Shown in pieces: positions 1 through 64,000 of a DNA stretch of 64,000 nucleotides. The notes under the pieces were generated by a model. That model searched no databases. It was not told the DNA's origin and saw only the letters and a program-made list of their open reading frames with translations. The stretch comes from an uncultured Eubacteriales bacterium. Lineage in GTDB: Bacteria > Bacillota > Clostridia > Peptostreptococcales > Anaerovoracaceae. Position 1 is the first letter of the stretch. Each line of letters starts with the position of its first letter. The position numbers and the translations under genes are program-made. Location of the stretch: assembly GCA_902763505.1 (NCBI GenBank), contig CACWSO010000008.1, positions 1 through 64,000 on the forward strand, in the 5' to 3' direction.

Positions 1-228
1 AAACTGAAAGACATTGCATCAACTCAACAGGCATTGCTCGATGCAGCATAAGCAAATATGCGGGATGAGCAATTTACACCACAATTAGGACTTGACCGTT
101 ACGGCGCACCCAAAACATCTGAAATGGACAAAAAATGGCCAGTCGTTACCAATAAATGGAATTCTTCAGCTGGTGAAGGCAATGATTCCTCCGATTGTAG
201 TGAGAAATTGGTGAGAAAACCGCAATAA
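1..228 (+). pseudogene. Gene debris, possibly a transposase remnant
   Basis: The first 51 bases read as the 3' end of an open frame (KLKDIASTQQALLDAA, stop at 49-51). The same frame reopens at an ATG at 58 and runs 56 codons to a stop at 226. The second piece contains DKKWPVV and NKWNSS, vaguely like the W-rich stretch near the C-terminus of IS256-type transposases, but none of the conserved catalytic blocks is visible. No ribosome binding site precedes the ATG at 58. I read it as a decayed coding region whose upstream part lies outside the window. The family assignment is a guess. Confidence 0.25.
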
Positions 229-252
229 TTACACCAGAATTACAATACACCG

Positions 253-320
253 CCTGAGTTGGCGGGCTCATAGCTCCTGAGTCGCCGGGCCCAATAGCTC
301 CTGGGTTGCCGGGCCACGCC
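253..320. repeat. Three imperfect 23-24 bp GC-rich tandem repeats
   Basis: Units begin at 253, 276 and 300 and share the pattern CCTGrGTygsCGGGCyc followed by an ATAGCT tail in the first two. The last unit runs into a dyad, GGTTGCC (304-310) with GGCAACC (326-332). The block is much richer in GC than its surroundings and lies between gene debris and the first intact gene. No function can be read from it. Confidence 0.6.
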
Positions 321-332
321 ACGTGGGCAACC

Positions 333-361
333 TTGACAATTTGGCGACTGCTATGTACCAT
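333..361 (+). promoter_or_regulatory. Weak sigma-A-type promoter candidate
   Basis: TTGACA at 333-338 is a perfect -35. A 17-bp spacer leads to TACCAT at 356-361, a poor -10. It would start transcription about 40 bases before the small gene at 411. Confidence 0.35.
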
Positions 362-410
362 TCAATTAGAACGTATCACTGAGACAGGCCAAAGACTTGG
401 AGGTATGAAA

Positions 411-716
411 ATGATGAGATTCGGCTGGTTTCAGGATCCGGACAATGTGGTTTACGCAGATGTAGATCAGTTCGCAGATCACTTCGGCAAGGAAGCAGGC
501 ATTGAAAACTTCCGCGCTAAGCTGGAGAACTTCAAGGAGAATCCTACGAACGACGGCATTCTTCTCAAGGGCAGAAAGCGTACGACCGTCAAGCTCTTTA
601 TCCCGGATTTGTACTTCGCAGACAAGAAGACAAAGCTGGAGATGGGGGATACTGTCTGGGTCTACATGGGTGAGTACTATCCATGCTATTGCGTGTACTG
701 GCCGCAGGCAGAATAG
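411..716 (+). CDS. Small conserved-looking protein of unknown function
   Basis: A 101-residue soluble protein beginning MMRFGWFQDPDNVVYADVDQ. An earlier in-frame ATG at 405 sits directly on the GGAGG (399-403), so 411, seven bases downstream, is the better start. It is rich in charged residues, has no signal peptide or membrane segment, and has an aromatic C-terminus (YYPCYCVYWPQAE). I do not recognise the family. The gene is followed after 57 bases by the epimerase-MazG gene on the same strand, so the two may be cotranscribed. Function cannot be inferred. Confidence 0.65.
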   Translation: MMRFGWFQDPDNVVYADVDQFADHFGKEAGIENFRAKLENFKENPTNDGILLKGRKRTTVKLFIPDLYFADKKTKLEMGDTVWVYMGEYYPCYCVYWPQAE

Positions 717-773
717 TACACAAGTGCTGTGATGCGGATGAAAAGGAAAAGGAAACAAAGGAAAACAATCTGA

Positions 774-1922
774 ATGAGCAATTACTATGTAAGCTGCGCA
801 CGTATGAAGGAACTGGAGAAGGCGACCGATGAATCCGGTCTGTCCTACTACCAGATGATGGAGAATGCGGGTACGATCGCAGCGAACAGAATCACGGAAA
901 TAACCATGGCAACGCGCCAGCGGCCGCATCCATCGAGTCGTCAGCTGACAGCGCGCATCTACTGCGGCAAAGGCAACAACGGCGGCGATGGTTTTGTTGT
1001 GGCGAGAATTCTAAAGCAGAGAGGCTGGGATGTCAATCTGGTTCTGGTGGATGGAGAACCGCAGACGCCGGATGCCATTACAAACTATGGGCTCACGAAA
1101 GATCTTCAGATTCCGGCTCAGGAACTCGGTGCTGGTCAGGGAGAAACGACTGCGCCTGACGTTGTCGTGGATGCGATCTACGGAACAGGCTTCCACGGAC
1201 GACTTAGGGAAAAGGGTGCCGCTGCCGCAGCGGAGATCGCAGATGCAAAAGCAGCAGGAGCGAAGGTGTTCGCTTTGGATATCCCATCCGGAATGGGCGG
1301 CGATCTCGAAGATGAAAGCGAACTTGATGAGCGCTGTGTCAGAGCGGATGTAACGATTACATTCCATGCGAAGAAAAAAGTGCATCTGCAGCCTTTTGCA
1401 AAAGCCTACTGCGGGCGGATCATCACTGCGGATATCGGCATCGTAGACGATGAGAAAGATGCGGTTGCGGAGCAGGATGCAACCAGTGAAATGAATACAA
1501 CCGATGGGAGGACTGCGGCAGAGCTTGCGGCAAAAGATGTGTACGCATTCCGCGATTTCGTGGATATCGTCGCACTGCTCAGAGCTCCAGACGGGTGCGT
1601 GTGGGATAGAGCGCAAACGCACGAGACCCTCACGAAGTATATGACAGAAGAGGCGCAGGAAGCAGTTGACGCCATGCTGAAAGGGGATGACGAGAACCTG
1701 TGCGAAGAGCTGGGAGATGTACTGCTGCAGGTCGTGCTCAACGCGCAGATCGGAGCGGAGGACGGAGCCTTCACCATCGAAGATGTGATTCAGGGAATTT
1801 CAGAGAAGATGATACGAAGACACCCATGGGTGTTCGGCGACATGGAAGTCGGCAGCATCGATGAGAACGTCTCTCTGTGGGAACAGATCAAACAGAAGGA
1901 AAAAGAAACAAAGAAAAAGTAG
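774..1922 (+). CDS. NAD(P)H-hydrate epimerase fused to MazG nucleotide pyrophosphohydrolase
   Basis: A 382-residue fusion of two metabolite-repair enzymes. Residues 1 to about 225 are a YjeF_N domain, with the NGGDG loop at 69-73, a GTGF motif and ALDIPSG. This domain epimerises the R and S forms of hydrated NAD(P)H. Residues about 260-370 are a MazG-type all-alpha NTP pyrophosphatase, starting at LRAPDGCVWDR and carrying the metal-binding EExxE (292-296) and EELGD (311-315), then IRRHPWVF, typical of the C-terminal MazG domain. The usual YjeF_C dehydratase half is absent. The last residues are lysine-rich. A bidirectional terminator follows. The domain calls are strong; that both halves are active is inference. 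Confidence 0.9.
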   Translation: MSNYYVSCARMKELEKATDESGLSYYQMMENAGTIAANRITEITMATRQRPHPSSRQLTARIYCGKGNNGGDGFVVARILKQRGWDVNLVLVDGEPQTPDAITNYGLTKDLQIPAQELGAGQGETTAPDVVVDAIYGTGFHGRLREKGAAAAAEIADAKAAGAKVFALDIPSGMGGDLEDESELDERCVRADVTITFHAKKKVHLQPFAKAYCGRIITADIGIVDDEKDAVAEQDATSEMNTTDGRTAAELAAKDVYAFRDFVDIVALLRAPDGCVWDRAQTHETLTKYMTEEAQEAVDAMLKGDDENLCEELGDVLLQVVLNAQIGAEDGAFTIEDVIQGISEKMIRRHPWVFGDMEVGSIDENVSLWEQIKQKEKETKKK

Positions 1923-1944
1923 CATAAGATAGAGATTAAAGAAA

Positions 1945-1981
1945 AACGCCTCGGAATCATCCAAGGCGTTTTGTTCTTTTT
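1945..1981. terminator. Bidirectional intrinsic terminator
   Basis: The stem AACGCCTcGG (1945-1954) pairs with CCaAGGCGTT (1961-1970), followed by a T-rich run to 1981 and flanked by A-rich sequence upstream. It lies between convergent genes and can serve both. Confidence 0.8.
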
Positions 1982-1994
1982 GTTATATTCGATA

Positions 1995-2570
1995 TTATTC
2001 TGTGATCTGGAATGGGCTATCGGCCATACCTTCCGCAATCTTCTTCACATGAGTGAAAAGTTCATTGTAGTCTTCTGCCTGATCCGGGTCATCTGGGTTG
2101 TACTGTACGTCAGTCGGGAACAGAGCAACGAATACTTTGTCCACGGTCTTGCCTCTTCCTGCGACACTGTATTCAGGGAATTCTTCATAGGAAGTATCAT
2201 CAGGATCAAAGGCCATGATTGATACGAGGTGACCTTCATAGCCGTCTTCACGTGCATCTTTAGAATAAATCTGCAGGCATGTAGGTGAAGTCTGTTCATA
2301 TCCCCAATCGTCGTCAGGCATCGTCAGAACGAAACCATTTCCGTAGAGCAGGGTGATGTCGTCCTTTTCCACTAAATTGAAACCATCCAGGATATCATAA
2401 TCATCTGTGGCTGTTCCGTCTGTTTCCGCTGTTTCTGTTGCTTCCGTTGATGCGTTTGTGTTTTCCGTTGCGCTCTTTTCCCCTGAATCCGAGTCGCTGC
2501 ATCCGGCAAATCCGAAGACCATGATTGTTATGACACCGGCAAGTAACAGTTTTCTGATATTGTCTCTCAT
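1995..2570 (-). CDS. Predicted lipoprotein of unknown function
   Basis: A 191-residue protein with a textbook lipoprotein signal: MRDNIRK, a hydrophobic core, then FAGC with the lipidated Cys at residue 24. A Ser/Thr/Glu/Asp-rich linker follows (to about residue 58) and then a compact acidic domain of about 130 residues. The start at 2570 is chosen over the upstream ATG at 2639 because GGGAGGG precedes it at the right distance and because it puts the signal peptide at the N-terminus. The domain has motifs such as LVEKDDITLLYGNGFVLTMP and a C-terminal helix, but I do not recognise the family. It should sit on the outer face of the membrane. Confidence 0.8.
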   Translation of the reverse strand: MRDNIRKLLLAGVITIMVFGFAGCSDSDSGEKSATENTNASTEATETAETDGTATDDYDILDGFNLVEKDDITLLYGNGFVLTMPDDDWGYEQTSPTCLQIYSKDAREDGYEGHLVSIMAFDPDDTSYEEFPEYSVAGRGKTVDKVFVALFPTDVQYNPDDPDQAEDYNELFTHVKKIAEGMADSPFQITE

Positions 2571-2693
2571 TCTATCCCTCCCTGCGCCTGAAATGCGCAT
2601 GTGTTCTTCAAGACTGTGAGTATCGATATGGATACTCATCCAGCTACATTATACATGCTCTGCAGCCTACAATTACATTTACTTTTGTTAATA

Positions 2694-2765
2694 TTACTGC
2701 CGCAGGTTACTGCCGCAGAACAAGTATCTGATATTGTCAGAACAAGCAGCGGATATCATCAGAAC
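2694..2765. repeat. Two pairs of short direct repeats in the divergent intergenic region
   Basis: The stretch 2571-2883 separates a minus-strand lipoprotein from the plus-strand protease. It holds TTACTGCCGCAG twice (2694-2705 and 2707-2718) and GATATTGTCAGAAC / GATATCATCAGAAC (2730-2743 and 2752-2765). The first of the second pair also forms the dyad TCTGA-N5-TCAGA (2727-2741). These are candidate operator half-sites. No clear promoter or terminator was found in the rest of the interval. Confidence 0.5.
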
Positions 2766-2883
2766 CGCCGTCTGTATCTTGAAGAATAGCTGCAAATATG
2801 GTTTAATTAAGCAGAGTCTATACATCTTAAAGAAACAACCTGAAACCGGGGAAAAAGAAGATGAAATCTTCAGGAAGGTGATT

Positions 2884-5247
2884 ATGGATAACAGACCTAA
2901 AGCGAGAAAAACGTTCAAAACAGGTGGAGTCAATTCATTGAGCGGAAGCAAACCGGTAGGCGGCCACAGCTCCGGCGGATTCAGCCACAGCAGCGGAGGC
3001 CACAGCAGCAGCTTCGGCGGCGGTCACTTCAGTAGTGGCGGCGGTACGCGAAGCGGAGGCGGCGGACTGATGAAGATCATCATTATTGCGATTGTTTTGA
3101 TCTTCGGCGGAGGCGGCGCGACTCTGGGCGGACTGGGGAACATCTTTAATGGAAACAGCCAGCCGGCACAGCAGTACTACCAGAACACGCCGCAGACATC
3201 GAGCGGATGGTATGCGGAGTCCAATGTGGGCCAGCTCAACAGAGATGTTGCTCCGGAAGCCAGAGACAAATTTACGAAGATTCTTGGCAACGGCAAAGAC
3301 ACCGCAACCATCATGGTATACATGTGCGGTACGGACCTGGAGTCCAACGGCGGCATGGGAACCTACGACCTGCAGGAGATGCTGAATGCCAATGTATCGG
3401 ATAAGGTGAATCTGATTGTATTTACCGGCGGCTGCAGACAGTGGAGAAACAACGTCGTCAGCAGCAGCGTGAACCAGATATACAAAATCACCAACGGCAA
3501 GCTGACATGCCTTGAGAAAAACGCAGGAAACGGTGCCATGACAGATCCGGCAACACTCAGAAGCTTTGTTGCCTGGACAGCGAAGAACTTCCCTGCCAAC
3601 AGAAACATGCTCATCCTGTGGGATCACGGCGGCGGCAGTGCCAGCGGTTTTGGATATGACCAGAAGAATTCCTATCCGAAATCCATGTCACTTGAGAGAA
3701 TCGACCAGGCGCTGAAAAACTCCAAAGTCAAGTTTGACTTCATCGGATTCGACGCATGCCTGATGGCGACGACAGAAACAGCGCTCATGCTGAGCGACCG
3801 TGCAGACTATCTGATCAGCAGCGAAGAGACAGAACCGGGCAAGGGCTGGTACTATACGAACTGGCTGACGGCATTATCCAACGACACATCTATGCCGACT
3901 CTGGATGTAGGCAAGATGATTGTTGATGACTTTACGTCTGAGAGTGCAAAAATCAGAGGAAATCAGCAGACGACGCTGTCAGTTGTAGACCTGGCGGAAC
4001 TGAGCCAGACTGTTCCTGAAGACATCAATGCGTTTGGAACAAAGGCGCAGAGCATGATCAAGAACGGTGATTACAAGACCATCGCGACAGCGAGAAGCGG
4101 AGCGAAGGAGTTTGCTGCCAGCACAGCCATCGACCAAATCGACTTCGTTCACTTCAGTGAGAGACTGGGCACACCGGAAGCTAAGGAACTGGCCAAGACA
4201 CTGCTGAGCGCAGTCAAATACAACAGAACGTCACCGAACGTAGCTAATGCGTACGGACTTTCCATTTACTTCCCTTACAAGAGGGTGGGAACTGTAGATT
4301 CCATGTCGGCGACATACAATGAAATCGGTATGGACCAGAGCTACACCAGCTGCATCAGAATGTTTGCGCAGATGCAGGTAAGCGGACAGGCGATCGGCGG
4401 CGGAACCACATCACCGTTTGAATCCATATTCGGATACGGCAACTCAGGTTCCAGCAGCAATATGAGCGGAGAGGCGATGAATCAGCTGATTCAGTCACTG
4501 TTCTCCGGAAGAGGAATTGACCGCGCCAATATCGAAGGGCTCGACTCCAGCAATTCGAGCTTCCTGGAAGATGGCGGCCTTGAACCACTAGAGGCTGCCG
4601 GCTATGTCGCCAAGAACTGTCTCGACAAAAGCTATCTGGTATGGCAGGAAAACAATCAGGGACAGAAGTGCATTTCCATGCCGGAAGGACAGTGGTCACT
4701 GGTAGAGACGGCAGATAAATCCATGCTCTATCAGGTGGGCGAAGGTTATCTTGACCTCGGACTGGACAATGTATTCGATTTCGACAGCGAGGGCAATCTA
4801 ATTCCGAATGAGGACAACTCCTGGCTCGCACTGAATGGCAAGACAGTCGCTTATTATCACACGGAGACACTGGAAAACGGCGATGATTACTGCATCAAGG
4901 GATACGTACCTTGCCAGATCAACGGCGAAGATGCAAAACTCTATCTGGCCTTTGATCAGGACAACGAACAGGGATATGTCACAGGCGTTCAGTATGACTA
5001 TGATGATGAAGTAACAGAGACAGAAGCGAAGATCGACGCAGATCTCGTGACAGGAGATGAGCTTACATTCACCTGCGATTACTATCCGATGAGCGGCGAC
5101 AAGGAGACCTACGAAATCGGAAGTATGAAAGTAGAGGATCCTGACAGCATCGTAATCTCCAACGTCGACCTTGAGCAGACGAAATCCGTCATCACATATA
5201 GATTCACAGATATTTACGGAGAGTACTACTGGACACCGGCACTGTAG
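2884..5247 (+). CDS. Membrane-anchored clostripain-family (C11) cysteine protease
   Basis: A 787-residue protein starting MDNRPKARK behind AGGAAGGTG. Residues about 20-60 are a Gly/Ser/His-rich low-complexity tract, followed by one hydrophobic segment (LMKIIIIAIVLIFGGGGA) that should anchor the protein with the rest outside. The peptidase domain follows: ATIMVYMCGTDLES, WDHGGG with catalytic His248, and GFDACLMA with catalytic Cys292, the pattern of clostripain and relatives that cleave after basic residues. After about residue 500 comes a long C-terminal region rich in Asp, Gly and Tyr that looks like beta-domain repeats. The fold assignment is secure. Substrate and autocatalytic activation are unknown. 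Confidence 0.9.
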   Translation: MDNRPKARKTFKTGGVNSLSGSKPVGGHSSGGFSHSSGGHSSSFGGGHFSSGGGTRSGGGGLMKIIIIAIVLIFGGGGATLGGLGNIFNGNSQPAQQYYQNTPQTSSGWYAESNVGQLNRDVAPEARDKFTKILGNGKDTATIMVYMCGTDLESNGGMGTYDLQEMLNANVSDKVNLIVFTGGCRQWRNNVVSSSVNQIYKITNGKLTCLEKNAGNGAMTDPATLRSFVAWTAKNFPANRNMLILWDHGGGSASGFGYDQKNSYPKSMSLERIDQALKNSKVKFDFIGFDACLMATTETALMLSDRADYLISSEETEPGKGWYYTNWLTALSNDTSMPTLDVGKMIVDDFTSESAKIRGNQQTTLSVVDLAELSQTVPEDINAFGTKAQSMIKNGDYKTIATARSGAKEFAASTAIDQIDFVHFSERLGTPEAKELAKTLLSAVKYNRTSPNVANAYGLSIYFPYKRVGTVDSMSATYNEIGMDQSYTSCIRMFAQMQVSGQAIGGGTTSPFESIFGYGNSGSSSNMSGEAMNQLIQSLFSGRGIDRANIEGLDSSNSSFLEDGGLEPLEAAGYVAKNCLDKSYLVWQENNQGQKCISMPEGQWSLVETADKSMLYQVGEGYLDLGLDNVFDFDSEGNLIPNEDNSWLALNGKTVAYYHTETLENGDDYCIKGYVPCQINGEDAKLYLAFDQDNEQGYVTGVQYDYDDEVTETEAKIDADLVTGDELTFTCDYYPMSGDKETYEIGSMKVEDPDSIVISNVDLEQTKSVITYRFTDIYGEYYWTPAL

Positions 5248-5293
5248 ACAATTATAATTCACTATAGATATCGAAATGGAAAGGAGCACAATT

Positions 5294-5455
5294 ATGGATA
5301 AGTATGAATGCGGACCTTGCGGACATGTTTATGATCCTGAAGTAGGCGATCCGGATAACGGAATCGCTCCTGGAACACCATTTGAAGATCTGCCTGATGA
5401 CTGGGAATGCCCAGTTTGCGGAGTCGGCAAAGACATGTTCGAAAAAGTTGATTAA
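5294..5455 (+). CDS. Rubredoxin
   Basis: A 53-residue one-iron electron carrier. It has the two classic Cys pairs, CGPCG followed by [13 protein letters not shown] and [12 protein letters not shown], with the conserved acidic and aromatic residues (DDWECP) between them. The start follows an AAGGAG site by seven bases. It probably feeds electrons to flavodiiron proteins or peroxide-reducing enzymes under oxidative stress. A flavodiiron protein with its own rubredoxin module is encoded 8.4 kb downstream. The gene has its own terminator directly after it. Confidence 0.95.
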
Positions 5456-5476
5456 TCAATAGGAAATCGAAACGAA

Positions 5477-5513
5477 ACAGCTCCGGAACAATGATTCCGG
5501 AGTTGTTTTTTTG
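5477..5513 (+). terminator. Intrinsic terminator after rubredoxin
   Basis: AACAgCTCCGGAA pairs with TTCCGGAGtTGTT, followed by seven T. The core is nearly identical to the terminator at 8681. Confidence 0.9.
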
Positions 5514-5544
5514 CACATAAATAGCGCTTTAATGCGATAATGGG

Positions 5545-5573
5545 TTGAACATAAAGCGCAGTAAGGTTACAAT
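5545..5573 (+). promoter_or_regulatory. Promoter placing the start site at the ATG of the amidohydrolase
   Basis: TTGAAC (5545-5550), 17-bp spacer, TACAAT (5568-5573). The ATG at 5580 is seven bases past the -10, so the transcript would be leaderless or nearly so. No good ribosome binding site lies upstream of the ATG. Confidence 0.6.
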
Positions 5574-5579
5574 GTACCC

Positions 5580-7208
5580 ATGAAAGCAGAAAAAGTAATA
5601 CTAAGCAATTTAATTTACAGCGGCAAAGGCAGGGGAGTCTTTGACGGCGGTGTTGCAATCAGCGGCGACCGCATCCTGGCAGTGGGAAGCAGACCGGAAA
5701 TTGAGAAGTACATCAGCGAGGACACGGTTGTTTTTGCGTTTGAAGACAAGTTGGTTCTTCCGGGTATCATCGATTCACACATCCACATCACGATGGGCGC
5801 CATGATGGACGATAACGATATCAATCTGGAGGGAACCAAGTCGGCTGAGGAGTGCGCTGCCATTGTACGGGATTATCTGGAACGCAATCCCGATACGGAT
5901 CTGATTCTTGCCAGCGGCTGGATGCTGTCCTTATGGGACAGCCGCGAGCTACCACGGAAGGAGATGCTGGACGATATTTCAACAGACATCCCGATCTGCC
6001 TGCCTACAGCGGACGGATGGCTCGTCTGGGTCAATTCCAAAGCGTTGGAGATGTTCGGTTACACAAAGGAGAGCGTATCAGAGGATGACGCATTCTTCAT
6101 TAAGAAGGATGAAGCAGGAGAGCTCACCGGCGTTCTCTACAACAAGGGCGCGGATCCCGTTTACTTCATGATGATGGACATCGAACCCGCAAAGGCAGAA
6201 CGTCTGCTGCTGAACGCCTTCCGACGCTTCGCAGAGTTCGGAATCACCTCTGTGGGAGATCTGTCCAATGAGCATGTGATCGACAGGGAGCCTGCGGGAT
6301 TCAAGCTCTACAGGAATCTGGAGGCCCAGAACAAGCTGACGTGCCGCATCTTCATCTATCCTGCCATCGATAGGGATCTGACCTTTGCAAAGGCAGGACA
6401 GCTGCAGAAAGAATACAGTGATGGTTATGTCAGGATGCCGGGGTTGAAAGCCTATCAGGATGGTGTCATCGATGCGTGTACAGGTGTCCTGGTGGATCCG
6501 TACATCGATGAACCAGATCATCCGGAAAAGAACGGGGTTCCGATTCACACACAGGAAGAACTGAATGTTAAGGTAACCGCAGCGAACAAGGCGGGATATC
6601 CGGTCAGGATCCACTGTACCGGTGACGGTGCCGTACGCATGTCGCTCAACGCCTTTGAAGCATCCAACAAGGCAAACGGTGAGCATGGTCTGCGGAACTG
6701 CATAGAGCACATCGAGCTGCTTCACGAGGACGACGTTGATCGGTTCCGCGAACTGGGCGTCATCGCCTGCAAACAGCCGGCTCACTTGCAGCTCTCTTCT
6801 GAGGAATTCATGCTGGAAGCGATAGGCGAAGAACGGTGGGGCAGATCTTATCCGATGAAAGGCATCATCGATGCAGGCGGAGAAGTCAACATGAGCACTG
6901 ACTATCCGATTGTGGACATCGATCCGTTCAACAACATATACGCTGCCATCACCAGATGCATGGCTGACGGCACGCCAGTCGGTCCGAATCGGGATGATGT
7001 GATGGACATCTGGGAGACGCTCTACGGATACACCTATTCCGGGGCTTACGTGCTGGGTGTCGAGGACGAACTGGGATCTCTGGAGCTGGGTAAAAAGGCG
7101 GATATCGCCGTGCTCGATGGACGCATCATTGATGAAGCGCCGTCCGACCTGCTGGGGAAGAAGGCCTTGCTTACAATTATGGACGGCAAAGTGGTTTATG
7201 AAGCATAA
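5580..7208 (+). CDS. YtcJ-type metal-dependent amidohydrolase
   Basis: A 542-residue amidohydrolase of the YtcJ/Amidohydro_3 type. The N-terminal beta-sandwich (residues 1 to about 60, ending LVLPGIIDSHIHI) carries the first metal-binding HxH. Later motifs are KAYQDGVIDACTG, VRIHCTGDGAVR, CIEHIELLHEDDVDRF and STDYPIVDIDPF, matching the conserved His and Asp metal ligands of the TIM barrel. The C-terminus returns to the sandwich (LGKKADIAVLDG). Such enzymes hydrolyse amides, formamides or ureides; the substrate here is unknown. An NhaC-type transporter follows after 68 bases in the same unit, suggesting uptake of an organic substrate or ion homeostasis tied to the reaction. Confidence 0.85.
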   Translation: MKAEKVILSNLIYSGKGRGVFDGGVAISGDRILAVGSRPEIEKYISEDTVVFAFEDKLVLPGIIDSHIHITMGAMMDDNDINLEGTKSAEECAAIVRDYLERNPDTDLILASGWMLSLWDSRELPRKEMLDDISTDIPICLPTADGWLVWVNSKALEMFGYTKESVSEDDAFFIKKDEAGELTGVLYNKGADPVYFMMMDIEPAKAERLLLNAFRRFAEFGITSVGDLSNEHVIDREPAGFKLYRNLEAQNKLTCRIFIYPAIDRDLTFAKAGQLQKEYSDGYVRMPGLKAYQDGVIDACTGVLVDPYIDEPDHPEKNGVPIHTQEELNVKVTAANKAGYPVRIHCTGDGAVRMSLNAFEASNKANGEHGLRNCIEHIELLHEDDVDRFRELGVIACKQPAHLQLSSEEFMLEAIGEERWGRSYPMKGIIDAGGEVNMSTDYPIVDIDPFNNIYAAITRCMADGTPVGPNRDDVMDIWETLYGYTYSGAYVLGVEDELGSLELGKKADIAVLDGRIIDEAPSDLLGKKALLTIMDGKVVYEA

Positions 7209-7276
7209 CGGCGTTGGCCGGTTTTGCATAAAGAAATTATCTATTATTCGTTATCATTTACAGAAAGGAGAACAAA

Positions 7277-8650
7277 ATGGAGTATGGTATTATCTGCGTT
7301 CTGCCGGTACTGACCATCCTTGTCATCGCAGTGACAACGAAGAAGACGCTGTTCGCAATGACATGCGGCCTGTCCATGGCGGCGCTCATACTCGGCGGCG
7401 GACTGTTTGGCTTTGCGGGGAAGTTCTTCGATTGTCTCTACGCATCGTTTACGAACGACTCACTGCAGTGGCTGCTCATTGTAATCGCGCTGTTCGGCAT
7501 GCTGATCATGATGTATGAGAGGTCCGGCGCTGTCATCGACTTTGGGTTCTGGGCTTCTAAATTCATCAAGAACAAGAAGACCGCTTTGTTCGGAACATTC
7601 ATCATCGGAATCATCATCTTCCTGGATGACTATCTGAACAACCTGGCTGTAGGTACGACCATGAAGGGAATCACAGACAAGCTGGGAATCCCGCGTCTGC
7701 AGCTGGCCTACGTTGTAAACACAGTAGCAGCACCTGTCTGCCTGCTCATTCCGCTGTCATCCTGGGCTGTTTATTTCTCACAGCTGATGGAAGATCAGGG
7801 TGTTGAGATCGGCGGCTCATCCATGGCTGCCTATGTACATGGACTTCCATTCGCATTCTATGCGTGGTTCGCTGTCATCGTCTGCATCTTGCAGATCCTC
7901 GGCGTACTTCCGAAGATCGGATCCATGAAGAAGGCCTATGAGAGATATGAGACACTGGGTGACGTATTCCCGGAGGGAACGGATCCTGAAATCGTTGAGA
8001 ACGCAAAAGTGGAAGAACTTCCGGAAGGAACGAAGGCACATCCTTGGAACTTCCTGATTCCGCTGATCGTCATGATCATTGTAACCCTTCTCACTGACAC
8101 AGATGTAATGATGGGTTCCGCAGCAGCAGTCGTTGTTGCCTTTGCACTTTATCTGGTGCAGAAGAAACTGTCATTCTCAGAGCTCCTCGCGGCATGCTTC
8201 GATGGAATCATGTCCATGGGATTCGTATTTATTCTGTCAGTACTCGCATTTGCAGTACAGTCAGCAAACATTGAGCTGGGACTGGCTGATTATGTTATTT
8301 CCGTCACCGAGCCGATCATGCACGGCGGACTTCTGCCGGCAGCAGTATTCGTTGTCTGCGGTATCTATGCATATGCAACAGGATGCTTCTGGGATCTGGC
8401 TGCAATCATCCTTCCGATCGTCATCCCACTGGCGAACGCCATGGGTGTAGATCCGATTCTCGCATCTGCAGCAGTCTTCTCAGGCGCTGCATTCGGAAGC
8501 AACACCTGCCTCTATGGTGACGGCGTTATCATGTGCGCACAGGGCACACAGGTCAAGCCGCTGAATCTGATGATGACCACACTGCCGTATGCCTGCATTG
8601 CAGGAGCAGCATCAGTCATCGCATATCTGATCATCGGATTCATGATGTAA
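7277..8650 (+). CDS. NhaC-family Na+/H+ antiporter-like transporter
   Basis: A 457-residue polytopic membrane protein of about 11-12 hydrophobic segments with NhaC/ion-transporter features: FLDDYLNNLAVGTTMKGI early, AAPVCLLIPLSSW in the middle, and ATGCFWDLAAIILPIVIPLA plus SGAAFGSNTCLYGDG near the end. A hydrophilic loop of about 60 residues sits centrally. Members exchange sodium for protons or substrates such as lactate/malate. Pairing with the amidohydrolase upstream suggests a substrate-linked role, but that is inference. AAAGGAG precedes the ATG. Confidence 0.85.
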   Translation: MEYGIICVLPVLTILVIAVTTKKTLFAMTCGLSMAALILGGGLFGFAGKFFDCLYASFTNDSLQWLLIVIALFGMLIMMYERSGAVIDFGFWASKFIKNKKTALFGTFIIGIIIFLDDYLNNLAVGTTMKGITDKLGIPRLQLAYVVNTVAAPVCLLIPLSSWAVYFSQLMEDQGVEIGGSSMAAYVHGLPFAFYAWFAVIVCILQILGVLPKIGSMKKAYERYETLGDVFPEGTDPEIVENAKVEELPEGTKAHPWNFLIPLIVMIIVTLLTDTDVMMGSAAAVVVAFALYLVQKKLSFSELLAACFDGIMSMGFVFILSVLAFAVQSANIELGLADYVISVTEPIMHGGLLPAAVFVVCGIYAYATGCFWDLAAIILPIVIPLANAMGVDPILASAAVFSGAAFGSNTCLYGDGVIMCAQGTQVKPLNLMMTTLPYACIAGAASVIAYLIIGFMM

Positions 8651-8680
8651 TCTAAAATGCTGCTAAAAGCATATAATCAC

Positions 8681-8719
8681 AAAAACAACTCCGGAGGGGT
8701 GATTCCGGAGTTGTTTTTT
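8681..8719. terminator. Bidirectional intrinsic terminator between convergent genes
   Basis: AAAAACAACTCCGGA pairs with TCCGGAGTTGTTTTT. It has an A-run upstream and a T-run downstream, so it can end both the antiporter transcript and the leu transcript. Confidence 0.9.
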
Positions 8720-8738
8720 GTTATGGGTAAATTTGAAC

Positions 8739-9809
8739 TTAAATGAGCGAAGCGACTTTATCGCCGGTTTCTGAAGTGGTCAGCGGAACCGCATCTCCCG
8801 TGGCAATGTCAAAGGTCCGGCATCCTTCTTTGAGAAATGCACGGACAGCGTTGTCGATGGCGTCGGCTTCTTCCATGAGACCGAAGGTGTACCGCAGCAT
8901 CATGCCGGCGGAGAGAATCGTCGCCAGCGGGTTTGCTTTGCCGGTGCCTGCGATGTCAGGGGCAGAACCGTGGACAGGTTCATACATACCGAAGTTTCCG
9001 TTCGCCAGGCTGGCGGAAGGGAGCATGCCGATGGAGCCGGTGATCTGGCTGGCTTCATCGGAGAGGATGTCACCGAAGATGTTGCTCGTGACGATGACGT
9101 CGAAATGCTTCGGATTTCTGACCAGCTGCATCGCGCCGTTATCCACATACATATTATCGAGGGCAACTTCCGGATAATCCTCAGCAACTTCAGCGACGAT
9201 GCGCCGCCACAGGCGTGAACTCTCCAGGACGTTAGCCTTATCAATGCTGGTCACCCGCTTATTGCGTTTCATTGCCATATCAAAGGCAACACGGGCGATG
9301 CGGCGAACTTCCTCCTCGGAATACTGTTCCACATCATAAGCCGCCGGTCCCATGTCCGTATCCTTAAATCCTTTTTCGCCGAAGTAGATACCGCCGGTCA
9401 GTTCGCGGACGACGACGATGTCCAGACCGCCTGCGATGATTTCCGGTTTCAGCGGAGACGCGTCTGCCAGCTCATCGAAGACCATGGCAGGGCGCAGGTT
9501 GGCGAACAGGCCCAGTTCCTTGCGGAGTCCCAGAAGGGCGCGTTCTGGCCGTTCGTCACCGGGCAGGGTGTCCCACTTCGGACCGCCGACGGCGCCGAGC
9601 AGAACGGCATCGGATGCCTTTGCAATGGCAACCGTCTCATCAGGCAGACATCTGCCGGTTTCATCGATGGCTTCACCGCCGGCAAGCACATACTCATAAT
9701 GGAATGTGTGTCCGTATTTCTCGCCGACTGCGGTGAGCACCTTGATTGCTTCACTGATTACTTCAGGGCCGATTCCATCGCCCCGTACTACTGCTATGTT
9801 GTATTCCAA
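8739..9809 (-). CDS. leuB: 3-isopropylmalate dehydrogenase
   Basis: A 356-residue NAD-dependent oxidative decarboxylase of leucine synthesis, acting in the cytoplasm. Characteristic blocks are GDGIGPEV near the N-terminus, [21 protein letters not shown], the TSIDKANVL segment and [10 protein letters not shown] followed by [13 protein letters not shown], with [15 protein letters not shown] before the C-terminus. It is the last gene of leuA-leuC-leuD-leuB, 12 bases after leuD, under control of the leucine T-box far upstream. Length and motifs are ordinary for the family. Confidence 0.97.
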
Positions 9810-9821
9810 TTTCGTATCTCC

Positions 9822-10319
9822 TTATTTGTCGTTCTGCTTCTCTTTGATGGAGTTCATGAGTCCGCCGCTGCGGATGATATTCTGAATAAATTCCGGGAAT
9901 GGCTGGGCCTGGTAGGTTTCTCCCTTGGTTACATTTGTGATTACGCCGGAGTCGAAATCCACAGATACTTCATCTCCGGCCTCGATGCCTTTGCTCGCTT
10001 CAGGACACTCCAGAATCGGGAGGCCGATGTTGATGGCGTTGCGGTAGAAGATGCGTGCAAAGGTGGAAGCGATGACGCAGCTGACGCCGGACGCCTTGAT
10101 GGCGATGGGAGCATGCTCCCTGGAGGAACCGCAGCCGAAGTTCTCTCCGCCGACCATGATGTCTCCATCGTGAACTTTATGCACGAACTCTTTATCGATA
10201 TCCTCCATGCAGTGGCTGGCAAGTTCCTTGTGATCCTGCGTGTTCAGGTAACGCGCCGGTATGATGACATCGGTATCGATGTTGTTTCCGTATTTATGTA
10301 CTGTTCCTTTTGCGTTCAT
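9822..10319 (-). CDS. leuD: 3-isopropylmalate dehydratase small subunit
   Basis: A 165-residue small subunit of the short LeuD type that pairs with the 424-residue large subunit next to it. The motifs [13 protein letters not shown] and [15 protein letters not shown] are the substrate-positioning loops of the aconitase swivel domain. It isomerises 2-isopropylmalate to 3-isopropylmalate together with LeuC. It starts 15 bases after leuC with a GAAAGGAG site. Confidence 0.96.
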
Positions 10320-10334
10320 GTATCTGCTCCTTTC

Positions 10335-11609
10335 CTACTTTGTCATAGAGCCTGCGGTTTCCGGGCCTGCGATGCGGCCGGCAAGTGCTGACGCAGCGGC
10401 GACCTGCGGGCTGGCCAGATAGATTTCTGAATCCACGGCGCCCATACGACCGACGAAATTTCTGTTTGTGGTGGCGACACAGCGCTCACCGCTGGCGAGG
10501 ATGCCCATATGTCCGCCGAGACACGGTCCGCATGTCGGTGTGGATACGACGCAGCCTGCATCGATGAAGATATCGATGTAACCTTTTTTGATGCAGTCTT
10601 TGTAGACCTTCTGTGTCGCCGGAATGATGATGCCGCGGACGCCGGGAGCAATGTGTTTTCCCTTGAGAATTTCAGCGGCTGCTTTCATATCCGACAGACG
10701 GCCGTTGGTACAGGAACCAATGACAACCTGATCGATTGGAATATCACCGATTTCATCGATGGTCTTCGTGTTTTCCGGCAGATGAGGGAAGGATACGGTC
10801 GGGCGGATCGACGACAGATCGATGTCGTATGTTGCTGCATATTCTGCGTCTTCATCCGCTGCAAAGGCAACATACTCTCTATCCGTCCTCTCCCGCATGA
10901 ATGCTTCCGTGACTTCATCGACCGGGAAGATGCCATTCTTGCCGCCGGCTTCGATGGCCATATTGCAGATGCAGAGCCTGTCTTCCATGGAAAGACTGCT
11001 GACGCCAGGTCCGGTAAACTCCATGGAGCGGTAGAGCGCGCCGTCGACGCCAATCATGCCGATGATGTGCAGAATGACGTCTTTACCGCTGACGCCGTCC
11101 TGCAGAGATCCTGTCAGATGGAACCGGAGTGCTTCCGGCACCTTAAACCAGGCTTCTCCGGTTGCCATGCCGGCAGCCAGATCTGTGGAGCCTACGCCCG
11201 TTGAGAAGGCGCCGAGGGCTCCATAGGTGCAGGTGTGAGAGTCCGCGCCGATGATGACATCACCAGGAGCGACGAGTCCCTTTTCCGGCAGGAGAGCATG
11301 CTCAATGCCCATATCTCCTACATCGTAGAAATTGTCGATATCAAATCTCTTTGCAAAAGCACGGCATTTTTTGCATTGCTCAGCGCTTTTGATGTCTTTG
11401 TTCGGTGTAAAGTGATCCATGACGAGGGCAACGCGGCTTTTGTCAAAGATACCGCTGAAGCCAGCTCCGTCAAATTCATTGATGGATACCGGCCCCGTAA
11501 TATCGTTGGCCAGAGTCATGTCCAGACGGGCGTTGATCAGTTGACCCGCTGTGACGGATTCCAGACCGGCATGGGCGGCCAGTATCTTCTGTGTCATTGT
11601 CATTCCCAT
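10335..11609 (-). CDS. leuC: 3-isopropylmalate dehydratase large subunit
   Basis: A 424-residue aconitase-family subunit of the short LeuC/HacA type. It binds a 4Fe-4S cluster through the Cys of [13 protein letters not shown] and the CxxC of [35 protein letters not shown] is the conserved N-terminal block. The start MGMTMTQK offers three ATGs; the first is used here because AAAGGATTG lies upstream. It lies between leuA (18 bases upstream) and leuD. Confidence 0.96.
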
Positions 11610-11627
11610 ATTGGTAACAATCCTTTC

Positions 11628-13349
11628 TTATTCACTGAGGAAGTGGGTGTTCTTATTCATTCTGTTCAAAGCGCTGACCAGAGCGTTGACGGAGGCCAGG
11701 ATGATGTCGGCCTGGGTACCTACGCCCCAGTATTCGTTGCCTTTCTTATCTGCAATGCAGATATAGGCGGCAGCCAAGGAGTTGGAATCGGCGCTGATGG
11801 CGTGCTCTGAGTAGGTGATGAACTCGTAATTGCTGAAGTTGTAGTTCGTCTTCCGGAGCGCGTTGCTCACTGCGTCCAGACGGCCGTTTCCTTCTGCTTT
11901 GAGAAAGTAGATTTCATCGTTGATGACAACCCGCATCTCCACGCCATAAGCGGTTGCATCCTCTGACTTCGTGGTCGAGAGATGTGTGAAGGTAGCGTGG
12001 GTGATATCCAGCGGATCAAAGTAGTTGATGTACTCATCCTTGAATAGCTGGAAGATTTCATCCGCTGACAATTCCTCGGCCCGTTTGTCGGAGATCCCTT
12101 TCATCATGTAGCCGACTTCCGGACGCATAGCTTGCGGAATGTCAAATCCGTGGTCGCGTTTGATGAGGTATGCTACGCCGCCTTTGCCGGACTGACTGTT
12201 GATTCTAATGACGTTTCCGTCGTATTTACGACCGACATCATGCGGATCGATCGGCAGGTAAGGAACTGTCCATCTGGACGGGTCAGTCTCTTCACGCCAG
12301 TTCATGCCTTTTGCAATCGCGTCCTGATGGGACCCGGAGAACGCCGCGAATACAAGGGAGCCGCTGTACGGGTGGCGCGGGCTGACTTGCAGCCCAGTGA
12401 AATGCTCGTAAGCGCCTACGATGTCCGGCATGTGTGAGAAATCCAGACCGGGATCCACGCCGTGACTGTACATATTCATAGCCAGTGTGACAATATCGAC
12501 GTTGCCGGTGCGCTCACCGTTTCCAAAGAGCGTTCCTTCGATTCGGTCGCCGCCGGCGAGCAATCCCAGTTCTGCAGCCGCCACAGCCGTACCTCTATCA
12601 TTGTGAGGGTGGAGGGAGATGCAGACGCTTTCTCTGTTGTGGAGATTGCGGCTCATATATTCCACCTGATTGGCGAACATGTGAGGCATGGACATTTCCA
12701 CCGTCGCCGGAAGATTGATGATGACTTTGTTGTCCGGCGTCGGTTCCCAGATATCGATGACAGCGTTGCATACGTCGAGAGCGTATTCCATCTCAGCACC
12801 CGTGAAACTCTCCGGTGAGTACTCATACTGATAATGGGTGTTCGGGAAGCGGTCCGCGATTTCTTTGATTAACTCGGCGCCGTCAGTTGCGATCTTCATG
12901 ACTTCTTCCTTCGTAGCGCGGAACACCTGCTGGCGCTGTGCGAAGGATACAGAGTTATACAGATGTACAACAGCATGCTTTACGCCTTCCAACGCTTCAA
13001 AGGTCTTCTCAATGATGTGTCTTCTGGATTGGGTCAGCACCTGGATCACCACATCGTCAGGAATGAGGTTATCCTTCACCAGCCTGCGGATAAATTCGTA
13101 TTCCGTATCGGAAGCAGCAGGGAAACCGACCTCAATTTCTTTGAAACCGATGCGGCAGAGAAACTTGAACATATCCAGTTTCTCCTGCAGTGTCATAGGT
13201 TCAATCAGAGCCTGATTGCCGTCTCTGAGGTCAACACTGCACCACCTCGGCGGTGTCGTTACATGATCTTTTTTTACCCACTCAAAGCTGTTTTGCGGAG
13301 GTGGGTAATAGCCTGGCTTGTACTTGGTGTGATTCTTCATAGTCGCCAT
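11628..13349 (-). CDS. leuA: 2-isopropylmalate synthase (long LeuA2 type)
   Basis: A 573-residue enzyme condensing acetyl-CoA with 2-oxoisovalerate, the first committed step of leucine synthesis. The TIM barrel starts at RWCSVDLRDGNQALIEPM with the catalytic Arg-Asp pair, and HPHNDRGTAVAAAELG supplies the metal-binding His residues. The C-terminal regulatory domain (about residues 440-573) should bind leucine for feedback inhibition. The N-terminal extension (KYKPGYYPPPQNSFEWVKKDH) marks the long form. It is the first gene after the T-box leader. Confidence 0.97.
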   Translation of the reverse strand: MATMKNHTKYKPGYYPPPQNSFEWVKKDHVTTPPRWCSVDLRDGNQALIEPMTLQEKLDMFKFLCRIGFKEIEVGFPAASDTEYEFIRRLVKDNLIPDDVVIQVLTQSRRHIIEKTFEALEGVKHAVVHLYNSVSFAQRQQVFRATKEEVMKIATDGAELIKEIADRFPNTHYQYEYSPESFTGAEMEYALDVCNAVIDIWEPTPDNKVIINLPATVEMSMPHMFANQVEYMSRNLHNRESVCISLHPHNDRGTAVAAAELGLLAGGDRIEGTLFGNGERTGNVDIVTLAMNMYSHGVDPGLDFSHMPDIVGAYEHFTGLQVSPRHPYSGSLVFAAFSGSHQDAIAKGMNWREETDPSRWTVPYLPIDPHDVGRKYDGNVIRINSQSGKGGVAYLIKRDHGFDIPQAMRPEVGYMMKGISDKRAEELSADEIFQLFKDEYINYFDPLDITHATFTHLSTTKSEDATAYGVEMRVVINDEIYFLKAEGNGRLDAVSNALRKTNYNFSNYEFITYSEHAISADSNSLAAAYICIADKKGNEYWGVGTQADIILASVNALVSALNRMNKNTHFLSE

Positions 13350-13413
13350 TTTTGTTTTTCTTCCTTTCTGTTAACTGTTTTTTGAATGAGCAACTGCTGA
13401 AGACGTTTTGATA

Positions 13414-13650
13414 ATAAAAAACGCCTCTTCAGCAATCATAGATTGTAAAGAGACGAAAAACTGCATAAACAGTATGATTCCGCGGTACCACTCTTCTTGC
13501 CTGTATCAAGTCCATCAACCAGAGGGACAGGCCGCTCATTTTAAGCTTCCGCTCGGGGGTGAGACACCGAAGCGCGCCTGCGGCCTTTCACCAAATAGCC
13601 GCTCTCTGTTAAGACGTCGTATTTCGATTTGTTCCCGTCATGGCAGAAAA
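13414..13650 (-). promoter_or_regulatory. Leucine T-box riboswitch
   Basis: Read on the minus strand, the leader has the T-box core UGGUACCGCGG (13490-13480), which pairs with the acceptor end of uncharged tRNA. An AACAGAGAG-GGUGAAAG Stem I segment lies upstream, and the likely specifier codon CUC (Leu) is at 13563-13561. The terminator CGTCTCTT (13455-13448) with AAGAGGCG (13429-13422) and a T-run ends the leader. Uncharged tRNA-Leu should favour the antiterminator and switch on leuACDB. Open frames on the plus strand across this element are artefacts. Confidence 0.93.
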
Positions 13651-13671
13651 AGATTATTGAATACGTTGACA

Positions 13672-13700
13672 ATATTAACTCTTTAATTCATAAAAGTCAA
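13672..13700 (-). promoter_or_regulatory. Promoter of the leu T-box transcript
   Basis: On the minus strand, TTGACT (13700-13695), 17-bp spacer, TAATAT (13677-13672), about 20 bases before the start of the T-box. Confidence 0.8.
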
Positions 13701-13765
13701 CAATAATTATTGTAATTTGAGTGATTTTGTTAATCAAAACACACAAAAACTCCACAGAATCATTC

Positions 13766-13794
13766 TTTATACAGATGCGGTTTTGTAGTATAAT
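13766..13794 (+). promoter_or_regulatory. Promoter of the flavodiiron gene
   Basis: TTTATA (13766-13771), 17-bp spacer, perfect TATAAT (13789-13794). The leader to the ATG at 13882 is about 80 bases, with no obvious structure. Confidence 0.6.
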
Positions 13795-13881
13795 TATTGT
13801 GTATGGGCTCCAAGGCGAGACCATATGAAACAAAACAGGCAGTTAATGTGAAACACATAATGATAAAAAGGAGAATCCTGC

Positions 13882-15681
13882 ATGAACAGAAAGATCACAG
13901 ATACTATTATTTACATCGGCGCAAACGATCACGATATCGACCTGTTTGAGGGTCAGTACATCGTACCGAACGGAATGGCGTACAACTCTTACGCTGTCAT
14001 TGGCGATAAGATTGCTATCATGGATACAATCGATCAGTCAAAAACGGATGAATGGCTTCAGAATATCGAAGCAGCCATCAAATGCGATGCACCGGATTAT
14101 CTGGTCGTCCAGCATATGGAACCGGACCACTCAGCATCTATTCAGGCCTTCGTTGAGAAATTCCCGAACGCGACGGTAGTTGGAAATAAGAAGACATTCA
14201 AGATGATCGGCCAGTTCTTCCCTGAACTGGAGATGAAGAACACTCTTGAAGTAGAGAACGGCGACAAACTGGATCTGGGCGGACACGAACTGAACTTCGT
14301 ATTCGCACCGATGGTTCACTGGCCGGAAGTCATGATGACATATGATCCTGCAGAGAAGATCCTCTTCTCAGCGGACGGATTCGGCAAGTTCGGCGCTCTG
14401 GATGTGGAGGAAGACTGGGCTTGTGAAGCAAGACGTTACTACTTCGGAATCGTAGGAAAGTATGGACCGCAGGTTCAGACAGTGCTCAAGAAGGCAGCTG
14501 CTCTGGACATCGAGAAGATCCTGCCGCTCCACGGACCAATGCTCGAAGAAGACCTGGGATACTACATCGGCCTGTATGACACATGGTCCAGCTACCTGGC
14601 AGAATCAGACGGCATCTTCATTGCCTACACATCCGTTTACGGTCACACAAAAGCTGCTGCAGAACTGCTCCGTGACGAGTTGGTTGAGCTGGGCGTACCG
14701 ACTGTCGAGATTACAGATCTGGCAAGAGATGACTGGGCAGAAGCAGTGGAAGACGCTTTCAGATATGACAAGCTGGTTCTGGCAACGACAACATACAACT
14801 CAGAAATATTCCCGTTCATGAGACAGTTTATCGATCATCTGACAGAGAGAAACTTCCAGAAGAAGACGGTTGCATTCATCGAGAACGGTTCATGGGCTCC
14901 GACAGCTGCCAAGGTCATGAGAGGCATGTTCGAAAAGAGCAAGGACATCACATTTGCGAAGAATACAGTTTCCATTCTCTCCGCAATGAACGAAGAAAAC
15001 AAGGAACAGATCAAGGCTCTGGCAGCAGAGCTGGCAGCTGACTACATCAAGCCTGACGTTGAGGAAGACGAGAAGAAAATCGATCCGAGCGCACTGTTCA
15101 AGATTGGTTACGGACTCTATGTCATCACTTCCAACGATGGCAAGAAGGACAACGGCTTCATCGGCAACACCGTTGCACAGGTCAGCAACGATCCTAGCAG
15201 AATCATCGTCGGCGTCAACAAGGCCAACTACTCCTGCGAGACCATCAACAGGACAGGCGTGCTGAACGTCTGCACACTCAACGAGCAGGCTCCGTTCCAG
15301 ATCTTCCAGCACTTCGGATTCCAGTCCGGAAGAGATGTGAACAAGTTCGCTGATTTCGAGCACTATGACAAGTCAAGCAACGGACTTCCTTATCTGAACA
15401 AGTACGCCAACGGCTACATGTCACTGAAGGTGTTCGATACAGTAGACACGGGAAGTCATCTGATGTTCTTCTGCGACATCACAGAGAGCGCAGTGCTCAA
15501 TGATGTCGACACGATGACCTACACCTTCTACCAGAAGAACGTCAAGCCTCGTCCGCAGGAAGAAGTCAAGGGCTGGGTGTGCGACGTATGCGGATATGTC
15601 TTCGAAGGCGAAGATCTGCCGGAAGACTTCATTTGTCCGCTCTGCAAGCACGGCGCTTCAGACTTCTCAAAGATGGGCTAA
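13882..15681 (+). CDS. Flavodiiron protein with flavin reductase and rubredoxin modules
   Basis: A 599-residue four-module protein. Residues 1-250 are the metallo-beta-lactamase-like diiron domain with the ligands H78-x-E80-x-D82-H83 and H146. A flavodoxin domain (about 252-395) begins IFIAYTSVYGHTKAAAELL. A flavin-reductase-like domain (about 408-555) begins FKIGYGLYVITS. A rubredoxin lies at about 565-599 with C567/C570 and C585/C588. Such proteins reduce O2 or NO to protect anaerobes. Carrying reductase and rubredoxin in one chain may let it take electrons from NAD(P)H or rubredoxin partners. It is cytoplasmic, with AAAGGAG upstream. Confidence 0.95.
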   Translation: MNRKITDTIIYIGANDHDIDLFEGQYIVPNGMAYNSYAVIGDKIAIMDTIDQSKTDEWLQNIEAAIKCDAPDYLVVQHMEPDHSASIQAFVEKFPNATVVGNKKTFKMIGQFFPELEMKNTLEVENGDKLDLGGHELNFVFAPMVHWPEVMMTYDPAEKILFSADGFGKFGALDVEEDWACEARRYYFGIVGKYGPQVQTVLKKAAALDIEKILPLHGPMLEEDLGYYIGLYDTWSSYLAESDGIFIAYTSVYGHTKAAAELLRDELVELGVPTVEITDLARDDWAEAVEDAFRYDKLVLATTTYNSEIFPFMRQFIDHLTERNFQKKTVAFIENGSWAPTAAKVMRGMFEKSKDITFAKNTVSILSAMNEENKEQIKALAAELAADYIKPDVEEDEKKIDPSALFKIGYGLYVITSNDGKKDNGFIGNTVAQVSNDPSRIIVGVNKANYSCETINRTGVLNVCTLNEQAPFQIFQHFGFQSGRDVNKFADFEHYDKSSNGLPYLNKYANGYMSLKVFDTVDTGSHLMFFCDITESAVLNDVDTMTYTFYQKNVKPRPQEEVKGWVCDVCGYVFEGEDLPEDFICPLCKHGASDFSKMG

Positions 15682-15735
15682 GCCCGCGCAAAGGCAAAAG
15701 CAGCAAAAGCAACATCGCATAAGCATAACAACAGG

Positions 15736-15778
15736 GCAGATCGTGCGGCACAGATTCAAGGCAGCACGATCTGCTTTT
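15736..15778 (+). terminator. Intrinsic terminator after the flavodiiron gene
   Basis: An 11-bp perfect stem, GCAGATCGTGC (15736-15746) and GCACGATCTGC (15764-15774), followed by only four T, so termination may be partial. Confidence 0.65.
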
Positions 15779-15800
15779 GAACGAAAAGGGGATAAGAGAA

Positions 15801-16217
15801 ATGGAGCAATTATTATACGCAATCGCCGGGCTGGTGGCCCGCATACACATTTTTATACTGTCGTGGAACGACTCGATCGAATCGAGCTTCACCGATAAAG
15901 AGCTGCACTTTCTGGTGATCGGTCTCTTCGGACTGGCACTGATCTGCGCACTGCATCCGCTGTTTCTGTGGCTTGCCAGAACAGGCCACACCATGTTCAT
16001 CACGTTCTTTTATGTGTTCACCGTCATCATTGTGATTGCCTTTGCAATCGAGATCGGTCAGGGCGTATTGGGAACAGGAAACATGGAGCAGGGTGATATC
16101 ACGTACGGTATCATGGGTTTTCTGTTCTTCTTCGCGATATTCGCGTTGATACGGTTGATCGTTCATGGAATCATCAAGTTGAGGAACAGGCGAAGAGCAG
16201 GGCGCTACTACAGCTGA
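15801..16217 (+). CDS. Small polytopic membrane protein, VanZ-like in places
   Basis: A 138-residue protein with three to four hydrophobic segments. The block [27 protein letters not shown] resembles the E-x-x-Q ... D-I-x-x-N/G pattern of VanZ-family membrane proteins, but the match is partial. The start at 15801 follows AAAGGGGATAAG; the in-frame ATG at 15777 lacks such a site. The gene sits alone between the flavodiiron gene and asnS. Function is unknown. Confidence 0.65.
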
Positions 16218-16224
16218 TCGAGGC

Positions 16225-16253
16225 TTTACGAAGCAATGTGCCTGTGTTAGAAT
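16225..16253 (+). promoter_or_regulatory. Promoter of asnS
   Basis: TTTACG (16225-16230), 17-bp spacer, TAGAAT (16248-16253). The asnS ATG follows 36 bases later. Confidence 0.55.
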
Positions 16254-16288
16254 GGCAAGGAATTTATCATAAGGAGAAACCAAATAAA

Positions 16289-17683
16289 ATGGCAGAAGTT
16301 CTAGTAAGACAATTATTCAGAGAAACAGAAAAGTTCGCAGACAGCGAAGTGACCGTAAGAGGTTGGATCAGAACAAACAGAGGTTCCAATAAATTCGGAT
16401 TTGTTGAGCTCAATGACGGATCCTTCTTCAAGTCCGTGCAGGTTGTTTATGAAGCAGACATTCTGGACAACTATACGGAGATTGCAAAGGCACCAATCGC
16501 AGCTGCGCTTCATGTTACAGGTACGTTCGTTTTGACGCCGGACGCCAAGCAGCCTTTTGAAATCAAGGCAACGGCAATCGAAATCGAAGCGGGTTCAGAT
16601 CCGGATTATCCTCTTCAGAAGAAGAGGCATTCCATGGAATTCCTGAGAGAGATCGCGCACCTAAGACCTCGTTCCAATACATTCTCAGCTGTATTCAGAG
16701 TAAGATCTGTCACAGCGTATGCACTGCACAAGTTCTTCCAGGAGAGAAACTTCGTATACGCCCACACGCCAATCATCACAGCAAGTGATGCGGAGGGCGC
16801 CGGCGAAATGTTCCAGGTGACAACGCTGGATCTGGAGAATCCGCCTAGAAATGAAGACGGAAGCATCGATTACTCCAAGGACTTCTTCGGCAAGAAGGCG
16901 AACCTGACCGTAAGCGGACAGCTCAACGGCGAAACATTCGCTCTTGCCTTCAGAGATATTTACACATTCGGTCCTACCTTCAGAGCAGAGAATTCTTTCA
17001 CCGCGCGTCACGCGTCGGAATTCTGGATGATCGAACCTGAGATGGCATTCTGCGACCTGGAAGGCAACATGAACGTGGCAGAAGACATGATCAAGTATGT
17101 CATCAATTACGTGCTAGAGGAATGCCCGGAAGAGATGGAATTCTTCAACAAGTTCATCGACAAGGGACTTCTGGAGAGACTGGACAATATCGTCAATTCC
17201 GATTTCGAACGCATTACCTATACCGAGGCAGTCGACATCCTGAAGAAGAGCGGCGAGAAGTTCGAGTATCCGGTAGAGTGGGGCATTGATCTGCAGACAG
17301 AGCATGAGAGATACATCACAGAGAAGGTATTCAAGAAGCCGGTATTCGTAACAGATTATCCGAGAGACATCAAGGCCTTCTATATGAGACTGAATGATGA
17401 CGGTAAGACGGTTGCCGCATGCGACCTTCTCGTACCTGGCGTCGGCGAGATCATCGGCGGATCCCAGAGAGAGGAACGCTACGATGTGCTGAAGGCCCGT
17501 ATCGAAGAAATGGGCATGACGGAGGAAGATTACTGGTGGTACATGGAGCTGCGTAAGTACGGCGGCGTCAAGCACTCCGGCTATGGGCTCGGATTTGAGA
17601 GAATCATCATGTACATGACCGGAATGAGCAATATCCGTGACGTGCTGCCGTTCCCGAGAACACCGAAGACAGCAGAATTCTAA
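16289..17683 (+). CDS. asnS: Asparaginyl-tRNA synthetase
   Basis: A 464-residue class IIb synthetase. The N-terminal OB-fold anticodon-binding domain covers about residues 1-115 ([18 protein letters not shown]). The catalytic domain has motif 2 around [19 protein letters not shown] and motif 3 at [16 protein letters not shown], ending [11 protein letters not shown]. The start at 16289 follows AAGGAG by eleven bases; an upstream in-frame ATG at 16238 would add an unlikely extension. It charges tRNA-Asn directly. The next gene starts 11 bases downstream. Confidence 0.97.
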
Positions 17684-17694
17684 GGAGGATCACA

Positions 17695-18270
17695 TTGGGC
17701 ATTTTTAAGGATCTGGGCGTCATGGTTGACGGACTGGAAGATGATGACGCGGAAGAATTCGGTGGCGATGTAGAAGAGATCTTCAGATTCGACGTTCTGC
17801 TTACGCGGGAACAGGATATTGAAATCGGCGTCAGCATTGCGGAGTTGGAAGTGGAAGGGTTTCCGGAATTCGGCGAAGACTACAGTATGCTGGCCCACAC
17901 CTTCGCAGAACTCATCACAGAGCATATTGGCATGTACACAGAAGGTCTCATGATGGCAGTATCGGACCTTCCGGAGCTGGATGTGGAACTGACGGATGAA
18001 GAACGTGCTGCTCTCGCCAATGAAGACACGAATGAGAACGGTTCCGTTCTGCTGTATTCATTCCCTGTACTCATCATGGAAGATGAGGAGGATGGAAGCA
18101 AGAATCTCGGTGCTGGATTCAACAGAAGCCCGAAGGCTGACGTCATGCTCAAGCTTTATGGCGATGATTTCATCGAGGCCGAGAACAGCTATCAGGATCT
18201 GGTGACAGATGCAGTGCTGGACCACGGTGTGCTGTTCCTGAAGGCCGTTGAATCTATACAGAAAGTGTAG
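17695..18270 (+). CDS. Acidic protein of unknown function downstream of asnS
   Basis: A 191-residue, strongly acidic soluble protein using a TTG start behind a perfect AAGGAGG. It shows no signal peptide, membrane segment or recognisable catalytic motif. The middle (DVELTDEERAALANEDTNENG) looks like a flexible linker between two small domains. Its position 11 bases after asnS suggests cotranscription. I do not recognise the family. Confidence 0.7.
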   Translation: MGIFKDLGVMVDGLEDDDAEEFGGDVEEIFRFDVLLTREQDIEIGVSIAELEVEGFPEFGEDYSMLAHTFAELITEHIGMYTEGLMMAVSDLPELDVELTDEERAALANEDTNENGSVLLYSFPVLIMEDEEDGSKNLGAGFNRSPKADVMLKLYGDDFIEAENSYQDLVTDAVLDHGVLFLKAVESIQKV

Positions 18271-18300
18271 CACAAATGCGTCAGAATCGGCGCGGGAGTA

Positions 18301-18329
18301 TTGACAGAAAGCACCGAAGAAGGTAGAAT
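18301..18329 (+). promoter_or_regulatory. Promoter of the first cobalamin riboswitch transcript
   Basis: Perfect TTGACA (18301-18306), 17-bp spacer, TAGAAT (18324-18329). The aptamer begins about 43 bases downstream. Confidence 0.85.
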
Positions 18330-18371
18330 TATAAAGGATTCGGGAGAATCTAGGAACAAACAAATAATACA

Positions 18372-18572
18372 AATCTGGACATTATTCGGAAGCCGGTGAA
18401 ATTCCGGCACTGTGTCTCAGCAACCGTGATATCGACGAACGGGCTGGCGGTCAACGCAAGTCACTGGAGCCAAGTCTCTGGGAAGGCGCCCTAGTAGGTT
18501 AGAAAGATTAAGTCGGTAGACCTGTCAGATTGATTGAGTTAGTCTTCTGAGGTAGGACGGCGGCGTTTTTTA
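18372..18572 (+). promoter_or_regulatory. Cobalamin riboswitch 1 (upstream of the cbi operon)
   Basis: Closing stem AATCTGgACA (18372-18381) with TGTCAGATT (18523-18531). Inside are the conserved blocks GAAgCcGGTGaaAttCCgGcaC, the GTCACTGGAGCC region, GGGAAGGCGCC and AAGTCGGTAGACCTG. The expression platform holds a short hairpin, GTCTT-N7-AGGAC (18542-18558), then GGCGGCG and a T-run (18566-18571). The same TTCTGAGGTAGGAC element recurs in riboswitch 2. It should repress the cbi operon when adenosylcobalamin or a related cobalamin is plentiful. Confidence 0.93.
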
Positions 18573-18607
18573 TGTAACAGCGAAAGCTGCAGCATGCGTT
18601 AAGTATA

Positions 18608-18634
18608 TGCACTCAGAAGTGAGTGCATTTTTTT
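18608..18634 (+). terminator. Perfect-dyad terminator between riboswitch 1 and cbiD
   Basis: TGCACTCA-gaag-TGAGTGCA followed by seven T. It lies after the riboswitch platform and before cbiD, so readthrough of the first platform would meet a second terminator. Confidence 0.8.
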
Positions 18635-18775
18635 ATACCGGCCCGATGCCGGACATGAAGAAGCCTTTTCATCCGCAGGCACAGATACTTGGGGAGCCAC
18701 CATTAACCTGGTATCTGTTCCTGCTTTTCCTTATTTATGGGGAATTGATAAGCGGTTTGAGGAGCCTTTGCAAAA

Positions 18776-18804
18776 TTGACGGTTTGGGCTGCTTATGGTA
18801 GATT
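18776..18804 (+). promoter_or_regulatory. Second promoter candidate just upstream of cbiD
   Basis: TTGACG (18776-18781), 17-bp spacer, TAGATT (18799-18804), 37 bases before the cbiD start and downstream of the terminator at 18608. It could drive riboswitch-independent expression. The remaining interval 18635-18775 holds no recognisable gene or motif. Confidence 0.5.
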
Positions 18805-18841
18805 TATTATGGGGTAACAGGGGCTTTAAGGAGTAAAAATA

Positions 18842-20002
18842 GTGGCGTTTGAATACTATCACCGCAACGGAACAAAGATGCTGAGATACGGGTACACGAC
18901 AGGTACTTGCGCTTCGCTTGCGGCCGCTGCGGCGACCAGAATACTGCTGACCGGAGCGGAGCCTGACACAGAAACACTGATGACCTCAAAGGGGATTCCG
19001 GTGAGCGTGGAAATTGAACTTTGGGGCAGAGATGAAACAGGCGCATGGGCTTCTGTCTGCAAGGATGCAGGAGATGACGCAGACGTGACAGACGGACTGG
19101 AAGTGCGCGCCCATGTCTCCGCAAGCAGCGAAGGCGTTTCCATCGATGGCGGCAAAGGCGTCGGCAGAGTGACGAAGCCGGGTCTTGACCAGCCGGTGGG
19201 CAACGCAGCGATCAATTCCGGACCGCGCGCCATGATCGAATCAGCGGTTAAAGCAGTCTGCAGTGAACTGCATTACGATGGCGGGATCGATGTGATCATT
19301 TCGGTGCCGGAAGGCGAGGCGGCTGCAGAGAAGACCTTTAACGGGAAACTCGGCATAGAGGGCGGTATATCTATCCTTGGGACGACGGGGATCGTGGAAC
19401 CGATGAGCGAGCAGGCCCTCGTGGATACCATAGAAATCGAACTGAAACAGACAGCCTTGGATTCGGACAGACTCATCATCACACCAGGTAACTTCGGTGA
19501 GAATTACATCGCTTCCGAAGGTCTGGACCGGCTTGGTGTGCCGGTGCAGAAGTTCTCGAACTTCCTGGGAGAGACACTGGACATCCTGTCTGGGCTGAAT
19601 ATCAAAGAAGTGCTGCTGGTGGCCCATGTGGGCAAATTATCCAAGGTAGCGGCAGGCATCATGAACACCCATTCCAAATATGCAGATGGACGGAACGAGA
19701 TTTTCTGTGCTCATGCCGCCGTGAAAGGGGCAAGCACGGAAGTCTGTTGGGAGCTGATGGATGCAGCGACGACGGACGCGTGTATCGAGATCCTCGATGA
19801 AGCAGGGATCCGCGGTCCAGTCATTGAGAGCATCATGAGCGCTGTGCAGCAGAAGCTGGAACACAGAGTCAAAGACAATTACCGCATTGGAGCCATCATG
19901 TTCTCCAATGTTTACGGGCAACTTGGGATGACAGATAATGCAAAGGCAATCCTGCGCGGTTGGGAAAACGCGGCAGAAGGATATAAGGAGGACACAAAAT
20001 GA
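18842..20002 (+). CDS. cbiD: Cobalt-precorrin-5B C1-methyltransferase
   Basis: A 386-residue CbiD, the SAM-dependent C-1 methylase of the anaerobic corrin pathway. The N-terminus LRYGYTTGTCASLAAAAAT and the later GTTGIVEPMSEQALVDTI are hallmark blocks, and TPGNFGENY follows. GTG start at 18842 behind AAGGAG. It is the first gene of the main cbi operon and overlaps cbiF by four bases (ATGA), implying translational coupling. Confidence 0.96.
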   Translation: MAFEYYHRNGTKMLRYGYTTGTCASLAAAAATRILLTGAEPDTETLMTSKGIPVSVEIELWGRDETGAWASVCKDAGDDADVTDGLEVRAHVSASSEGVSIDGGKGVGRVTKPGLDQPVGNAAINSGPRAMIESAVKAVCSELHYDGGIDVIISVPEGEAAAEKTFNGKLGIEGGISILGTTGIVEPMSEQALVDTIEIELKQTALDSDRLIITPGNFGENYIASEGLDRLGVPVQKFSNFLGETLDILSGLNIKEVLLVAHVGKLSKVAAGIMNTHSKYADGRNEIFCAHAAVKGASTEVCWELMDAATTDACIEILDEAGIRGPVIESIMSAVQQKLEHRVKDNYRIGAIMFSNVYGQLGMTDNAKAILRGWENAAEGYKEDTK

Positions 20003-20754
20003 TTCATTTCGTAGGAGCAGGCCCTGGAGCAGCAGATCTTATCACAATGAGAGGCGCAAGGCTTCTGCAGGAAACAGACATCATCATCTACGCGGGAAGT
20101 CTGGTAAATCCGGCACTGTTGGAGTATGCGAAAGTTGGATGTCAGATTTACAACAGCGCTGAGATGACATTGGAGGAAGTCATTGATGTCATGAAGGACG
20201 CCGAAAGCAAAGGCCTCGATACGGTCAGACTGCATACGGGTGATGCAAGCCTTTATGGCGCGATTCGCGAGCAGATGGATCTGCTGGATGAACTCGGCAT
20301 CGAGTATGAAGACATTCCGGGCGTGTCATCTTTCAGTGGTGCAGCGGCAGCGCTGAATGCAGAGTATACACTTCCGGGCGTCAGCCAGAGTGTTGTCATC
20401 ACGAGAATGGCGGGAAGGACGCCTGTCCCTGAGAAAGAAAGCATCCGCGAGTTTGCAAAGCATGATTGCACGATGGTCATCTTCCTGTCGACAGGACTGC
20501 TTGAGGAAGTCAGCGAAGAACTGATGGAAGGCGGCTATGCAGCAGATGCACCGGCAGCTATTGTCTACAAGGCAACCTGGCCGGAAGAAAAGGTCGTTCA
20601 CTGCACCGTAAGCACATTGGCAGAAACCGCAAGGGAAAACAATATCACGAAGACCGCCCTGATTCTGGTAGGCGGATTCCTGGGCGATAAGTACGAGAGA
20701 AGCAAGCTTTACGATCCTGGATTCACAACAGAATTCAGACAAGCGAGCAAATAA
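19999..20754 (+). CDS. cbiF: Cobalt-precorrin-4 C11-methyltransferase
   Basis: A 251-residue SAM-dependent methyltransferase of the tetrapyrrole methylase fold. It opens with MIHFVGAGPGAADLITMRGARLL, has HTGDASLYGAIREQ and PGVSSFSGAAAALN in the binding cleft, and ends with TALILVGGFLGDKYERSKLYDP, the CbiF/CobM-specific tail. It methylates C-11. It overlaps cbiD and is followed by cbiG after 30 bases. Confidence 0.96.
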   Translation: MIHFVGAGPGAADLITMRGARLLQETDIIIYAGSLVNPALLEYAKVGCQIYNSAEMTLEEVIDVMKDAESKGLDTVRLHTGDASLYGAIREQMDLLDELGIEYEDIPGVSSFSGAAAALNAEYTLPGVSQSVVITRMAGRTPVPEKESIREFAKHDCTMVIFLSTGLLEEVSEELMEGGYAADAPAAIVYKATWPEEKVVHCTVSTLAETARENNITKTALILVGGFLGDKYERSKLYDPGFTTEFRQASK

Positions 20755-20784
20755 TCTGACCTTTGGGCAGAGAGATAGAAGAGC

Positions 20785-21813
20785 ATGAGACTGGCATATC
20801 TGGCGTTTTCAGAAAAAGGATATGAACTGGCCTGTAAGCTGGCCGGTGAGCTCGGCGGAACGGCTTACCGAAGCGGACAGCCCCAGAACCTGGCGGAGTG
20901 GACGGAAGAACACTTCAGAACGGAGGAGGGGCTTGTTTTCGTGGGTGCGGCGGGCATTGCAGTGCGCGCCATCGCACCTTTTGTCGCGGACAAAACGACG
21001 GATCCGGCAGTTGTCGTGATCGATGAACGAGCCCTTAATGTGATTCCGATTCTCTCAGGACATTTGGGAGGCGCCAATGATCTGGCACGGGAAATCGCGA
21101 AGGTGACCGGCGCAGGCTGCGCGATTACAACGGCGACCGACATCAACGGCGTGTTTGCTGTGGACGAGTGGTCAAAACGGCAGAGATGCCGTCTTCTGGA
21201 ACCGAAGCGCATCGTGAATATTTCAGGAGCCCTTCTCGGCGGCGGCACTGTCACAGTCAGAAGTCGCTGGGAAATCGAAGGAGAATCACCGGAGGGAATA
21301 GAGGTGGTTTCCGGCGATAGCGGGAAGATGGGGCGTAACGAAACAGAGTGCAGCACAGATGTTGTGCTGGATGTGTTCCGAGGTGCAGAGGAGGCGCTGC
21401 ACATCGTTCCTTCTATATGCGTGCTTGGCATCGGCTGCCGCAAGGGAACAAAAATAGAAGCCATTGAGTTTTTGTATGAAAAACTCAGGAAGGAGACCGG
21501 GCTGCTGGCAGAGTCCATCTGCGGCGCGGCTTCCATAGATCTAAAAAAGGAAGAGCAAGGGCTGCTGGAGTTCTGCAGCAATCACGGCTGGGAGATCGAC
21601 TTTTATAGCAGTGAGGAACTGGCCGCCGTTCCGGGAAGTTTCAGTTCTTCTGAAATGGTCAAATCAGTCACAGGCGTCGACAATGTCTGTGAGCGCAGTG
21701 CAGCTCTGAAGTCCGGCGGTGAGGTTATCGTGAAGAAGATGGCGGAAAACGGCGTGACTATGGCTGTGGCAATTAAAGAATACAAACCAAACTGGGAGTG
21801 GAAAAATGAGTAA
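20785..21813 (+). CDS. cbiG: Cobalt-precorrin-5A hydrolase
   Basis: A 342-residue CbiG, which opens the delta-lactone and releases acetaldehyde, a step only found in the anaerobic pathway. The N-terminal domain has GLVFVGAAGIAVRAIAPF and LSGHLGGANDLAREIA, and the C-terminal domain begins CVLGIGCRKGTKIEAIE. All three parts (N, middle, C) are present. Its end overlaps cbiH by eight bases. Confidence 0.95.
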   Translation: MRLAYLAFSEKGYELACKLAGELGGTAYRSGQPQNLAEWTEEHFRTEEGLVFVGAAGIAVRAIAPFVADKTTDPAVVVIDERALNVIPILSGHLGGANDLAREIAKVTGAGCAITTATDINGVFAVDEWSKRQRCRLLEPKRIVNISGALLGGGTVTVRSRWEIEGESPEGIEVVSGDSGKMGRNETECSTDVVLDVFRGAEEALHIVPSICVLGIGCRKGTKIEAIEFLYEKLRKETGLLAESICGAASIDLKKEEQGLLEFCSNHGWEIDFYSSEELAAVPGSFSSSEMVKSVTGVDNVCERSAALKSGGEVIVKKMAENGVTMAVAIKEYKPNWEWKNE

Positions 21814-22564
21814 AGTATATGCAGTAGGAATCGGTCCTGGCGGAGAAGAATTCTTCACCCAGGAAGCAAAAGCGGCGCTGGAGAGAGCGGATGTCATAGC
21901 GGGGTACACAGTTTATGTGGATCTTGTGAGAGATATGTTCCCCGGCAAGGAGTTTTTCACAACGCCTATGAAGCAGGAAATCGAACGCTGCCGCTGGGCC
22001 ATAGAGACTGCCTGCACAGGAAAGACTGTTGCAGTCGTCTGCAGCGGAGACGCAGGTGTATACGGCATGGCGGGACTTATGATCGAGCTCGCCGACCAGT
22101 ATGACGATGTGGAAATCGAAGTGGTCGCAGGCGTGACCGCGGCAAATTCCGGCGCAGCAGTTCTGGGAGCTCCCCTTGGACACGATTTCTGTCTCATTTC
22201 TCTGTCGGACCTTCTCACACCGTGGGAGCTGATTGAGAAGAGACTCCACTGTGCAGCAGAAGCGGACTTCGCCATCTGCCTCTACAATCCGCGTTCCAAG
22301 AAGCGTGCGGATTATCTGCAGAAGGCCTGCAATATCATGATGGAACACAAGAACCCGGATACGATTTGCGGATGGGTCAAGAACATCGGCAGAGAAGGGC
22401 AGGAATACAATATCGTGAAACTTTCAGAACTGGAGAATGAACCAGTGGATATGTTCACAACGGTATTCATAGGTTCTGCAACGACAAAGGTTATTGCGGG
22501 AAGAATGGTAACACCAAGAGGATATGAAAAACATGAAGATAGTTATTTTCGGGGGAACATCTGA
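21806..22564 (+). CDS. cbiH: Cobalt-precorrin-3 C17-methyltransferase
   Basis: A 252-residue C-17 methylase that drives ring contraction. It opens with VYAVGIGPGGEEFFTQEAKAAL, has VVCSGDAGVYGMAGL and VAGVTAANSGAAVLGAPLGHDF, and ends with VFIGSATTKVIAGRMVTPRGY. This is the plain single-domain form, without the C-terminal extension seen in some Gram-positives. Its 3' end overlaps the start of cbiJ. Confidence 0.95.
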   Translation: MSKVYAVGIGPGGEEFFTQEAKAALERADVIAGYTVYVDLVRDMFPGKEFFTTPMKQEIERCRWAIETACTGKTVAVVCSGDAGVYGMAGLMIELADQYDDVEIEVVAGVTAANSGAAVLGAPLGHDFCLISLSDLLTPWELIEKRLHCAAEADFAICLYNPRSKKRADYLQKACNIMMEHKNPDTICGWVKNIGREGQEYNIVKLSELENEPVDMFTTVFIGSATTKVIAGRMVTPRGYEKHEDSYFRGNI

Positions 22565-23321
22565 AGGACGTGAGCTATCCTGCGAACTGGCAAAAGCAGG
22601 AGCAGAGGTCGTCGTCAGCGTCGCCTCGGATTACGGCGTCGAGGAACAGGGATCTGCGGAAGGCGTTACAGTTGAATGCGGACCGAAAGAGGAAGCAGAG
22701 ATCCGCGCCATGATCGCAGACGCGGACGCGGTCATCGATGCGACCCATCCATACGCCGTCATCGTGACGGACAACATCAGAAAAGCTGCGGAAGCAGAAG
22801 GTGTGGAGCGTCTGCGATTGCTCCGGGATGAGAGCCGGATCAGCATCTACGACAGCGGCAAAGAAAGCGACGATGACAGCCTGCATGGCGCAGCCGGCAT
22901 TTGTTTCGCAGAAGACGCGGAGGACGCGGCACGGATAGCCGCGCAGATGGGCGGCAGAGTGTTGCTCACCACCGGTTCAAAGGACCTGGGAATCTACGGT
23001 GAACTTCTGAATCCGGAACAGCTTTATCCGCGGGTATTGCCTTTGATTTCCAGCATTGAATCCTGCGAGGCAGCAGGAATTCCGCACAGGAATATTATCG
23101 CCGTGCAGGGACCATTCTCCGAGGAACTGAATAAAGCGGTCATCAGGGAATACGAAATCGATGTGATGATTACAAAAGACAGCGGCGCAGCAGGAGGCTT
23201 TCCGGAGAAGATCAGCGCCGCAAAGGACTGTCAGATACCGGTCATTGTCATCACCAGACCGGAGGAAGAAGGACTCAGCTTTGAAGAAATACTTGCAGTG
23301 TGCAGGGAGAGGATGAAATGA
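22533..23321 (+). CDS. cbiJ: Cobalt-precorrin-6A reductase
   Basis: A 262-residue NAD(P)H-dependent reductase beginning MKIVIFGGTSEGRELSCELAKAG, a Rossmann-like start. The block DATHPYAVIVTDNIRKAAE is typical of CbiJ/CobK, as is MITKDSGAAGGFPEKISAAKD. I prefer the ATG at 22533 to 22524 because AGAGGA (22517-22522) is then about ten bases away. The gene overlaps cbiH by 32 bases and ends in an ATGA overlap with cbiET. Confidence 0.93.
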   Translation: MKIVIFGGTSEGRELSCELAKAGAEVVVSVASDYGVEEQGSAEGVTVECGPKEEAEIRAMIADADAVIDATHPYAVIVTDNIRKAAEAEGVERLRLLRDESRISIYDSGKESDDDSLHGAAGICFAEDAEDAARIAAQMGGRVLLTTGSKDLGIYGELLNPEQLYPRVLPLISSIESCEAAGIPHRNIIAVQGPFSEELNKAVIREYEIDVMITKDSGAAGGFPEKISAAKDCQIPVIVITRPEEEGLSFEEILAVCRERMK

Positions 23322-24562
23322 AAGTAACGCTTGTCGGAACCGGATGCGGTGATCCGGGTACCATGACGGAAGAAGTGAAGAGAACGCTCGAAAACGCAGA
23401 TGTGGTCATCGGCGCGCCGAGACTTCTCGAAGCAGTAGAGGAATACACGAAACCGGAAAGCATCAAAGTGCCGGAAATCAAAGCATCCATGATCCTGCGT
23501 GCCATCGAAGATGAAAGTGAAAAGGCAGCAGGTGCAGACGGTGACTGCAGCGTATGTGTCGCTTACAGCGGGGATTCCGGTTTTTATTCTGGCACACGCA
23601 GTTTGCTGCCTTTGCTGGAAGAAGCGGGGATCGAGGCGAAAGTCATGCCGGGAATCTCAAGCATCCAGATCATGGCAGCACGTCTTAAGAGACCATGGCA
23701 GGATTGGAAACTCGTATCGGCTCATGGAACGGACTGCAATCCGGTGACAGAAGTCATGGAAGGAAAAGATGTCTTCTTCTTGACGGGCGGCGCACTTGGA
23801 CCAGCGGAACTCTGCAGCAAGCTGACGGAAGCCGGCCTTGGGGATTTGAAAGTCTGGATCGGCGAGAAACTGTCCTACAAAGATGAAATCATCCTGTCTG
23901 GAAAGGCAGCTGAATATACAGGATACAAATTTGATTCCCTGTCAGTGATGCTCGCGGAAGCAGCGCCGTGCAAAGGCGATATGACGCCGGGCATCGATGA
24001 TGGTGAATTCATCCGCGGCGATATTCCGATGACGAAGCAGACCATACGCGCTGCGATCATCTCAAAGATGAAAGTGGCGAAGACGGATACCGTATGGGAT
24101 GTTGGCGCCGGAACCGGAAGCGTCAGTGTGGAACTGGCCATGAAAGCATCCCGCGGCGCAGTCTGGGCTGTTGAACGGGAGCCGGAAGGCTGCAGACTGA
24201 TTGGAGAGAACAAGAAGAAGTTCGGCGTGTGGAACCTGAATGTCATTGAGGGGAAAGCGCCGGATGCTCTTGCAGAGTTGCCTGCTCCCGACAAAGTGTT
24301 CATTGGCGGATCCAGCGGAAGTCTGAAAGAGACCATGGACCTTGTGTTGGAAAAGAATGAACAGGCACTAGTCTGCGTTTCCGCAATCGTGCTAGAAACC
24401 ATGGCAGATACCGTCAAGCTCATGACGGAACGCGGCATGGATACAGATATCATACATGTGAGCGTCAACACATCACGCCCGATTGGAAAGCGCCATATGA
24501 TGATGGCAGCCAATCCGATATATATCATCACAGGCCGCAAAAAAACGGAAGCGGCTGAATAA
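23318..24562 (+). CDS. cbiET: Cobalt-precorrin-7 C5/C15-methyltransferase, decarboxylating (CbiE-CbiT fusion)
   Basis: A 414-residue fusion. The CbiE methylase half (about 1-205) opens VTLVGTGCGDPGTMTEEVKRTL. The CbiT half (about 225-410) has the class I SAM motif VWDVGAGTGSVSVELA and FIGGSSGSLKETMDLV. Together they methylate C-5 and C-15 and decarboxylate the C-12 acetate. The order E then T matches CobL. It starts inside the cbiJ stop (ATGA). A GGAGG site precedes the next gene. Confidence 0.95.
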   Translation: MKVTLVGTGCGDPGTMTEEVKRTLENADVVIGAPRLLEAVEEYTKPESIKVPEIKASMILRAIEDESEKAAGADGDCSVCVAYSGDSGFYSGTRSLLPLLEEAGIEAKVMPGISSIQIMAARLKRPWQDWKLVSAHGTDCNPVTEVMEGKDVFFLTGGALGPAELCSKLTEAGLGDLKVWIGEKLSYKDEIILSGKAAEYTGYKFDSLSVMLAEAAPCKGDMTPGIDDGEFIRGDIPMTKQTIRAAIISKMKVAKTDTVWDVGAGTGSVSVELAMKASRGAVWAVEREPEGCRLIGENKKKFGVWNLNVIEGKAPDALAELPAPDKVFIGGSSGSLKETMDLVLEKNEQALVCVSAIVLETMADTVKLMTERGMDTDIIHVSVNTSRPIGKRHMMMAANPIYIITGRKKTEAAE

Positions 24563-24575
24563 GGAGGATCAGCTT

Positions 24576-25946
24576 ATGATGAAGCTGATGATTACAGCAG
24601 CTGCGTCGAATAGCGGCAAGACCGCTGTCACATGTGGGCTGCTGTCATTGTTGAAAAGAAAAGGACTGGACCCGTGCGCCTTCAAGTGCGGTCCGGATTA
24701 TATAGACCCTATGTTCCACCGCTCCGTCCTGGGCATTTCCAGCAACAATCTGGATGTGTTCCTGGCGGGAGAAGAAGGTATCAAGGATGTGTTCGCAAGG
24801 AACATCATCGGTCACGGAGCCGCTGTGTGCGAAGGCGTCATGGGATATTACGACGGGGTGAGCGATTACGAGGGGACGAAGACCGGTGACTACGCAAGCG
24901 CGTATCATGTTGCCAGCCTTCTGGAGATTCCGGCGGTTCTTGTAGTGCGCCCGAAAGGCGCGGCTCTTACCCTGGCAGCTGTGATCAAGGGCGTTGCCCA
25001 GTTTAAGGAACAGAGCCGCATCTGCGGCGTTATCTTCAATGACTGCAGTGAAATGTATTATAGGATGTATGCTCCGGCAATCGAGGAAGCCAGCGGGATT
25101 CCTGTTTTGGGATTTGTCCCTCACATGGAGGAAGCGGATTTCGAAAGCAGGCATCTGGGTCTGATGACAGCAGAAGAAATCGACGATCTGGCGGGGCGAA
25201 TCGACAGAATCGGACAGAAGATGGAAGAGACCATTGATCTGGACAGACTGTTTGCTGTCGTCGGGGCAGATGATGCAGATGATATAGAAGAAACTGTCTT
25301 TACAGGCGCTGCCGCATGTAGCTCTGAAGGAAAGGTCCGCATCGCTGTTGCGAAGGACGAAGCATTCAACTTCATATATGCGGATACGATCACAGCACTG
25401 GAGGACGCCGGCGCAGAGATCGTGTATTTCAGCCCGCTGCGCGACGCTGCGTTGCCGGAAGGCATCTGCGGCATGTATTTGCCTGGCGGATATCCAGAGC
25501 TCTACGGCAGGCAGCTGTCCGAGAACAGCAGTATGCGCAGTTCCATTCTGGAAGTAGTCAAAGCAGGGCTTCCGACCATCGCTGAGTGCGGTGGGTTCCT
25601 CTATCTGTCCACAGAGCTTGAGGATGCAGAGGGGAAAAGCTGGCCGATGGTCGGTTTGCTGCCGGGACATGGAAGCAATGCGGGCAAACTGGTGCGCTTC
25701 GGATACGGACACATCAGCGCAGATCAGGATAGTCTGCTCCTGCGCAAAGGTGAGCAGGTACCGGTCCATGAGTTCCACTACTGGGATACCACGGCGGACG
25801 GATCCGACATGACGCTGACCAAGATGTCCACGGGCAGACAATGGAACTTTGGCTATGCGGGCGATACGCTCTACGCAGGCTTTCCGCATCTGTACATTGC
25901 AGGCGGCGGATTGGCGGAGCGATTCGTCAGTGCATGCAGGAAATAG
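24576..25946 (+). CDS. cbiA: Cobyrinate a,c-diamide synthase
   Basis: A 456-residue glutamine-dependent amidase acting on the a and c side chains. The N-terminal P-loop-type domain has TAAASNSGKTAVTCGLL and FKCGPDYIDPMFH. The C-terminal glutaminase has LPGGYPELY, AECGGFLYL with the catalytic Cys, and FHYWDT near the end. It starts 13 bases after cbiET behind AAGGAGG. Large antisense frames across this gene are artefacts. Confidence 0.96.
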   Translation: MMKLMITAAASNSGKTAVTCGLLSLLKRKGLDPCAFKCGPDYIDPMFHRSVLGISSNNLDVFLAGEEGIKDVFARNIIGHGAAVCEGVMGYYDGVSDYEGTKTGDYASAYHVASLLEIPAVLVVRPKGAALTLAAVIKGVAQFKEQSRICGVIFNDCSEMYYRMYAPAIEEASGIPVLGFVPHMEEADFESRHLGLMTAEEIDDLAGRIDRIGQKMEETIDLDRLFAVVGADDADDIEETVFTGAAACSSEGKVRIAVAKDEAFNFIYADTITALEDAGAEIVYFSPLRDAALPEGICGMYLPGGYPELYGRQLSENSSMRSSILEVVKAGLPTIAECGGFLYLSTELEDAEGKSWPMVGLLPGHGSNAGKLVRFGYGHISADQDSLLLRKGEQVPVHEFHYWDTTADGSDMTLTKMSTGRQWNFGYAGDTLYAGFPHLYIAGGGLAERFVSACRK

Positions 25947-25956
25947 AAGATAGAAA

Positions 25957-26940
25957 ATGTTGTTTTTGTTGTTATTTGAGTTATCGATCATATTCGGCTT
26001 CCTGCTGGACTTGCTCTTCGCAGATCCGGCGAAGCTGCCGCACCCGGTGGTCATCATCGGCAAAGGCATCACCGTCCTTGAGAAGGGACTCCGGAAAGCC
26101 TTCCCGAAGAGCCCGAGCGGTGAACGGGCGGCAGGACGGCTGATGGCAGGGATCATCGTTGTGGTGACCTACATCGTGACTATGGGGCTCTGCCTGATTG
26201 CGTGGATGGTGCATCCCGTGTTGTTCCTGCTTTTGCATACCCTGTGGTGCTGGCAGGCAATCGCAGTGAGAGGACTCGCCAAGGAAGCAAAGAACGTTTA
26301 CAGTTTTTTGAGTCCGGAATGTGATATTGAGGGCGCCAGGAAAGCCGTATCGAGAATCGTCGGTCGGGACACTCAGGAGCTGACGGCGGAAGGAGTGACT
26401 AAGGCTGCTGTGGAAACAGTGGCGGAGAGTTTTTCCGATGGAGTAGCAGTGCCGTTTTTCTATATGATGATCGGTGGGGCGCCTCTGGCACTCACATACA
26501 AAGCAATCAACACCATGGACAGCATGGTGGGATATAAAAACGAGCAATACATCAACTTCGGACGCGGACCGGCCCATCTGGACGATTTGGCAGGTCTGAT
26601 TCCTTCAAGACTTGCGGCGCTTATGTGGATCGCTGCCGCGGGAATGATGGAGCATAGCGCGAGGAATGCGTGGCGCATCTGGAGACGCGATAACCGCAAT
26701 CATCCAAGTCCGAATTCCGCACAGACAGAATCCGCCTGCGCGGGCGCGCTGGGTGTACAGCTCGCAGGTCCTGCCTATTATTTCGGAGAACTTTACAATA
26801 AACCGACCATCGGTGATAAAACCAGAGCCATAGAGCCGGAAGATATATTAAGAACAAACAGAATGATGTATGCGGCATCGCTGATTGCACTACTTCTGAC
26901 TATGGCAGTCAGTGCGACCCTCATCATTGCAGCAGTATAG
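25957..26940 (+). CDS. cbiB: Adenosylcobinamide-phosphate synthase
   Basis: A 327-residue integral membrane protein that attaches (R)-1-amino-2-propanol phosphate to adenosylcobyric acid. Blocks include DLLFADPAKLPHPVVIIGK, VSRIVGRDTQELTAEGVTKAAVETVAESFSDGVAVPFFY and KAINTMDSMVGYKNEQY, all hallmark CbiB/CobD features. It has several hydrophobic segments, one at each terminus. It sits 10 bases after cbiA and 14 before the decarboxylase that makes its aminopropanol donor. Confidence 0.96.
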   Translation: MLFLLLFELSIIFGFLLDLLFADPAKLPHPVVIIGKGITVLEKGLRKAFPKSPSGERAAGRLMAGIIVVVTYIVTMGLCLIAWMVHPVLFLLLHTLWCWQAIAVRGLAKEAKNVYSFLSPECDIEGARKAVSRIVGRDTQELTAEGVTKAAVETVAESFSDGVAVPFFYMMIGGAPLALTYKAINTMDSMVGYKNEQYINFGRGPAHLDDLAGLIPSRLAALMWIAAAGMMEHSARNAWRIWRRDNRNHPSPNSAQTESACAGALGVQLAGPAYYFGELYNKPTIGDKTRAIEPEDILRTNRMMYAASLIALLLTMAVSATLIIAAV

Positions 26941-26954
26941 GAGTCATAAGCAAA

Positions 26955-28055
26955 TTGACCAGACCACAGAACCAGCATGGAGGCGACTGGGCCTCCTTCG
27001 AAATAGAATATGGAAGACCGCCTCTTGATTTCTCCATGAATGTCAATCCTCTTGGCATGTCAGAGAAGGTCAAGAAAGCTATTGCAGAAGCGACGGAGAC
27101 GGCGGAGAGATATCCGGATCCGGCGTGTAGGCAGCTGCGCAGTGCACTGGCAGAGGCAGAAGGCGTCAGCATGGACCGCATTTTTTGCGGGGCAGGCGCG
27201 GCAGATATCATCTATCGCCTCGCAAAGTCGTTAAAGCAGGGTGATGATCCGCGCCTTCTGATTACCGCACCGACCTTTTCGGAGTATGAGGAAGCATTCG
27301 CGTCAGAAGGATGGCGCGTGGAACGATGGCTTCTAAAAGAGGAAGAAGACTTCAGAATCGGGGAAGACCTTGTGCGTGCGATCGAGGTGGTCAACAGGCA
27401 GCCGGATAGTGGCGTAGATGTGCTGTTCCTGTGCGAGCCGAACAACCCGACAGGGATCACGACGGACAGAGCGCTGCTTTTGGAGATTTTGAACGTGTGC
27501 AAGAGGGCAGGGATAACCCTCATCATCGATGAGTGTTTCAACGGTTTTCTGGATGATCCGGAGCAGCACACAATGAAAGGCTGTCTGGAACGATACAGCA
27601 ATCTGATTATATTGAAGGCGTTCACGAAGCTATACGGGATGGCAGGGGTCCGATTGGGCTATTGCCTTTGCCCGTCAGCGGGGATGGCGGAATCTCTTGC
27701 AAAAGCAGGACCGCCGTGGAATGTTTCCAGTCTGGCGCAGGCTGCTGGAATAGCAGCGCTGGAAGACTACAACTATGCAGAAGCAGGCCGGAGAATCGTA
27801 CAGGAAGAACGACCGTTGCTGAAGGATGCGCTCAGACAGCTTGGTATCGCTGAAGTATATGGGGAGGCGAACTATCTTCTTTTCAAGGGACCGGTCGGTC
27901 TGGATGAGAAGATGCGGAAACGCGGCATCCTGATCCGAAACTGCGACAATTACTACGGACTTGGAGAAGGCTGGTATCGAATCGCAGTGAGGACTCACGA
28001 AGATAATCTGAAACTCCTTGAGGAGATGAAGCAGACAGGAGAAATCGATCGATGA
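26955..28055 (+). CDS. cobD: L-threonine-O-3-phosphate decarboxylase (CobD type)
   Basis: A 366-residue PLP enzyme of the class I/II aminotransferase fold that makes aminopropanol phosphate for CbiB. It opens NQHGGDWASFEIEYGRPPLDFSMNVNPLG. CEPNNPTGI and the PLP-lysine segment LKAFTKLYGMAGVRLGY follow. TTG start at 26955 behind TAGGAG. It overlaps cbiP by four bases. Confidence 0.93.
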   Translation: MTRPQNQHGGDWASFEIEYGRPPLDFSMNVNPLGMSEKVKKAIAEATETAERYPDPACRQLRSALAEAEGVSMDRIFCGAGAADIIYRLAKSLKQGDDPRLLITAPTFSEYEEAFASEGWRVERWLLKEEEDFRIGEDLVRAIEVVNRQPDSGVDVLFLCEPNNPTGITTDRALLLEILNVCKRAGITLIIDECFNGFLDDPEQHTMKGCLERYSNLIILKAFTKLYGMAGVRLGYCLCPSAGMAESLAKAGPPWNVSSLAQAAGIAALEDYNYAEAGRRIVQEERPLLKDALRQLGIAEVYGEANYLLFKGPVGLDEKMRKRGILIRNCDNYYGLGEGWYRIAVRTHEDNLKLLEEMKQTGEIDR

Positions 28056-29539
28056 AGAAGAGATGCATTATGATACAAGGCACCATGTCGGATGCAGGCA
28101 AGAGCGTTGTCTGCGCCGCGTTGTGCAGGATATTCAAACAGGACGGATACAAGGCCGCGCCGTACAAGAGCCAGAACATGGCTCTGAACAGCTACATTAC
28201 CAGAGATGGTTTTGAGATGGGCAGGGCGCAGGTCATGCAGGCGGAAGCGGCAGGAATCGAGCCGGATGTCCGCATGAATCCTGTTCTCCTCAAGCCGTCG
28301 AGCGACACAGGAAGCCAGATTATCGTGCTCGGTGAAGTGCGCGGTGAAATGTCCGCCATGGAGTATCACAACTACAAGAAGGAATTGCTTCCGGAAGTTC
28401 TGGAAGCCTTCCAAAGCCTTGCCGAAGAGAATGACATCATCGTCATTGAAGGAGCAGGAAGCCCGGCGGAGATCAACCTGACGGACAACGATATCGTCAA
28501 CATGGGACTGGCATCTTATCTCAATGCGCCGGTCATTCTGGTCGGTGATATCGACCGAGGAGGTGTCTTCGCACAGCTCTACGGCACGGCAGCTCTGATG
28601 AACAAGGATGACAGAGACCGCATTGAGGGGATGATCATCAACAAGTTCAGAGGAGATATTGAGATCCTGGAGCCTGGGCTGAAGATGTTGGAGGAGAAGA
28701 CAGGCATCCCGATCCTCGGCGTCATTCCGATGATCCATGTGGATCTGGATGATGAAGATTCCCTTTCATCCCGTCTGACGAAGACCGGCGGAGTCAGCCC
28801 GATCGACATTGCAGTCATCCGGCTGCCGAGACTGTCCAATTTCACAGATTTCAACGCACTGGAAATGGAAGCACTTTCAGGTGTCCGTTACGTCAGAGAA
28901 GTCAGGGAACTTGGTGATCCTGATCTGATCATCATTCCGGGGACAAAGAGCACCATGGATGATCTGCTTTGGATGAGACAGAACGGGTTGGAGGCATCAA
29001 TTTTAAAACATGCAGCTGCGGGCAAGCCGGTCATCGGCGTATGCGGCGGATACCAGATGCTGGGCGAGCAGCTCTTCAATCCGGAGCATTATGAAGGAAA
29101 AACGGAATACCTGAAGGGTATGGGGCTTTTGCCTGTCGATACCGTATTCACAGCAGACAAATCCAGAACGAGAGTACAGGGCGAAGTCAAAGCAGAACCT
29201 TTCGCCGGCGTGCAGCTCGACGGATATGAAATACATATGGGCGTCAGCACGGTCAAAGGAGATCCGTTCTGCCACCTCAGCAACGGCAAGGATGATGGCT
29301 GCTGCAAAGGCAACGTCTTCGGAACATATCTCCACGGTTTATTCGATACCGGAGAACTGACGGAAACGCTGATCCGGTGGCTGGCTGAGCGCAAAGGCAT
29401 CGATCCGGGTGAGATGACAATCATCCCACACGAGACCTATGTCCAGCAGCAGTATGATATATTGGCGGAAGAAGTCCGCAAAGTTCTTGACATGGATAAG
29501 ATCTACGAGATTATGGATCGCTATGAGGTGAAGTTATGA
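28052..29539 (+). CDS. cbiP: Cobyric acid synthase
   Basis: A 495-residue glutamine-dependent amidase completing side chains b, d, e and g. It opens MIQGTMSDAGKSVVCAALCRIF with AAPYKSQNMALNSY, the CobQ/CbiP signature. DIDRGGVFAQLYGT follows and the glutaminase has VIGVCGGYQMLGEQL and GTYLHGLFD. It overlaps cobD at its start and cbiC at its end, both by four bases. Confidence 0.97.
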   Translation: MKKRCIMIQGTMSDAGKSVVCAALCRIFKQDGYKAAPYKSQNMALNSYITRDGFEMGRAQVMQAEAAGIEPDVRMNPVLLKPSSDTGSQIIVLGEVRGEMSAMEYHNYKKELLPEVLEAFQSLAEENDIIVIEGAGSPAEINLTDNDIVNMGLASYLNAPVILVGDIDRGGVFAQLYGTAALMNKDDRDRIEGMIINKFRGDIEILEPGLKMLEEKTGIPILGVIPMIHVDLDDEDSLSSRLTKTGGVSPIDIAVIRLPRLSNFTDFNALEMEALSGVRYVREVRELGDPDLIIIPGTKSTMDDLLWMRQNGLEASILKHAAAGKPVIGVCGGYQMLGEQLFNPEHYEGKTEYLKGMGLLPVDTVFTADKSRTRVQGEVKAEPFAGVQLDGYEIHMGVSTVKGDPFCHLSNGKDDGCCKGNVFGTYLHGLFDTGELTETLIRWLAERKGIDPGEMTIIPHETYVQQQYDILAEEVRKVLDMDKIYEIMDRYEVKL

Positions 29540-30216
29540 ACAAATACGAATACGTCCGTCCGGCGGATATCGAAAAAGAAAGTATGCGCATTATTGAAGC
29601 GGAACTGAAAGAGCGGGGAATTGAGATTCCTGAGGAGAATATGACTGTGGTCAAAAGAGTCATACATACCTCAGCGGATTTTGATTACGGTACGAACCTG
29701 AAGTTCACAGACGGCGCAGTCAGACGCGTTGTGGAAGCACTCCGTGAAGGGGACTGTACCTTTATCACCGACACAAACATGGCTCTTTCGGGAATCAGCA
29801 AACCATCGCTGAAGAAGCTTTCGTCCCAGGCTCTTTGCTATATGGCGGATGAAGAAATCATGAAGCAGGCCAAGGAGCAAGGCACGACCAGAGCATATGC
29901 GTCCATGCGCCGCGGGGCTGCAGAGTATCCAAATGGTATCTTCGTTTCCGGTAATGCACCGACGGCGCTGATTGCTTTGTCGGAGATGATCCGCGAGGGG
30001 TTGAAGCCGACGCTGGTTATCGGTGTTCCGGTAGGATTTGTCAATGTGGTAGAGAGTAAGGAAGAGCTCTTCGAAATCTGTGAGGAGCATGATATACCGG
30101 CAATTGTTGCTTTTGGAAGAAAAGGCGGCAGCAATGTTGCAGCGTCGATCTGCAACGCGCTGCTGTATTCAGCCGTTGATATGGTGGACCCGATGAAGAG
30201 AGGATGGCAGAAATAA
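29536..30216 (+). CDS. cbiC: Cobalt-precorrin-8 methylmutase
   Basis: A 226-residue enzyme moving the methyl group from C-11 to C-12 to give cobyrinic acid. RVIHTSADFDYGTNLKFTDGAV contains the conserved active-site His. FVSGNAPTALIAL and VIGVPVGFVNVVESKE are the other signature stretches. The gene overlaps cbiP by four bases. Its TAA is shared with the ATG of the next gene. Confidence 0.96.
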   Translation: MNKYEYVRPADIEKESMRIIEAELKERGIEIPEENMTVVKRVIHTSADFDYGTNLKFTDGAVRRVVEALREGDCTFITDTNMALSGISKPSLKKLSSQALCYMADEEIMKQAKEQGTTRAYASMRRGAAEYPNGIFVSGNAPTALIALSEMIREGLKPTLVIGVPVGFVNVVESKEELFEICEEHDIPAIVAFGRKGGSNVAASICNALLYSAVDMVDPMKRGWQK

Positions 30217-31373
30217 TGAAGACTAGTTTCAAAAAACTTGCGGCGCTGGTACTGTCTGTCTGCATGCTGGTGCTGATGCTAGCAGGATGCGGCGGCGGTT
30301 CCGGCAGTGAAGCAGAAGAAACCGGCGCGCCCGATATCAGCGGACTGACCTATGAGTCAGAGATGGAACTTCAGAAAGCGACCGAATTCAACGTGTATCA
30401 TTATGAAGGGGGATACGATCTGATCGATATCCATGAGGGTGATCAGTTCCTCCTCGTTCCGGAAGGCGCCGAAGTACCGGAAAGTGTGCCGGAAGGAATT
30501 ATCGTTCTCCAGAAGCCAATCGACAAAATCTATCTGGCGGCGACGGCTACCATGGCCATGTTCTGCTCCTGCAATGCGTTGGATCACATCAGAATGTCGT
30601 CCATTAAGGAAAACGACTGGTCCTTCGACGAGCCGCGGGAAGCGATGGCGAGCGGAGACATCATCTACGCTGGCAAGTACAGCGCGCCGGATTATGAGAC
30701 GCTGTTTGATGAAGAGTGCGATCTGGCCATTGAATCCACCATGATCTACCACACGCCGGAGGTCAAGGAGATGATTGAGAAGCTGGACGTTCCGGTTCTG
30801 GTCGACCGGTCCAGTTATGAGGAAGATCCTTTGGGCAGAGCGGAGTGGATCAAACTCTACGGTGTACTGACGGATCATCAGGAGGATGCGGATGCCTTCT
30901 TCAACGAGCAGATGGAGAAACTGAAAGATCTGGATGATTTTGAAAATACAGAGAAAACTGTCGCGTTCTTCTATCTGACAGCAGACGGCAAAGTCGTCGT
31001 TCGCAAGAGCACAGACTATGTTCCAAAGATGATCGAAATTGCAGGCGCAAGATACGCATTCGCCGATCTGGAAGACGACAGCGATAGGACCTCCGTCGAT
31101 ATGTCCGTAGAGACATTTTATGAGACTGCGGTAGATGCTGATTACATCATCTATAACGGAAGCATCGACGGTTCTGTCAAGACCATGGACGATTTGCTGG
31201 CAAAGGATCCGATCATGAAGGAACTGAAGGCGGTAAAAGATAATAAATGCTGGGTAACAGGCGACTCTATGTATCAGAGAACCGATATCATTGCCGACAT
31301 GATCCTCGATTTCCACAAAGCATTCACAGAGGATGATCCATCAGATTTGAAATACATACAGAAACTGCAATAA
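30216..31373 (+). CDS. Substrate-binding lipoprotein of a FecCD/BtuCDF-type importer
   Basis: A 385-residue extracytoplasmic binding protein. The signal MKTSFKKLAALVLS ends in LAGC with the lipidated Cys at residue 25. The body has the two-lobed helical-backbone type seen in BtuF/FepB relatives (ADYIIYNGSIDGSVKTMDDLLAKDP). It lies at the end of the cbi genes and directly before a matching permease and ATPase. Cobalamin, cobinamide, a metal chelate or heme are all possible ligands. The start at 30216 (overlapping cbiC TAA) is preferred over 30204 because AGAGGA is then correctly spaced. Confidence 0.88.
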   Translation: MKTSFKKLAALVLSVCMLVLMLAGCGGGSGSEAEETGAPDISGLTYESEMELQKATEFNVYHYEGGYDLIDIHEGDQFLLVPEGAEVPESVPEGIIVLQKPIDKIYLAATATMAMFCSCNALDHIRMSSIKENDWSFDEPREAMASGDIIYAGKYSAPDYETLFDEECDLAIESTMIYHTPEVKEMIEKLDVPVLVDRSSYEEDPLGRAEWIKLYGVLTDHQEDADAFFNEQMEKLKDLDDFENTEKTVAFFYLTADGKVVVRKSTDYVPKMIEIAGARYAFADLEDDSDRTSVDMSVETFYETAVDADYIIYNGSIDGSVKTMDDLLAKDPIMKELKAVKDNKCWVTGDSMYQRTDIIADMILDFHKAFTEDDPSDLKYIQKLQ

Positions 31374-31397
31374 CAAATTGAAACAAAAGAGATAAGA

Positions 31398-32492
31398 ATG
31401 AACGACAACAAAGGAAGAGAGACAAAAATAAATACGCAGGATCAGCCGACAGCTATCGGCGGATACCATGCAGAGAACTTCCGGCGCCGCACTAGATGTG
31501 TGATCGTTTTTGCGGTCATGATTGCTGCTTTCGCAGTGACGATCGTGATCAATATCAACTCGGGAAATGTGCACATAGGCGTCGGTGAAATCGCCAAGGC
31601 AATCTTCATGCGGGAGGGACCGGATAAGATTCTGGATATCATCTGGACGATCAGATTGCCGAGAATCATCGTTTCCATGCTCCTTGGTGGTGCATTGGCG
31701 CTGGCAGGTTTCCTGCTGCAGACATTCTTTGAGAATCCGATTGCAGGTCCATATGTACTCGGTATTTCATCAGGAGCTAAGATGGTGGTCGCAATCGCGA
31801 TGATTGTCTTCATGCAGAACGGTCTGCATGTTTCATCCGTGACATTGATCGCGGCAGCATTCATCGGCTCCCTGATTGCAACCATGTTCATCGTAGCCGT
31901 ATCCTTCCGGATACACAATATGGCGGCTCTTCTCGTCGCCGGAATCATGGTTGGTTACATCTGCAATGCGGTTACGGAATTCATCATCACCTTCGCCGAG
32001 GACTCAGATATTGCGAACCTCCATGTATGGTCTCAGGGAAGCTTCTCGGGCATGAGCTGGAGTAACGTTGCAGTCTGTCTGTTCGTCGTAGGCATCGGTT
32101 TCGTTCTGACCATGGTGATGAGCAAGCCGATCGGAGCGTTTCAGATGGGTGAGAACTACGCTGCAAGCATGGGCGTCAACATCAGATTGTTCAAGTTCGC
32201 ATTGATTACATTATCGAGTCTGCTCACAGCTTGCGTGACCGCCTTTGCAGGACCGATTTCCTTTGTCGGCATCGCCGTTCCATTCCTGATCAAGGGAGCG
32301 CTGGGAACTGCGAAACCTTTGGTGGTGATTCCGGGATGCATGCTGGGCGGCGGCGTGTTCTGTATGGTTTGCGACGTCATCGCAAGGCTTGCGTTCGCGC
32401 CGACAGAATTGAATATCAGTACCGTTACGGCGGTGTTCGGCGCACCGGTCGTTATTTACATGATGGTCAGAAGAAGGAGGCAGCGCTCATGA
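31398..32492 (+). CDS. FecCD/BtuC-family permease
   Basis: A 364-residue permease with about ten membrane segments. A hydrophilic N-terminus of some 35 residues is followed by IWTIRLPRIIVSMLLGGALALAGFLLQ, the family signature, then NPIAGPYVLGISSGA and, near the end, GPISFVGIAVPFLIKGALG. It should form the dimeric channel for the lipoprotein upstream. It overlaps the ATPase gene by ATGA. Confidence 0.93.
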   Translation: MNDNKGRETKINTQDQPTAIGGYHAENFRRRTRCVIVFAVMIAAFAVTIVININSGNVHIGVGEIAKAIFMREGPDKILDIIWTIRLPRIIVSMLLGGALALAGFLLQTFFENPIAGPYVLGISSGAKMVVAIAMIVFMQNGLHVSSVTLIAAAFIGSLIATMFIVAVSFRIHNMAALLVAGIMVGYICNAVTEFIITFAEDSDIANLHVWSQGSFSGMSWSNVAVCLFVVGIGFVLTMVMSKPIGAFQMGENYAASMGVNIRLFKFALITLSSLLTACVTAFAGPISFVGIAVPFLIKGALGTAKPLVVIPGCMLGGGVFCMVCDVIARLAFAPTELNISTVTAVFGAPVVIYMMVRRRRQRS

Positions 32493-33625
32493 GTAACAGA
32501 CGTGATGCCTACATCAGCATGGACAAGCTGGCCGTCGGATACAACGGCAAGGCAATTATAAAGGATATTTGTATCGATATCGGCAAGGGGGAAATCGTCA
32601 CATTGATTGGTCCGAACGGAGCCGGTAAATCGACGATTCTGAAGAGTATCACAAGACAGCTTTCACTGATCAGCGGTAAGGTCTGGTACGGTGAGAAGAA
32701 TCTTCATAAGATGACCGCGAAAGAAGTCTCAACAAAGATGGCGGTCGTTCTGACAGAGCGCCTGAAGGCGGAGCTCATGACCTGCTATGACATCGTTGCC
32801 AGCGGCAGATATCCGTACACAGGCAAGCTGGGACTTCTGACGGAAGAGGATGAGCGTATGGTCGACGAAGCGATGGCGGCGGTCAATGCGACAGAGTTCG
32901 GTCCGAAGGATTTCAACGCCATCAGTGACGGGCAAAAGCAGCGAGTTCTGCTCGCGAGAGCCATCTGTCAGGATCCTGAGATCATCATCCTGGATGAACC
33001 GACTTCCTTCCTGGATGTCAGGTACAAGCTGGAACTTCTGTCCATATTGCGGAACATGGCAAAGAAGAAGGGCATTACCGTCATCATGTCCCTCCATGAA
33101 ATAGACCTGGCGGAGAAGATTTCTGACAAGATCATCTGTGTCAAGGGAGATCATATCTATCGCTACGGAACGCCGGAAGAGGTGTTTGAAGAAGAGATGA
33201 TTCGTGATTTGTATTCCATCGACAATGGATTTTTCGATCCGCTTTTGGGAAGTATCGAGCTTCCGGCGCCGACGGGGGACACCGATGGTGAGGCAAATGC
33301 AGCAGAGCCGAAGGTGCTCGTCATTTCGGCTGGCGGCAGCGGCATCCCGGTGTACCGCAGACTGCAAAAGCAAAACATCCCATTCATAGCGGGCATTCTT
33401 TCTGAGAACGATATTGATTATCAACTGGCAAGACTTCTGGCGGCAGAAGTGATTACGACGCCGGCCTTCGAACCGATCAGTGAAGAAGCCTTTGCAAAGG
33501 CAATGGATGCGGTTGCACAATGCGACCGCGTAATCGACACAGACTTCCCAATTGGCTCGGCAAACAAGAGAATTGAGTTTCTGCTTCAGGCGGCGGATGA
33601 TGCCGGGAAGCTGGAACGAGTGTAA
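32489..33625 (+). CDS. FecE/BtuD-type ATPase with an extra C-terminal domain
   Basis: A 378-residue ATPase. Residues 1 to about 255 are a normal ABC domain: Walker A GPNGAGKST, signature ISDGQKQR (in place of LSGGQ), Walker B IIILDEP and the H-loop SLHEIDLA. Residues about 270-375 are an added domain starting KVLVISAGGSGIPVYRRL, followed by helices and CDRVIDTDFPIGSANKRIEFL. It looks like a Rossmann-type alpha/beta module. The extension is about 110 residues longer than ordinary FecE proteins and probably senses or regulates. A bidirectional terminator follows. Confidence 0.9.
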   Translation: MSNRRDAYISMDKLAVGYNGKAIIKDICIDIGKGEIVTLIGPNGAGKSTILKSITRQLSLISGKVWYGEKNLHKMTAKEVSTKMAVVLTERLKAELMTCYDIVASGRYPYTGKLGLLTEEDERMVDEAMAAVNATEFGPKDFNAISDGQKQRVLLARAICQDPEIIILDEPTSFLDVRYKLELLSILRNMAKKKGITVIMSLHEIDLAEKISDKIICVKGDHIYRYGTPEEVFEEEMIRDLYSIDNGFFDPLLGSIELPAPTGDTDGEANAAEPKVLVISAGGSGIPVYRRLQKQNIPFIAGILSENDIDYQLARLLAAEVITTPAFEPISEEAFAKAMDAVAQCDRVIDTDFPIGSANKRIEFLLQAADDAGKLERV

Positions 33626-33638
33626 TTAGTTTAAAATT

Positions 33639-33673
33639 AAAAGGACTTCACATCCATGTGAAGTCCTTTTTTG
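33639..33673. terminator. Bidirectional intrinsic terminator
   Basis: AAAAGGACTTCACA pairs with TGTGAAGTCCTTTT, a 14-bp stem around a four-base loop, with A- and T-runs on either side. It separates the convergent cbi operon and the minus-strand lipoprotein operon. Confidence 0.95.
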
Positions 33674-33684
33674 GATTCTGTTTT

Positions 33685-34521
33685 TTATTTTCCAAACAGA
33701 GTGAGCGTCAGGTCATATTCGATTTCGTGCGGTTCGCTCATGGCAGTCGTATCTGCGATGACTTTGAACGGTTCGTTCAGAACAGAAACCGGAATTTCGA
33801 AGATGGAGCCGACGCTTGATTCATCGTCCGCATTTGCCAGTTCTTCCTGGTTGACGGGTTCATATTTTTCACCGTCTACAATCATGTAATCATAGTGCGG
33901 GCTGTCCCATTTGACCGTCAGGGTGGCTGCGCCGTCTGCAACCGTCAGAGCAGCTGGGCTTTCGATTTCAGCCTTGCCGGTGCCGCCTTCCTTAGCGACT
34001 TCGACCTGATAGTCACCATCTTCCAGATCGATGGCAGTGCCTGCATGGACGTCATCGCCAGGAACTGGGTTTGAGACTTTGACTTTGTGGTCGTACCAGT
34101 TGTCGTGGGTGCCGATGAGTGCAACGTCGAATTCTTCGTCAAGAGCTGGTACAGGGATGTCGAATCCATAAACCTCTTCCACGTAGCCATCGCTGTATGT
34201 GACCTCATCAGTAGTCGGTTCGATCAGCTCTGCACCGTCCTTCTGGGCATCTTCTGCCAGACCGTAAAAAAGGTTTACTATTTTCTTCGACTGCAGGCTG
34301 ACATGAATCGTCATCTGGCCGTCCTTGACGGTCAGGATGCCTTTGTCGTTGTTTGCTTCGCTTACATGGAACATCGGGCTGTCCGTTGTGAACGTGGCAA
34401 CGTAAGTTCCGTCTGGGATTCCCGGATCCGCAGCTTCTTCGGAAGCGCCTGAACCGCATCCCGCAAGTGTGAAGGCTGTCATGATGAAAACAGCCAGTAT
34501 TGCTAATAGAGATTTCTTCAT
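33685..34521 (-). CDS. Lipoprotein with two NEAT-like domains
   Basis: A 278-residue lipoprotein (LAGC, lipidated Cys22). Domain 1 (about 35-150) starts IPDGTYVATF, has GILTVKDGQMTIHVSL and ends NWYDHKVKV. Domain 2 (about 160-276) starts LEDGDYQVEV, has SPAALTVADGAATLTVKW, HYDYMIVDGEKY, and VIADTTAMSEPHEIEYDL. The order DGxY, SPAxLxVxDGxxxLxV, then a terminal YDH-like strand is that of NEAT heme-binding domains, though the canonical Tyr pair is not intact. It follows the exported CbiK gene by 118 bases and is homologous to the protein at 39687. Heme, corrinoid or metal binding is inference. Confidence 0.75.
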   Translation of the reverse strand: MKKSLLAILAVFIMTAFTLAGCGSGASEEAADPGIPDGTYVATFTTDSPMFHVSEANNDKGILTVKDGQMTIHVSLQSKKIVNLFYGLAEDAQKDGAELIEPTTDEVTYSDGYVEEVYGFDIPVPALDEEFDVALIGTHDNWYDHKVKVSNPVPGDDVHAGTAIDLEDGDYQVEVAKEGGTGKAEIESPAALTVADGAATLTVKWDSPHYDYMIVDGEKYEPVNQEELANADDESSVGSIFEIPVSVLNEPFKVIADTTAMSEPHEIEYDLTLTLFGK

Positions 34522-34639
34522 TGTATTATCCTTGTGTTTTTAGGATCATGATCCTGAATACTGCAGGAGCGAGAACGAAAGATTCTTCGCACCCGCCCCT
34601 GAATAGTTTATTTATGAGTGCCTCTTAAGAGGTGATTCA

Positions 34640-35851
34640 TTATTTGATGACTGCACCAGTGTGCTCTACGTACATCTGCTGGATGTCAGCAATTCTACCA
34701 AGACCTTCGATCTGGCTGGTTACATTATCTGCACCGAATCCTTCGCCGATGTCAACTGGTTCGTCAGCGCCTTCTACTTCGAATTCACCGCCGTTTGCCA
34801 AAGCATCGCCCCAGTCGCCTGCCATGTCGTTGTTAGCGTGGTCGCCTGCAACTACCATCATCGGACGGAGAATGATCTTTGTGTAGCCCTTTTCTTCAAC
34901 AGCCTTCTTTACTTCCGGAAGTGCTGTGTCAGGAGGGTTTCCTTCAACGGTTCCTACGAATACGTTGTCATATCCGAGTTCGTCCATCTGAGTCTGCATC
35001 TGGTCATAGGTAACGTTTGCTTCGTGTGAAGTTCCGTGTCCCATGAATACGAGGGCAGTGCCGTCTTCCTTCATAGCGTCGAGTGAGTCATAGTCTGAAA
35101 CGGAAACTGCTTCTGCTACCATTGCTTCTGCAGCTCTCGTCTTGTCTTCGTTAATGACGGAAGCGTCTGCTCCGACTTCACCGAGGAGCGGCTCAGCGAT
35201 TTCTACAGATTCGAACTGATCTTCGTATTCTTTTACAGCGTCACACAGTTCGTCATACTCAGCACCATGCATCAGGTGCGTCGGCTGTACGACCAGATTC
35301 TTGACTCCGTTGGCAACTGCTCTGTCGAGAGCCTGCTGCATGTTGTCGATCTTCTCGCCGTCACGGGCCTGTACGTGGTTGATGATGATCTGAGCAGTGA
35401 ATGCTCTTCTGACTGACCAGTCAGGGTAAGCTTCCTGCAGAGCCTTTTCGATTCCACCGATATCGGTTGCTCTGCTGTCGTTGAATGACGTACCGAAGCT
35501 GACTACGAGCAGCTCGTTCTCGCCGATTTCATCGCCGTTGAGCGGATCGTCAGCGGAAGCGTCGCCTGTGTCGCGTCCGAAGTAATCGAATACATCCTCG
35601 TTCTCTTCCTTCTGCTCATCGGTCAGAGCGTCATATGCAGCCTTTGCAGCTTCGCACTGAGCGTCAGTCTCATCCGTTCTCTCCTGAACCTGGATGGCTT
35701 CGATCAGCGCCGCACATTCTGCTACCGGATCACCGGATGCTGCAGGTTCTTCTGAATCTCCTGATTCGCCGCAACCTGTGACCATCAGCATCATTCCCAG
35801 CGCCATAACCAGTGACAGCGCCAAAGCAATGAATTTTCTAAGATTTTTCAT
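34640..35851 (-). CDS. Exported, lipid-anchored CbiK-like chelatase
   Basis: A 403-residue lipoprotein: MKNLRKFIALALS, lipobox VTGC with Cys27. An acidic helical segment (about 30-105) precedes a full CbiK domain (about 115-400): LLVVSFGTSFNDSRA, VVQPTHL, VFMGHGTSHEAN, VFVGTVEGNPP and MMVVAGDHANNDMAGDW, which keep the two metal-binding His positions of sirohydrochlorin cobaltochelatase. The start at 35851 follows AAGGAGG; the upstream ATG at 35944 lies inside the riboswitch leader. It is the first gene after cobalamin riboswitch 3. An exported CbiK is known in Desulfovibrio; a Gram-positive lipoprotein form is unusual. Confidence 0.9.
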   Translation of the reverse strand: MKNLRKFIALALSLVMALGMMLMVTGCGESGDSEEPAASGDPVAECAALIEAIQVQERTDETDAQCEAAKAAYDALTDEQKEENEDVFDYFGRDTGDASADDPLNGDEIGENELLVVSFGTSFNDSRATDIGGIEKALQEAYPDWSVRRAFTAQIIINHVQARDGEKIDNMQQALDRAVANGVKNLVVQPTHLMHGAEYDELCDAVKEYEDQFESVEIAEPLLGEVGADASVINEDKTRAAEAMVAEAVSVSDYDSLDAMKEDGTALVFMGHGTSHEANVTYDQMQTQMDELGYDNVFVGTVEGNPPDTALPEVKKAVEEKGYTKIILRPMMVVAGDHANNDMAGDWGDALANGGEFEVEGADEPVDIGEGFGADNVTSQIEGLGRIADIQQMYVEHTGAVIK

Positions 35852-35870
35852 AACAAAAACCTCCTTAGAT

Positions 35871-35948
35871 AATAAAAATAACTTGATCCGAATACAAAGG
35901 CCTTCGCTAAACGGAGCAAAGACCTTCTGACAATTCGTGTTCAAGTTA
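35871..35948 (-). terminator. Long terminator hairpin of the riboswitch 3 platform
   Basis: On the minus strand, TAACTTGAac.cGAAT (35948-35933) pairs with ATTCGGATCAAGTTA (35893-35879). An inner stem, GGTCTTTGC with GCGAAGGCC, extends it, and a T-rich run follows. The ribosome binding site of the exported CbiK gene lies just after. Confidence 0.85.
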
Positions 35949-36018
35949 TGTCCAACTAGGTTGTTATGTTCCGCCAGTTACTCGTGGCCCGAAGCGTCAA
36001 CAAGCGCTTCGATGTAAA

Positions 36019-36180
36019 GACAGGCAGGTTTCCTGACTTACGGATCATTGCCTTGCCGCCGCCTTCCCAGGATTCCCCAGTGGCACAGTGGCGAAAAGCC
36101 ATCCGATTACAGTGACGAGTTCGCGCAGGAGTTACACCTGTTTCCCTATTATCTGAAGCCGAAACTTCAGCACCTGTCCA
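36019..36180 (-). promoter_or_regulatory. Cobalamin riboswitch 3 (upstream of exported CbiK)
   Basis: On the minus strand, closing stem GACAGG (36179-36174) with CCTGTC (36024-36019). Inside are AGGGAAACAGGTGTAACTCC, TCGTCACTGTAATCG, GCCACTG, GGGAAGGC and AAGTCAGGAAACCTGCC, all conserved blocks of the cobalamin aptamer. It is the most canonical of the three. It controls the two surface lipoproteins by the terminator at 35871. Confidence 0.95.
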
Positions 36181-36198
36181 ATATTTGTATTCGGCGGT

Positions 36199-36227
36199 AT
36201 TATAACATGAAAACAGGGGCATAGCAA
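36199..36227 (-). promoter_or_regulatory. Promoter of riboswitch 3
   Basis: On the minus strand, TTGCTA (36227-36222), 17-bp spacer, perfect TATAAT (36204-36199). Confidence 0.85.
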
Positions 36228-36263
36228 CCCGGGAAAGGGCCGCACCCCCCCCTAGGGGTCAGG

Positions 36264-36292
36264 TTGACAGAACCTGCACCGCACTATATGAT
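36264..36292 (+). promoter_or_regulatory. Promoter of riboswitch 2
   Basis: Perfect TTGACA (36264-36269), 17-bp spacer, TATGAT (36287-36292). It is divergent from the riboswitch 3 promoter, with 36 bases between the two -35 boxes. Confidence 0.85.
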
Positions 36293-36304
36293 AGAATGCA
36301 CAAA

Positions 36305-36497
36305 GCTATGTTGGCATATCGGAAGCCGGTGAGAACCCGGCACTGTGTCTCAGCAACCGTGACATCTACGAGGCGGACAGGTAACAAAGCATTACAGCCA
36401 CTGGGCAAACTGGGAAGGCGTCCGCTGAGGTTATAAGGATCAAGTCGGGAAACTGTCAGTAGCAATAGTCGTCTTCTGAGGTAGGACGATGTTTTTT
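36305..36497 (+). promoter_or_regulatory. Cobalamin riboswitch 2 (upstream of cbiL)
   Basis: Conserved blocks GGAAGCCGGTGAGAACCCGG, GTCTCAGCAACCGTGAC, GCCACTGGG, GGGAAGGCGTCC and CAAGTCGGGAAACTGTC. The platform is the hairpin CGTCTT-N7-AGGACG (36470-36488) followed by GATG and six T (36492-36497), a short intrinsic terminator. The element TCTTCTGAGGTAGGACG is shared with riboswitch 1, so the two are probably recent relatives, unlike riboswitch 3. Confidence 0.93.
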
Positions 36498-36527
36498 GTC
36501 GTGTTTAAGAAGAAGTGAGGAATAGAA

Positions 36528-37226
36528 ATGGCAAAAGGTAAGGCATACGGCGTCGGCGTAGGTCCGGGAGACCCGAAACTGATGACCCTGAGAGCAGTAG
36601 AGCTCATCAAAGAAAATGATGTATTCTGTTTCCCTGGTAAAGAACCGAGGGAAACAGTCGCATATAAAATCGCTTGCGCGGCAGTACCGGAATTGGCGGA
36701 GAAGGAACTGATTCCGATCTATATGCCGATGAAGATGGATAAGGATGAGATCCGCAGACAGCACAAGGCAGGCGCGGAGATCATGGAGAAGTATCTGGAT
36801 GAGGGTAAGAACGTCGTATATCTGACACTGGGTGATTCTACCGTGTACTGCACCTTCACCTATCTGCAGGCGATTATAGAGGAAGACGGCTACGAGACAG
36901 AGTTGGTACCGGGCATCACATCCTTCTGCGCAGCGGCAGCCAGAGTAGGCATTCCGCTCTGCGAGTGGAACGAGCCTTTGCATGTCATGCCGGCGCTCCA
37001 CAAACTCGGTGACGACCTGAGCCTGCCGGGCAACTATGTGTTGATGAAGTCCGGCAGCCATATGGCTGAGGTCAAAGAGATCCTGAGAAAGAGCGGCAGA
37101 GATGTGAACGTGGTTGAGAACTGTGGCATGCCGAATGAGAAGGTCTACAGAGGCGTAGACGAAATCCCGGATGAGGCAGGATATTTCTCTCTGATTATCG
37201 CGAAGGAAGACGCAAGAGATCTGTAA
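36528..37226 (+). CDS. cbiL: Cobalt-precorrin-2 C20-methyltransferase
   Basis: A 232-residue tetrapyrrole methylase acting on C-20. It opens KAYGVGVGPGDPKLMTLRAVELI and has VYLTLGDSTVYCTFTYLQ and VPGITSFCAAAARVGIPL, the CbiL/CobI signatures, with LMKSGSHMAEVKEIL later. It is the first gene after riboswitch 2, start preceded by GTGAGGAATAG. It opens a second cobalamin/tetrapyrrole operon, separated from the main cbi operon by the lipoprotein genes. Confidence 0.95.
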   Translation: MAKGKAYGVGVGPGDPKLMTLRAVELIKENDVFCFPGKEPRETVAYKIACAAVPELAEKELIPIYMPMKMDKDEIRRQHKAGAEIMEKYLDEGKNVVYLTLGDSTVYCTFTYLQAIIEEDGYETELVPGITSFCAAAARVGIPLCEWNEPLHVMPALHKLGDDLSLPGNYVLMKSGSHMAEVKEILRKSGRDVNVVENCGMPNEKVYRGVDEIPDEAGYFSLIIAKEDARDL

Positions 37227-37254
37227 CGAAAGGAATCTGTAAGACGCACGACCA

Positions 37255-38097
37255 ATGATCGAATTACAGAATATCACAAAAAAATTCGGTGACTTCACAG
37301 CAGTGGATCACCTGAACATGACGATTGAAACAGGGGAGTTCTTCGGACTGCTTGGGCCGAACGGCGCCGGCAAGACGACGACCATCAGCATGCTCTCTAC
37401 TGTTTTGCTGCCTACGGAGGGGCAGATCTTCATCGACGGCAAAAAGCTGGACAGAAAAGCGTCCGCCGAGAAGAGCAAGCTGAGCGTCATCACCCAGGAG
37501 TTCTCCATGCGTCAGGATATGACTATCGATGAGGTCATGGAGTATCAAGGCAGACTCTACTACCTGCCGAAGAAAGTGATCCGGCAGAAGAGCGATGAAC
37601 TGTTGGAGTTTGCGGGACTGCTCGATTACCGACACAGAGTCGTGCGCCATCTTTCCGGCGGCATGAAGCGCAAGCTCATGATCTGCAGAGCCCTGATGAC
37701 GGAGCCGCAGATTTTGCTGCTCGATGAACCGACGGCGGGAATGGACGCCATCTCAAGACGCCAGATGTGGAATCTGCTGAGACAGCTCCACGGCGAAGGC
37801 ATCACGATTCTCCTGACGACACATTACATTGAAGAAGCACAGTCCCTCTGTGAGCGCGTGGCGCTGATCAACAGAGGACAGCTGAACACCATAGACACAC
37901 CGGACAATCTGATCAATGAGCTTGGACGGTACGCGGTGGATGAGACGGCGGATGAAACACTCCACTCCTCATACTACCCGACCAGAGAGGAAGCCATTGA
38001 GTATCTCAGAAGCTCCGATAAGGAAGCATCCCTGAGAAACACGACCCTGGAAGACGTCTTCGTCTACAGAATCGGCAGAGGATTGGAACAGAAGTAA
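37255..38097 (+). CDS. ABC-2-type exporter ATPase
   Basis: A 280-residue ATPase of the DrrA/CcmA type, with Walker A GPNGAGKTT, signature LSGGMKRKL, Walker B LLLDEPTAGMD and a C-terminal extension (about 220-280) with YYPTREEAIEYLRS. The permease gene follows after 24 bases. Such pairs usually export drugs, lipids or peptides, or insert membrane components. The cargo is unknown. Its place between cbiL and cbiK under a B12 riboswitch suggests a tetrapyrrole- or metal-linked substrate. Confidence 0.9.
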   Translation: MIELQNITKKFGDFTAVDHLNMTIETGEFFGLLGPNGAGKTTTISMLSTVLLPTEGQIFIDGKKLDRKASAEKSKLSVITQEFSMRQDMTIDEVMEYQGRLYYLPKKVIRQKSDELLEFAGLLDYRHRVVRHLSGGMKRKLMICRALMTEPQILLLDEPTAGMDAISRRQMWNLLRQLHGEGITILLTTHYIEEAQSLCERVALINRGQLNTIDTPDNLINELGRYAVDETADETLHSSYYPTREEAIEYLRSSDKEASLRNTTLEDVFVYRIGRGLEQK

Positions 38098-38121
38098 GGA
38101 AGCGCAAAGGCAACATCACCG

Positions 38122-38853
38122 ATGGGAATCATTGCAGTTTTATGGGAAAAGTGGAGAGAGTTCCGAAGGGACTTCTATAAGATCACATTAGCGGCCACAA
38201 TCACACCGCTGATGTATCTTATCGTGTTCGGACTCGGCATCCAGACCACCTCCCATGGTGAGCCGTACCTGAACTTTCTGGTGCCCGGCATCGTCGCCAT
38301 GTCCACCATGACAGGCAGCTTCAGCGCCGTCGCACAGAACATGAGTGTGCAGAGGCTCTACGAGAAAGCCCTCGACCAGGTTATGGTTTCACCGACTCCG
38401 TTGTGGCAGTTTATCCTGGGACAGGTCATCGGCGGAAGTCTCAGGGGAATGTACGCAGCCGGCATCATCATGTTGATCACACTGCCGATTGCTGCGGATC
38501 TGACTTTCAACGGATGGTCCTTCCTCGTGATGTTCCTGAACGGACTGGTCTTCTCAACGATCGCACTCGTGCTGTCGTTCCTGGCAAAGAGTTATACAGA
38601 TGCGCCGCGTTTCACATCATACATCATCATGCCGATGTCGTTTTTGTGCAATACGTTCTTCTCGACCGATCAGATGCCGATGGGTATCCGTCAGGTCGTA
38701 GAGCTGCTGCCGCTTTCACAGGCATGCGAGATGATCAGAAGCGTATCGGCCGGAGGGTCGACGGGCGTATTTGGCTGGATCGTGCTGCTGGTGTATCTGG
38801 CAGTATTCTCAGCGATTTCTGTTGCTTTTGTATATAAGAAAAAGAATTTGTAG
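38122..38853 (+). CDS. ABC-2-type exporter permease
   Basis: A 243-residue membrane protein of the ABC-2/NodJ-DrrB family with about six segments. ATITPLMYLIVFGLGI near the start, FLVPGIVAMSTMTGSFSAVAQN and LPLSQACEMIRSV are typical. It should dimerise with the ATPase upstream. The stop is two bases before the ATG of cbiK, so the genes are translationally coupled. Confidence 0.9.
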   Translation: MGIIAVLWEKWREFRRDFYKITLAATITPLMYLIVFGLGIQTTSHGEPYLNFLVPGIVAMSTMTGSFSAVAQNMSVQRLYEKALDQVMVSPTPLWQFILGQVIGGSLRGMYAAGIIMLITLPIAADLTFNGWSFLVMFLNGLVFSTIALVLSFLAKSYTDAPRFTSYIIMPMSFLCNTFFSTDQMPMGIRQVVELLPLSQACEMIRSVSAGGSTGVFGWIVLLVYLAVFSAISVAFVYKKKNL

Positions 38854-38855
38854 AT

Positions 38856-39638
38856 ATGACGGAAAAAGCACTGCTCGTAGTGAGCTTCGGAACTTCATAT
38901 GCGCAGACGCGGGAGCGCACCATCGGTGCCATCGAAGAGAACCTGGCTGAACGCTTCCGGGATCGGACCGTGCGTCGGGCATGGACCAGTAATTTCATCA
39001 TCAAGAAAGTGGCGAAGACGGAAGGACTGATTGTGGATACGCCGGAGGAGGCTTTAGAAAAGCTGGCGGAAGAAGGCGTAAAGGACGTCATCGTCCAGCC
39101 GACCCATCTTTCAGACGGGTATGAGAACCAACGCATGATGGAAATCATCCGCAGATACGCGGATAGGTTCGAACGGATTGCCGTAGGAAGACCGCTGCTC
39201 TTTACCGCAGAGGACAGGGATGCTGTGGCGCATCTGATGCCGCAGCTGTGCCTGGGAGACAGCGAGGAAGATCGGGCGCTGCTGCTCATGGGACACGGAT
39301 CGGAGAAACATCCCGTTCCTGTGTACGAAGAACTGCAGGAGAGTTTTGCAAAGGCAGGAATCAGGAATGTCTTCGTCGGCACCGTCGAAGGAACGCCGTC
39401 ATTTGAGGATGCGAAAGCGCTTCTCGACGGATCCGGATACAAGAAGGTGGTCCTGGCGCCGCTCATGATTGTAGCGGGTGATCACGCTGTCAATGATTTG
39501 GCGGGTGAGGAGGATTCCTGGAAGAGCATACTGGTTGGAGAAGGCTATCAGACGGAAGTCATTCTTGCGGGGCTTGGAGAATATGAGCAGATGCAGAATC
39601 TGTTCGCAGAACATGCCGCACAGGCGGAATCGATATAA
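38856..39638 (+). CDS. cbiK: Sirohydrochlorin cobaltochelatase (cytoplasmic)
   Basis: A 260-residue class II chelatase inserting cobalt into sirohydrochlorin. Motifs are ALLVVSFGTSYAQTRE, VQPTHLSDGYEN, LLMGHGSEKHPVP with the first catalytic His, and LMIVAGDHAVNDL with the second. It has no signal peptide and is clearly related to the exported form at 34640, sharing VFVGTVEGxP. It starts two bases after the exporter permease with no ribosome binding site of its own. Confidence 0.95.
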   Translation: MTEKALLVVSFGTSYAQTRERTIGAIEENLAERFRDRTVRRAWTSNFIIKKVAKTEGLIVDTPEEALEKLAEEGVKDVIVQPTHLSDGYENQRMMEIIRRYADRFERIAVGRPLLFTAEDRDAVAHLMPQLCLGDSEEDRALLLMGHGSEKHPVPVYEELQESFAKAGIRNVFVGTVEGTPSFEDAKALLDGSGYKKVVLAPLMIVAGDHAVNDLAGEEDSWKSILVGEGYQTEVILAGLGEYEQMQNLFAEHAAQAESI

Positions 39639-39686
39639 ATCAGGCAGAATCAATATAGATAAATAAAGATAATAGAAGAGCAAACA

Positions 39687-40805
39687 ATGGCAGAAAACAG
39701 AAGGCAAAATTCCATAGGGAAGATGATCGCAGTCGTATTATTCGCTGCGCTTCTTGCCGTGTCAGTTACGGTATTCTGTCCTGACGATATACATGCGGCC
39801 GAAGGGTACGACCAGGTTGCCGGCAGCTCTGAGATGGCAGAGATGAAGGATGTCGGCAAGTACGGTATGACGCCGATCTACGGGGCCAGTATCAAAAACG
39901 GCGAGTACGAAGTGAAAGCTGAAAGCAGCTCCAGTTTCTTCAGCATTTATTCCTGCAATCTGACCGTCAAGGGGAACAAGATGAAGGCCGTGTTGACCAT
40001 TGACAGCACCAGCTATGAGTGCGTGTATATGGGCAAGGCGAAAGACGCTGCAAAGGCACCAAAGGACGACTACATCTTCGCCGATGAGAAGGACTACAGA
40101 GGCAGCTTCACCATACCGATTGAAGCATTGAACGCGCCGATTGCATGCGCTGCCTTCAGCAAAAAGGAAAAGCAGTGGTACGACAGAAACATACTGATCG
40201 ATGCAGCCAGCCTGCCGGAGGGCGCACTGAAAATTGAGCTTCCCGATTACAACCTGATCGACAAGGCGGTCGAGCAGTATGATGAAAATAAAGACGGCGG
40301 AAGCGCAGCCAATAAGGATGCTGCTGAAAACAATCAGCAGAACAGTTTTAACGCGCTGATTCCTGCGGCAGTCAAAATGGAGGACGACACCTATTCCATC
40401 GAAGTGAATATGATCGGCGGTTCCGGAAGGGCATCCGTCAGCTCACCGACGTGGTTCATCGTCAAAGACGGCAAGGCATATGCAAGGCTGCTGTGGAGCA
40501 GTTCCCATTATGATTATATGAAAATAAGCGGAATCAAATACGAGAATGAATCGACGGATGGAGGCAACTCCACGTTCACTATCCCAGTTGCTGTATTCGA
40601 CCAGCCGATTCGTGTGATCGCAGATACAACGGCTATGGGTGATCCTGTAGAGATAGAATATGAGCTGACTTTTTATAAAGACACAATCAATTCAGTAACG
40701 AAAGTACCGCAGGAAGCGGCGAAGAGGGTCATTTACATCGCCCTGATCATCATCATCGTGGGCGGCGTACTGAATCTGGTTCTGAAGAGGAGGAAAAAAC
40801 AGTGA
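39687..40805 (+). CDS. Membrane-anchored protein with two NEAT-like domains
   Basis: A 372-residue surface protein. A signal or anchor segment (about 12-32) precedes domain 1 (about 60-170: IKNGEYEVKAE, CNLTVKGNKMKAVLTI, FTIPIEAL, QWYDRNI). A lysine/asparagine/alanine-rich linker leads to domain 2 (about 225-335: MEDDTYSIEVNMIGGSGRA, SPTWFIVKDGKAYARLLW, HYDYMKISGIKY, VIADTTAMGDPVEIEYEL). A C-terminal membrane segment (YIALIIIIVGGVLNLVL) with KRRKKQ holds it. It shares both domains with the lipoprotein at 33685. It sits between cbiK and sirC, so I infer tetrapyrrole or metal handling outside the membrane. Confidence 0.75.
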   Translation: MAENRRQNSIGKMIAVVLFAALLAVSVTVFCPDDIHAAEGYDQVAGSSEMAEMKDVGKYGMTPIYGASIKNGEYEVKAESSSSFFSIYSCNLTVKGNKMKAVLTIDSTSYECVYMGKAKDAAKAPKDDYIFADEKDYRGSFTIPIEALNAPIACAAFSKKEKQWYDRNILIDAASLPEGALKIELPDYNLIDKAVEQYDENKDGGSAANKDAAENNQQNSFNALIPAAVKMEDDTYSIEVNMIGGSGRASVSSPTWFIVKDGKAYARLLWSSSHYDYMKISGIKYENESTDGGNSTFTIPVAVFDQPIRVIADTTAMGDPVEIEYELTFYKDTINSVTKVPQEAAKRVIYIALIIIIVGGVLNLVLKRRKKQ

Positions 40806-41284
40806 CAGACAAACAAGAAGCAAACAAGAAATATTTCCCGCTTTTTTTGGACCTGAATGACAAAGACATTCTCTTTGTTGGAGGAGGAGCCATCGCATCC
40901 AGAAGAATCCATGCACTGGAGCCTTTTGCGGACAGGATCACAGTGGTGGCGCCTGAAGCGGACGGCAGCATCCTCGAACTGACGGAAGCAGGAGAGGTCA
41001 GCTGGATCATGCGTGAGTTTGAAGAAGAGGATCTCGAGGGACGCGATATTGTCTTTGCAGCGACGAATGATAAAGAGCTGAATGCGGATATCGCTGTGGC
41101 CTGCAGGGAAAGGGGTATCACTGTCAACGTGTCCAGCGACAAGAATCTCTGCGATTTTTATTTCCCGGGAATCGTCATGCAGGGTGAGACGATTATCGGT
41201 GTCAGCGCATCTGGGAAAGATCATAAAAAAGCACGCAGAGTGCGTGAACGCATACAGGAAGTTCTGACGGAGGAAGGCATATGA
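40802..41284 (+). CDS. Precorrin-2 dehydrogenase (siroheme synthase N-terminal type)
   Basis: A 160-residue NAD-dependent enzyme oxidising precorrin-2 to sirohydrochlorin, the substrate of CbiK. It opens PLFLDLNDKDILFVGGGAIASRRI, a Rossmann start, and has FAATNDKELNADIAVACRERGI and CDFYFPGIVMQGETIIGVSASG. It lacks the C-terminal ferrochelatase half of MET8-type enzymes. GTG start overlapping the previous stop (GTGA), and ATGA overlap with hemC. Confidence 0.93.
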   Translation: MTDKQEANKKYFPLFLDLNDKDILFVGGGAIASRRIHALEPFADRITVVAPEADGSILELTEAGEVSWIMREFEEEDLEGRDIVFAATNDKELNADIAVACRERGITVNVSSDKNLCDFYFPGIVMQGETIIGVSASGKDHKKARRVRERIQEVLTEEGI

Positions 41285-42156
41285 AACCGGTAAGAATCGG
41301 AACAAGAGAAAGTGTACTCGCAGTAATCCAAAGCGAGATGGTCGGACAGTATCTTACGGAGAAGGGGATAAAATACGAGCTCGTCACCATGAAGACGACG
41401 GGTGATAAGATCCTCAACAAGACGCTGGACAAGATCGGCGGCAAGGGACTCTTTGTTAAGGAACTGGACCACGCTCTGATCGATGGACGCAGCGATATTT
41501 CCGTTCACTCCCTGAAGGATCTGCCGATGGAAGTGCCGGAGGAACTCCCGGTCATCGCTTTTTCGAAGCGGGAAGACCCAAGAGATGTGCTGGTGTTGCC
41601 AGAGGGCGCTGAGGAAATCGATTTCAGCAAACCGATTGGAAGTTCCAGCTTCCGCAGACGAATCCAGATCGAAAAGCTCTATCCGCAGGCAAGGGTGGAG
41701 AGCGTCAGAGGAAACGTGCAGACACGCCTCAGAAAACTGGATGAAGGACAGTACGGTGCCCTGGTGCTGGCTGCGGCGGGACTGATTCGTCTCGGTCTGG
41801 AGGATAGGATTTACAAATACTTCGAACCTGCAGAGATTCTGCCGGCGGCAGGACAAGGCGTCCTGGCGGTGCAGGGAAGAGAAGGAGAAGACTACAGCTG
41901 GGCTGCAGGATACAACGATATCAAAACCGAGCGTGAAGTATTGGCGGAGAGAGCCTTCGTCAGATGGCTCGATGGAGGATGCTCATCGCCGATTGCTGCC
42001 TTTGCAGTATGCGGTGAGGATGAGCTGACGATAGAAGGACTCTACTACGATGACGCCACGGGAAAATGGCACAGAGAGTCCGCCAGCGGTGCTCCGGACA
42101 AAGCAGAAGAGCTGGGCATTGCATTGGCAAAGACAATGAAAGGGCGGTACGAATGA
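41281..42156 (+). CDS. hemC: Hydroxymethylbilane synthase
   Basis: A 291-residue enzyme polymerising four porphobilinogen units. It opens PVRIGTRESVLAVIQSEMV, has KDLPMEVPEELPV, SSFRRRIQIEKLYP and VRGNVQTRLRKLDEG, and LDGGCSSPIAAFA near the end with the Cys that carries the dipyrromethane cofactor. It overlaps sirC and cobA-hemD by four bases each. Confidence 0.97.
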   Translation: MKPVRIGTRESVLAVIQSEMVGQYLTEKGIKYELVTMKTTGDKILNKTLDKIGGKGLFVKELDHALIDGRSDISVHSLKDLPMEVPEELPVIAFSKREDPRDVLVLPEGAEEIDFSKPIGSSSFRRRIQIEKLYPQARVESVRGNVQTRLRKLDEGQYGALVLAAAGLIRLGLEDRIYKYFEPAEILPAAGQGVLAVQGREGEDYSWAAGYNDIKTEREVLAERAFVRWLDGGCSSPIAAFAVCGEDELTIEGLYYDDATGKWHRESASGAPDKAEELGIALAKTMKGRYE

Positions 42157-43655
42157 AGACAGGAAAGGTATGGCTGGTAGGTGCAGGCCCTGGAGACATC
42201 GGACTGCTCACAGTCAAGGCAACAGAAATCATAAAGGAAGCAGACGTGATCGTCTATGACGCACTGATTGGGGATTCGCTGTTTTCGCTGTTCCCAAAGA
42301 GTGTGGAATGCATCAGCGTCGGCAAACGCTCCGGAAATCACACGATGCCGCAGGAGCAGATCGATAAGGTATTGCTCGAGGAGGCGCTCAAAGGCAAGAA
42401 AGTGGTCCGCCTGAAGGGCGGCGATCCGTTCCTGTTTGGAAGAGGCGGAGAAGAGTTGGAGCTTCTGGCGGAGAACGACGTTCCTTACGAAGTGGTGCCG
42501 GGCATCACATCACCGATCGCGGTGCCTGCTTACAACGGCATTCCGGTCACCCACAGAGACTTCACCTCATCGCTGCATATCATCACCGGGCACAAGAGAA
42601 AAGGCTCCGCTGAGGATATCGATTACGGGGCGCTGGTCCGCACGGAAGGGACGCTGGTGTTCCTCATGGGCATTGCGAGACTGCCGTTCATCTGCGGCGG
42701 ACTTCTGGAAGCGGGCATGGATCCGGATATGCCGGCAGCGGTACTCCAGCAGGGAACGACGGCAGGACAGAAGCGTGTCGTTGCAACCGTCGGCACATTA
42801 GAAGAAGAGGTAAAGCGCCAGGGCGTGGAGACACCGGCCATCATCATTGTAGGCAAGGTCTGCAGTCTGGCTGACGCCTTCGCATGGTATGAGAAACTGC
42901 CGTTGGCGGGAAGCCGCGTGATCGTCACACGTCCGCGGGGAATGATATCAGGAATGGCGTCGCGGCTCAGAAAGCTCGGTGCGGAAGTGCTGGAGTTGCC
43001 GTCCATCGAGACCGTGGCCAGAGAAGATCAGAGCGGGCTTGAAGCGGCTCTGGATGAAATGGCATCCTACAGCTGGATCGTATTCACCAGCCCGACAGGC
43101 GTCAGAGTGTTCTTCGATGTGCTGAAGAAAACAGGCAGAGATGTACGGTCTCTGGCAGGCGTCAAAATTGCAGCCATTGGAACCGGAACGAAAAAAGAAT
43201 TGTCGGACAGAAATATCATTGTTGATTTTGTACCTTCGGTATATGATGGGGAAACATTGGGACGAGAGCTTTCAAAGCTTGTGGGAAGTGAAGACCGCAT
43301 TCTGATACCGAGAGCTGCACTGGGAAATCATGAATTGGTTGCAGCGCTGGAAGCGGCAGGTGCAGAAATCACAGATGTTCCGACCTATGATACGATCGAT
43401 GTGAGCCAGGATCTCGTCGATGAGAAGAAGCTCTTTGAGGAAGATAAAATCGACTGTGCTGTATTCACCAGCGCGTCGACGGTGAGGGGATTTGTCAGCA
43501 GAAATCCGGGACTGGATTTCAGCCTCGTGCGGGCAGCCTGCATCGGGAAACAGACAAAACACGCAGCAGAAGCCTGCGGTATGAATGCATATATGTCAGA
43601 AGAGGCGACGATGGACAGTCTCGCCCAGCTGGTTATCTCAATGAAAGGAAGATAG
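42153..43655 (+). CDS. cobA-hemD: Uroporphyrinogen-III C-methyltransferase / uroporphyrinogen-III synthase fusion
   Basis: A 500-residue bifunctional enzyme. The SUMT half (about 1-245) opens VWLVGAGPGDIGLLTVKATEII and has RLKGGDPFLFGRGGEE and VPGITSPIAVPAYNGIPVTHR. The HemD half (about 252-500) opens LAGSRVIVTRPRGMISGMASRLRKLGAEV and has WIVFTSPTGVRVFFD and VFTSASTVRGF. It cyclises hydroxymethylbilane and methylates C-2 and C-7 to give precorrin-2. Start at 42153 overlaps hemC. Confidence 0.96.
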   Translation: MKTGKVWLVGAGPGDIGLLTVKATEIIKEADVIVYDALIGDSLFSLFPKSVECISVGKRSGNHTMPQEQIDKVLLEEALKGKKVVRLKGGDPFLFGRGGEELELLAENDVPYEVVPGITSPIAVPAYNGIPVTHRDFTSSLHIITGHKRKGSAEDIDYGALVRTEGTLVFLMGIARLPFICGGLLEAGMDPDMPAAVLQQGTTAGQKRVVATVGTLEEEVKRQGVETPAIIIVGKVCSLADAFAWYEKLPLAGSRVIVTRPRGMISGMASRLRKLGAEVLELPSIETVAREDQSGLEAALDEMASYSWIVFTSPTGVRVFFDVLKKTGRDVRSLAGVKIAAIGTGTKKELSDRNIIVDFVPSVYDGETLGRELSKLVGSEDRILIPRAALGNHELVAALEAAGAEITDVPTYDTIDVSQDLVDEKKLFEEDKIDCAVFTSASTVRGFVSRNPGLDFSLVRAACIGKQTKHAAEACGMNAYMSEEATMDSLAQLVISMKGR

Positions 43656-43659
43656 AAAG

Positions 43660-44643
43660 ATGGAAATGAAAGTAAGACCAAGAAGATTACGTACAACAGA
43701 AGCCATGAGAAAGATGGTAAGGGAGACTAGACTGGACAAGTCGACGCTGATTTATCCGATCTTTGCCATCGACGGAACAGGCATCAAGGAAGAAATCCCG
43801 TCCATGCCGGGGCAGTACCGCTACAGTGTGGACCAGCTCCCGTATGCCCTTGAAGAAGCGGCAAATCTGGGCGTCAACAACATTCTCATGTTCGGCATTC
43901 CGGAGCACAAGGATGAATGCGGCAGCCAGGCCTACGCCCACGACGGCATCGTGCAGAGAGCACTGAGAGAAGGCAAGAAGGAATTCCCTGACATGCTTTT
44001 CATTGCCGATGTCTGCATGTGCGAGTACACTTCACACGGACACTGCGGCATTCTCGACGGTGAGTATGTAGATAATGATAAGACGCTGAAGATGCTGGCA
44101 CAGATCGCAAGCTCCCAGGCAGAAGCAGGAGCTGATATCGTTGCACCGTCCGACATGATGGACGGACATGTTGCTGCGATCCGTGAGAAGCTGGATGAAG
44201 ACGGATTCATCAATACGCCAATCATGTCCTATGCTGTCAAGTTTGCTTCAGCTTTCTATGGACCATTCCGTGACGCGGCAGATTCCGCGCCGCACTTCGG
44301 TGACAGAAAGAGCTATCAGATGGACTACCACAACGGCAGAGAAGCGATGAAGGAAGCGCTCCTCGACGTGGAGGAAGGAACAGACTTCCTGATCGTCAAA
44401 CCTGCAATGGCATTCTATGATCTGCTGGAGAGAGTGGTAAGCGCAACGAACATTCCAATCGCAACTTACAGCGTCAGCGGCGAGTACTCCATGGTCAAGG
44501 CCGCAGCGCAGAACGGCTGGATCGACGAAGAGAGAATCATCGGTGAAATGGCTGTAGGCGCATACCGCGCAGGCGCCGGCATGTACATTACATACTTCGC
44601 GAAGGAACTGGCGAAGATGATCGACGAAGGAAAGATCGGCTAG
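43660..44643 (+). CDS. hemB: Delta-aminolevulinic acid dehydratase
   Basis: A 327-residue porphobilinogen synthase. It keeps the zinc-binding Cys-rich stretch DVCMCEYTSHGHCG and both active-site Lys segments, YAVKFASAFYGPFRDA and LIVKPAMAFYDLL. It begins four bases after cobA-hemD. Genes for making aminolevulinate itself (hemA, hemL) are not in the window. Confidence 0.97.
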   Translation: MEMKVRPRRLRTTEAMRKMVRETRLDKSTLIYPIFAIDGTGIKEEIPSMPGQYRYSVDQLPYALEEAANLGVNNILMFGIPEHKDECGSQAYAHDGIVQRALREGKKEFPDMLFIADVCMCEYTSHGHCGILDGEYVDNDKTLKMLAQIASSQAEAGADIVAPSDMMDGHVAAIREKLDEDGFINTPIMSYAVKFASAFYGPFRDAADSAPHFGDRKSYQMDYHNGREAMKEALLDVEEGTDFLIVKPAMAFYDLLERVVSATNIPIATYSVSGEYSMVKAAAQNGWIDEERIIGEMAVGAYRAGAGMYITYFAKELAKMIDEGKIG

Positions 44644-44667
44644 AAAGATTTTAACTGGAGATAGATT

Positions 44668-45873
44668 ATGAATCACTCACTTATCAGTGCAGACAACACA
44701 TGGGCGCTGTTCGCCATATTAGCAGCAATTGCAACGCTGGCAGTATATCTGGAGCAGAAGACCCGCATTGGATCCAAGGTAACAGGGTGCGTCATGGCGC
44801 TCATCTTTGCCATGGTCTTGTCCAACACGGGAATCATTCCGCTCGATGCAGCGGCCTATGATTTTGTGTGGAGTTATATCATCCCTCTGGCGATTCCGAT
44901 GCTGCTCTTCAATGCGGATGTCAAGAGAATCGGCAGAGAGAGCGGAAGGTTGCTGATCATATACCTCATCAGCGGTATCGGGACAGTAGCTGGTGGTATC
45001 GTTGCTTACAATCTGCTGAAAGGAGCAATTGCAGATCTCGGTCTTGTGCTGCCGATGATGATCGGTACGTATACTGGCGGCAGCGTCAATCTGGTTGCCA
45101 TGTCAGATGCGTACAATGTTGGCGGAGAGCTTGTTTCATCATCCGTTGTTGCGGACAACCTGCTGATGGCGCTGTACTTTTTCGCTCTCATCGCAGCTGC
45201 GGGATCAAAGTTCTTCCTGAAGCATTACAGACACCCGTTGATCGATGATCTCAATAAGAACAGCGACGGCGGTGCCGAAGGTGCGGCGACATTCTGGACG
45301 CCGAAGGAAGTATCTCTCAAAGACATCGCAATGTGCGTTGCCTTGTCACTGGTGATTGTCGCAGTTTCCGTCAAGATTTCCAGCGTTTTCGCAGCCCTGA
45401 TTCCGACTTCGAACTTCGGTTTGTCTTTGCTGAATGGTTTGCTTGGTAATCAGTATCTGATCATTACAACACTGACCATGCTTGTAGCGACATTGTTCCC
45501 AGGACAGGTCGGGAATATTGCAGGGGCCCAGGAGATAGGAACGTATCTGATTCACATCTTCTTCGCAGTTATCGGCGTACCGGCATCCATATACATGATT
45601 GTGACAAAGGCGCCGCTGTTGCTTTTGTTCTGCGCAATCATCGTATTTGTCAATATGCTGTTCTCCTTTGTCTTCGGCAAGCTGCTGAAGTTCAGCCTGG
45701 AGGAGATCATCATTTCATCCAACGCCAACATCGGCGGACCGACGACGGCCGCAGCTATGGCCATCGCGAAAGGCTGGAACGCACTGATCGTTCCTGCGAT
45801 TCTGGTCGGAACCCTCGGATACGTTCTCGGCAACTACTACGGCATTTTCGCCGGAACGATGATTGGGCTGTAG
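44668..45873 (+). CDS. DUF819-family membrane protein
   Basis: A 401-residue polytopic protein with about ten hydrophobic segments. YIIPLAIPMLLFNADVKRI, GTYTGGSVNLVAMSDAYNV and SSNANIGGPTTAAAMAIAKGW are typical of DUF819 (YjcL-like) proteins, which resemble secondary transporters with a broken-helix repeat. It lies 24 bases after hemB and closes the operon. Transport of a pathway intermediate or ion is possible, but no substrate is known. Confidence 0.85.
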   Translation: MNHSLISADNTWALFAILAAIATLAVYLEQKTRIGSKVTGCVMALIFAMVLSNTGIIPLDAAAYDFVWSYIIPLAIPMLLFNADVKRIGRESGRLLIIYLISGIGTVAGGIVAYNLLKGAIADLGLVLPMMIGTYTGGSVNLVAMSDAYNVGGELVSSSVVADNLLMALYFFALIAAAGSKFFLKHYRHPLIDDLNKNSDGGAEGAATFWTPKEVSLKDIAMCVALSLVIVAVSVKISSVFAALIPTSNFGLSLLNGLLGNQYLIITTLTMLVATLFPGQVGNIAGAQEIGTYLIHIFFAVIGVPASIYMIVTKAPLLLLFCAIIVFVNMLFSFVFGKLLKFSLEEIIISSNANIGGPTTAAAMAIAKGWNALIVPAILVGTLGYVLGNYYGIFAGTMIGL

Positions 45874-45898
45874 AATGCCATCGATTTGTGATGCTGAA

Positions 45899-46147
45899 CT
45901 ATACCGAAATGACAAAAATGGGAAAAAAGGTATAGTTTTCAGAGTTGCTACTATACCGAAACAGTCGCTATAGAGAAAAATGGCATAATTTTTATCATAA
46001 TGACTATGCCAAACCAGTCGTTTTAGAGAATAACGGCATAGTGATATCATATAAAACTATACCTAAATGGTCGATTTCAGAGAAAACGGCATAGTAACAC
46101 CTTAAAAAACTATACCGTTCAAGTGAAATAGATAGAAAACAGTATAG
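45899..46147. repeat. Array of five 37-38 bp dyad repeats with 53-bp period
   Basis: Units lie at 45899-45935, 45951-45987, 46004-46041, 46057-46094 and 46110-46147, so starts are 52, 53, 53 and 53 bases apart. Each begins CTATACC (CTATGCC in unit 3) and ends near GGCATAG or GGTATAG. Spacers are AT-rich and 15-16 bases long. Units 1 and 3 are perfectly self-complementary at their ends with compensating changes (ACC/GGT, GCC/GGC), and unit 5 pairs six bases. Middles share a GTCG-N-TTT-AGAGA-like core in units 2-4. No gene overlaps. Protein-binding sites on one helical face or RNA stem-loops are both possible. Confidence 0.85.
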
Positions 46148-46175
46148 ACGCTAACTTAGTAGAAAAAGAATCGAG

Positions 46176-46217
46176 GCGGTGAATGGATCCATGAGGACGA
46201 TTCACCGCTTTTTATTT
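46176..46217 (+). terminator. Intrinsic terminator after the repeat array
   Basis: GCGGTGAAT (46176-46184) pairs with ATTCACCGC (46200-46208), followed by TTTTTATTT. It ends any transcript through the repeats. The remaining stretch to 46371 holds no gene I can support. Confidence 0.85.
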
Positions 46218-46371
46218 GTGGCAGGATATGGCGGCAGGGGCCAAATGCTGCTAAACGAAATTTAAGAGTGTTGTTGTTGCGGTGCGCTCTGCGTGTATGC
46301 GACAATATACATGTATAAGACTAGATAGATGAGACTTCATAGAATACCGATAGAATCGGGGTGAGAAGTAT

Positions 46372-47529
46372 ATGGCAAAGAAAAAAAGACTTGGAATACT
46401 GACAGTCGCTTTGGCTGTTGCGGTTGTGATCGCAGGCGCAATTATGGTTAACGGCGCCATCAAGGATGCGGCGAAACAGCAGGCTGAGCAGAAAAAACTA
46501 GAGGCGGAGAAACAGACCGAAGAAGTTGTGGAAGAAGAACCTTCCGAGCTTGAGGCAACATTGTTTTTCGCATCGGATTATCAGGAGGGTGAGCAGGGTG
46601 CTCCAAGTGACAACCTGAAGGGAATTCTGAATGCAGTAAAGGTTGACAAGTCAAGTCTTGACGGAATGATTTTCTGTGGCGACTATTCAAATGTTCCCGG
46701 AAAGAGCAACCACGAGATCACGCCAGAGCCTGCAATCAGTGAAATCAAATCAATCTTTGCAGAAACCTATCCGGATTTGTCCGATGACGATATGATTTTC
46801 ACCCAGGGCAACCATGACCCGCTGACGATTTCTATTAACGCCCCGGGCATCCATGAGTTTGATGACTATATCGTCTATGTCAACAATACTGAGATAGATT
46901 TCCCTTGGCAGCAGGGGAAAACATCGAACAGCCTTTATAAAGTGACGCACACCGCTGAAGTGATGAAACTGCGTTTTGAAAAGATGATTGAGCAGGGTGA
47001 AAAGCGTCCTATCATTGTTGCGCAGCACGTACCTCTCCATTTCACGGCGCGTACCGCAAGCGGACATGGGACAGGGGACAATCTCTATTCTTCCCTCGTA
47101 TTTGATGTCGTCAATGAAGCGGCCAATGAGCTGAACATCATCTATGTCACTGGCCATAACCACTCCGGCGGCTGGGACAACTACATGGGCGGCAGCTGCT
47201 ATTTCAAAAAACCGGGTGATACGATTCTCATTCCGGAATTCGACAAGAACAGGATAACGTCGGATACATACAAGAAAGAAACACTGAATTTCACATACCT
47301 GAACGCCGGTTATACGGGCTACAGCAAAGCCAGCCCTGACAACACGCTGACAGGCACAGTATGTGAGATCTATGATAACAAGTTCGTCTTCACGAAGTAT
47401 TCTTCTGAAGGCGTGCACCCGCTCAGCGCAGCAGGCGCTGCGAACACAGATCCGGATGATTCTTCCCTGATTCCTTCGGATAACTACAGCAAGGCACTGG
47501 AAAGTCCGCAGAAAGTAGAGCGGAAATAA
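46372..47529 (+). CDS. Membrane-anchored calcineurin-like metallophosphoesterase
   Basis: A 385-residue protein with one N-terminal membrane segment (about 8-28) and a Gln/Glu/Lys-rich stalk (to about 60), so the catalytic part is outside. Motifs are FFASDYQEG, MIFCGDYSN, TQGNHDP and VTGHNHSGGW, the metal-binding Asp, Asn and His set of calcineurin-type phosphoesterases. The C-terminus is a Ser/Pro-rich tail. RBS: GGGGTGAGAAG. Substrate unknown. Confidence 0.85.
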   Translation: MAKKKRLGILTVALAVAVVIAGAIMVNGAIKDAAKQQAEQKKLEAEKQTEEVVEEEPSELEATLFFASDYQEGEQGAPSDNLKGILNAVKVDKSSLDGMIFCGDYSNVPGKSNHEITPEPAISEIKSIFAETYPDLSDDDMIFTQGNHDPLTISINAPGIHEFDDYIVYVNNTEIDFPWQQGKTSNSLYKVTHTAEVMKLRFEKMIEQGEKRPIIVAQHVPLHFTARTASGHGTGDNLYSSLVFDVVNEAANELNIIYVTGHNHSGGWDNYMGGSCYFKKPGDTILIPEFDKNRITSDTYKKETLNFTYLNAGYTGYSKASPDNTLTGTVCEIYDNKFVFTKYSSEGVHPLSAAGAANTDPDDSSLIPSDNYSKALESPQKVERK

Positions 47530-47550
47530 TCAAAAGCAGAAAACGTACGA

Positions 47551-48093
47551 ATGAAGAAAATAAATGAAATCATAGTTGTCGAAGGCCGTGACGATACAGC
47601 GGCAATTCGCAAAAGCGTCGACGCGGTGACAATCGAGACCCACGGTTACGGCATCCGGCTGTCCACTTGGGATGTGATTGATAAGGCTTACGAAAGCAAA
47701 GGCATCATCATCTTCACTGATCCCGACACGGCAGGGGAACAGATCAGACGCCGTCTAACAGAACGATACCCGGAAGCAAAGCATGCGTTCCTTGACAGGA
47801 ACTTGGCGGAGAAGGATGGGGACATCGGCATTGAGAACGCCTCTCCGGAGAGCATCGTAGAGGCGTTGGAAAAAGCCCATTGTCTGACTGCAACTACAGA
47901 AGCCCAGTTCACACGTGCGGACCTGTTCGCTTGGGGATTGGACGGAACGCCGGGGGCGTCAAAACGCCGGCGGGCGGTCGGCGACAAACTGGGAATCGGC
48001 ATGGCGGTAAGCAAAACCTTCCTGAACCGGCTGAACAGCTTCGGCATCAGCCGGGAAGAAGTAGAGGAAGCACTTCAGGTAATAGAAAAATAA
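47551..48093 (+). CDS. rnmV: Ribonuclease M5
   Basis: A 180-residue Toprim-domain nuclease that matures 5S rRNA in Gram-positives. IIVVEGRDDTAAIRKSV holds the catalytic Glu, IIIFTDPDTAGEQIRRRL the DxD, and IGIENASPESIVEAL the family-specific stretch. The C-terminal part (about 120-180) is the DUF4093-like domain. It is usually next to ksgA and tatD, which are not adjacent here. It is 21 bases after the phosphoesterase. Confidence 0.93.
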   Translation: MKKINEIIVVEGRDDTAAIRKSVDAVTIETHGYGIRLSTWDVIDKAYESKGIIIFTDPDTAGEQIRRRLTERYPEAKHAFLDRNLAEKDGDIGIENASPESIVEALEKAHCLTATTEAQFTRADLFAWGLDGTPGASKRRRAVGDKLGIGMAVSKTFLNRLNSFGISREEVEEALQVIEK

Positions 48094-48130
48094 CTGCTTT
48101 GGATGCAAAGACTCCAAGGCAGTTTTTATT
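48092..48130 (+). terminator. Intrinsic terminator after rnmV
   Basis: AACTGCTTTGGA (48092-48103) pairs with TCCAAGGCAGTT (48112-48123), followed by TTTATTT. It begins inside the rnmV stop codon. Confidence 0.85.
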
Positions 48131-48141
48131 TGCAGAAAAGC

Positions 48142-48186
48142 TTGACACCAAATGGAATTAAATGGTATATATGCAATATATAACCA
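48142..48186 (+). promoter_or_regulatory. Promoter with overlapping near-palindrome
   Basis: Perfect TTGACA (48142-48147) and TATATA (48166-48171, 18-bp spacer). The -10 lies inside TGGTATATATGC-AATATATAACCA (48163-48186), an imperfect dyad that may be an operator for the gene downstream. Confidence 0.55.
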
Positions 48187-48219
48187 TATCAGTATCAAAG
48201 GGGCAGATTGGAGAAAAAG

Positions 48220-49182
48220 ATGAATAAGGGAGTAATAGGGCGAGAGTATGAAGCGTTTTTCAGAAACGGCGGATACCGATTGATGAGACTCATGGCAACG
48301 AAAGCGTTGCTTGAACCATCAGCTGACGGAAGATTTATGGATGTGAATTCGTTGGTCAGACTGCAGTATGGATACGATGCGGGAGACGAATATGCTGCAA
48401 GGATGAAATACCGGAGTTTAAGGAGAATTACGGACATTTACAATCTGGACAGAGCGCTTCATTTGCTGCTTTTGGACTTGCCGAGAAACTGGGAGGAGGT
48501 GATTGATAAACGTTTTGGCCGTAATAAAAAGGTTAGAGACGACGGCACAAGAATCAGAAAAAGCACTGCTGAGAGCGCACTGGCGGCTGCGATTCGAAAG
48601 ATCGAAGGACTCAGCAATGAAAATGTACTGTATTACTATAGTTATGACTTTGCATCAGAAGGTTTATATACTGTACGGAAACTCATGTCCTATTTGGATC
48701 AGGCTGCAGATATCGGCTATGATGTTTCGGAATCAATGCTCATGAAAGCAGTGTTGAGCATGAAGTTGTTTAGAAAGAGCACGCAGGGGATTCTTTATAA
48801 CGATGCACTGCAGGAGTTTCAGGAAAGATCACAGTGGAATGGTCTAGGGAGTGCGGGTTATGCGCCGGAAACCGGAAAGTTCAGAATTGATGAGCTCGAA
48901 ACAGATATCCTGATCAGGGAGGAGGTTGATGATGGCCAGCAGCTGACCGGATTGGAACGCAAAGTGCGCAAAGGCAGGAGCAGTATATTGATCGACAGAA
49001 TGTATGAAATGTATGGAATCATGGAAGCAATCAGAGAGTACCTTCCTGACAAATATGAGCGAATCATGTCATTTCACTGGACCCACAGCGAAGAAAAACT
49101 GACAGAACTATTCCTTGAAGTGGCTGCGATGCTGGCAGTTTCAGAAGATAGGGCAAAATACAACGGCATTATAGAGTATTAG
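48220..49182 (+). CDS. Unknown soluble protein, possibly regulatory
   Basis: A 320-residue mostly helical, charged protein starting MNKGVIGREYEAFFRNGGYRLMRL behind TTGGAGA. A TTG at 48208 would add four residues. Blocks RMKYRSLRRITDIYNLDRALHLLLLDLP and KYERIMSFHWTHSEEKLTELFLEV suggest helical bundles. There is no signal peptide, membrane segment or catalytic motif that I can name. It is a single-gene unit with its own promoter. I do not recognise the family. Confidence 0.7.
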   Translation: MNKGVIGREYEAFFRNGGYRLMRLMATKALLEPSADGRFMDVNSLVRLQYGYDAGDEYAARMKYRSLRRITDIYNLDRALHLLLLDLPRNWEEVIDKRFGRNKKVRDDGTRIRKSTAESALAAAIRKIEGLSNENVLYYYSYDFASEGLYTVRKLMSYLDQAADIGYDVSESMLMKAVLSMKLFRKSTQGILYNDALQEFQERSQWNGLGSAGYAPETGKFRIDELETDILIREEVDDGQQLTGLERKVRKGRSSILIDRMYEMYGIMEAIREYLPDKYERIMSFHWTHSEEKLTELFLEVAAMLAVSEDRAKYNGIIEY

Positions 49183-49213
49183 TTATAATAACCATAATTA
49201 CCAAAAATAGGTC

Positions 49214-49242
49214 TTGATTCTAAATTTTACCTGTGCTATGAT
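49214..49242 (+). promoter_or_regulatory. Promoter of the adhesin operon
   Basis: TTGATT (49214-49219), 17-bp spacer, TATGAT (49237-49242). A terminator lies about 40 bases downstream of the expected start. Confidence 0.7.
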
Positions 49243-49285
49243 TGGTACAAGCAAAAGTGTGAAAAAGATCCGTGGTAACGAAATG

Positions 49286-49308
49286 AAAGGCCCGAAAGGG
49301 TCTTTTTT
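49286..49308 (+). terminator. Leader terminator between promoter and adhesin gene
   Basis: AAAGGCCC-GAAA-GGGTCTTT followed by more T. The GNRA-type loop and strong stem make it a good terminator, placed between the adhesin promoter and its start codon. Confidence 0.75.
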
Positions 49309-49361
49309 GCATTTCTAGAATAGGGGCAGGAAAGAATAGTTTGCAAAGAGGTGAAGGGAAA

Positions 49362-52300
49362 ATGAGAAAGAAGAAAAGAATCAGGGAAAAACTATTGGCC
49401 ATATTTCTCATGGCTGCAGTGACGATCACCATGATACCGGCCGGATTGACACTGTATTCAGACAAGGCAGAGGCGGCGACAACGTATTCGTACTCCATGA
49501 CTAGACCGTCTGTAAAAATCAAAGGTCACAAGGTCCATATTACAACGTTTACAGTAAGCGGACTGGGGCTGAGAGGCTCATGCTGTCAGGTCGGAACAGA
49601 TGCGAAGACAGGCAAGACGACTGCAACAAAGCTGAGCAACACGGATATCAGGACGAAGCTGATGTACTATTATGGTTACCAGAAAGGGTACTTAGGGCAA
49701 ACAAATATGAACGGATTTCTGCTCGGCAGAGCGCTGTCATGGGAGAGTGGCAATACGCGCACATATCCGGCGACAAGTACAGAAGTAAAAAACTTCATTA
49801 AGGCGATGCCTTCTACGGTAAGCGTTCCGAACAGATTTGAATGCTATATATGCAATCCGACGAATGGAGCACAGGATTTTATCGCTTACAAAATGAATCC
49901 CCCTGCGTACATTACACTGAAGAAAACATCGGCAAATGCATTTTCGACAGCAGCCGGAAGCGGATACAGTTTTGAGGGCATCGAGTATTCTGTTTACAGC
50001 AGCAGCGGCGGACTGGCAGGGAAGCTCACCTGCAATGCGAGCGGGTCAACCAATACACTCACGCTTGATACAGGAACATACACGGTCAAAGAAACAAAGA
50101 CGAACAAATGGTATAAGCTGAATCCGCAAACATACAGTAAGACACTTACGACAGGGCAGACATGGACCGTACCCGCCAGTGACAGTCCGGAGACGGGAAC
50201 CATAAAAATAAAGAAAACGGTAAAGGGAAAGTATACCGGAGATCTTGCCTTTGCTTTCAGACTGACGAATACCGCCAACTCTAGTATTGTTTATAACATT
50301 GTCACAGATAAGGTAACAGGTGAGGCTGCTGTCGATGTGATTGAGGGAACCTATCGGTGTGAAGAAGTTCTTTCTGAAGGAGAAGAGATCATCGATTTGA
50401 CAGGAGCACAGACCGGGACGGTTAAAATCGGTGAGACGTACACCTTCGAAAGAGAAAATATGATGCCGGCGTCGGGGACACTGCTGATCAACAAGTCAAC
50501 AGATGACGGCGGGTCGCCGGCAGGTTTCAAATTCAAGGTGACCGGGCAGTTATACAATCAAGGGATCATCACGGCGGAGAAACTGATTGACGCAGCCAGC
50601 CCAACAGTAACGGATTATGATGAGACAGTCTATCAGCTGGGCGAATGGAAAGCTGCAGAGAAGGACATTGATGCGCTCAACAAGGCGGCAGAAGACAGAA
50701 AAAGCGGGAGCATGACAGTTACACTCACCAATGCGCTGACATACAAAGGCAACAAAGGCATCAGCATCCAGGATCTTGTTGCGGATCCGACGGGCAAGAT
50801 TGAAAAGGATACCATCATCACTGACAGCGGTAAAACATACAAAGCATTGGAAGACGTCTCCTACGAAATCATTTATGAGGAAACAGCAGAGCCAGAAAAA
50901 ACAGAGGAAGCAAAGGAAACAGATAACAAAAAGATAGATGTCGAGAAGACCGGAGATAATATCAGAGAGCTTTTTGCTGGGGAGTCTTTTGAAGAATTGG
51001 ATGTTTCCGATATCGATCTCAAAACCGAGGTAAAAGTCAATCTTCAGCCTGTTCAGTATGTTTACAACAGTGAAGAGCCGAGGCAGTCAGGATATGAAAC
51101 GGACACTGACAAACAAATCGACAATAAAAAATCTGAAACGGAGGAGAAGGACAAGTATAAACTCAAGCGCGACAACTTTGACTGGTTTGGAGCGGCCACC
51201 GCATATCAGGAAATAAAAAACGGAGAACTGACAGGAAACAACGAAACTACGGTTGAGACAGGAGATAACGGAACGACTGCGGAACTGAGCGAAGGAATCA
51301 CCTATGGATCATTTACAGTCACAGAAGTGATGACAGAAACACAAAAGGCAAAGTATAAGCAACCTCAGACGCAGACGAAGGAAATCAAGCAGCAGAACGG
51401 ATCTGCTGCTTTTGTATTCTCATTTGAAAATAAGGCCAGATGGGCGGGAGCGGGCATTATCAAAACAAGTGACGATGGAAACGTTTCAGGTATCGCGTTC
51501 AAATTGGAAGGCAAGAATCATAGCGGAGAAGCAATCGAACGAGAGGCTGTAACAGACGCTGACGGAAGGATCAACTTCGGCAAATTGTACGCAGGTGAAT
51601 ACGTAGTGTCTGAAACAGGATTTGATTCTAAGAAATATGAGAACAATTACAAACTGGAAGGATACAAAGTGCCGGCGCAGAGACTGGTCATTACGGGTGA
51701 TGAAACAAGTGATGTAGAAATAAAATTTCACAATGTCCCTTTGAAGAGCCTCTATCTGACGAAGGTGGATAAAGAGTCGCAGTTATTCCTCAAGAACGCA
51801 GTCTTTGCATTGTATGAAGACAAAAAAGAACTGGCGATGTTCCGGTTGATTCTGAATGATTTCGGGCAGACCGAAATAGAGATGATACGATGCGATGCGG
51901 CTTTTTCTTCAGAATTGGGAGATACTGCAAAAGCAACCGACCGCAAGGACGGCGAACAAAATGATTATAACTTCGCAGTAATCAGAGGATTGAAGGAAGG
52001 CAATCATTACACAATCAAAGAGATCACTGCGCCGGCAGGATACGCGGCATCGGTCGATCAGGCCTTTGTCTTTGAGGACGGAATGAAACTGATCATGGAA
52101 AATGCTGCTCCTGAGATCGGCACATCGGCGGTTGATAAAACAACAAAAAAACAGATGTCAGATGCGGAAGGAATGGTGACGATCGTAGATACCGTTTCAT
52201 ATAACAATCTCTGTCCGGGACACAAATATCTTCTGAGCGGAGTCCTTGCTCTGAAGCCGGGAGAGAACAGGACGGTGGAACAAATAGAGCAGGATGCAGA

Positions 52301-53444
52301 GACCATTGAAATCGTGAAAGACGCCAAGGGCAATGAAGTTACAGCGCAGAAGGAATTTGTGCCAAAGTCTGAAAACGGCACAGTGGATATAGAGTTCAGA
52401 TTTGATGCATCACTTCTTGACGGAAAACAGGCCGTTGCGATGGAGCAACTTGTCGACCCGGCGCTAACTGGGATTAATGGCGTGATCACAGTGGTTGCAT
52501 CTCATGAAGACATGGACGATCAGGCACAGACCATCTATTTCCCAAAGGTCAATACAGAAGCATCTGCCGATGACACGGGGAAGAGCATTACAGAAGCGGA
52601 CAACTACGTCACGATTACAGATAGGGTTGACTATTCCAATGTGATAGCCGGAAAGATATATGAAATCACGGGAACGCTCATGGATAAGGAAACGGGAAAG
52701 CCGGTTCTCTCAGGCGGCAATAAAGTAACGTCAACCGTGGTGTTCAGAGCGGAAAAGGAAGGACCTGTTTTTGCAGGAGAAGGTGAGATACTTGTAGAAG
52801 AAACCAGAGATGTGCATGAATTGGTATCCGGCACCGTTGACTTAAAATTTAGCTTTGATGGCTCTGCGTTAAGCGGAACAGGCGCTGTTGTTTTTGAGAA
52901 ACTATTTACCGGCGGAAGTCTTGTCGGTGAACATTCTGATATCAACGATACGAAACAGACAGTCTATCTTCCGGGAATAGAGACGACGGCCAACACAAAC
53001 GGGACAGATAAAGTATCTGACAAAGTGGAGTATAGGAATCTGCTGGCAGGCGAAAAATACATCATGCGGGGACAGCTTATGGATAAGTCTACGGGAAAAG
53101 AACTCATTATCGATGGAAGAGATTTCACGGCACAGATGGAGTTCGTTCCTGAAAAGAGCAATGGTTCCATCATCATGGATTTCCCTGTAAATGTAAAGGA
53201 TCTGCAAGGGAAGACCGCAGTCGTGTTTGAAACATGCTCTCTTGTGACAGACACTGAGTTTGGACCGACGGAAACGCAAGTGATCAGTCATAAGGATATC
53301 AACAACAAAGCGCAGACAGTATCTTTTGATGTTCCGCAGACGGGCCAGAAAGGTCCTTGGATGCTGCTGTTTCCGATTGGCCTGATGACCGCGGCAGCAA
53401 TCAGCTTCCTCCTGAGAAATCTGAGAAAGGCGGGTAGAGCATGA
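49362..53444 (+). CDS. Large wall-anchored adhesin with Cna-B/SpaA-type and VaFE repeats
   Basis: A 1360-residue surface protein. A signal peptide (1 to about 40, KAEAATTYS) leads to a thioester-domain-like region (about 45-185, GSCCQVGTD and YYYGYQKGYLGQTN). Several Cna-B/SpaA-type beta-domains follow (about 190-460, 690-925), separated by a charged, K/E/T-rich stretch (about 505-620). Three VaFE-type modules come next (about 930-1320: SAVDKTTKKQMSDAEG, NYVTITDRVDYSN, KVEYRNLLAGEKYIM). The sorting signal VPQTG lies at 1324-1328, followed by a membrane segment and RKAGRA. Start at 49362 follows GAGGTGAAGGG. It overlaps the next gene by four bases and is probably anchored by the sortase downstream. 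Confidence 0.88.
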   Translation: MRKKKRIREKLLAIFLMAAVTITMIPAGLTLYSDKAEAATTYSYSMTRPSVKIKGHKVHITTFTVSGLGLRGSCCQVGTDAKTGKTTATKLSNTDIRTKLMYYYGYQKGYLGQTNMNGFLLGRALSWESGNTRTYPATSTEVKNFIKAMPSTVSVPNRFECYICNPTNGAQDFIAYKMNPPAYITLKKTSANAFSTAAGSGYSFEGIEYSVYSSSGGLAGKLTCNASGSTNTLTLDTGTYTVKETKTNKWYKLNPQTYSKTLTTGQTWTVPASDSPETGTIKIKKTVKGKYTGDLAFAFRLTNTANSSIVYNIVTDKVTGEAAVDVIEGTYRCEEVLSEGEEIIDLTGAQTGTVKIGETYTFERENMMPASGTLLINKSTDDGGSPAGFKFKVTGQLYNQGIITAEKLIDAASPTVTDYDETVYQLGEWKAAEKDIDALNKAAEDRKSGSMTVTLTNALTYKGNKGISIQDLVADPTGKIEKDTIITDSGKTYKALEDVSYEIIYEETAEPEKTEEAKETDNKKIDVEKTGDNIRELFAGESFEELDVSDIDLKTEVKVNLQPVQYVYNSEEPRQSGYETDTDKQIDNKKSETEEKDKYKLKRDNFDWFGAATAYQEIKNGELTGNNETTVETGDNGTTAELSEGITYGSFTVTEVMTETQKAKYKQPQTQTKEIKQQNGSAAFVFSFENKARWAGAGIIKTSDDGNVSGIAFKLEGKNHSGEAIEREAVTDADGRINFGKLYAGEYVVSETGFDSKKYENNYKLEGYKVPAQRLVITGDETSDVEIKFHNVPLKSLYLTKVDKESQLFLKNAVFALYEDKKELAMFRLILNDFGQTEIEMIRCDAAFSSELGDTAKATDRKDGEQNDYNFAVIRGLKEGNHYTIKEITAPAGYAASVDQAFVFEDGMKLIMENAAPEIGTSAVDKTTKKQMSDAEGMVTIVDTVSYNNLCPGHKYLLSGVLALKPGENRTVEQIEQDAETIEIVKDAKGNEVTAQKEFVPKSENGTVDIEFRFDASLLDGKQAVAMEQLVDPALTGINGVITVVASHEDMDDQAQTIYFPKVNTEASADDTGKSITEADNYVTITDRVDYSNVIAGKIYEITGTLMDKETGKPVLSGGNKVTSTVVFRAEKEGPVFAGEGEILVEETRDVHELVSGTVDLKFSFDGSALSGTGAVVFEKLFTGGSLVGEHSDINDTKQTVYLPGIETTANTNGTDKVSDKVEYRNLLAGEKYIMRGQLMDKSTGKELIIDGRDFTAQMEFVPEKSNGSIIMDFPVNVKDLQGKTAVVFETCSLVTDTEFGPTETQVISHKDINNKAQTVSFDVPQTGQKGPWMLLFPIGLMTAAAISFLLRNLRKAGRA

Positions 53445-54997
53445 TGAACAGAATAATAGTTTTGCTTTTGCTGTCGCTGCTGATTGCATTTCCGACCTGC
53501 CTGGTTCCGGTGGATGCGGCAACTGTTTGTACCGTAAACTATTACTATACTTCGACCGACAATCCGGAAGGGGTGCCGGACCCGACCTCCGGTATGTTCA
53601 GCGGAGACAAATGGAAGATCACGCCTGCCGAAGTCTCACAGATGGTATACACCAAAACTGTTGGCGCAAAAACCGAAACATATACGTTTAAGGGATGGTA
53701 CACGAATATCAATTGTCTAGGTAAAAAGTATACGCCCGGAGCAGAAACAACAGAACTGAAACCAAGCGTAGTGAACGGTACATATACGCTGAACCTATAT
53801 GGCAAGTGGAAGTGCAGTGAAACAGGAGGCGAAGAGGGGAAACAAGAAGGGGAGACAATCGAAGAAGAAAACGCTGATTCTGTGGCGGGCATTTCTTCTA
53901 TTTCCGCATATACGTTTCCTGAAGTTGGGAGTACCAGACCATTGGAAGCAAAATTCTCCTCCGGATCTGTCCTTAGCTATTCATCTAGTAACCCGGCAGT
54001 CGTTTCCGTTGATGAAAACGGCCTGATGAAAGCAAATGGAGCGGGGTCAGCAGAGATTACAATAACCTGCGGCGGGGATGCAGGCGCTGATCCAATCTCA
54101 AAAACATTGGCGGTCAGTGTTCCGTCATTCAGCAGCAGAGAGACGGCGCTTGCACCATGGAAGCATATTTTGATCGATACATTTTTTCATATCAACGACA
54201 GGAGGTACAGTTTTTCCAGACCAGGGAAGTACTGGAAGGACAGCAATGGAAACTGGAGCGGAAAGACCGGAGGAAATGGGAATACCCAGAGCTGCATCAC
54301 CCTGCCTACAGTTTCGCTTAAAAGAACAGGGATCATCTCAACGGACAGCGGCAATATCTGGCTGAGTTCCAACATGTCTTCGCGACCAAACGGTACAGTT
54401 AAGAGTCTGCAGAAGAATTCAAAGAAACTGAAAATCACATTTCCGCACAAAAGCCTGAAAAGCCTTGTGAAAAGCGGAGGCGTAAGATACGGAGACATCG
54501 TCTGCCGCTCTGGTCACACCTTTGTATTTATGGGAACAGATTCGAAAGGGACCCCATTGATTTTTAACGGTGGAACACTGCGAAACATCGGGAATGGTAC
54601 AAAGGTGATATGGGGCCACAACGACAGATTGACTTCAAAAGTCAAAAAACAGATACGAGATTCGAATGCGCAGGGTGATAAATGGAGAAAGGGGATTCTA
54701 TCTGATTCGAGTTTCAATGGAATCAATACAAGCGGCAAAAACCTGAACAATGCGATTCATATTGTGTGCAGTATCAATACGTTTACAGTTAAGACGAGTT
54801 GTGTGAATGGAACGATAAGCCTGGGAAACAACTACATGGCCGGACAGGATGTTACTGTAAGCTATGCCCCTTCAGCCGGAAGAGCACTTGACTACGTATT
54901 GGTAGATGGCAATAAAGTAGATCCATCACAGTACGGGAGCAGCTATACTTTCAAGGGGATTGAAGCCAACCATTCGGTCGACGTCGTATATCGGTAA
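53441..54997 (+). CDS. Secreted protein with NlpC/P60-like domain
   Basis: A 518-residue exported protein. After the signal peptide (about 1-25) comes an InlB-B/Flg_new-like repeat (TYTFKGWYTNINCLGKKYTPG), a Big_2-type Ig domain (SSNPAVVSVDENGLMKANGAGSAEIT, about 150-230) and a papain-like NlpC/P60-type domain (about 240-450) with candidate Cys285 (TQSCITLP) and His359 (RSGHTFVFMG). A small C-terminal beta-domain follows. No sorting signal or membrane anchor is visible, so it is probably secreted or held by wall binding. It may trim peptidoglycan around the adhesin. The catalytic assignment is tentative. Confidence 0.75.
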   Translation: MMNRIIVLLLLSLLIAFPTCLVPVDAATVCTVNYYYTSTDNPEGVPDPTSGMFSGDKWKITPAEVSQMVYTKTVGAKTETYTFKGWYTNINCLGKKYTPGAETTELKPSVVNGTYTLNLYGKWKCSETGGEEGKQEGETIEEENADSVAGISSISAYTFPEVGSTRPLEAKFSSGSVLSYSSSNPAVVSVDENGLMKANGAGSAEITITCGGDAGADPISKTLAVSVPSFSSRETALAPWKHILIDTFFHINDRRYSFSRPGKYWKDSNGNWSGKTGGNGNTQSCITLPTVSLKRTGIISTDSGNIWLSSNMSSRPNGTVKSLQKNSKKLKITFPHKSLKSLVKSGGVRYGDIVCRSGHTFVFMGTDSKGTPLIFNGGTLRNIGNGTKVIWGHNDRLTSKVKKQIRDSNAQGDKWRKGILSDSSFNGINTSGKNLNNAIHIVCSINTFTVKTSCVNGTISLGNNYMAGQDVTVSYAPSAGRALDYVLVDGNKVDPSQYGSSYTFKGIEANHSVDVVYR

Positions 54998-55014
54998 GGC
55001 GGTCGGATTGCAAG

Positions 55015-55773
55015 ATGAAAAGACGAAAGAAACGAATAGCCGGACTGCTTACAGCAGTGGTTTTGATTCTCATGGCCGATTTGCTGGTGTTCTACTTTGC
55101 AGGGATTCCCAAGCTAGATCATGCAGTCATGCAAAAGGCTTGGAGAGGGCTTGATCTCCGAAACAAGTATCTGGAAAACACAGATATGGTCGGCTGGCTT
55201 CAGGTAGAAGGGACAGAAATCAATTATCCTGTCATGCGCGGAGAACGTTATCTGCACAGAAATTTCAAAAAAGAAAGAGATGTATCCGGCAGTCTGTTTG
55301 TAGAGAACGATTGGAGCAATGAAGACATATGCACATTGATCTATGGTCATAACATGTGGATGTATGGGACAATGCTGAACCCACTGCATCGATTTACTGA
55401 ACAGGACTTCTTCCAAAATAACAGAAGCATTCAATACTATGCCTTGCTTGACAGTGGACACAGAGCGGAAAAACGCACGTACGAAATCATATGCTGTATC
55501 AGAACCAGCGTTGACGAGTGGAATTATGCCAGTTGCCAGTATATCTGTTCAAGTAAAGATCTGAACACATTTTTGGATGAATGCAGGAGCAGAGCGCTTC
55601 TGAAAACAGATACTGTCTTTGAAGCAGGTGAAGCGATTGTTTTGTCCACATGTTCATATCACGTAAGAGGCGGTAAGGGAAGGCTGCTTCTTGTCGGCAG
55701 CCTGACAAGCAGAACTGACCAGAATAGGATTGACGTGCAACAGAGAACGGATAAAAGTGCGGCAAAAAACTGA
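55015..55773 (+). CDS. Class B sortase
   Basis: A 252-residue transpeptidase with an N-terminal membrane segment (about 8-28). LIYGHNMWMYGTML holds His112, VLSTCSYHVRGGKGRLLLVG holds Cys213 and the likely catalytic Arg223. It should attach the VPQTG protein two genes upstream to the cell wall. It begins 17 bases after the NlpC-like gene. The three genes form one operon. Confidence 0.93.
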   Translation: MKRRKKRIAGLLTAVVLILMADLLVFYFAGIPKLDHAVMQKAWRGLDLRNKYLENTDMVGWLQVEGTEINYPVMRGERYLHRNFKKERDVSGSLFVENDWSNEDICTLIYGHNMWMYGTMLNPLHRFTEQDFFQNNRSIQYYALLDSGHRAEKRTYEIICCIRTSVDEWNYASCQYICSSKDLNTFLDECRSRALLKTDTVFEAGEAIVLSTCSYHVRGGKGRLLLVGSLTSRTDQNRIDVQQRTDKSAAKN

Positions 55774-55802
55774 TTGATATAGACTTCTCTGAATGTTATA
55801 CT
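55774..55802 (+). promoter_or_regulatory. Promoter of the EF-G-like gene
   Basis: TTGATA (55774-55779), 17-bp spacer, TATACT (55797-55802). A strong TAGGGAGGTC follows before the ATG at 55864. Confidence 0.8.
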
Positions 55803-55863
55803 TATTGCGTATGCGCGGGCATACACAAAACAGTCAATATAATTTTTAGGGAGGTCTCATTAG

Positions 55864-57807
55864 ATGAAGGGCTATAAAAGCGAAAACATTAGAAACGTCG
55901 CGCTGGTAGGACACGGCGGCTGCGGAAAAACTACTTTCCTGGAAGCTGCACTTCTGGCAACAGGCGTTATCTCAAGACTGGGTAAAGTTGAAGACGGCCA
56001 GACAGTTTCCGACTATGACAAAATGGAAATTGAAAAGGGCTATTCCATCAATTGCTCAGTAGTACCTGTTGAATACAACAAGGTAAAGATCAACTTCGTT
56101 GACACTCCGGGATCATTCGATTTCGTAGGCGAAGTAAATTCAGCACTCAGAGCAGTTGAAGCTGCAGCAATCCTCGTTGACGCTGCATCAGGAATTCAGG
56201 TTGGAACAGAGAAGGCATGGGATTCATGCAAAGAGTTCTCAGTACCTAGATTTTTCCTGATCAACAAAATCGATAAGGATAACGTAAATCTTGATGAACT
56301 GGTTGGACAGCTCAAGGCGAAGTTCGGTTCATCCGTAGTTACTCTGGACGACAGAGAATCTCTGGAAGAAGAAATCGCAGGAACTGACGAAGAGCTCATG
56401 GAATACTATTTTGAAAACATGGAGCTGACTGACGAGCAGTTTGCAAAGGGTCTGTCAAAGGGTATCGGAACCGGCGACATCGTTCCTGTATTCACATGTT
56501 CATCCCTCACAGGCGATGGAATTCAGGAAGTACTGCAGCAGTTTATAGATTTTGTACCAAAGCCTGCAGATCACGAACCGTATCCTGCAGTTGACGGCAA
56601 GGATGAAGAGATCGAAGTACCGGTTGACGCTGCTGGTAAGCCGGCTGTACTGGTATTCAAGACTCTGGCAGATTCCTTCCTCGGCAAGATTTCACTGGCT
56701 AAGGTTATCAGCGGAACAATCAAGGCCGGACAGGTGATCTACAATGCAAATTCAGAAAAGGAAGAAAAGCTTGGATCTCTGTTCTTTGTAAGAGGAAAGA
56801 ACCAGGAAGATGCACCGGAAGTTGTTGCTGGTGATATCGTTGCAATCGGTAAGCTCCAGAACACTAAGACAGGTGATACACTCTGTGAGAAGGCAAACAT
56901 TATCAAATTCCCTAAAATTCACTTCCCTTCACCGACTCTGTATCAGTGTGTTGAACCTGCTAAGAGCGGAGATGACGAGAAGATGGGAACTGGCCTGAAG
57001 AGACTCATGGAAGAAGACCCATCCTTCGTTCTCGAGAACAACATTGAAACACACCAGACTCTCATCGGAGGTCAGGGAGATATCCAGTTGAACATCATGA
57101 AGGATAAGCTCAAGGATAAGTTCGGTGTTGATGTTAACACAGTACCACAGAAGATTGCTTACAGAGAGACAATCAAGGGTACTTCAGACGTTCAGGGTAA
57201 GCACAAGAAGCAGACAGGCGGCGCAGGACAGTATGGTGACGTTTGGATCAGATTCTCACCTTCAGAAGAAGAATTTGAATTCGGCGAAGAACTGTTCGGT
57301 GGTTCCGTTCCTAAGAACTATGTGCCGGCGGTTGAAAAGGGACTCAGAGAGTGCATGGAAAAGGGCCCTCTCGCAGGATGTAAAGTACAGAATGTTAAGG
57401 CGATCCTCTACGATGGTTCTTACCATGAAGTAGACTCAAACGAAATGGCATTCAAGATTGCTGCATCACTGGCATTCAAGAAGGGTATCGCAGAAGCAAA
57501 TCCTTGCCTGCTCGAGCCAATCATGAAGCTTGAAATCAAGGTTCCTGACGATTACGTTGGCGCTGTTATGGGCGACCTGCCTAACAGACGTGGCGCTGTT
57601 CTGGGTATGGAGCCTATCGGAGGCGGCATCCAGAAGCTGATGGCTGAAGCGCCTCAGGCTGAACTGCTCGACTATGCGATTGCACTGAGAACAATGACAC
57701 AGGCAAGAGGTTCCTTCGAAATGGAATTCTCAAGACACGATCCTGTTCCTAACAACATTGCACAGAAGATCATCGCAGATTACAAGGCTTCCCTGGAAGA
57801 GAAATAA
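55864..57807 (+). CDS. EF-G-like translational GTPase (EF-G2 type)
   Basis: A 647-residue GTPase with P-loop GHGGCGKTT, DTPGSFDF in place of the usual DTPGHVDF, and NKID. Domains II-V follow, with KQTGGAGQYGDVWI and GAVMGDLPNRRGAVLGME. It is shorter than housekeeping EF-G (about 690 residues) and belongs to the EF-G-like group whose role is not translocation in every species. The gene stands alone between its own promoter and terminator. Codon use favours highly expressed genes. Confidence 0.9.
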   Translation: MKGYKSENIRNVALVGHGGCGKTTFLEAALLATGVISRLGKVEDGQTVSDYDKMEIEKGYSINCSVVPVEYNKVKINFVDTPGSFDFVGEVNSALRAVEAAAILVDAASGIQVGTEKAWDSCKEFSVPRFFLINKIDKDNVNLDELVGQLKAKFGSSVVTLDDRESLEEEIAGTDEELMEYYFENMELTDEQFAKGLSKGIGTGDIVPVFTCSSLTGDGIQEVLQQFIDFVPKPADHEPYPAVDGKDEEIEVPVDAAGKPAVLVFKTLADSFLGKISLAKVISGTIKAGQVIYNANSEKEEKLGSLFFVRGKNQEDAPEVVAGDIVAIGKLQNTKTGDTLCEKANIIKFPKIHFPSPTLYQCVEPAKSGDDEKMGTGLKRLMEEDPSFVLENNIETHQTLIGGQGDIQLNIMKDKLKDKFGVDVNTVPQKIAYRETIKGTSDVQGKHKKQTGGAGQYGDVWIRFSPSEEEFEFGEELFGGSVPKNYVPAVEKGLRECMEKGPLAGCKVQNVKAILYDGSYHEVDSNEMAFKIAASLAFKKGIAEANPCLLEPIMKLEIKVPDDYVGAVMGDLPNRRGAVLGMEPIGGGIQKLMAEAPQAELLDYAIALRTMTQARGSFEMEFSRHDPVPNNIAQKIIADYKASLEEK

Positions 57808-57830
57808 TCTCGCGCAGAATCAATGCAAGC

Positions 57831-57861
57831 AAAAACGCCCGCTTTATGCGGGCGTTTTTTT
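57831..57861 (+). terminator. Intrinsic terminator after the EF-G-like gene
   Basis: ACGCCCGC-tttat-GCGGGCGT followed by seven T and preceded by AAAA. Confidence 0.95.
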
Positions 57862-57875
57862 ATTTCAATCGGATA

Positions 57876-57884
57876 TGGTAAAAT
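57876..57884 (+). promoter_or_regulatory. Extended -10 promoter giving a leaderless GntR transcript
   Basis: TGG-TAAAAT is an extended -10 (TGnTAAAAT). The ATG at 57892 is seven bases downstream, where transcription would start. No ribosome binding site is present and the -35 region is only the terminator T-run. Confidence 0.5.
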
Positions 57885-57891
57885 ACAAACT

Positions 57892-58650
57892 ATGAGAAAG
57901 ACAATTTTGACAAAGGATGTTTTGATATCCAGAGAAATTGAATATATGATTGAGACCGGGATGTTCGGAGAAGGTGATAAGCTTCCGTCTGAACGTCTGC
58001 TCGCAGACCAGTTCAATGTACAGCGTGGAACAATCAGGAATGCATTGCAACTTCTGATAGACAGAGGCCTGATTGAAGCGAGAGACCGTTCCGGTTATTA
58101 CGTTGCGGCTTCCAGAATACGTTTCGATAAGGATCAATATAACTCTAGACGGAATATCATAAAACAGAGCGGCAAGGAAGCATTTGTTAAGCTCCTGAGC
58201 TTTGAGAAGACGATCATCCCGGGAAAAGTGCTGGAAAAAGCGGAAGAAATGTCGGCGGAAGACAATTCGGTCCGCAGCGAGCTTTCGCCGGACGTGCATG
58301 TGTACCGAATCATGCGGCTGCGTTTTATCGACGGGGAGCCAATCGCCATCGAGCGCACAAATATCCAGTGTGATCTTACGCCGGATTTAAAAGAAGAAGA
58401 TGTTCATGATCAGTCAATCTATAAAATGCTCAATGATAAATACGGCATCAAAATGAAGAGAGCCTACACAAGAATCACAGCGGTGTATGCGAATGGGCTG
58501 GAGTCGGAACTGTTGAACATCGATATGAAAAAACCTGTTATGAGGTATGAGGGAATCGTTTTTGACAGCGAAGGCAGGCTGATCGAATACTATGACGACA
58601 TATTGTTAAAGGAGAAGGTGGAGTTTTTCAGCAATGAAGTCGATGTCTGA
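57892..58650 (+). CDS. GntR/HutC-family transcription regulator 1
   Basis: A 252-residue regulator. The N-terminal winged helix-turn-helix (about 10-70) has LPSERLLADQFNVQRGTIRNALQLLIDRGLIEARDRSGYYV. The UTRA effector domain (about 85-250) has VYRIMRLRFIDGEPIAIERTNI, which in relatives binds sugar phosphates or amino-sugar compounds. It overlaps the second regulator by 17 bases. Probably controls the Amadori-product genes nearby. The start is fixed by the lack of any other in-frame ATG with better context. Confidence 0.9.
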   Translation: MRKTILTKDVLISREIEYMIETGMFGEGDKLPSERLLADQFNVQRGTIRNALQLLIDRGLIEARDRSGYYVAASRIRFDKDQYNSRRNIIKQSGKEAFVKLLSFEKTIIPGKVLEKAEEMSAEDNSVRSELSPDVHVYRIMRLRFIDGEPIAIERTNIQCDLTPDLKEEDVHDQSIYKMLNDKYGIKMKRAYTRITAVYANGLESELLNIDMKKPVMRYEGIVFDSEGRLIEYYDDILLKEKVEFFSNEVDV

Positions 58651-59383
58651 TGAGACAAAAGAAAAGAAAAAGGCAACGGCGTCTGAAGTGGCTTGTCAGA
58701 TCAGGTCGCAGATAGAAGAAGGTATTTTTCGACCGGGGGAGAAGCTGCCTTCTGAGCGTTATCTGGCAAACAAGTATGGTACTACGAGAGCTACCGTACA
58801 GTATGCGTTCCAAAAGCTTGCAAAAGAAGACATTGTCGTTCGTTCACATGGAGCGGGAACCTTCGTGAAAGAAGCGGATCTGGGAAGACTGGAATTCAGG
58901 CGGCTGACGGATCATATCGATGGAGGTATTACATCCTTAGTGGAAAGAGTTGGAGGTGTTGCTTCCAGTATCGTTCTGACCAAAGGTATTATCACCGGCA
59001 GCTTCTTCACGCATAAGCTCCAACTTGAAGAAGATGCTCCGGTTTACGCGCTTCACAGGGTTCGGTGCGGCAATGGGATTCCGGTTGCGCTGGAGTACAC
59101 CTATGTTCCGGCAGAGCTTTTTGAGGATATCGATACTGTAGACTTTGCAGCGAATTCACTGTACCAGTACATGGACAGTAAAAACCATATGCCAATCCGA
59201 TTCAACGAGATCATACAGATTGTTGAAATTATAGAAAGAGAGCGCACTTATATGGCGCTCCCTGAAAATGTACCTGTTTATTCCTGCAAATTTATCGGAT
59301 TTGACAAAGATAACCGTGTTGTCGAATATACGGAGATGTTTGCCAGATGTGATATGTTCGAACTGAATCTGGATTCCAGATAA
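58634..59383 (+). CDS. GntR/HutC-family transcription regulator 2
   Basis: A 249-residue regulator with winged helix LPSERYLANKYGTTRATVQYAFQKLAKEDIV and a UTRA domain (VYALHRVRCGNGIPVALEYTYVP). It is a paralogue of regulator 1. Its stop lies four bases from the stop of the convergent yjbQ-type gene, and no terminator fits between them. A start at 58643 is also possible. Confidence 0.9.
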   Translation: MKSMSDETKEKKKATASEVACQIRSQIEEGIFRPGEKLPSERYLANKYGTTRATVQYAFQKLAKEDIVVRSHGAGTFVKEADLGRLEFRRLTDHIDGGITSLVERVGGVASSIVLTKGIITGSFFTHKLQLEEDAPVYALHRVRCGNGIPVALEYTYVPAELFEDIDTVDFAANSLYQYMDSKNHMPIRFNEIIQIVEIIERERTYMALPENVPVYSCKFIGFDKDNRVVEYTEMFARCDMFELNLDSR

Positions 59384-59387
59384 TCCA

Positions 59388-59816
59388 TCATTCACCCATC
59401 AATGTAATGTATACCGTTCTGTCCTGTGGTCCATCAAATTCACACAGGTAGATTTCCTGCGCTTTGCCGAGACGGATTGTTCCATCTGCAATCGGGAAGA
59501 CGCAGTGGTTTCCTGTCAAATGAGATTTCAGATGGCCAGTCGGGTTGTTTCCCATGGCTCCGTAAGAGTGCAGGAAACGCGCGTGAGCGTAGTTCCCATC
59601 TTCCGGAACCAGATTGCTGAGCAAGTCATGGATATCACTTTCCAGACATTCCAATCCCTCATTTACAGCAATGCCGGTAGTTGTATGGGCTGTGATTACA
59701 TACACTACGCCGTTCTTGATCTTGCTGTTTGAAACGATATCACGGACCTTTTCGGTGATTCTGATGAACGTATTGTATTCAGTTGTCATAATCTGTATTT
59801 CATTATGCTCAATCAC
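59388..59816 (-). CDS. YjbQ-family protein (UPF0047)
   Basis: A 142-residue beta-rich protein. VYVITAHTTTGIAVNEGLECLESDI and YAHARFLHSYGAMGNNPTGHLKSHLTGNHCVFPI hold the conserved His, Glu and Asp residues of the family, which has a weak thiamine-phosphate synthase activity in some members; the true role is unclear. It overlaps the amidohydrolase gene by eight bases, so the two are probably cotranslated. Confidence 0.9.
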   Translation of the reverse strand: MIEHNEIQIMTTEYNTFIRITEKVRDIVSNSKIKNGVVYVITAHTTTGIAVNEGLECLESDIHDLLSNLVPEDGNYAHARFLHSYGAMGNNPTGHLKSHLTGNHCVFPIADGTIRLGKAQEIYLCEFDGPQDRTVYITLMGE

Positions 59817-60681
59817 GTGTGTATTCCTCCAGTCCTAAAAATACCAGCGCGTTGCCTCCCATAATCAGTTCTTTTGTGGAAGGACGAAGCGGCAGCGCCT
59901 CCAATGCCTTTTTCATTCTTATCGCTTCAAGCCTCGGGTCGTTGGTGCCGAACATGATCTGATGGCGAAGTCCCCGGTCAACCCAGGTGATAGGGATGTC
60001 CTTTGTCAGTACCTGATCATAGAATTCACGGGCAGAATCGAAATACAGGCAAGCTGTATCAGCATAGACATTGCCGTATTTCAGCATGAGCATGCAAGCC
60101 TCTTTGACCCACGGCCAGGCCATGTGCGCCAGGCATATACGCAGGTTCGGATGGTTGTATGCCAGTTCTTCAAACTCCATCGGATGAGAATACTTTGAAA
60201 GGGTGTATGGCTCTACTGACATTCCTGCATGAAACATGACAGGTTTATTGTACTTCTCACAGATCTGCCAGATTGGTTCAAGAGCTTCATCAGAAGGATA
60301 AAAGCGCTGCTTGCCCGGGTGCAGTTTCAATCCGGAAAGCTTTAAGGTGCCGAATGCATGCTCAAGTACATCACATGCGTCATCTCTAAACGGATCCACG
60401 CTGGCGAAGCCGATAAACCTATCAGGGAAAGCGTCCTGCAGCGCGCGGACTTGCTCATTGGTGCCAAGGCTTACTCCATGTGTTGTGGTCAGATCCAGCG
60501 GAAGCAACACACATTTATCTACGCCGTTATAATTCATTTGAATGAAGTGTTCTTCGGCTGGAAAAGATCCGGACTTGTAAAGCCCGGTCATGTCTATGAC
60601 AAAGGCTTCCTGTTCTTCCGTGGTGCACACCTCTTCAAAGAGCCATGGATGTGCATGAATATCAATAACGGGTGTTTTCAT
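59809..60681 (-). CDS. TIM-barrel amidohydrolase (Amidohydro_2 type)
   Basis: A 290-residue enzyme starting MKTPVIDIHAHPW with the metal-binding HxH. Later motifs LSGLKLHPGKQRF, PVMFHAGMSVEPY, ICLAHMAWPWVKEA and IMFGTNDPR supply the other His and the Asp. The start at 60681 follows GAGGAGG. The reading frame continues upstream into the kinase gene, but without a plausible start. It is the middle gene of kinase-amidohydrolase-YjbQ. It may hydrolyse or decarboxylate a side product of Amadori-compound breakdown; that is inference. Confidence 0.85.
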   Translation of the reverse strand: MKTPVIDIHAHPWLFEEVCTTEEQEAFVIDMTGLYKSGSFPAEEHFIQMNYNGVDKCVLLPLDLTTTHGVSLGTNEQVRALQDAFPDRFIGFASVDPFRDDACDVLEHAFGTLKLSGLKLHPGKQRFYPSDEALEPIWQICEKYNKPVMFHAGMSVEPYTLSKYSHPMEFEELAYNHPNLRICLAHMAWPWVKEACMLMLKYGNVYADTACLYFDSAREFYDQVLTKDIPITWVDRGLRHQIMFGTNDPRLEAIRMKKALEALPLRPSTKELIMGGNALVFLGLEEYTRD

Positions 60682-60697
60682 ATCATCAAATACCTCC

Positions 60698-61516
60698 TCA
60701 TTCTTTTTCAGGCCAAGGGCCGAAGACACTGACTGTCTCTGCAGCAACACGAGCGCCTTGGGCCATACAGTCAGCAACGCCCATGCCGCTGAGGATTCCG
60801 TGCATGAATCCTGCAATATAAGAATCTCCGGCACCAATCGTATTGACAAGATCTGACGGCATGATTCCGCAGTGAATGAACACGGTACCATCCCAGGCAA
60901 GGCTTCCTTCACTGCCGAAGGTAGCCACGGCGAGTCTTGGTCCGCGCGCCACAGTGCGCTGCAGAAAATCACGGACTTCTTTTTTGTCTCTTTCAAAAGA
61001 GAAAAAAGCGAAGTCTACGTGTTCAATGGTCTGTTCGAAAATATCGCTGCCGTCTGAAAGAAATTCATCTGCATAATCAAAGCTGGTCAAGGTACCGCTG
61101 CTGTGAATCTCAGGAAGATGCATGTGAGCGTTGCCCCACATGGCAGAATGAACCAGATCATGGGATTTTGCAAAAGCAATATCTTCTTCACTAAAAGAGA
61201 TAGTGTCCATAACACCACCGTCCCATTTGTCATAGATGCGCTCTTTGTCAATCAGCTTCATATAAGAACGAGCTGTATTGCCTTCCGCAATCTTCAAATG
61301 TGAGGTATCCAGTTTTTCGCGTTGGAACATCTCCCGCATGGCATTACCGTAACTGTCATTTCCTGTTGTTGTTATGATGGAAACAGGTATTCCAAGCCTT
61401 TGCATATGGACACCAAAATCAACAACATTGCCGGTGCAGTACCATAAATCGAGATCCGGATAGATGTCAACACAGTTGTCGCCCAGAGCAGCAACTGTTT
61501 TTTTCATCCTGTTCAT
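60698..61516 (-). CDS. frlD: Fructoselysine 6-kinase-like PfkB kinase
   Basis: A 272-residue sugar kinase very similar in layout to E. coli FrlD: VAALGDNCVDIYPDLDLWYCTGNVVDFGVHMQRLG, YDKWDGGVMDTISFSEEDIAFAKSHDLVHSAMWGNAH, and the PfkB signature with catalytic Asp, TIGAGDSYIAGFMHGILSG. It should phosphorylate an Amadori product (fructoselysine or a related fructosamine) at C-6. Start at 61516 follows AAAGGAG by eight bases. It is divergent from the deglycase gene and shares its control region. Confidence 0.9.
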   Translation of the reverse strand: MNRMKKTVAALGDNCVDIYPDLDLWYCTGNVVDFGVHMQRLGIPVSIITTTGNDSYGNAMREMFQREKLDTSHLKIAEGNTARSYMKLIDKERIYDKWDGGVMDTISFSEEDIAFAKSHDLVHSAMWGNAHMHLPEIHSSGTLTSFDYADEFLSDGSDIFEQTIEHVDFAFFSFERDKKEVRDFLQRTVARGPRLAVATFGSEGSLAWDGTVFIHCGIMPSDLVNTIGAGDSYIAGFMHGILSGMGVADCMAQGARVAAETVSVFGPWPEKE

Positions 61517-61557
61517 GCAGCAATCTCCTTTGAAAACAACCTCTTTCTAACAGTTAT

Positions 61558-61585
61558 CTTATATCAGTAGAAAAAAATATGTCAA
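61558..61585 (-). promoter_or_regulatory. Promoter of the kinase operon
   Basis: On the minus strand, TTGACA (61585-61580), 16-bp spacer, TATAAG (61563-61558). Confidence 0.75.
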
Positions 61586-61602
61586 ATAAATAACAGAAAA
61601 CT

Positions 61603-61700
61603 GGTATTATTCGGAGAATACCCCAAATATCAGAATATTAGATTGAAAAAACCATAGCAAACCATGAAGTGGTATATAAATTTCTCGCAAGTGGTATGCA
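61603..61700. promoter_or_regulatory. Candidate GntR operators in the divergent frl control region
   Basis: A dyad GGTATT-N8-AATACC lies at 61603-61622. Two direct copies of AAGTGGTAT follow, in AAGTGGTATATA (61667-61678) and AAGTGGTATGCA (61689-61700), 22 bp apart or about two helical turns. They resemble half-sites of the TGGTATAnACCA type bound by HutC/NagR-like GntR proteins. They lie between the divergent promoters, well placed for control of both transcripts by the two regulators. Confidence 0.55.
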
Positions 61701-61719
61701 TTTTTTTGTCTTCATTTTA

Positions 61720-61748
61720 TTGAAATGCCCTTCCACTGTTGATATTCT
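61720..61748 (+). promoter_or_regulatory. Promoter of the deglycase-transporter operon
   Basis: TTGAAA (61720-61725), 17-bp spacer, TATTCT (61743-61748), followed by GAGAGGTGA and the ATG at 61785. Confidence 0.75.
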
Positions 61749-61784
61749 GTAAAAAAATTAAAGAAGAAAAGAGAGGTGATTCAC

Positions 61785-62795
61785 ATGCGAAAATTTGATA
61801 CTGAGGCATACAGAGAAAATGCGAAAAAGATATATGGGCAGTTAGGCGATATAGAGAAAATGGCCGATGCGATCCATGAAAGAGGATACAGCAACATCAT
61901 ACTTCTTGGTATAGGCGGAACCTGGGCTGAATGGCATCCAGTAGCGCACGTACTCCGTCACTATACAGATGTTCCTGTTTATCTGGAGAACGCTGCAGAG
62001 TTTTGTATCAAAGAAGACAAGAGATATCTGACAAAGGATTCCATCGTCCTGACAGCTTCTGATTCAGGAAACACAAAGGAAATCATTGAAGCAGTCGATA
62101 TGTGCAAAGCCATGGGCGTTCAGATCGCAGGGTTCACAAAATCAAAGGAAAACGAGCTTGGTAAACGGCTTGACTACATTGCAACAATTACAACGGGCGA
62201 CTGTGAAGACACATATATTATGTTCTTCCTGCTGACGCTCAGAATGCTGTACGACAGAGGAGACTTCCCAAGCTATCCGAAGTTTGCGGAGCAGATGGGA
62301 TGCATTCATGAGAACCTGCTCAGAATCCGTGAAGAATTCGAACCGCGTGCACAGGAAATCGCTAAGAAATATGCGCGGGAACCATACAACATTTTCGTTG
62401 GTTCCGGAGCGCTCTGGGGAGAAACCTATTTGTTCTCCATGTGCATACTCGAAGAAATGCAGTGGGTGCGCACGAAATCTGTCACGTCAGCTGATTTCTT
62501 CCATGGAACGTTAGAACTTGTTGAAGACGGTGTGCCGGTATTCCTGTTCAAGGGTGAAGACGAGTACAGAGCACTGGACGAAAGAGTAGAGAGATTCTGC
62601 AGCAAGTTCACAGACAAACTGACAGTGATCGACACAAAGGAATTCAAGTTAGAGGGAATCGATGACGAGTTCAGAGTCATCTGCTCACCGATGATTCTGA
62701 CAGCAATCGTAACAGAAAGACTGGCCTGCTGGTATGAGTACAACACAGGACACAGTCTTGAATTCCGTAGATACTACAGACAGTTCGAGTATTAA
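61785..62795 (+). CDS. frlB: Fructoselysine 6-phosphate deglycase-like SIS protein
   Basis: A 336-residue protein with two SIS (sugar isomerase) domains. IILLGIGGTWAEWHPVAHVL and LTASDSGNTKEIIEAV lie in the first, SADFFHGTLELVEDGVPVFLFKG in the second, and the C-terminus EFRRYYRQFEY matches the FrlB tail. It should split the 6-phosphate made by the kinase into glucose 6-phosphate and the free amine (lysine for fructoselysine). The true amine could also be asparagine or another amino acid. ATG at 61785 is preferred over GTG at 61776, which lies inside the AGAGGTGA site. Confidence 0.9.
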   Translation: MRKFDTEAYRENAKKIYGQLGDIEKMADAIHERGYSNIILLGIGGTWAEWHPVAHVLRHYTDVPVYLENAAEFCIKEDKRYLTKDSIVLTASDSGNTKEIIEAVDMCKAMGVQIAGFTKSKENELGKRLDYIATITTGDCEDTYIMFFLLTLRMLYDRGDFPSYPKFAEQMGCIHENLLRIREEFEPRAQEIAKKYAREPYNIFVGSGALWGETYLFSMCILEEMQWVRTKSVTSADFFHGTLELVEDGVPVFLFKGEDEYRALDERVERFCSKFTDKLTVIDTKEFKLEGIDDEFRVICSPMILTAIVTERLACWYEYNTGHSLEFRRYYRQFEY

Positions 62796-62815
62796 TAAAA
62801 TCGGAGGAGAACGCT

Positions 62816-63898
62816 ATGGCAGAGTCAATTGTATCCCTGAGACATGTGAACAAGTATTTTGGCGAGAATCATGTACTAAAGGATATCAATCTTGAAATTG
62901 AAGAGGGGGAGTTTCTTACGCTGCTGGGTCCGTCAGGATGCGGCAAGACAACGACACTCAGGCTTATTGCGGGATTTGAGGATGCGACCGACGGAATCAT
63001 TGAAGTGCAGGGGGACCGTGTTGAGGATAAGGAAGCATATGAAAGAGACGTCAACACTGTATTTCAGAGCTATGCTTTATTCCCGCATATGACAGTCTAT
63101 GACAATATAGGATACGGACTCAAGGTCAAAAAAGTTCCGAAGGAAGAGATCAAGGAACGAGTCAGAGAAATGCTGGAACTTGTCCAGCTCATGGGCTTTG
63201 AAGGCAGAAAGCCTGATGCCATGTCAGGCGGACAGAAACAGCGTGTTGCGATTGCAAGAGCGTTGATCAACAATCCTAAAGTGCTGCTCCTTGATGAACC
63301 ATTAGGCGCATTGGATTTGAAACTGCGTAAGCAGATGCAGATCGAGCTGAAGAGACTGCAGCAGATGCTGAATATTACGTTCGTGTATGTTACCCACGAT
63401 CAGGAGGAAGCCATGACCATGAGTGACAGAATTGCAGTCATGAAGGATGGTATCATCGAGCAGTTGGCTTCCCCACGGGAAATCTACAATAAGCCTGCGA
63501 CAAAGTTCGTTGCTGATTTTATCGGCGAATCAAATATCTTCTCTGGAACAGTTATCGAAATCAACGGAGAGGAAGCAACGCTGGAAACAGAGTGCGGATG
63601 CTGCAAAATGCCGGCAGAAGGATTTGCGGTGGGCGACAAGGCGCACGTGTGCATCCGGCCTGAAACAATTGGTTTTTCAAAGGAACCAGTCGATGGATTC
63701 ACACTGAAGGGACAAGTCAAAAACATGATCTTCGTCGGTGCAGTGTTCAGAACCTTAGTTACGATGGAGAACGGTTATGATGTCAAAATCAACCGCGTGA
63801 AATACGATGGGTCCTATCAGGAAGGAGATACGTTGTATTTCTATTGGGATGTTGAAGACTCGACCGGAATCAGAGATCAGGAGGTAACAAATGGATAG
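62816..63898 (+). CDS. Pot-type ABC importer ATPase (spermidine/putrescine-like)
   Basis: A 360-residue ATPase of the PotA type: Walker A GPSGCGKTT, signature MSGGQKQR, Walker B LLLDEPLGALD, YVTHDQEEAMTMSDRI, and a C-terminal TOBE regulatory domain (about 245-355). Its place 20 bases after the deglycase suggests import of Amadori compounds or other cationic amines rather than a housekeeping polyamine role. The stop overlaps the next gene. Confidence 0.9.
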   Translation: MAESIVSLRHVNKYFGENHVLKDINLEIEEGEFLTLLGPSGCGKTTTLRLIAGFEDATDGIIEVQGDRVEDKEAYERDVNTVFQSYALFPHMTVYDNIGYGLKVKKVPKEEIKERVREMLELVQLMGFEGRKPDAMSGGQKQRVAIARALINNPKVLLLDEPLGALDLKLRKQMQIELKRLQQMLNITFVYVTHDQEEAMTMSDRIAVMKDGIIEQLASPREIYNKPATKFVADFIGESNIFSGTVIEINGEEATLETECGCCKMPAEGFAVGDKAHVCIRPETIGFSKEPVDGFTLKGQVKNMIFVGAVFRTLVTMENGYDVKINRVKYDGSYQEGDTLYFYWDVEDSTGIRDQEVTNG

Positions 63899-64000
63899 AA
63901 GCGGGATCCGCGGAAAACTGCCAGCCATGGTCACCGCCGGACCGATATCCATCTGGCTGATCATATTCGTACTCCTGCCTTTGGTCTACGTGTTTGTGAT
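63891..64000 (+). CDS. ABC importer permease, N-terminal fragment
   Basis: Cut off by the window end. The first 36 residues, MDRSGIRGKLPAM then a membrane segment ending VLLPLVYVFV, fit the start of a PotB-type permease. It overlaps the ATPase gene by eight bases behind GGAGGTAAC. Confidence 0.8.
   Translation, partial: MDRSGIRGKLPAMVTAGPISIWLIIFVLLPLVYVFV

Follow-up and report, generated by a model that had tools for sequence, protein, structure and literature searches.

An exported CbiK-family lipoprotein paired with a NEAT-like lipoprotein under a cobalamin riboswitch, with a possible part in supplying cobalt and ring to the corrin pathway

The window analyzed here, a stretch of 64,000 nt from an uncultured Eubacteriales bacterium, encodes a CbiK-family lipoprotein and a lipoprotein with two NEAT-like domains behind a cobalamin riboswitch (Table 1), and the same pairing recurs in relatives. 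We tentatively regard this operon as encoding the outer-face components of a system under B12 control by which the Cbi pathway would be supplied with cobalt plus ring, a reading that we consider plausible but short of probable. The sequences show export signals, intact active-site motifs, the NEAT-like fold, the riboswitch, gene fusion and neighborhood, and co-occurrence; which ligand and metal are handled, in which direction the reaction runs, and that hand-over and import take place are inferred.

Table 1. Features of the window around the two lipoprotein genes
Feature	Position	Strand	Remarks
Substrate-binding lipoprotein (Peripla_BP_2) of a BtuFCD-like ABC transporter	30204-31373	plus	End of cbi operon
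FecCD/BtuC-like permease	31398-32492	plus	No NCBIfam model above cut-off
BtuD-like ATPase	32231-33625	plus	True start likely close to 32486; best NCBIfam models shown all below cut-off
Hairpin with T tracts between converging operons	33640-33673		Seen by eye; absent from the terminator scan list
Lipoprotein with two NEAT-like domains	33685-34521	minus	Intact ORF; D1 about residues 36-155, D2 about 165-277
CbiK-family lipoprotein	34640-35851	minus	403 aa; intact ORF, ATG at 35851; residues 1-27 signal with lipobox, then a linker and the CbiK domain (about 113-402)
Leader from riboswitch to start codon	35838-36005	minus	Candidate translational switch (predicted fold)
Cobalamin riboswitch RF00174 of the lipoprotein operon	36006-36192	minus	114.4 bits; gathering score 31.5
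Promoter-like site TTGCTA-17-TATAAT	36199-36227	minus	TG before -10 (extended -10); consensus scan
Second, divergent cobalamin riboswitch before cbiL	36321-36453	plus	45.5 bits; model positions 47-167
cbiL (cobI/cbiL equivalog)	36528-37226	plus	TIGR01467 above cut-off
ABC-2 type transporter, between cbiL and cbiK	37255-38853	plus	ATPase 37255-38097; membrane protein 38122-38853
Cytoplasmic CbiK	38856-39638	plus	260 aa; without signal sequence
Second protein with two NEAT-like domains	39687-40805	plus	Signal-like N-terminus; C-terminal hydrophobic anchor
Endogenous sirohydrochlorin synthesis genes	40802-44643	plus	sirC-like 40802, hemC 41281, cobA-hemD 42066, hemB 43660

The initial annotation had described an exported chelatase that keeps both His-containing motifs, and this description held: the product of the intact ORF carries a signal-like N-terminus with, by pattern, a VTGC lipobox at Cys27 and matched Pfam CbiK well above the cut-off (1e-63, 215.5 bits; cut-off 26.2), with the NCBIfam model SiroCoChCbiK giving 158 bits, under its cut-off of 400. 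The active site is not destroyed, as the motifs MGHGTSH (His272) and AGDHANND (His338) are both present in alignment with 1qgo, 2xvx, and 9b86. The best solved match was FetB of Porphyromonas gingivalis (9b86, 1.2e-29), and the structure predicted for a fused homologue had the class II chelatase fold (target TM 0.92 to 1qgo, 0.90 to 2xvz, and 0.87 to 9b86). The cytoplasmic CbiK that had also been pointed out lies 3.0 kb away and shares 39% identity over 259 aligned residues with the exported protein. In a tree of 74 CbiK rows, 40 of them exported, the exported CbiK of the window fell inside a supported exported clade (25 rows, support 100/99) comprising several families and two Spirochaetes, far from the cytoplasmic CbiK of the window; a recent duplication of the neighboring cbiK was therefore rejected as its source. 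The export label required at least six changes on this tree. Two genomes (G404 and G136) have lipoprotein CbiKs outside the exported clade and without a NEAT-like neighbor, and these were still counted as exported.

The partner lipoprotein has a signal-like N-terminus with, by pattern, an LAGC lipobox at Cys22. Its two domains had been called NEAT-like, and structure prediction recovered this fold even though the Pfam NEAT score (PF05031) of 24.6 bits is below the gathering cut-off of 32.8: each of the 13 structures that Foldseek matched to the model at E ≤ 1e-3 was a NEAT structure, and single domains reached a target TM of up to 0.70. The two domains are homologous to each other (hhalign, 96%, E = 1.4e-9). 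At E ≤ 0.01, Pfam NEAT matched 5 of 22 D1 relatives and 13 of 32 D2 relatives and none of the cut-out domains of the window itself. Against solved structures, the D1 profile gave a weak match to an IsdX2 domain (E = 0.19) and the D2 profile no NEAT match, and hhalign of D1 and D2 with five Clostridial NEATs gave no informative match. In the rows of the iterated D2 profile, a His (90/101) stands four residues ahead of a Tyr (100/101); Tyr-x3-Tyr is the heme-ligand motif of heme-binding NEATs. Alignments A3 and A4 were chosen by patterns containing the conserved motifs, so the invariance seen in them is partly by construction.

The riboswitch had been described as canonical, in agreement with the score of the RF00174 covariance model, and this control extends to relatives: among 21 genomes of the family with exported CbiK, 18 had an upstream RF00174 match that reached the gathering score, 2 had a match that fell short of it, and 1 had none, and a cobalamin riboswitch lay upstream in all 17 loci tested out of 80 named loci among the matches listed. 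Export was judged by pattern and by eye, giving 18 lipoboxes and 3 other signals in the 21 family genomes; in the 80 named loci, a signal was assigned by rule in 69 and by eye in 7, while 3 were cut at the contig start and L067 was the remaining one.

The pairing itself recurs in these loci. Of the 80 named loci among the matches listed, 76 had CbiK fused to a NEAT-like domain or within 3 kb of one, with fusions in 24 and a distance of at most 500 nt in 49 more, and this survey supports the partnership proposed from the window alone as a real one. Two of the four loci without a NEAT-like domain (L065 and L123) end at a contig edge right after CbiK, and the other two (L081 and L118) truly have none. 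In the class sample, a D1-type domain was found in 14 of 17 genomes with exported CbiK versus 2 of 276 others, and no NEAT-like ORF occurred near cytosolic CbiK within the short flanks of 26 control loci. Unlike these control loci, the window's own clade has a cytosolic cbiK followed by an anchored NEAT-like protein; the one in the window, directly after cbiK, was missing from the initial annotation. BtuF and BtuC homologues lay within 7 kb downstream in 54 of the 73 loci that had at least 3 kb of downstream sequence among the matches listed. The BtuFCD-like genes of the window are the converging neighbor of the CbiK-NEAT pair, and their binding lipoprotein had no solved relative at E ≤ 0.001.

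Exported CbiK was found only in genomes with the corrin gene cbiD. In the family sample it occurred in 21 of 33 CbiD-positive and 0 of 86 CbiD-negative genomes, and in the class sample in 17 of 89 and 0 of 204, respectively, where three CbiD-negative genomes (G146, G243, and G301) with weak CbiK matches were counted on the non-exported side. A CbiK-type match was present in 64 class genomes; the sequences of 38 plus 3 of these were examined for export, and the remaining 23, including those three and consisting mostly of split or weak matches, were assumed to be non-exported. Canonical CbiM and the module rarely occurred together: among CbiD-positive genomes it was found in 0 of 21 with exported CbiK versus 9 of 12 others in the family, and in 1 of 17 versus 56 of 72 others in the class, with Fisher values (6e-6 and 5e-8, or 7e-7 for the class without the window's own family) that overstate independence because the genomes are related. 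The one class genome with both, G367, has the exported module and a canonical CbiM. The label canonical was given to CbiM frames of at most 310 aa scoring more than 165 bits, a rule that excluded a 105-bit match in G389; five canonical and nine long or weak examples were read, and seven and eight of these were scanned. A long CbiM-type protein (NikMN type, metal unsure) was present in 7 of the 21 family genomes; a PDGLE domain was found in all four of those scanned, and two of the four scored above the cut-off of the NCBIfam model "cobalt transporter CbiM". Since 16 CbiD-positive class genomes have neither the exported module nor canonical CbiM, CbiM absence alone proves little. NicO was found in 0 of 35 genomes with exported CbiK.

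The initial annotation had offered capture, loading, or stripping, which are not equally favored. Loading or import of cobalt or a tetrapyrrole for B12 is preferred over stripping of heme for its iron in view of the link to corrin-ring genes, the control by a B12 riboswitch, and the rarity of CbiM alongside the module. In heme stripping, the NEAT-like protein would bind heme and CbiK would remove its iron, as proposed for IhtB; the fold does match heme-binding NEAT structures, and the nearest solved relative of the enzyme is FetB/IhtB, with IhtB thought to remove heme iron according to the excerpt of the source available (PMC10913741). We nevertheless lowered a heme system from first choice on account of the B12 control and the CbiD tie and now regard it as improbable, considering also that exported CbiK was not found without cbiD in either sample (0/86 and 0/204, the latter with three weak matches) and that the Pfam NEAT score is below cut-off with no close solved NEAT sequence. 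Similarly improbable is a role in corrinoid capture, in which BtuFCD would receive B12 or cobinamide from the NEAT-like proteins and the metal would be repaired or exchanged by the CbiK domain. This would suit the linkage to BtuFCD-like genes and the riboswitch; however, B12-dependent genomes that make no ring would need such capture most, yet exported CbiK was not found in the CbiD-less genomes (0/86 and 0/204, three of the latter with weak matches), and exchange of cobalt from corrins is not known.

A third alternative, rather unlikely in our judgment but less so than these two, is that only cobalt is acquired, with exported CbiK and the NEAT-like protein acting as a surface cobalt trap or carrier for the BtuFCD-like transporter and with ring synthesis and insertion remaining intracellular. 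The CbiD co-occurrence, the near-exclusion of CbiM, and the absence of NicO fit it too, as does the cytoplasmic CbiK of the window, and the partial texts available report that CbiK-P of Desulfovibrio vulgaris binds Co2+ through a histidine (PMC4063343) and that there are delta-proteobacteria that carry cbiK but no known cobalt transporter (Rodionov 2004, PMC545781). An intact chelatase active site would, however, be a costly metal trap, and of the 21 family genomes, 11 had exported CbiK as the sole protein matching the CbiK model (E ≤ 1e-3), two of these 11 being just 78-80% complete. The lone exported-only genome read nearly whole, G072 (1.83 of 1.92 Mb of contigs 1-37, 95%), likewise speaks against cobalt acquisition alone. 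In this 95%, exported CbiK was the only class II chelatase found, alongside cbiL, D, F, G, H, J-ET, C, P, and B and cobD; hemB, hemC, and sirC were not found, the cobA-hemD query matched nothing but cbi methyltransferases, and no CobN was among 16 ORFs of 1160-1408 aa. The hemB, hemC, and sirC queries each recovered 12 or more ORFs in other loci; as hem genes cluster, one gap in G072 could conceal them, and a long gene cut at a piece end could escape detection. As read, G072 has corrin genes without ring-precursor genes, the pattern of precursor salvagers. Within the family, hemC and sirC lay near cytosolic CbiK in 7 of 8 loci, and near exported CbiK in 1 of 21 (hemC, in the window) and 5 of 21 (sirC). 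Ring genes beside the exported pair were nevertheless seen in 8 of the 80 named loci among the matches listed, and in L072 the genes cbiL-sirC-hemC-cobA/hemD-hemB follow the pair directly, in one gene run, with no other CbiK within 19 kb; this favors acquisition of cobalt alone and slightly lowered our confidence in loading at the surface, also in its wider form for many gut anaerobes. The window organism, with hemB, hemC, and cobA-hemD, falls outside the salvager pattern. The models for hemC, hemB, and cobA scored above cut-off in its ring-gene run, where NAD_binding_7 was also detected and where we take the sirC and hemD labels to apply.

The insertion of cobalt into precursors of B12 is regarded as a cytoplasmic step. 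Under the favored reading of cobalt and ring supplied from outside, exported CbiK would bind both Co2+ and a tetrapyrrole of the sirohydrochlorin type on the cell surface and insert cobalt there; the NEAT-like lipoprotein, which many relatives carry as a fusion with the enzyme, would capture the tetrapyrrole and pass it on. The cobalt-tetrapyrrole would then be imported through the BtuFCD-like ABC transporter, and CbiL would continue the corrin pathway inside the cell. In exported-only organisms, cobalt and ring would enter by the surface system alone, whereas in the window organism, with its own ring genes (hemB-hemC-cobA/hemD-sirC) and cytoplasmic CbiK, the surface route would not be obligatory and would serve as a second, salvage route. 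It is conceivable, although we are doubtful, that many gut anaerobes build B12 on a foreign ring in this way, through NEAT capture, cobalt insertion outside, and BtuFCD-like import of the finished cobalt-ring, which would make both a cobalt importer and a cytoplasmic cobaltochelatase dispensable. Cobalt loading outside the cell would then reach common gut genera (Faecalibacterium, Gemmiger, Eubacterium, Lachnospiraceae); the commensal Eubacterium ramulus is one carrier of the module. In a second and likewise doubtful form, ring-making clades such as those of the window and L072 would send out their own sirohydrochlorin as a "cobaltophore" and take it back loaded with cobalt, a form suggested by the ABC-2 exporter between cbiL and cbiK in the window and by the ring genes after the exported pair in L072.

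A lipid-anchored CbiK has a precedent: in P. gingivalis, the lipoprotein FetB/IhtB is homologous to CbiK, is a putative heme binder, and is encoded with a binding protein, permease, and ATPase in IhtABCDE (PMC10913741). The review excerpt available reports manganese insertion into protoporphyrin by FetB, which counts against cobalt loading at the surface. FetB/IhtB (9b86) resembles the system of the window and its relatives in combining such a lipoprotein with a FecCD-family ABC transporter; it differs in belonging to a Gram-negative organism with a TonB-dependent receptor, one not expected in a Gram-positive-type envelope, in having no NEAT-like partner described in the excerpt, and in its published reading as a heme/iron or Mn-porphyrin system. 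P. gingivalis lacks the steps to precorrin-2 according to the part of PMC6461909 available, in which the title of a cited work names a functional corrin pathway. D. vulgaris CbiK-P is likewise an exported CbiK with solved structures (2xvx and 2xvz), but it is described as periplasmic, and the text available mentions no lipid anchor, NEAT-like partner, or fusion. A single B12-element in Desulfovibrio governs both cbiK-cbiL and btuCDF, and the portion available reports that known cobalt transporters have no homologue there (PMC545781). NEAT hemophores (Isd proteins and Hbp2) share the fold and the tandem two-domain architecture but have a sortase signal and iron control, whereas the NEAT-like protein of the window has a lipobox and B12 control and scores below the Pfam cut-off. 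We take the Desulfovibrio cbiK under the B12-element to be CbiK-P. The cobalt ECF transporter CbiMNQO resembles the module in its probable role of cobalt entry in B12 makers and in its B12 riboswitch; its proteins are unrelated, and it rarely shares a genome with exported CbiK. For the tetrapyrrole precursor salvagers, which have corrin genes without early ring genes and are mostly Firmicutes, the accessible part of Shelton et al. 2018 (PMC6461909) names no uptake system or extracellular chelatase. Searches of open-licence PMC papers for CbiK with NEAT, NEAT with corrinoid or cobalamin, and CbiK with lipoprotein, riboswitch, and cobalt uptake found no such report; the NEAT-like partner, the CbiK-NEAT fusions, and the near-exclusion of CbiM appear to be new. 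If cobalt loading at the surface is correct, it would offer a new reading of FetB/IhtB, which together with Desulfovibrio CbiK-P would be a Gram-negative form of the route, and it would provide the missing uptake route of the precursor salvagers.

Cotranscription of the two lipoprotein genes, as the initial annotation had assumed, is suggested by the 118-nt gap between them and by a scan that listed no minus-strand terminator. The promoter-like site upstream of the riboswitch is no evidence of function, since the consensus scan found 6 sites with 3.0 expected. The 168-nt leader is predicted to fold more stably than 200 of 200 shuffles (z = -4.38), with both the RBS and the AUG base-paired. The hairpin between the converging operons is probably a terminator common to both.

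The lipoprotein operon, which lies on the minus strand, is real: as the initial annotation had it, a riboswitch is followed by the genes for the CbiK lipoprotein and its partner lipoprotein; the cobalamin riboswitch claimed ahead of it scored 114 bits. A promoter-like site (consensus match only) was found at its head, and the predicted leader fold shuts the ribosome-binding site (RBS) and start codon (z −4.4); as modeled, the leader is likely a translational expression platform. Both His motifs of CbiK are kept in the exported chelatase, as had been noted earlier, and its closest solved relatives were FetB of P. gingivalis, Salmonella CbiK, and the periplasmic CbiK-P of Desulfovibrio. The proposal that the partner carries NEAT-like domains held for the fold but not for Pfam membership. 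Because its Pfam NEAT score was under the cut-off, but all 13 Foldseek matches to its model (pLDDT 83, pTM 0.51) with E ≤ 1e−3 were NEAT structures (best, 5e−7), the partner is, on this model, NEAT-like by fold and outside Pfam NEAT. Its domains D1 and D2 are mutually homologous. The model of a natural CbiK-D1-D2 fusion from a relative (L104; pLDDT 87, pTM 0.61) matched CbiK structures (target TM 0.87–0.92) and also tandem NEAT structures.

Features of the operon, its surroundings, and related loci
Feature	Location	Strand	Size	Remarks
Operon leader	window 35849–35968	−		Strong predicted fold; RBS and AUG pair with upstream strand
CbiK lipoprotein	window 34640–35851	−	403 residues	First gene of operon
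Partner lipoprotein	window 33685–34521	−	278 residues	Second gene of operon
ABC-2 type transporter pair	window 37255–38853			Between cbiL and cytoplasmic cbiK
Surface-protein locus	window 49341–55773			Separate locus
Two-CbiK-domain exported protein	L051:6483–11270 (G102)		1595 aa	Tandem CbiK domains
Double CbiK lipoprotein	L053:11932–13728 (G046)		598 aa	Tandem CbiK domains
Gene run with ring genes	L072:9004–17096

The neighborhood survey suggested by the initial annotation showed that CbiK and a NEAT-like domain are conserved as a module. Scanning named genomes yielded at least 593 confirmed relatives; counts were made on the best 80, which include Lachnospiraceae, Faecalibacterium, Gemmiger, Eubacterium ramulus, Pseudoflavonifractor, Mogibacterium, two Spirochaetes, and others. 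CbiK and the NEAT-like domain make up one fused protein in 24 of these best 80; the domain starts within 500 nt of CbiK in a further 49 and lies within 3 kb in 76, fusions included. It is absent near CbiK in L081 and L118, whereas the L065 and L123 loci stop at a contig edge. In 54 of the 73 loci that extend far enough, BtuF and BtuC homologues follow downstream; 41 of the 80 contain a cbi, cob, hem, or second cbiK gene, and all 17 loci tested have a riboswitch upstream. In the family sample, NEAT-like genes lie downstream in 18 of the 19 loci uncut by contig ends, and a riboswitch precedes the exported CbiK in 18 of 21 genomes, with 2 further ones below the cut-off; neither was found at the G036 locus. 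Two exported proteins carry tandem CbiK domains. CbiK export seems, from sequence, to have arisen more than once, because lipoprotein CbiKs of G404 (L157) and G136 (L161) fall outside the main exported clade; neither has a NEAT-like neighbor within the stretch examined.

Every genome with an exported CbiK also had the corrin-pathway marker CbiD: 21 of 21 in the family sample (119 genomes, 33 with CbiD) and 17 of 17 in the class sample (293 genomes, 89 with CbiD), where the export check covered all but 23 of the 64 genomes with a CbiK-type match. The canonical cobalt importer CbiM was found in none of the 21 family genomes versus 9 of the 12 other CbiD-positive ones, and in 1 of the 17 class genomes (G367) versus 56 of 72. 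The same swap was seen within genus g172, in which G205 and G333 have exported CbiK without CbiM (one 21-bit match in G205, below the cut-off) and G249 has cytoplasmic CbiK with CbiM. NicO was found in 0 of 35 exported-CbiK genomes. Against this pattern, a long CbiM-type importer whose metal is uncertain occurs in 7 of the 21 family genomes, and 16 CbiD-positive class genomes have neither CbiM nor exported CbiK.

As the most likely working we tentatively propose that cobalt meets the ring outside the cell: the NEAT-like domains would hold a captured sirohydrochlorin-type ring, the anchored CbiK would put cobalt into it, BtuFCD would bring in the loaded ring, and CbiL would take it onward into the corrin pathway. 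Such outside loading would account jointly for the outside chelatase, the ring-binding-type partner, and the B12 riboswitch, as well as for the co-occurrence with corrin genes and the lack of a cobalt importer. Since the CbiK model found the exported protein alone in 11 of the 21 family genomes (G003, G018, G019, G021, G032, G036, G072, G093, G102, G103, and G108), G072 was read nearly whole (contigs 1–37, 1.83 of 1.92 Mb). Its exported CbiK was the sole class II chelatase found; next to this gene are two NEAT-like genes, BtuFCD, and the corrin genes cbiD, L, F, G, H, J-ET, B, cobD, P, and C. In the same 1.83 Mb, hemB, hemC, and sirC were not found by queries that find ring genes in relatives, the cobA-hemD query matched cbi methyltransferases only, and no CobN occurred among 16 ORFs of 1160–1408 aa. 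In family loci, hemC and sirC lie near cytoplasmic CbiK in 7 of 8; of the 21 exported-CbiK loci, one (that of the window) has hemC nearby and 5 have sirC. Ring genes adjoin the exported pair in 8 of the best 80 named loci, notably L072, where exported CbiK, a NEAT-like gene, cbiL, sirC, hemC, cobA-hemD, and hemB form one run, with no second CbiK within the 19 kb examined; G072 is therefore a strong lead from a single genome, not a rule. By its genes, the L072 organism seems to be a ring maker that keeps its chelatase outside. For it and for the window's organism, capture of cobalt only would suffice; this main rival to outside loading of a captured ring is, overall, rather unlikely.

Desulfovibrio CbiK-P is exported, as here, and we take it to be the product of the cbiK gene of the B12-element set. 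Excerpts of PMC545781 place Desulfovibrio cbiK-cbiL and btuCDF under B12-element control and describe the organism as without known cobalt transporters. IhtB/FetB of P. gingivalis is likewise a lipid-anchored CbiK, with an IhtC-E transporter (PMC10913741, in part), and is reported as a producer of Mn-porphyrin in a passage of a review (PMC13402209). Extracts of PMC6461909 count 201 genomes (180 species after manual search) of tetrapyrrole precursor salvagers, for the most part Firmicutes, and state that P. gingivalis lacks the steps up to precorrin-2. The earlier suggestion of an undescribed system thus stands for the pairing, as no publication joining CbiK with NEAT domains was found in the open-licence PMC literature, but not for lipid anchoring. 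Because anchored and exported CbiKs are published, the system is a variation on a known theme whose pairing itself appears new.

In the window, the operon is part of a cobalamin cluster that extends from a riboswitch at 18.4 kb as far as hemB at 44.6 kb. A second riboswitch, arranged divergently to the operon, heads cbiL, an ABC-2 transporter, the cytoplasmic cbiK that had been reported nearby, a second NEAT-like protein, and sirC-hemC-cobA/hemD-hemB; convergent BtuFCD-like transporter genes occupy the opposite flank. cbiD, cbiF, cbiH, cbiE, cbiL, cbiP, hemB, hemC, and cobA scored above NCBIfam cut-offs and cbiC below; the labels cbiG, cbiJ, cbiB, cobD, hemD, and sirC are our presumption. The order cbiL, ABC-2 pair, cytoplasmic cbiK recurs in window-clade relatives (L053, L066, L067, L073, and L129), and in L047 the pair lies between cbiL and an anchored NEAT-like gene; tetrapyrrole export is a possible role for it. 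The separate surface-protein locus encodes a sortase-like protein (24.6 bits, slightly below the cut-off), one protein bearing both Ig-like and List-Bact repeats, and a large surface protein in which T-Q ester bond and SpaA domains occur.
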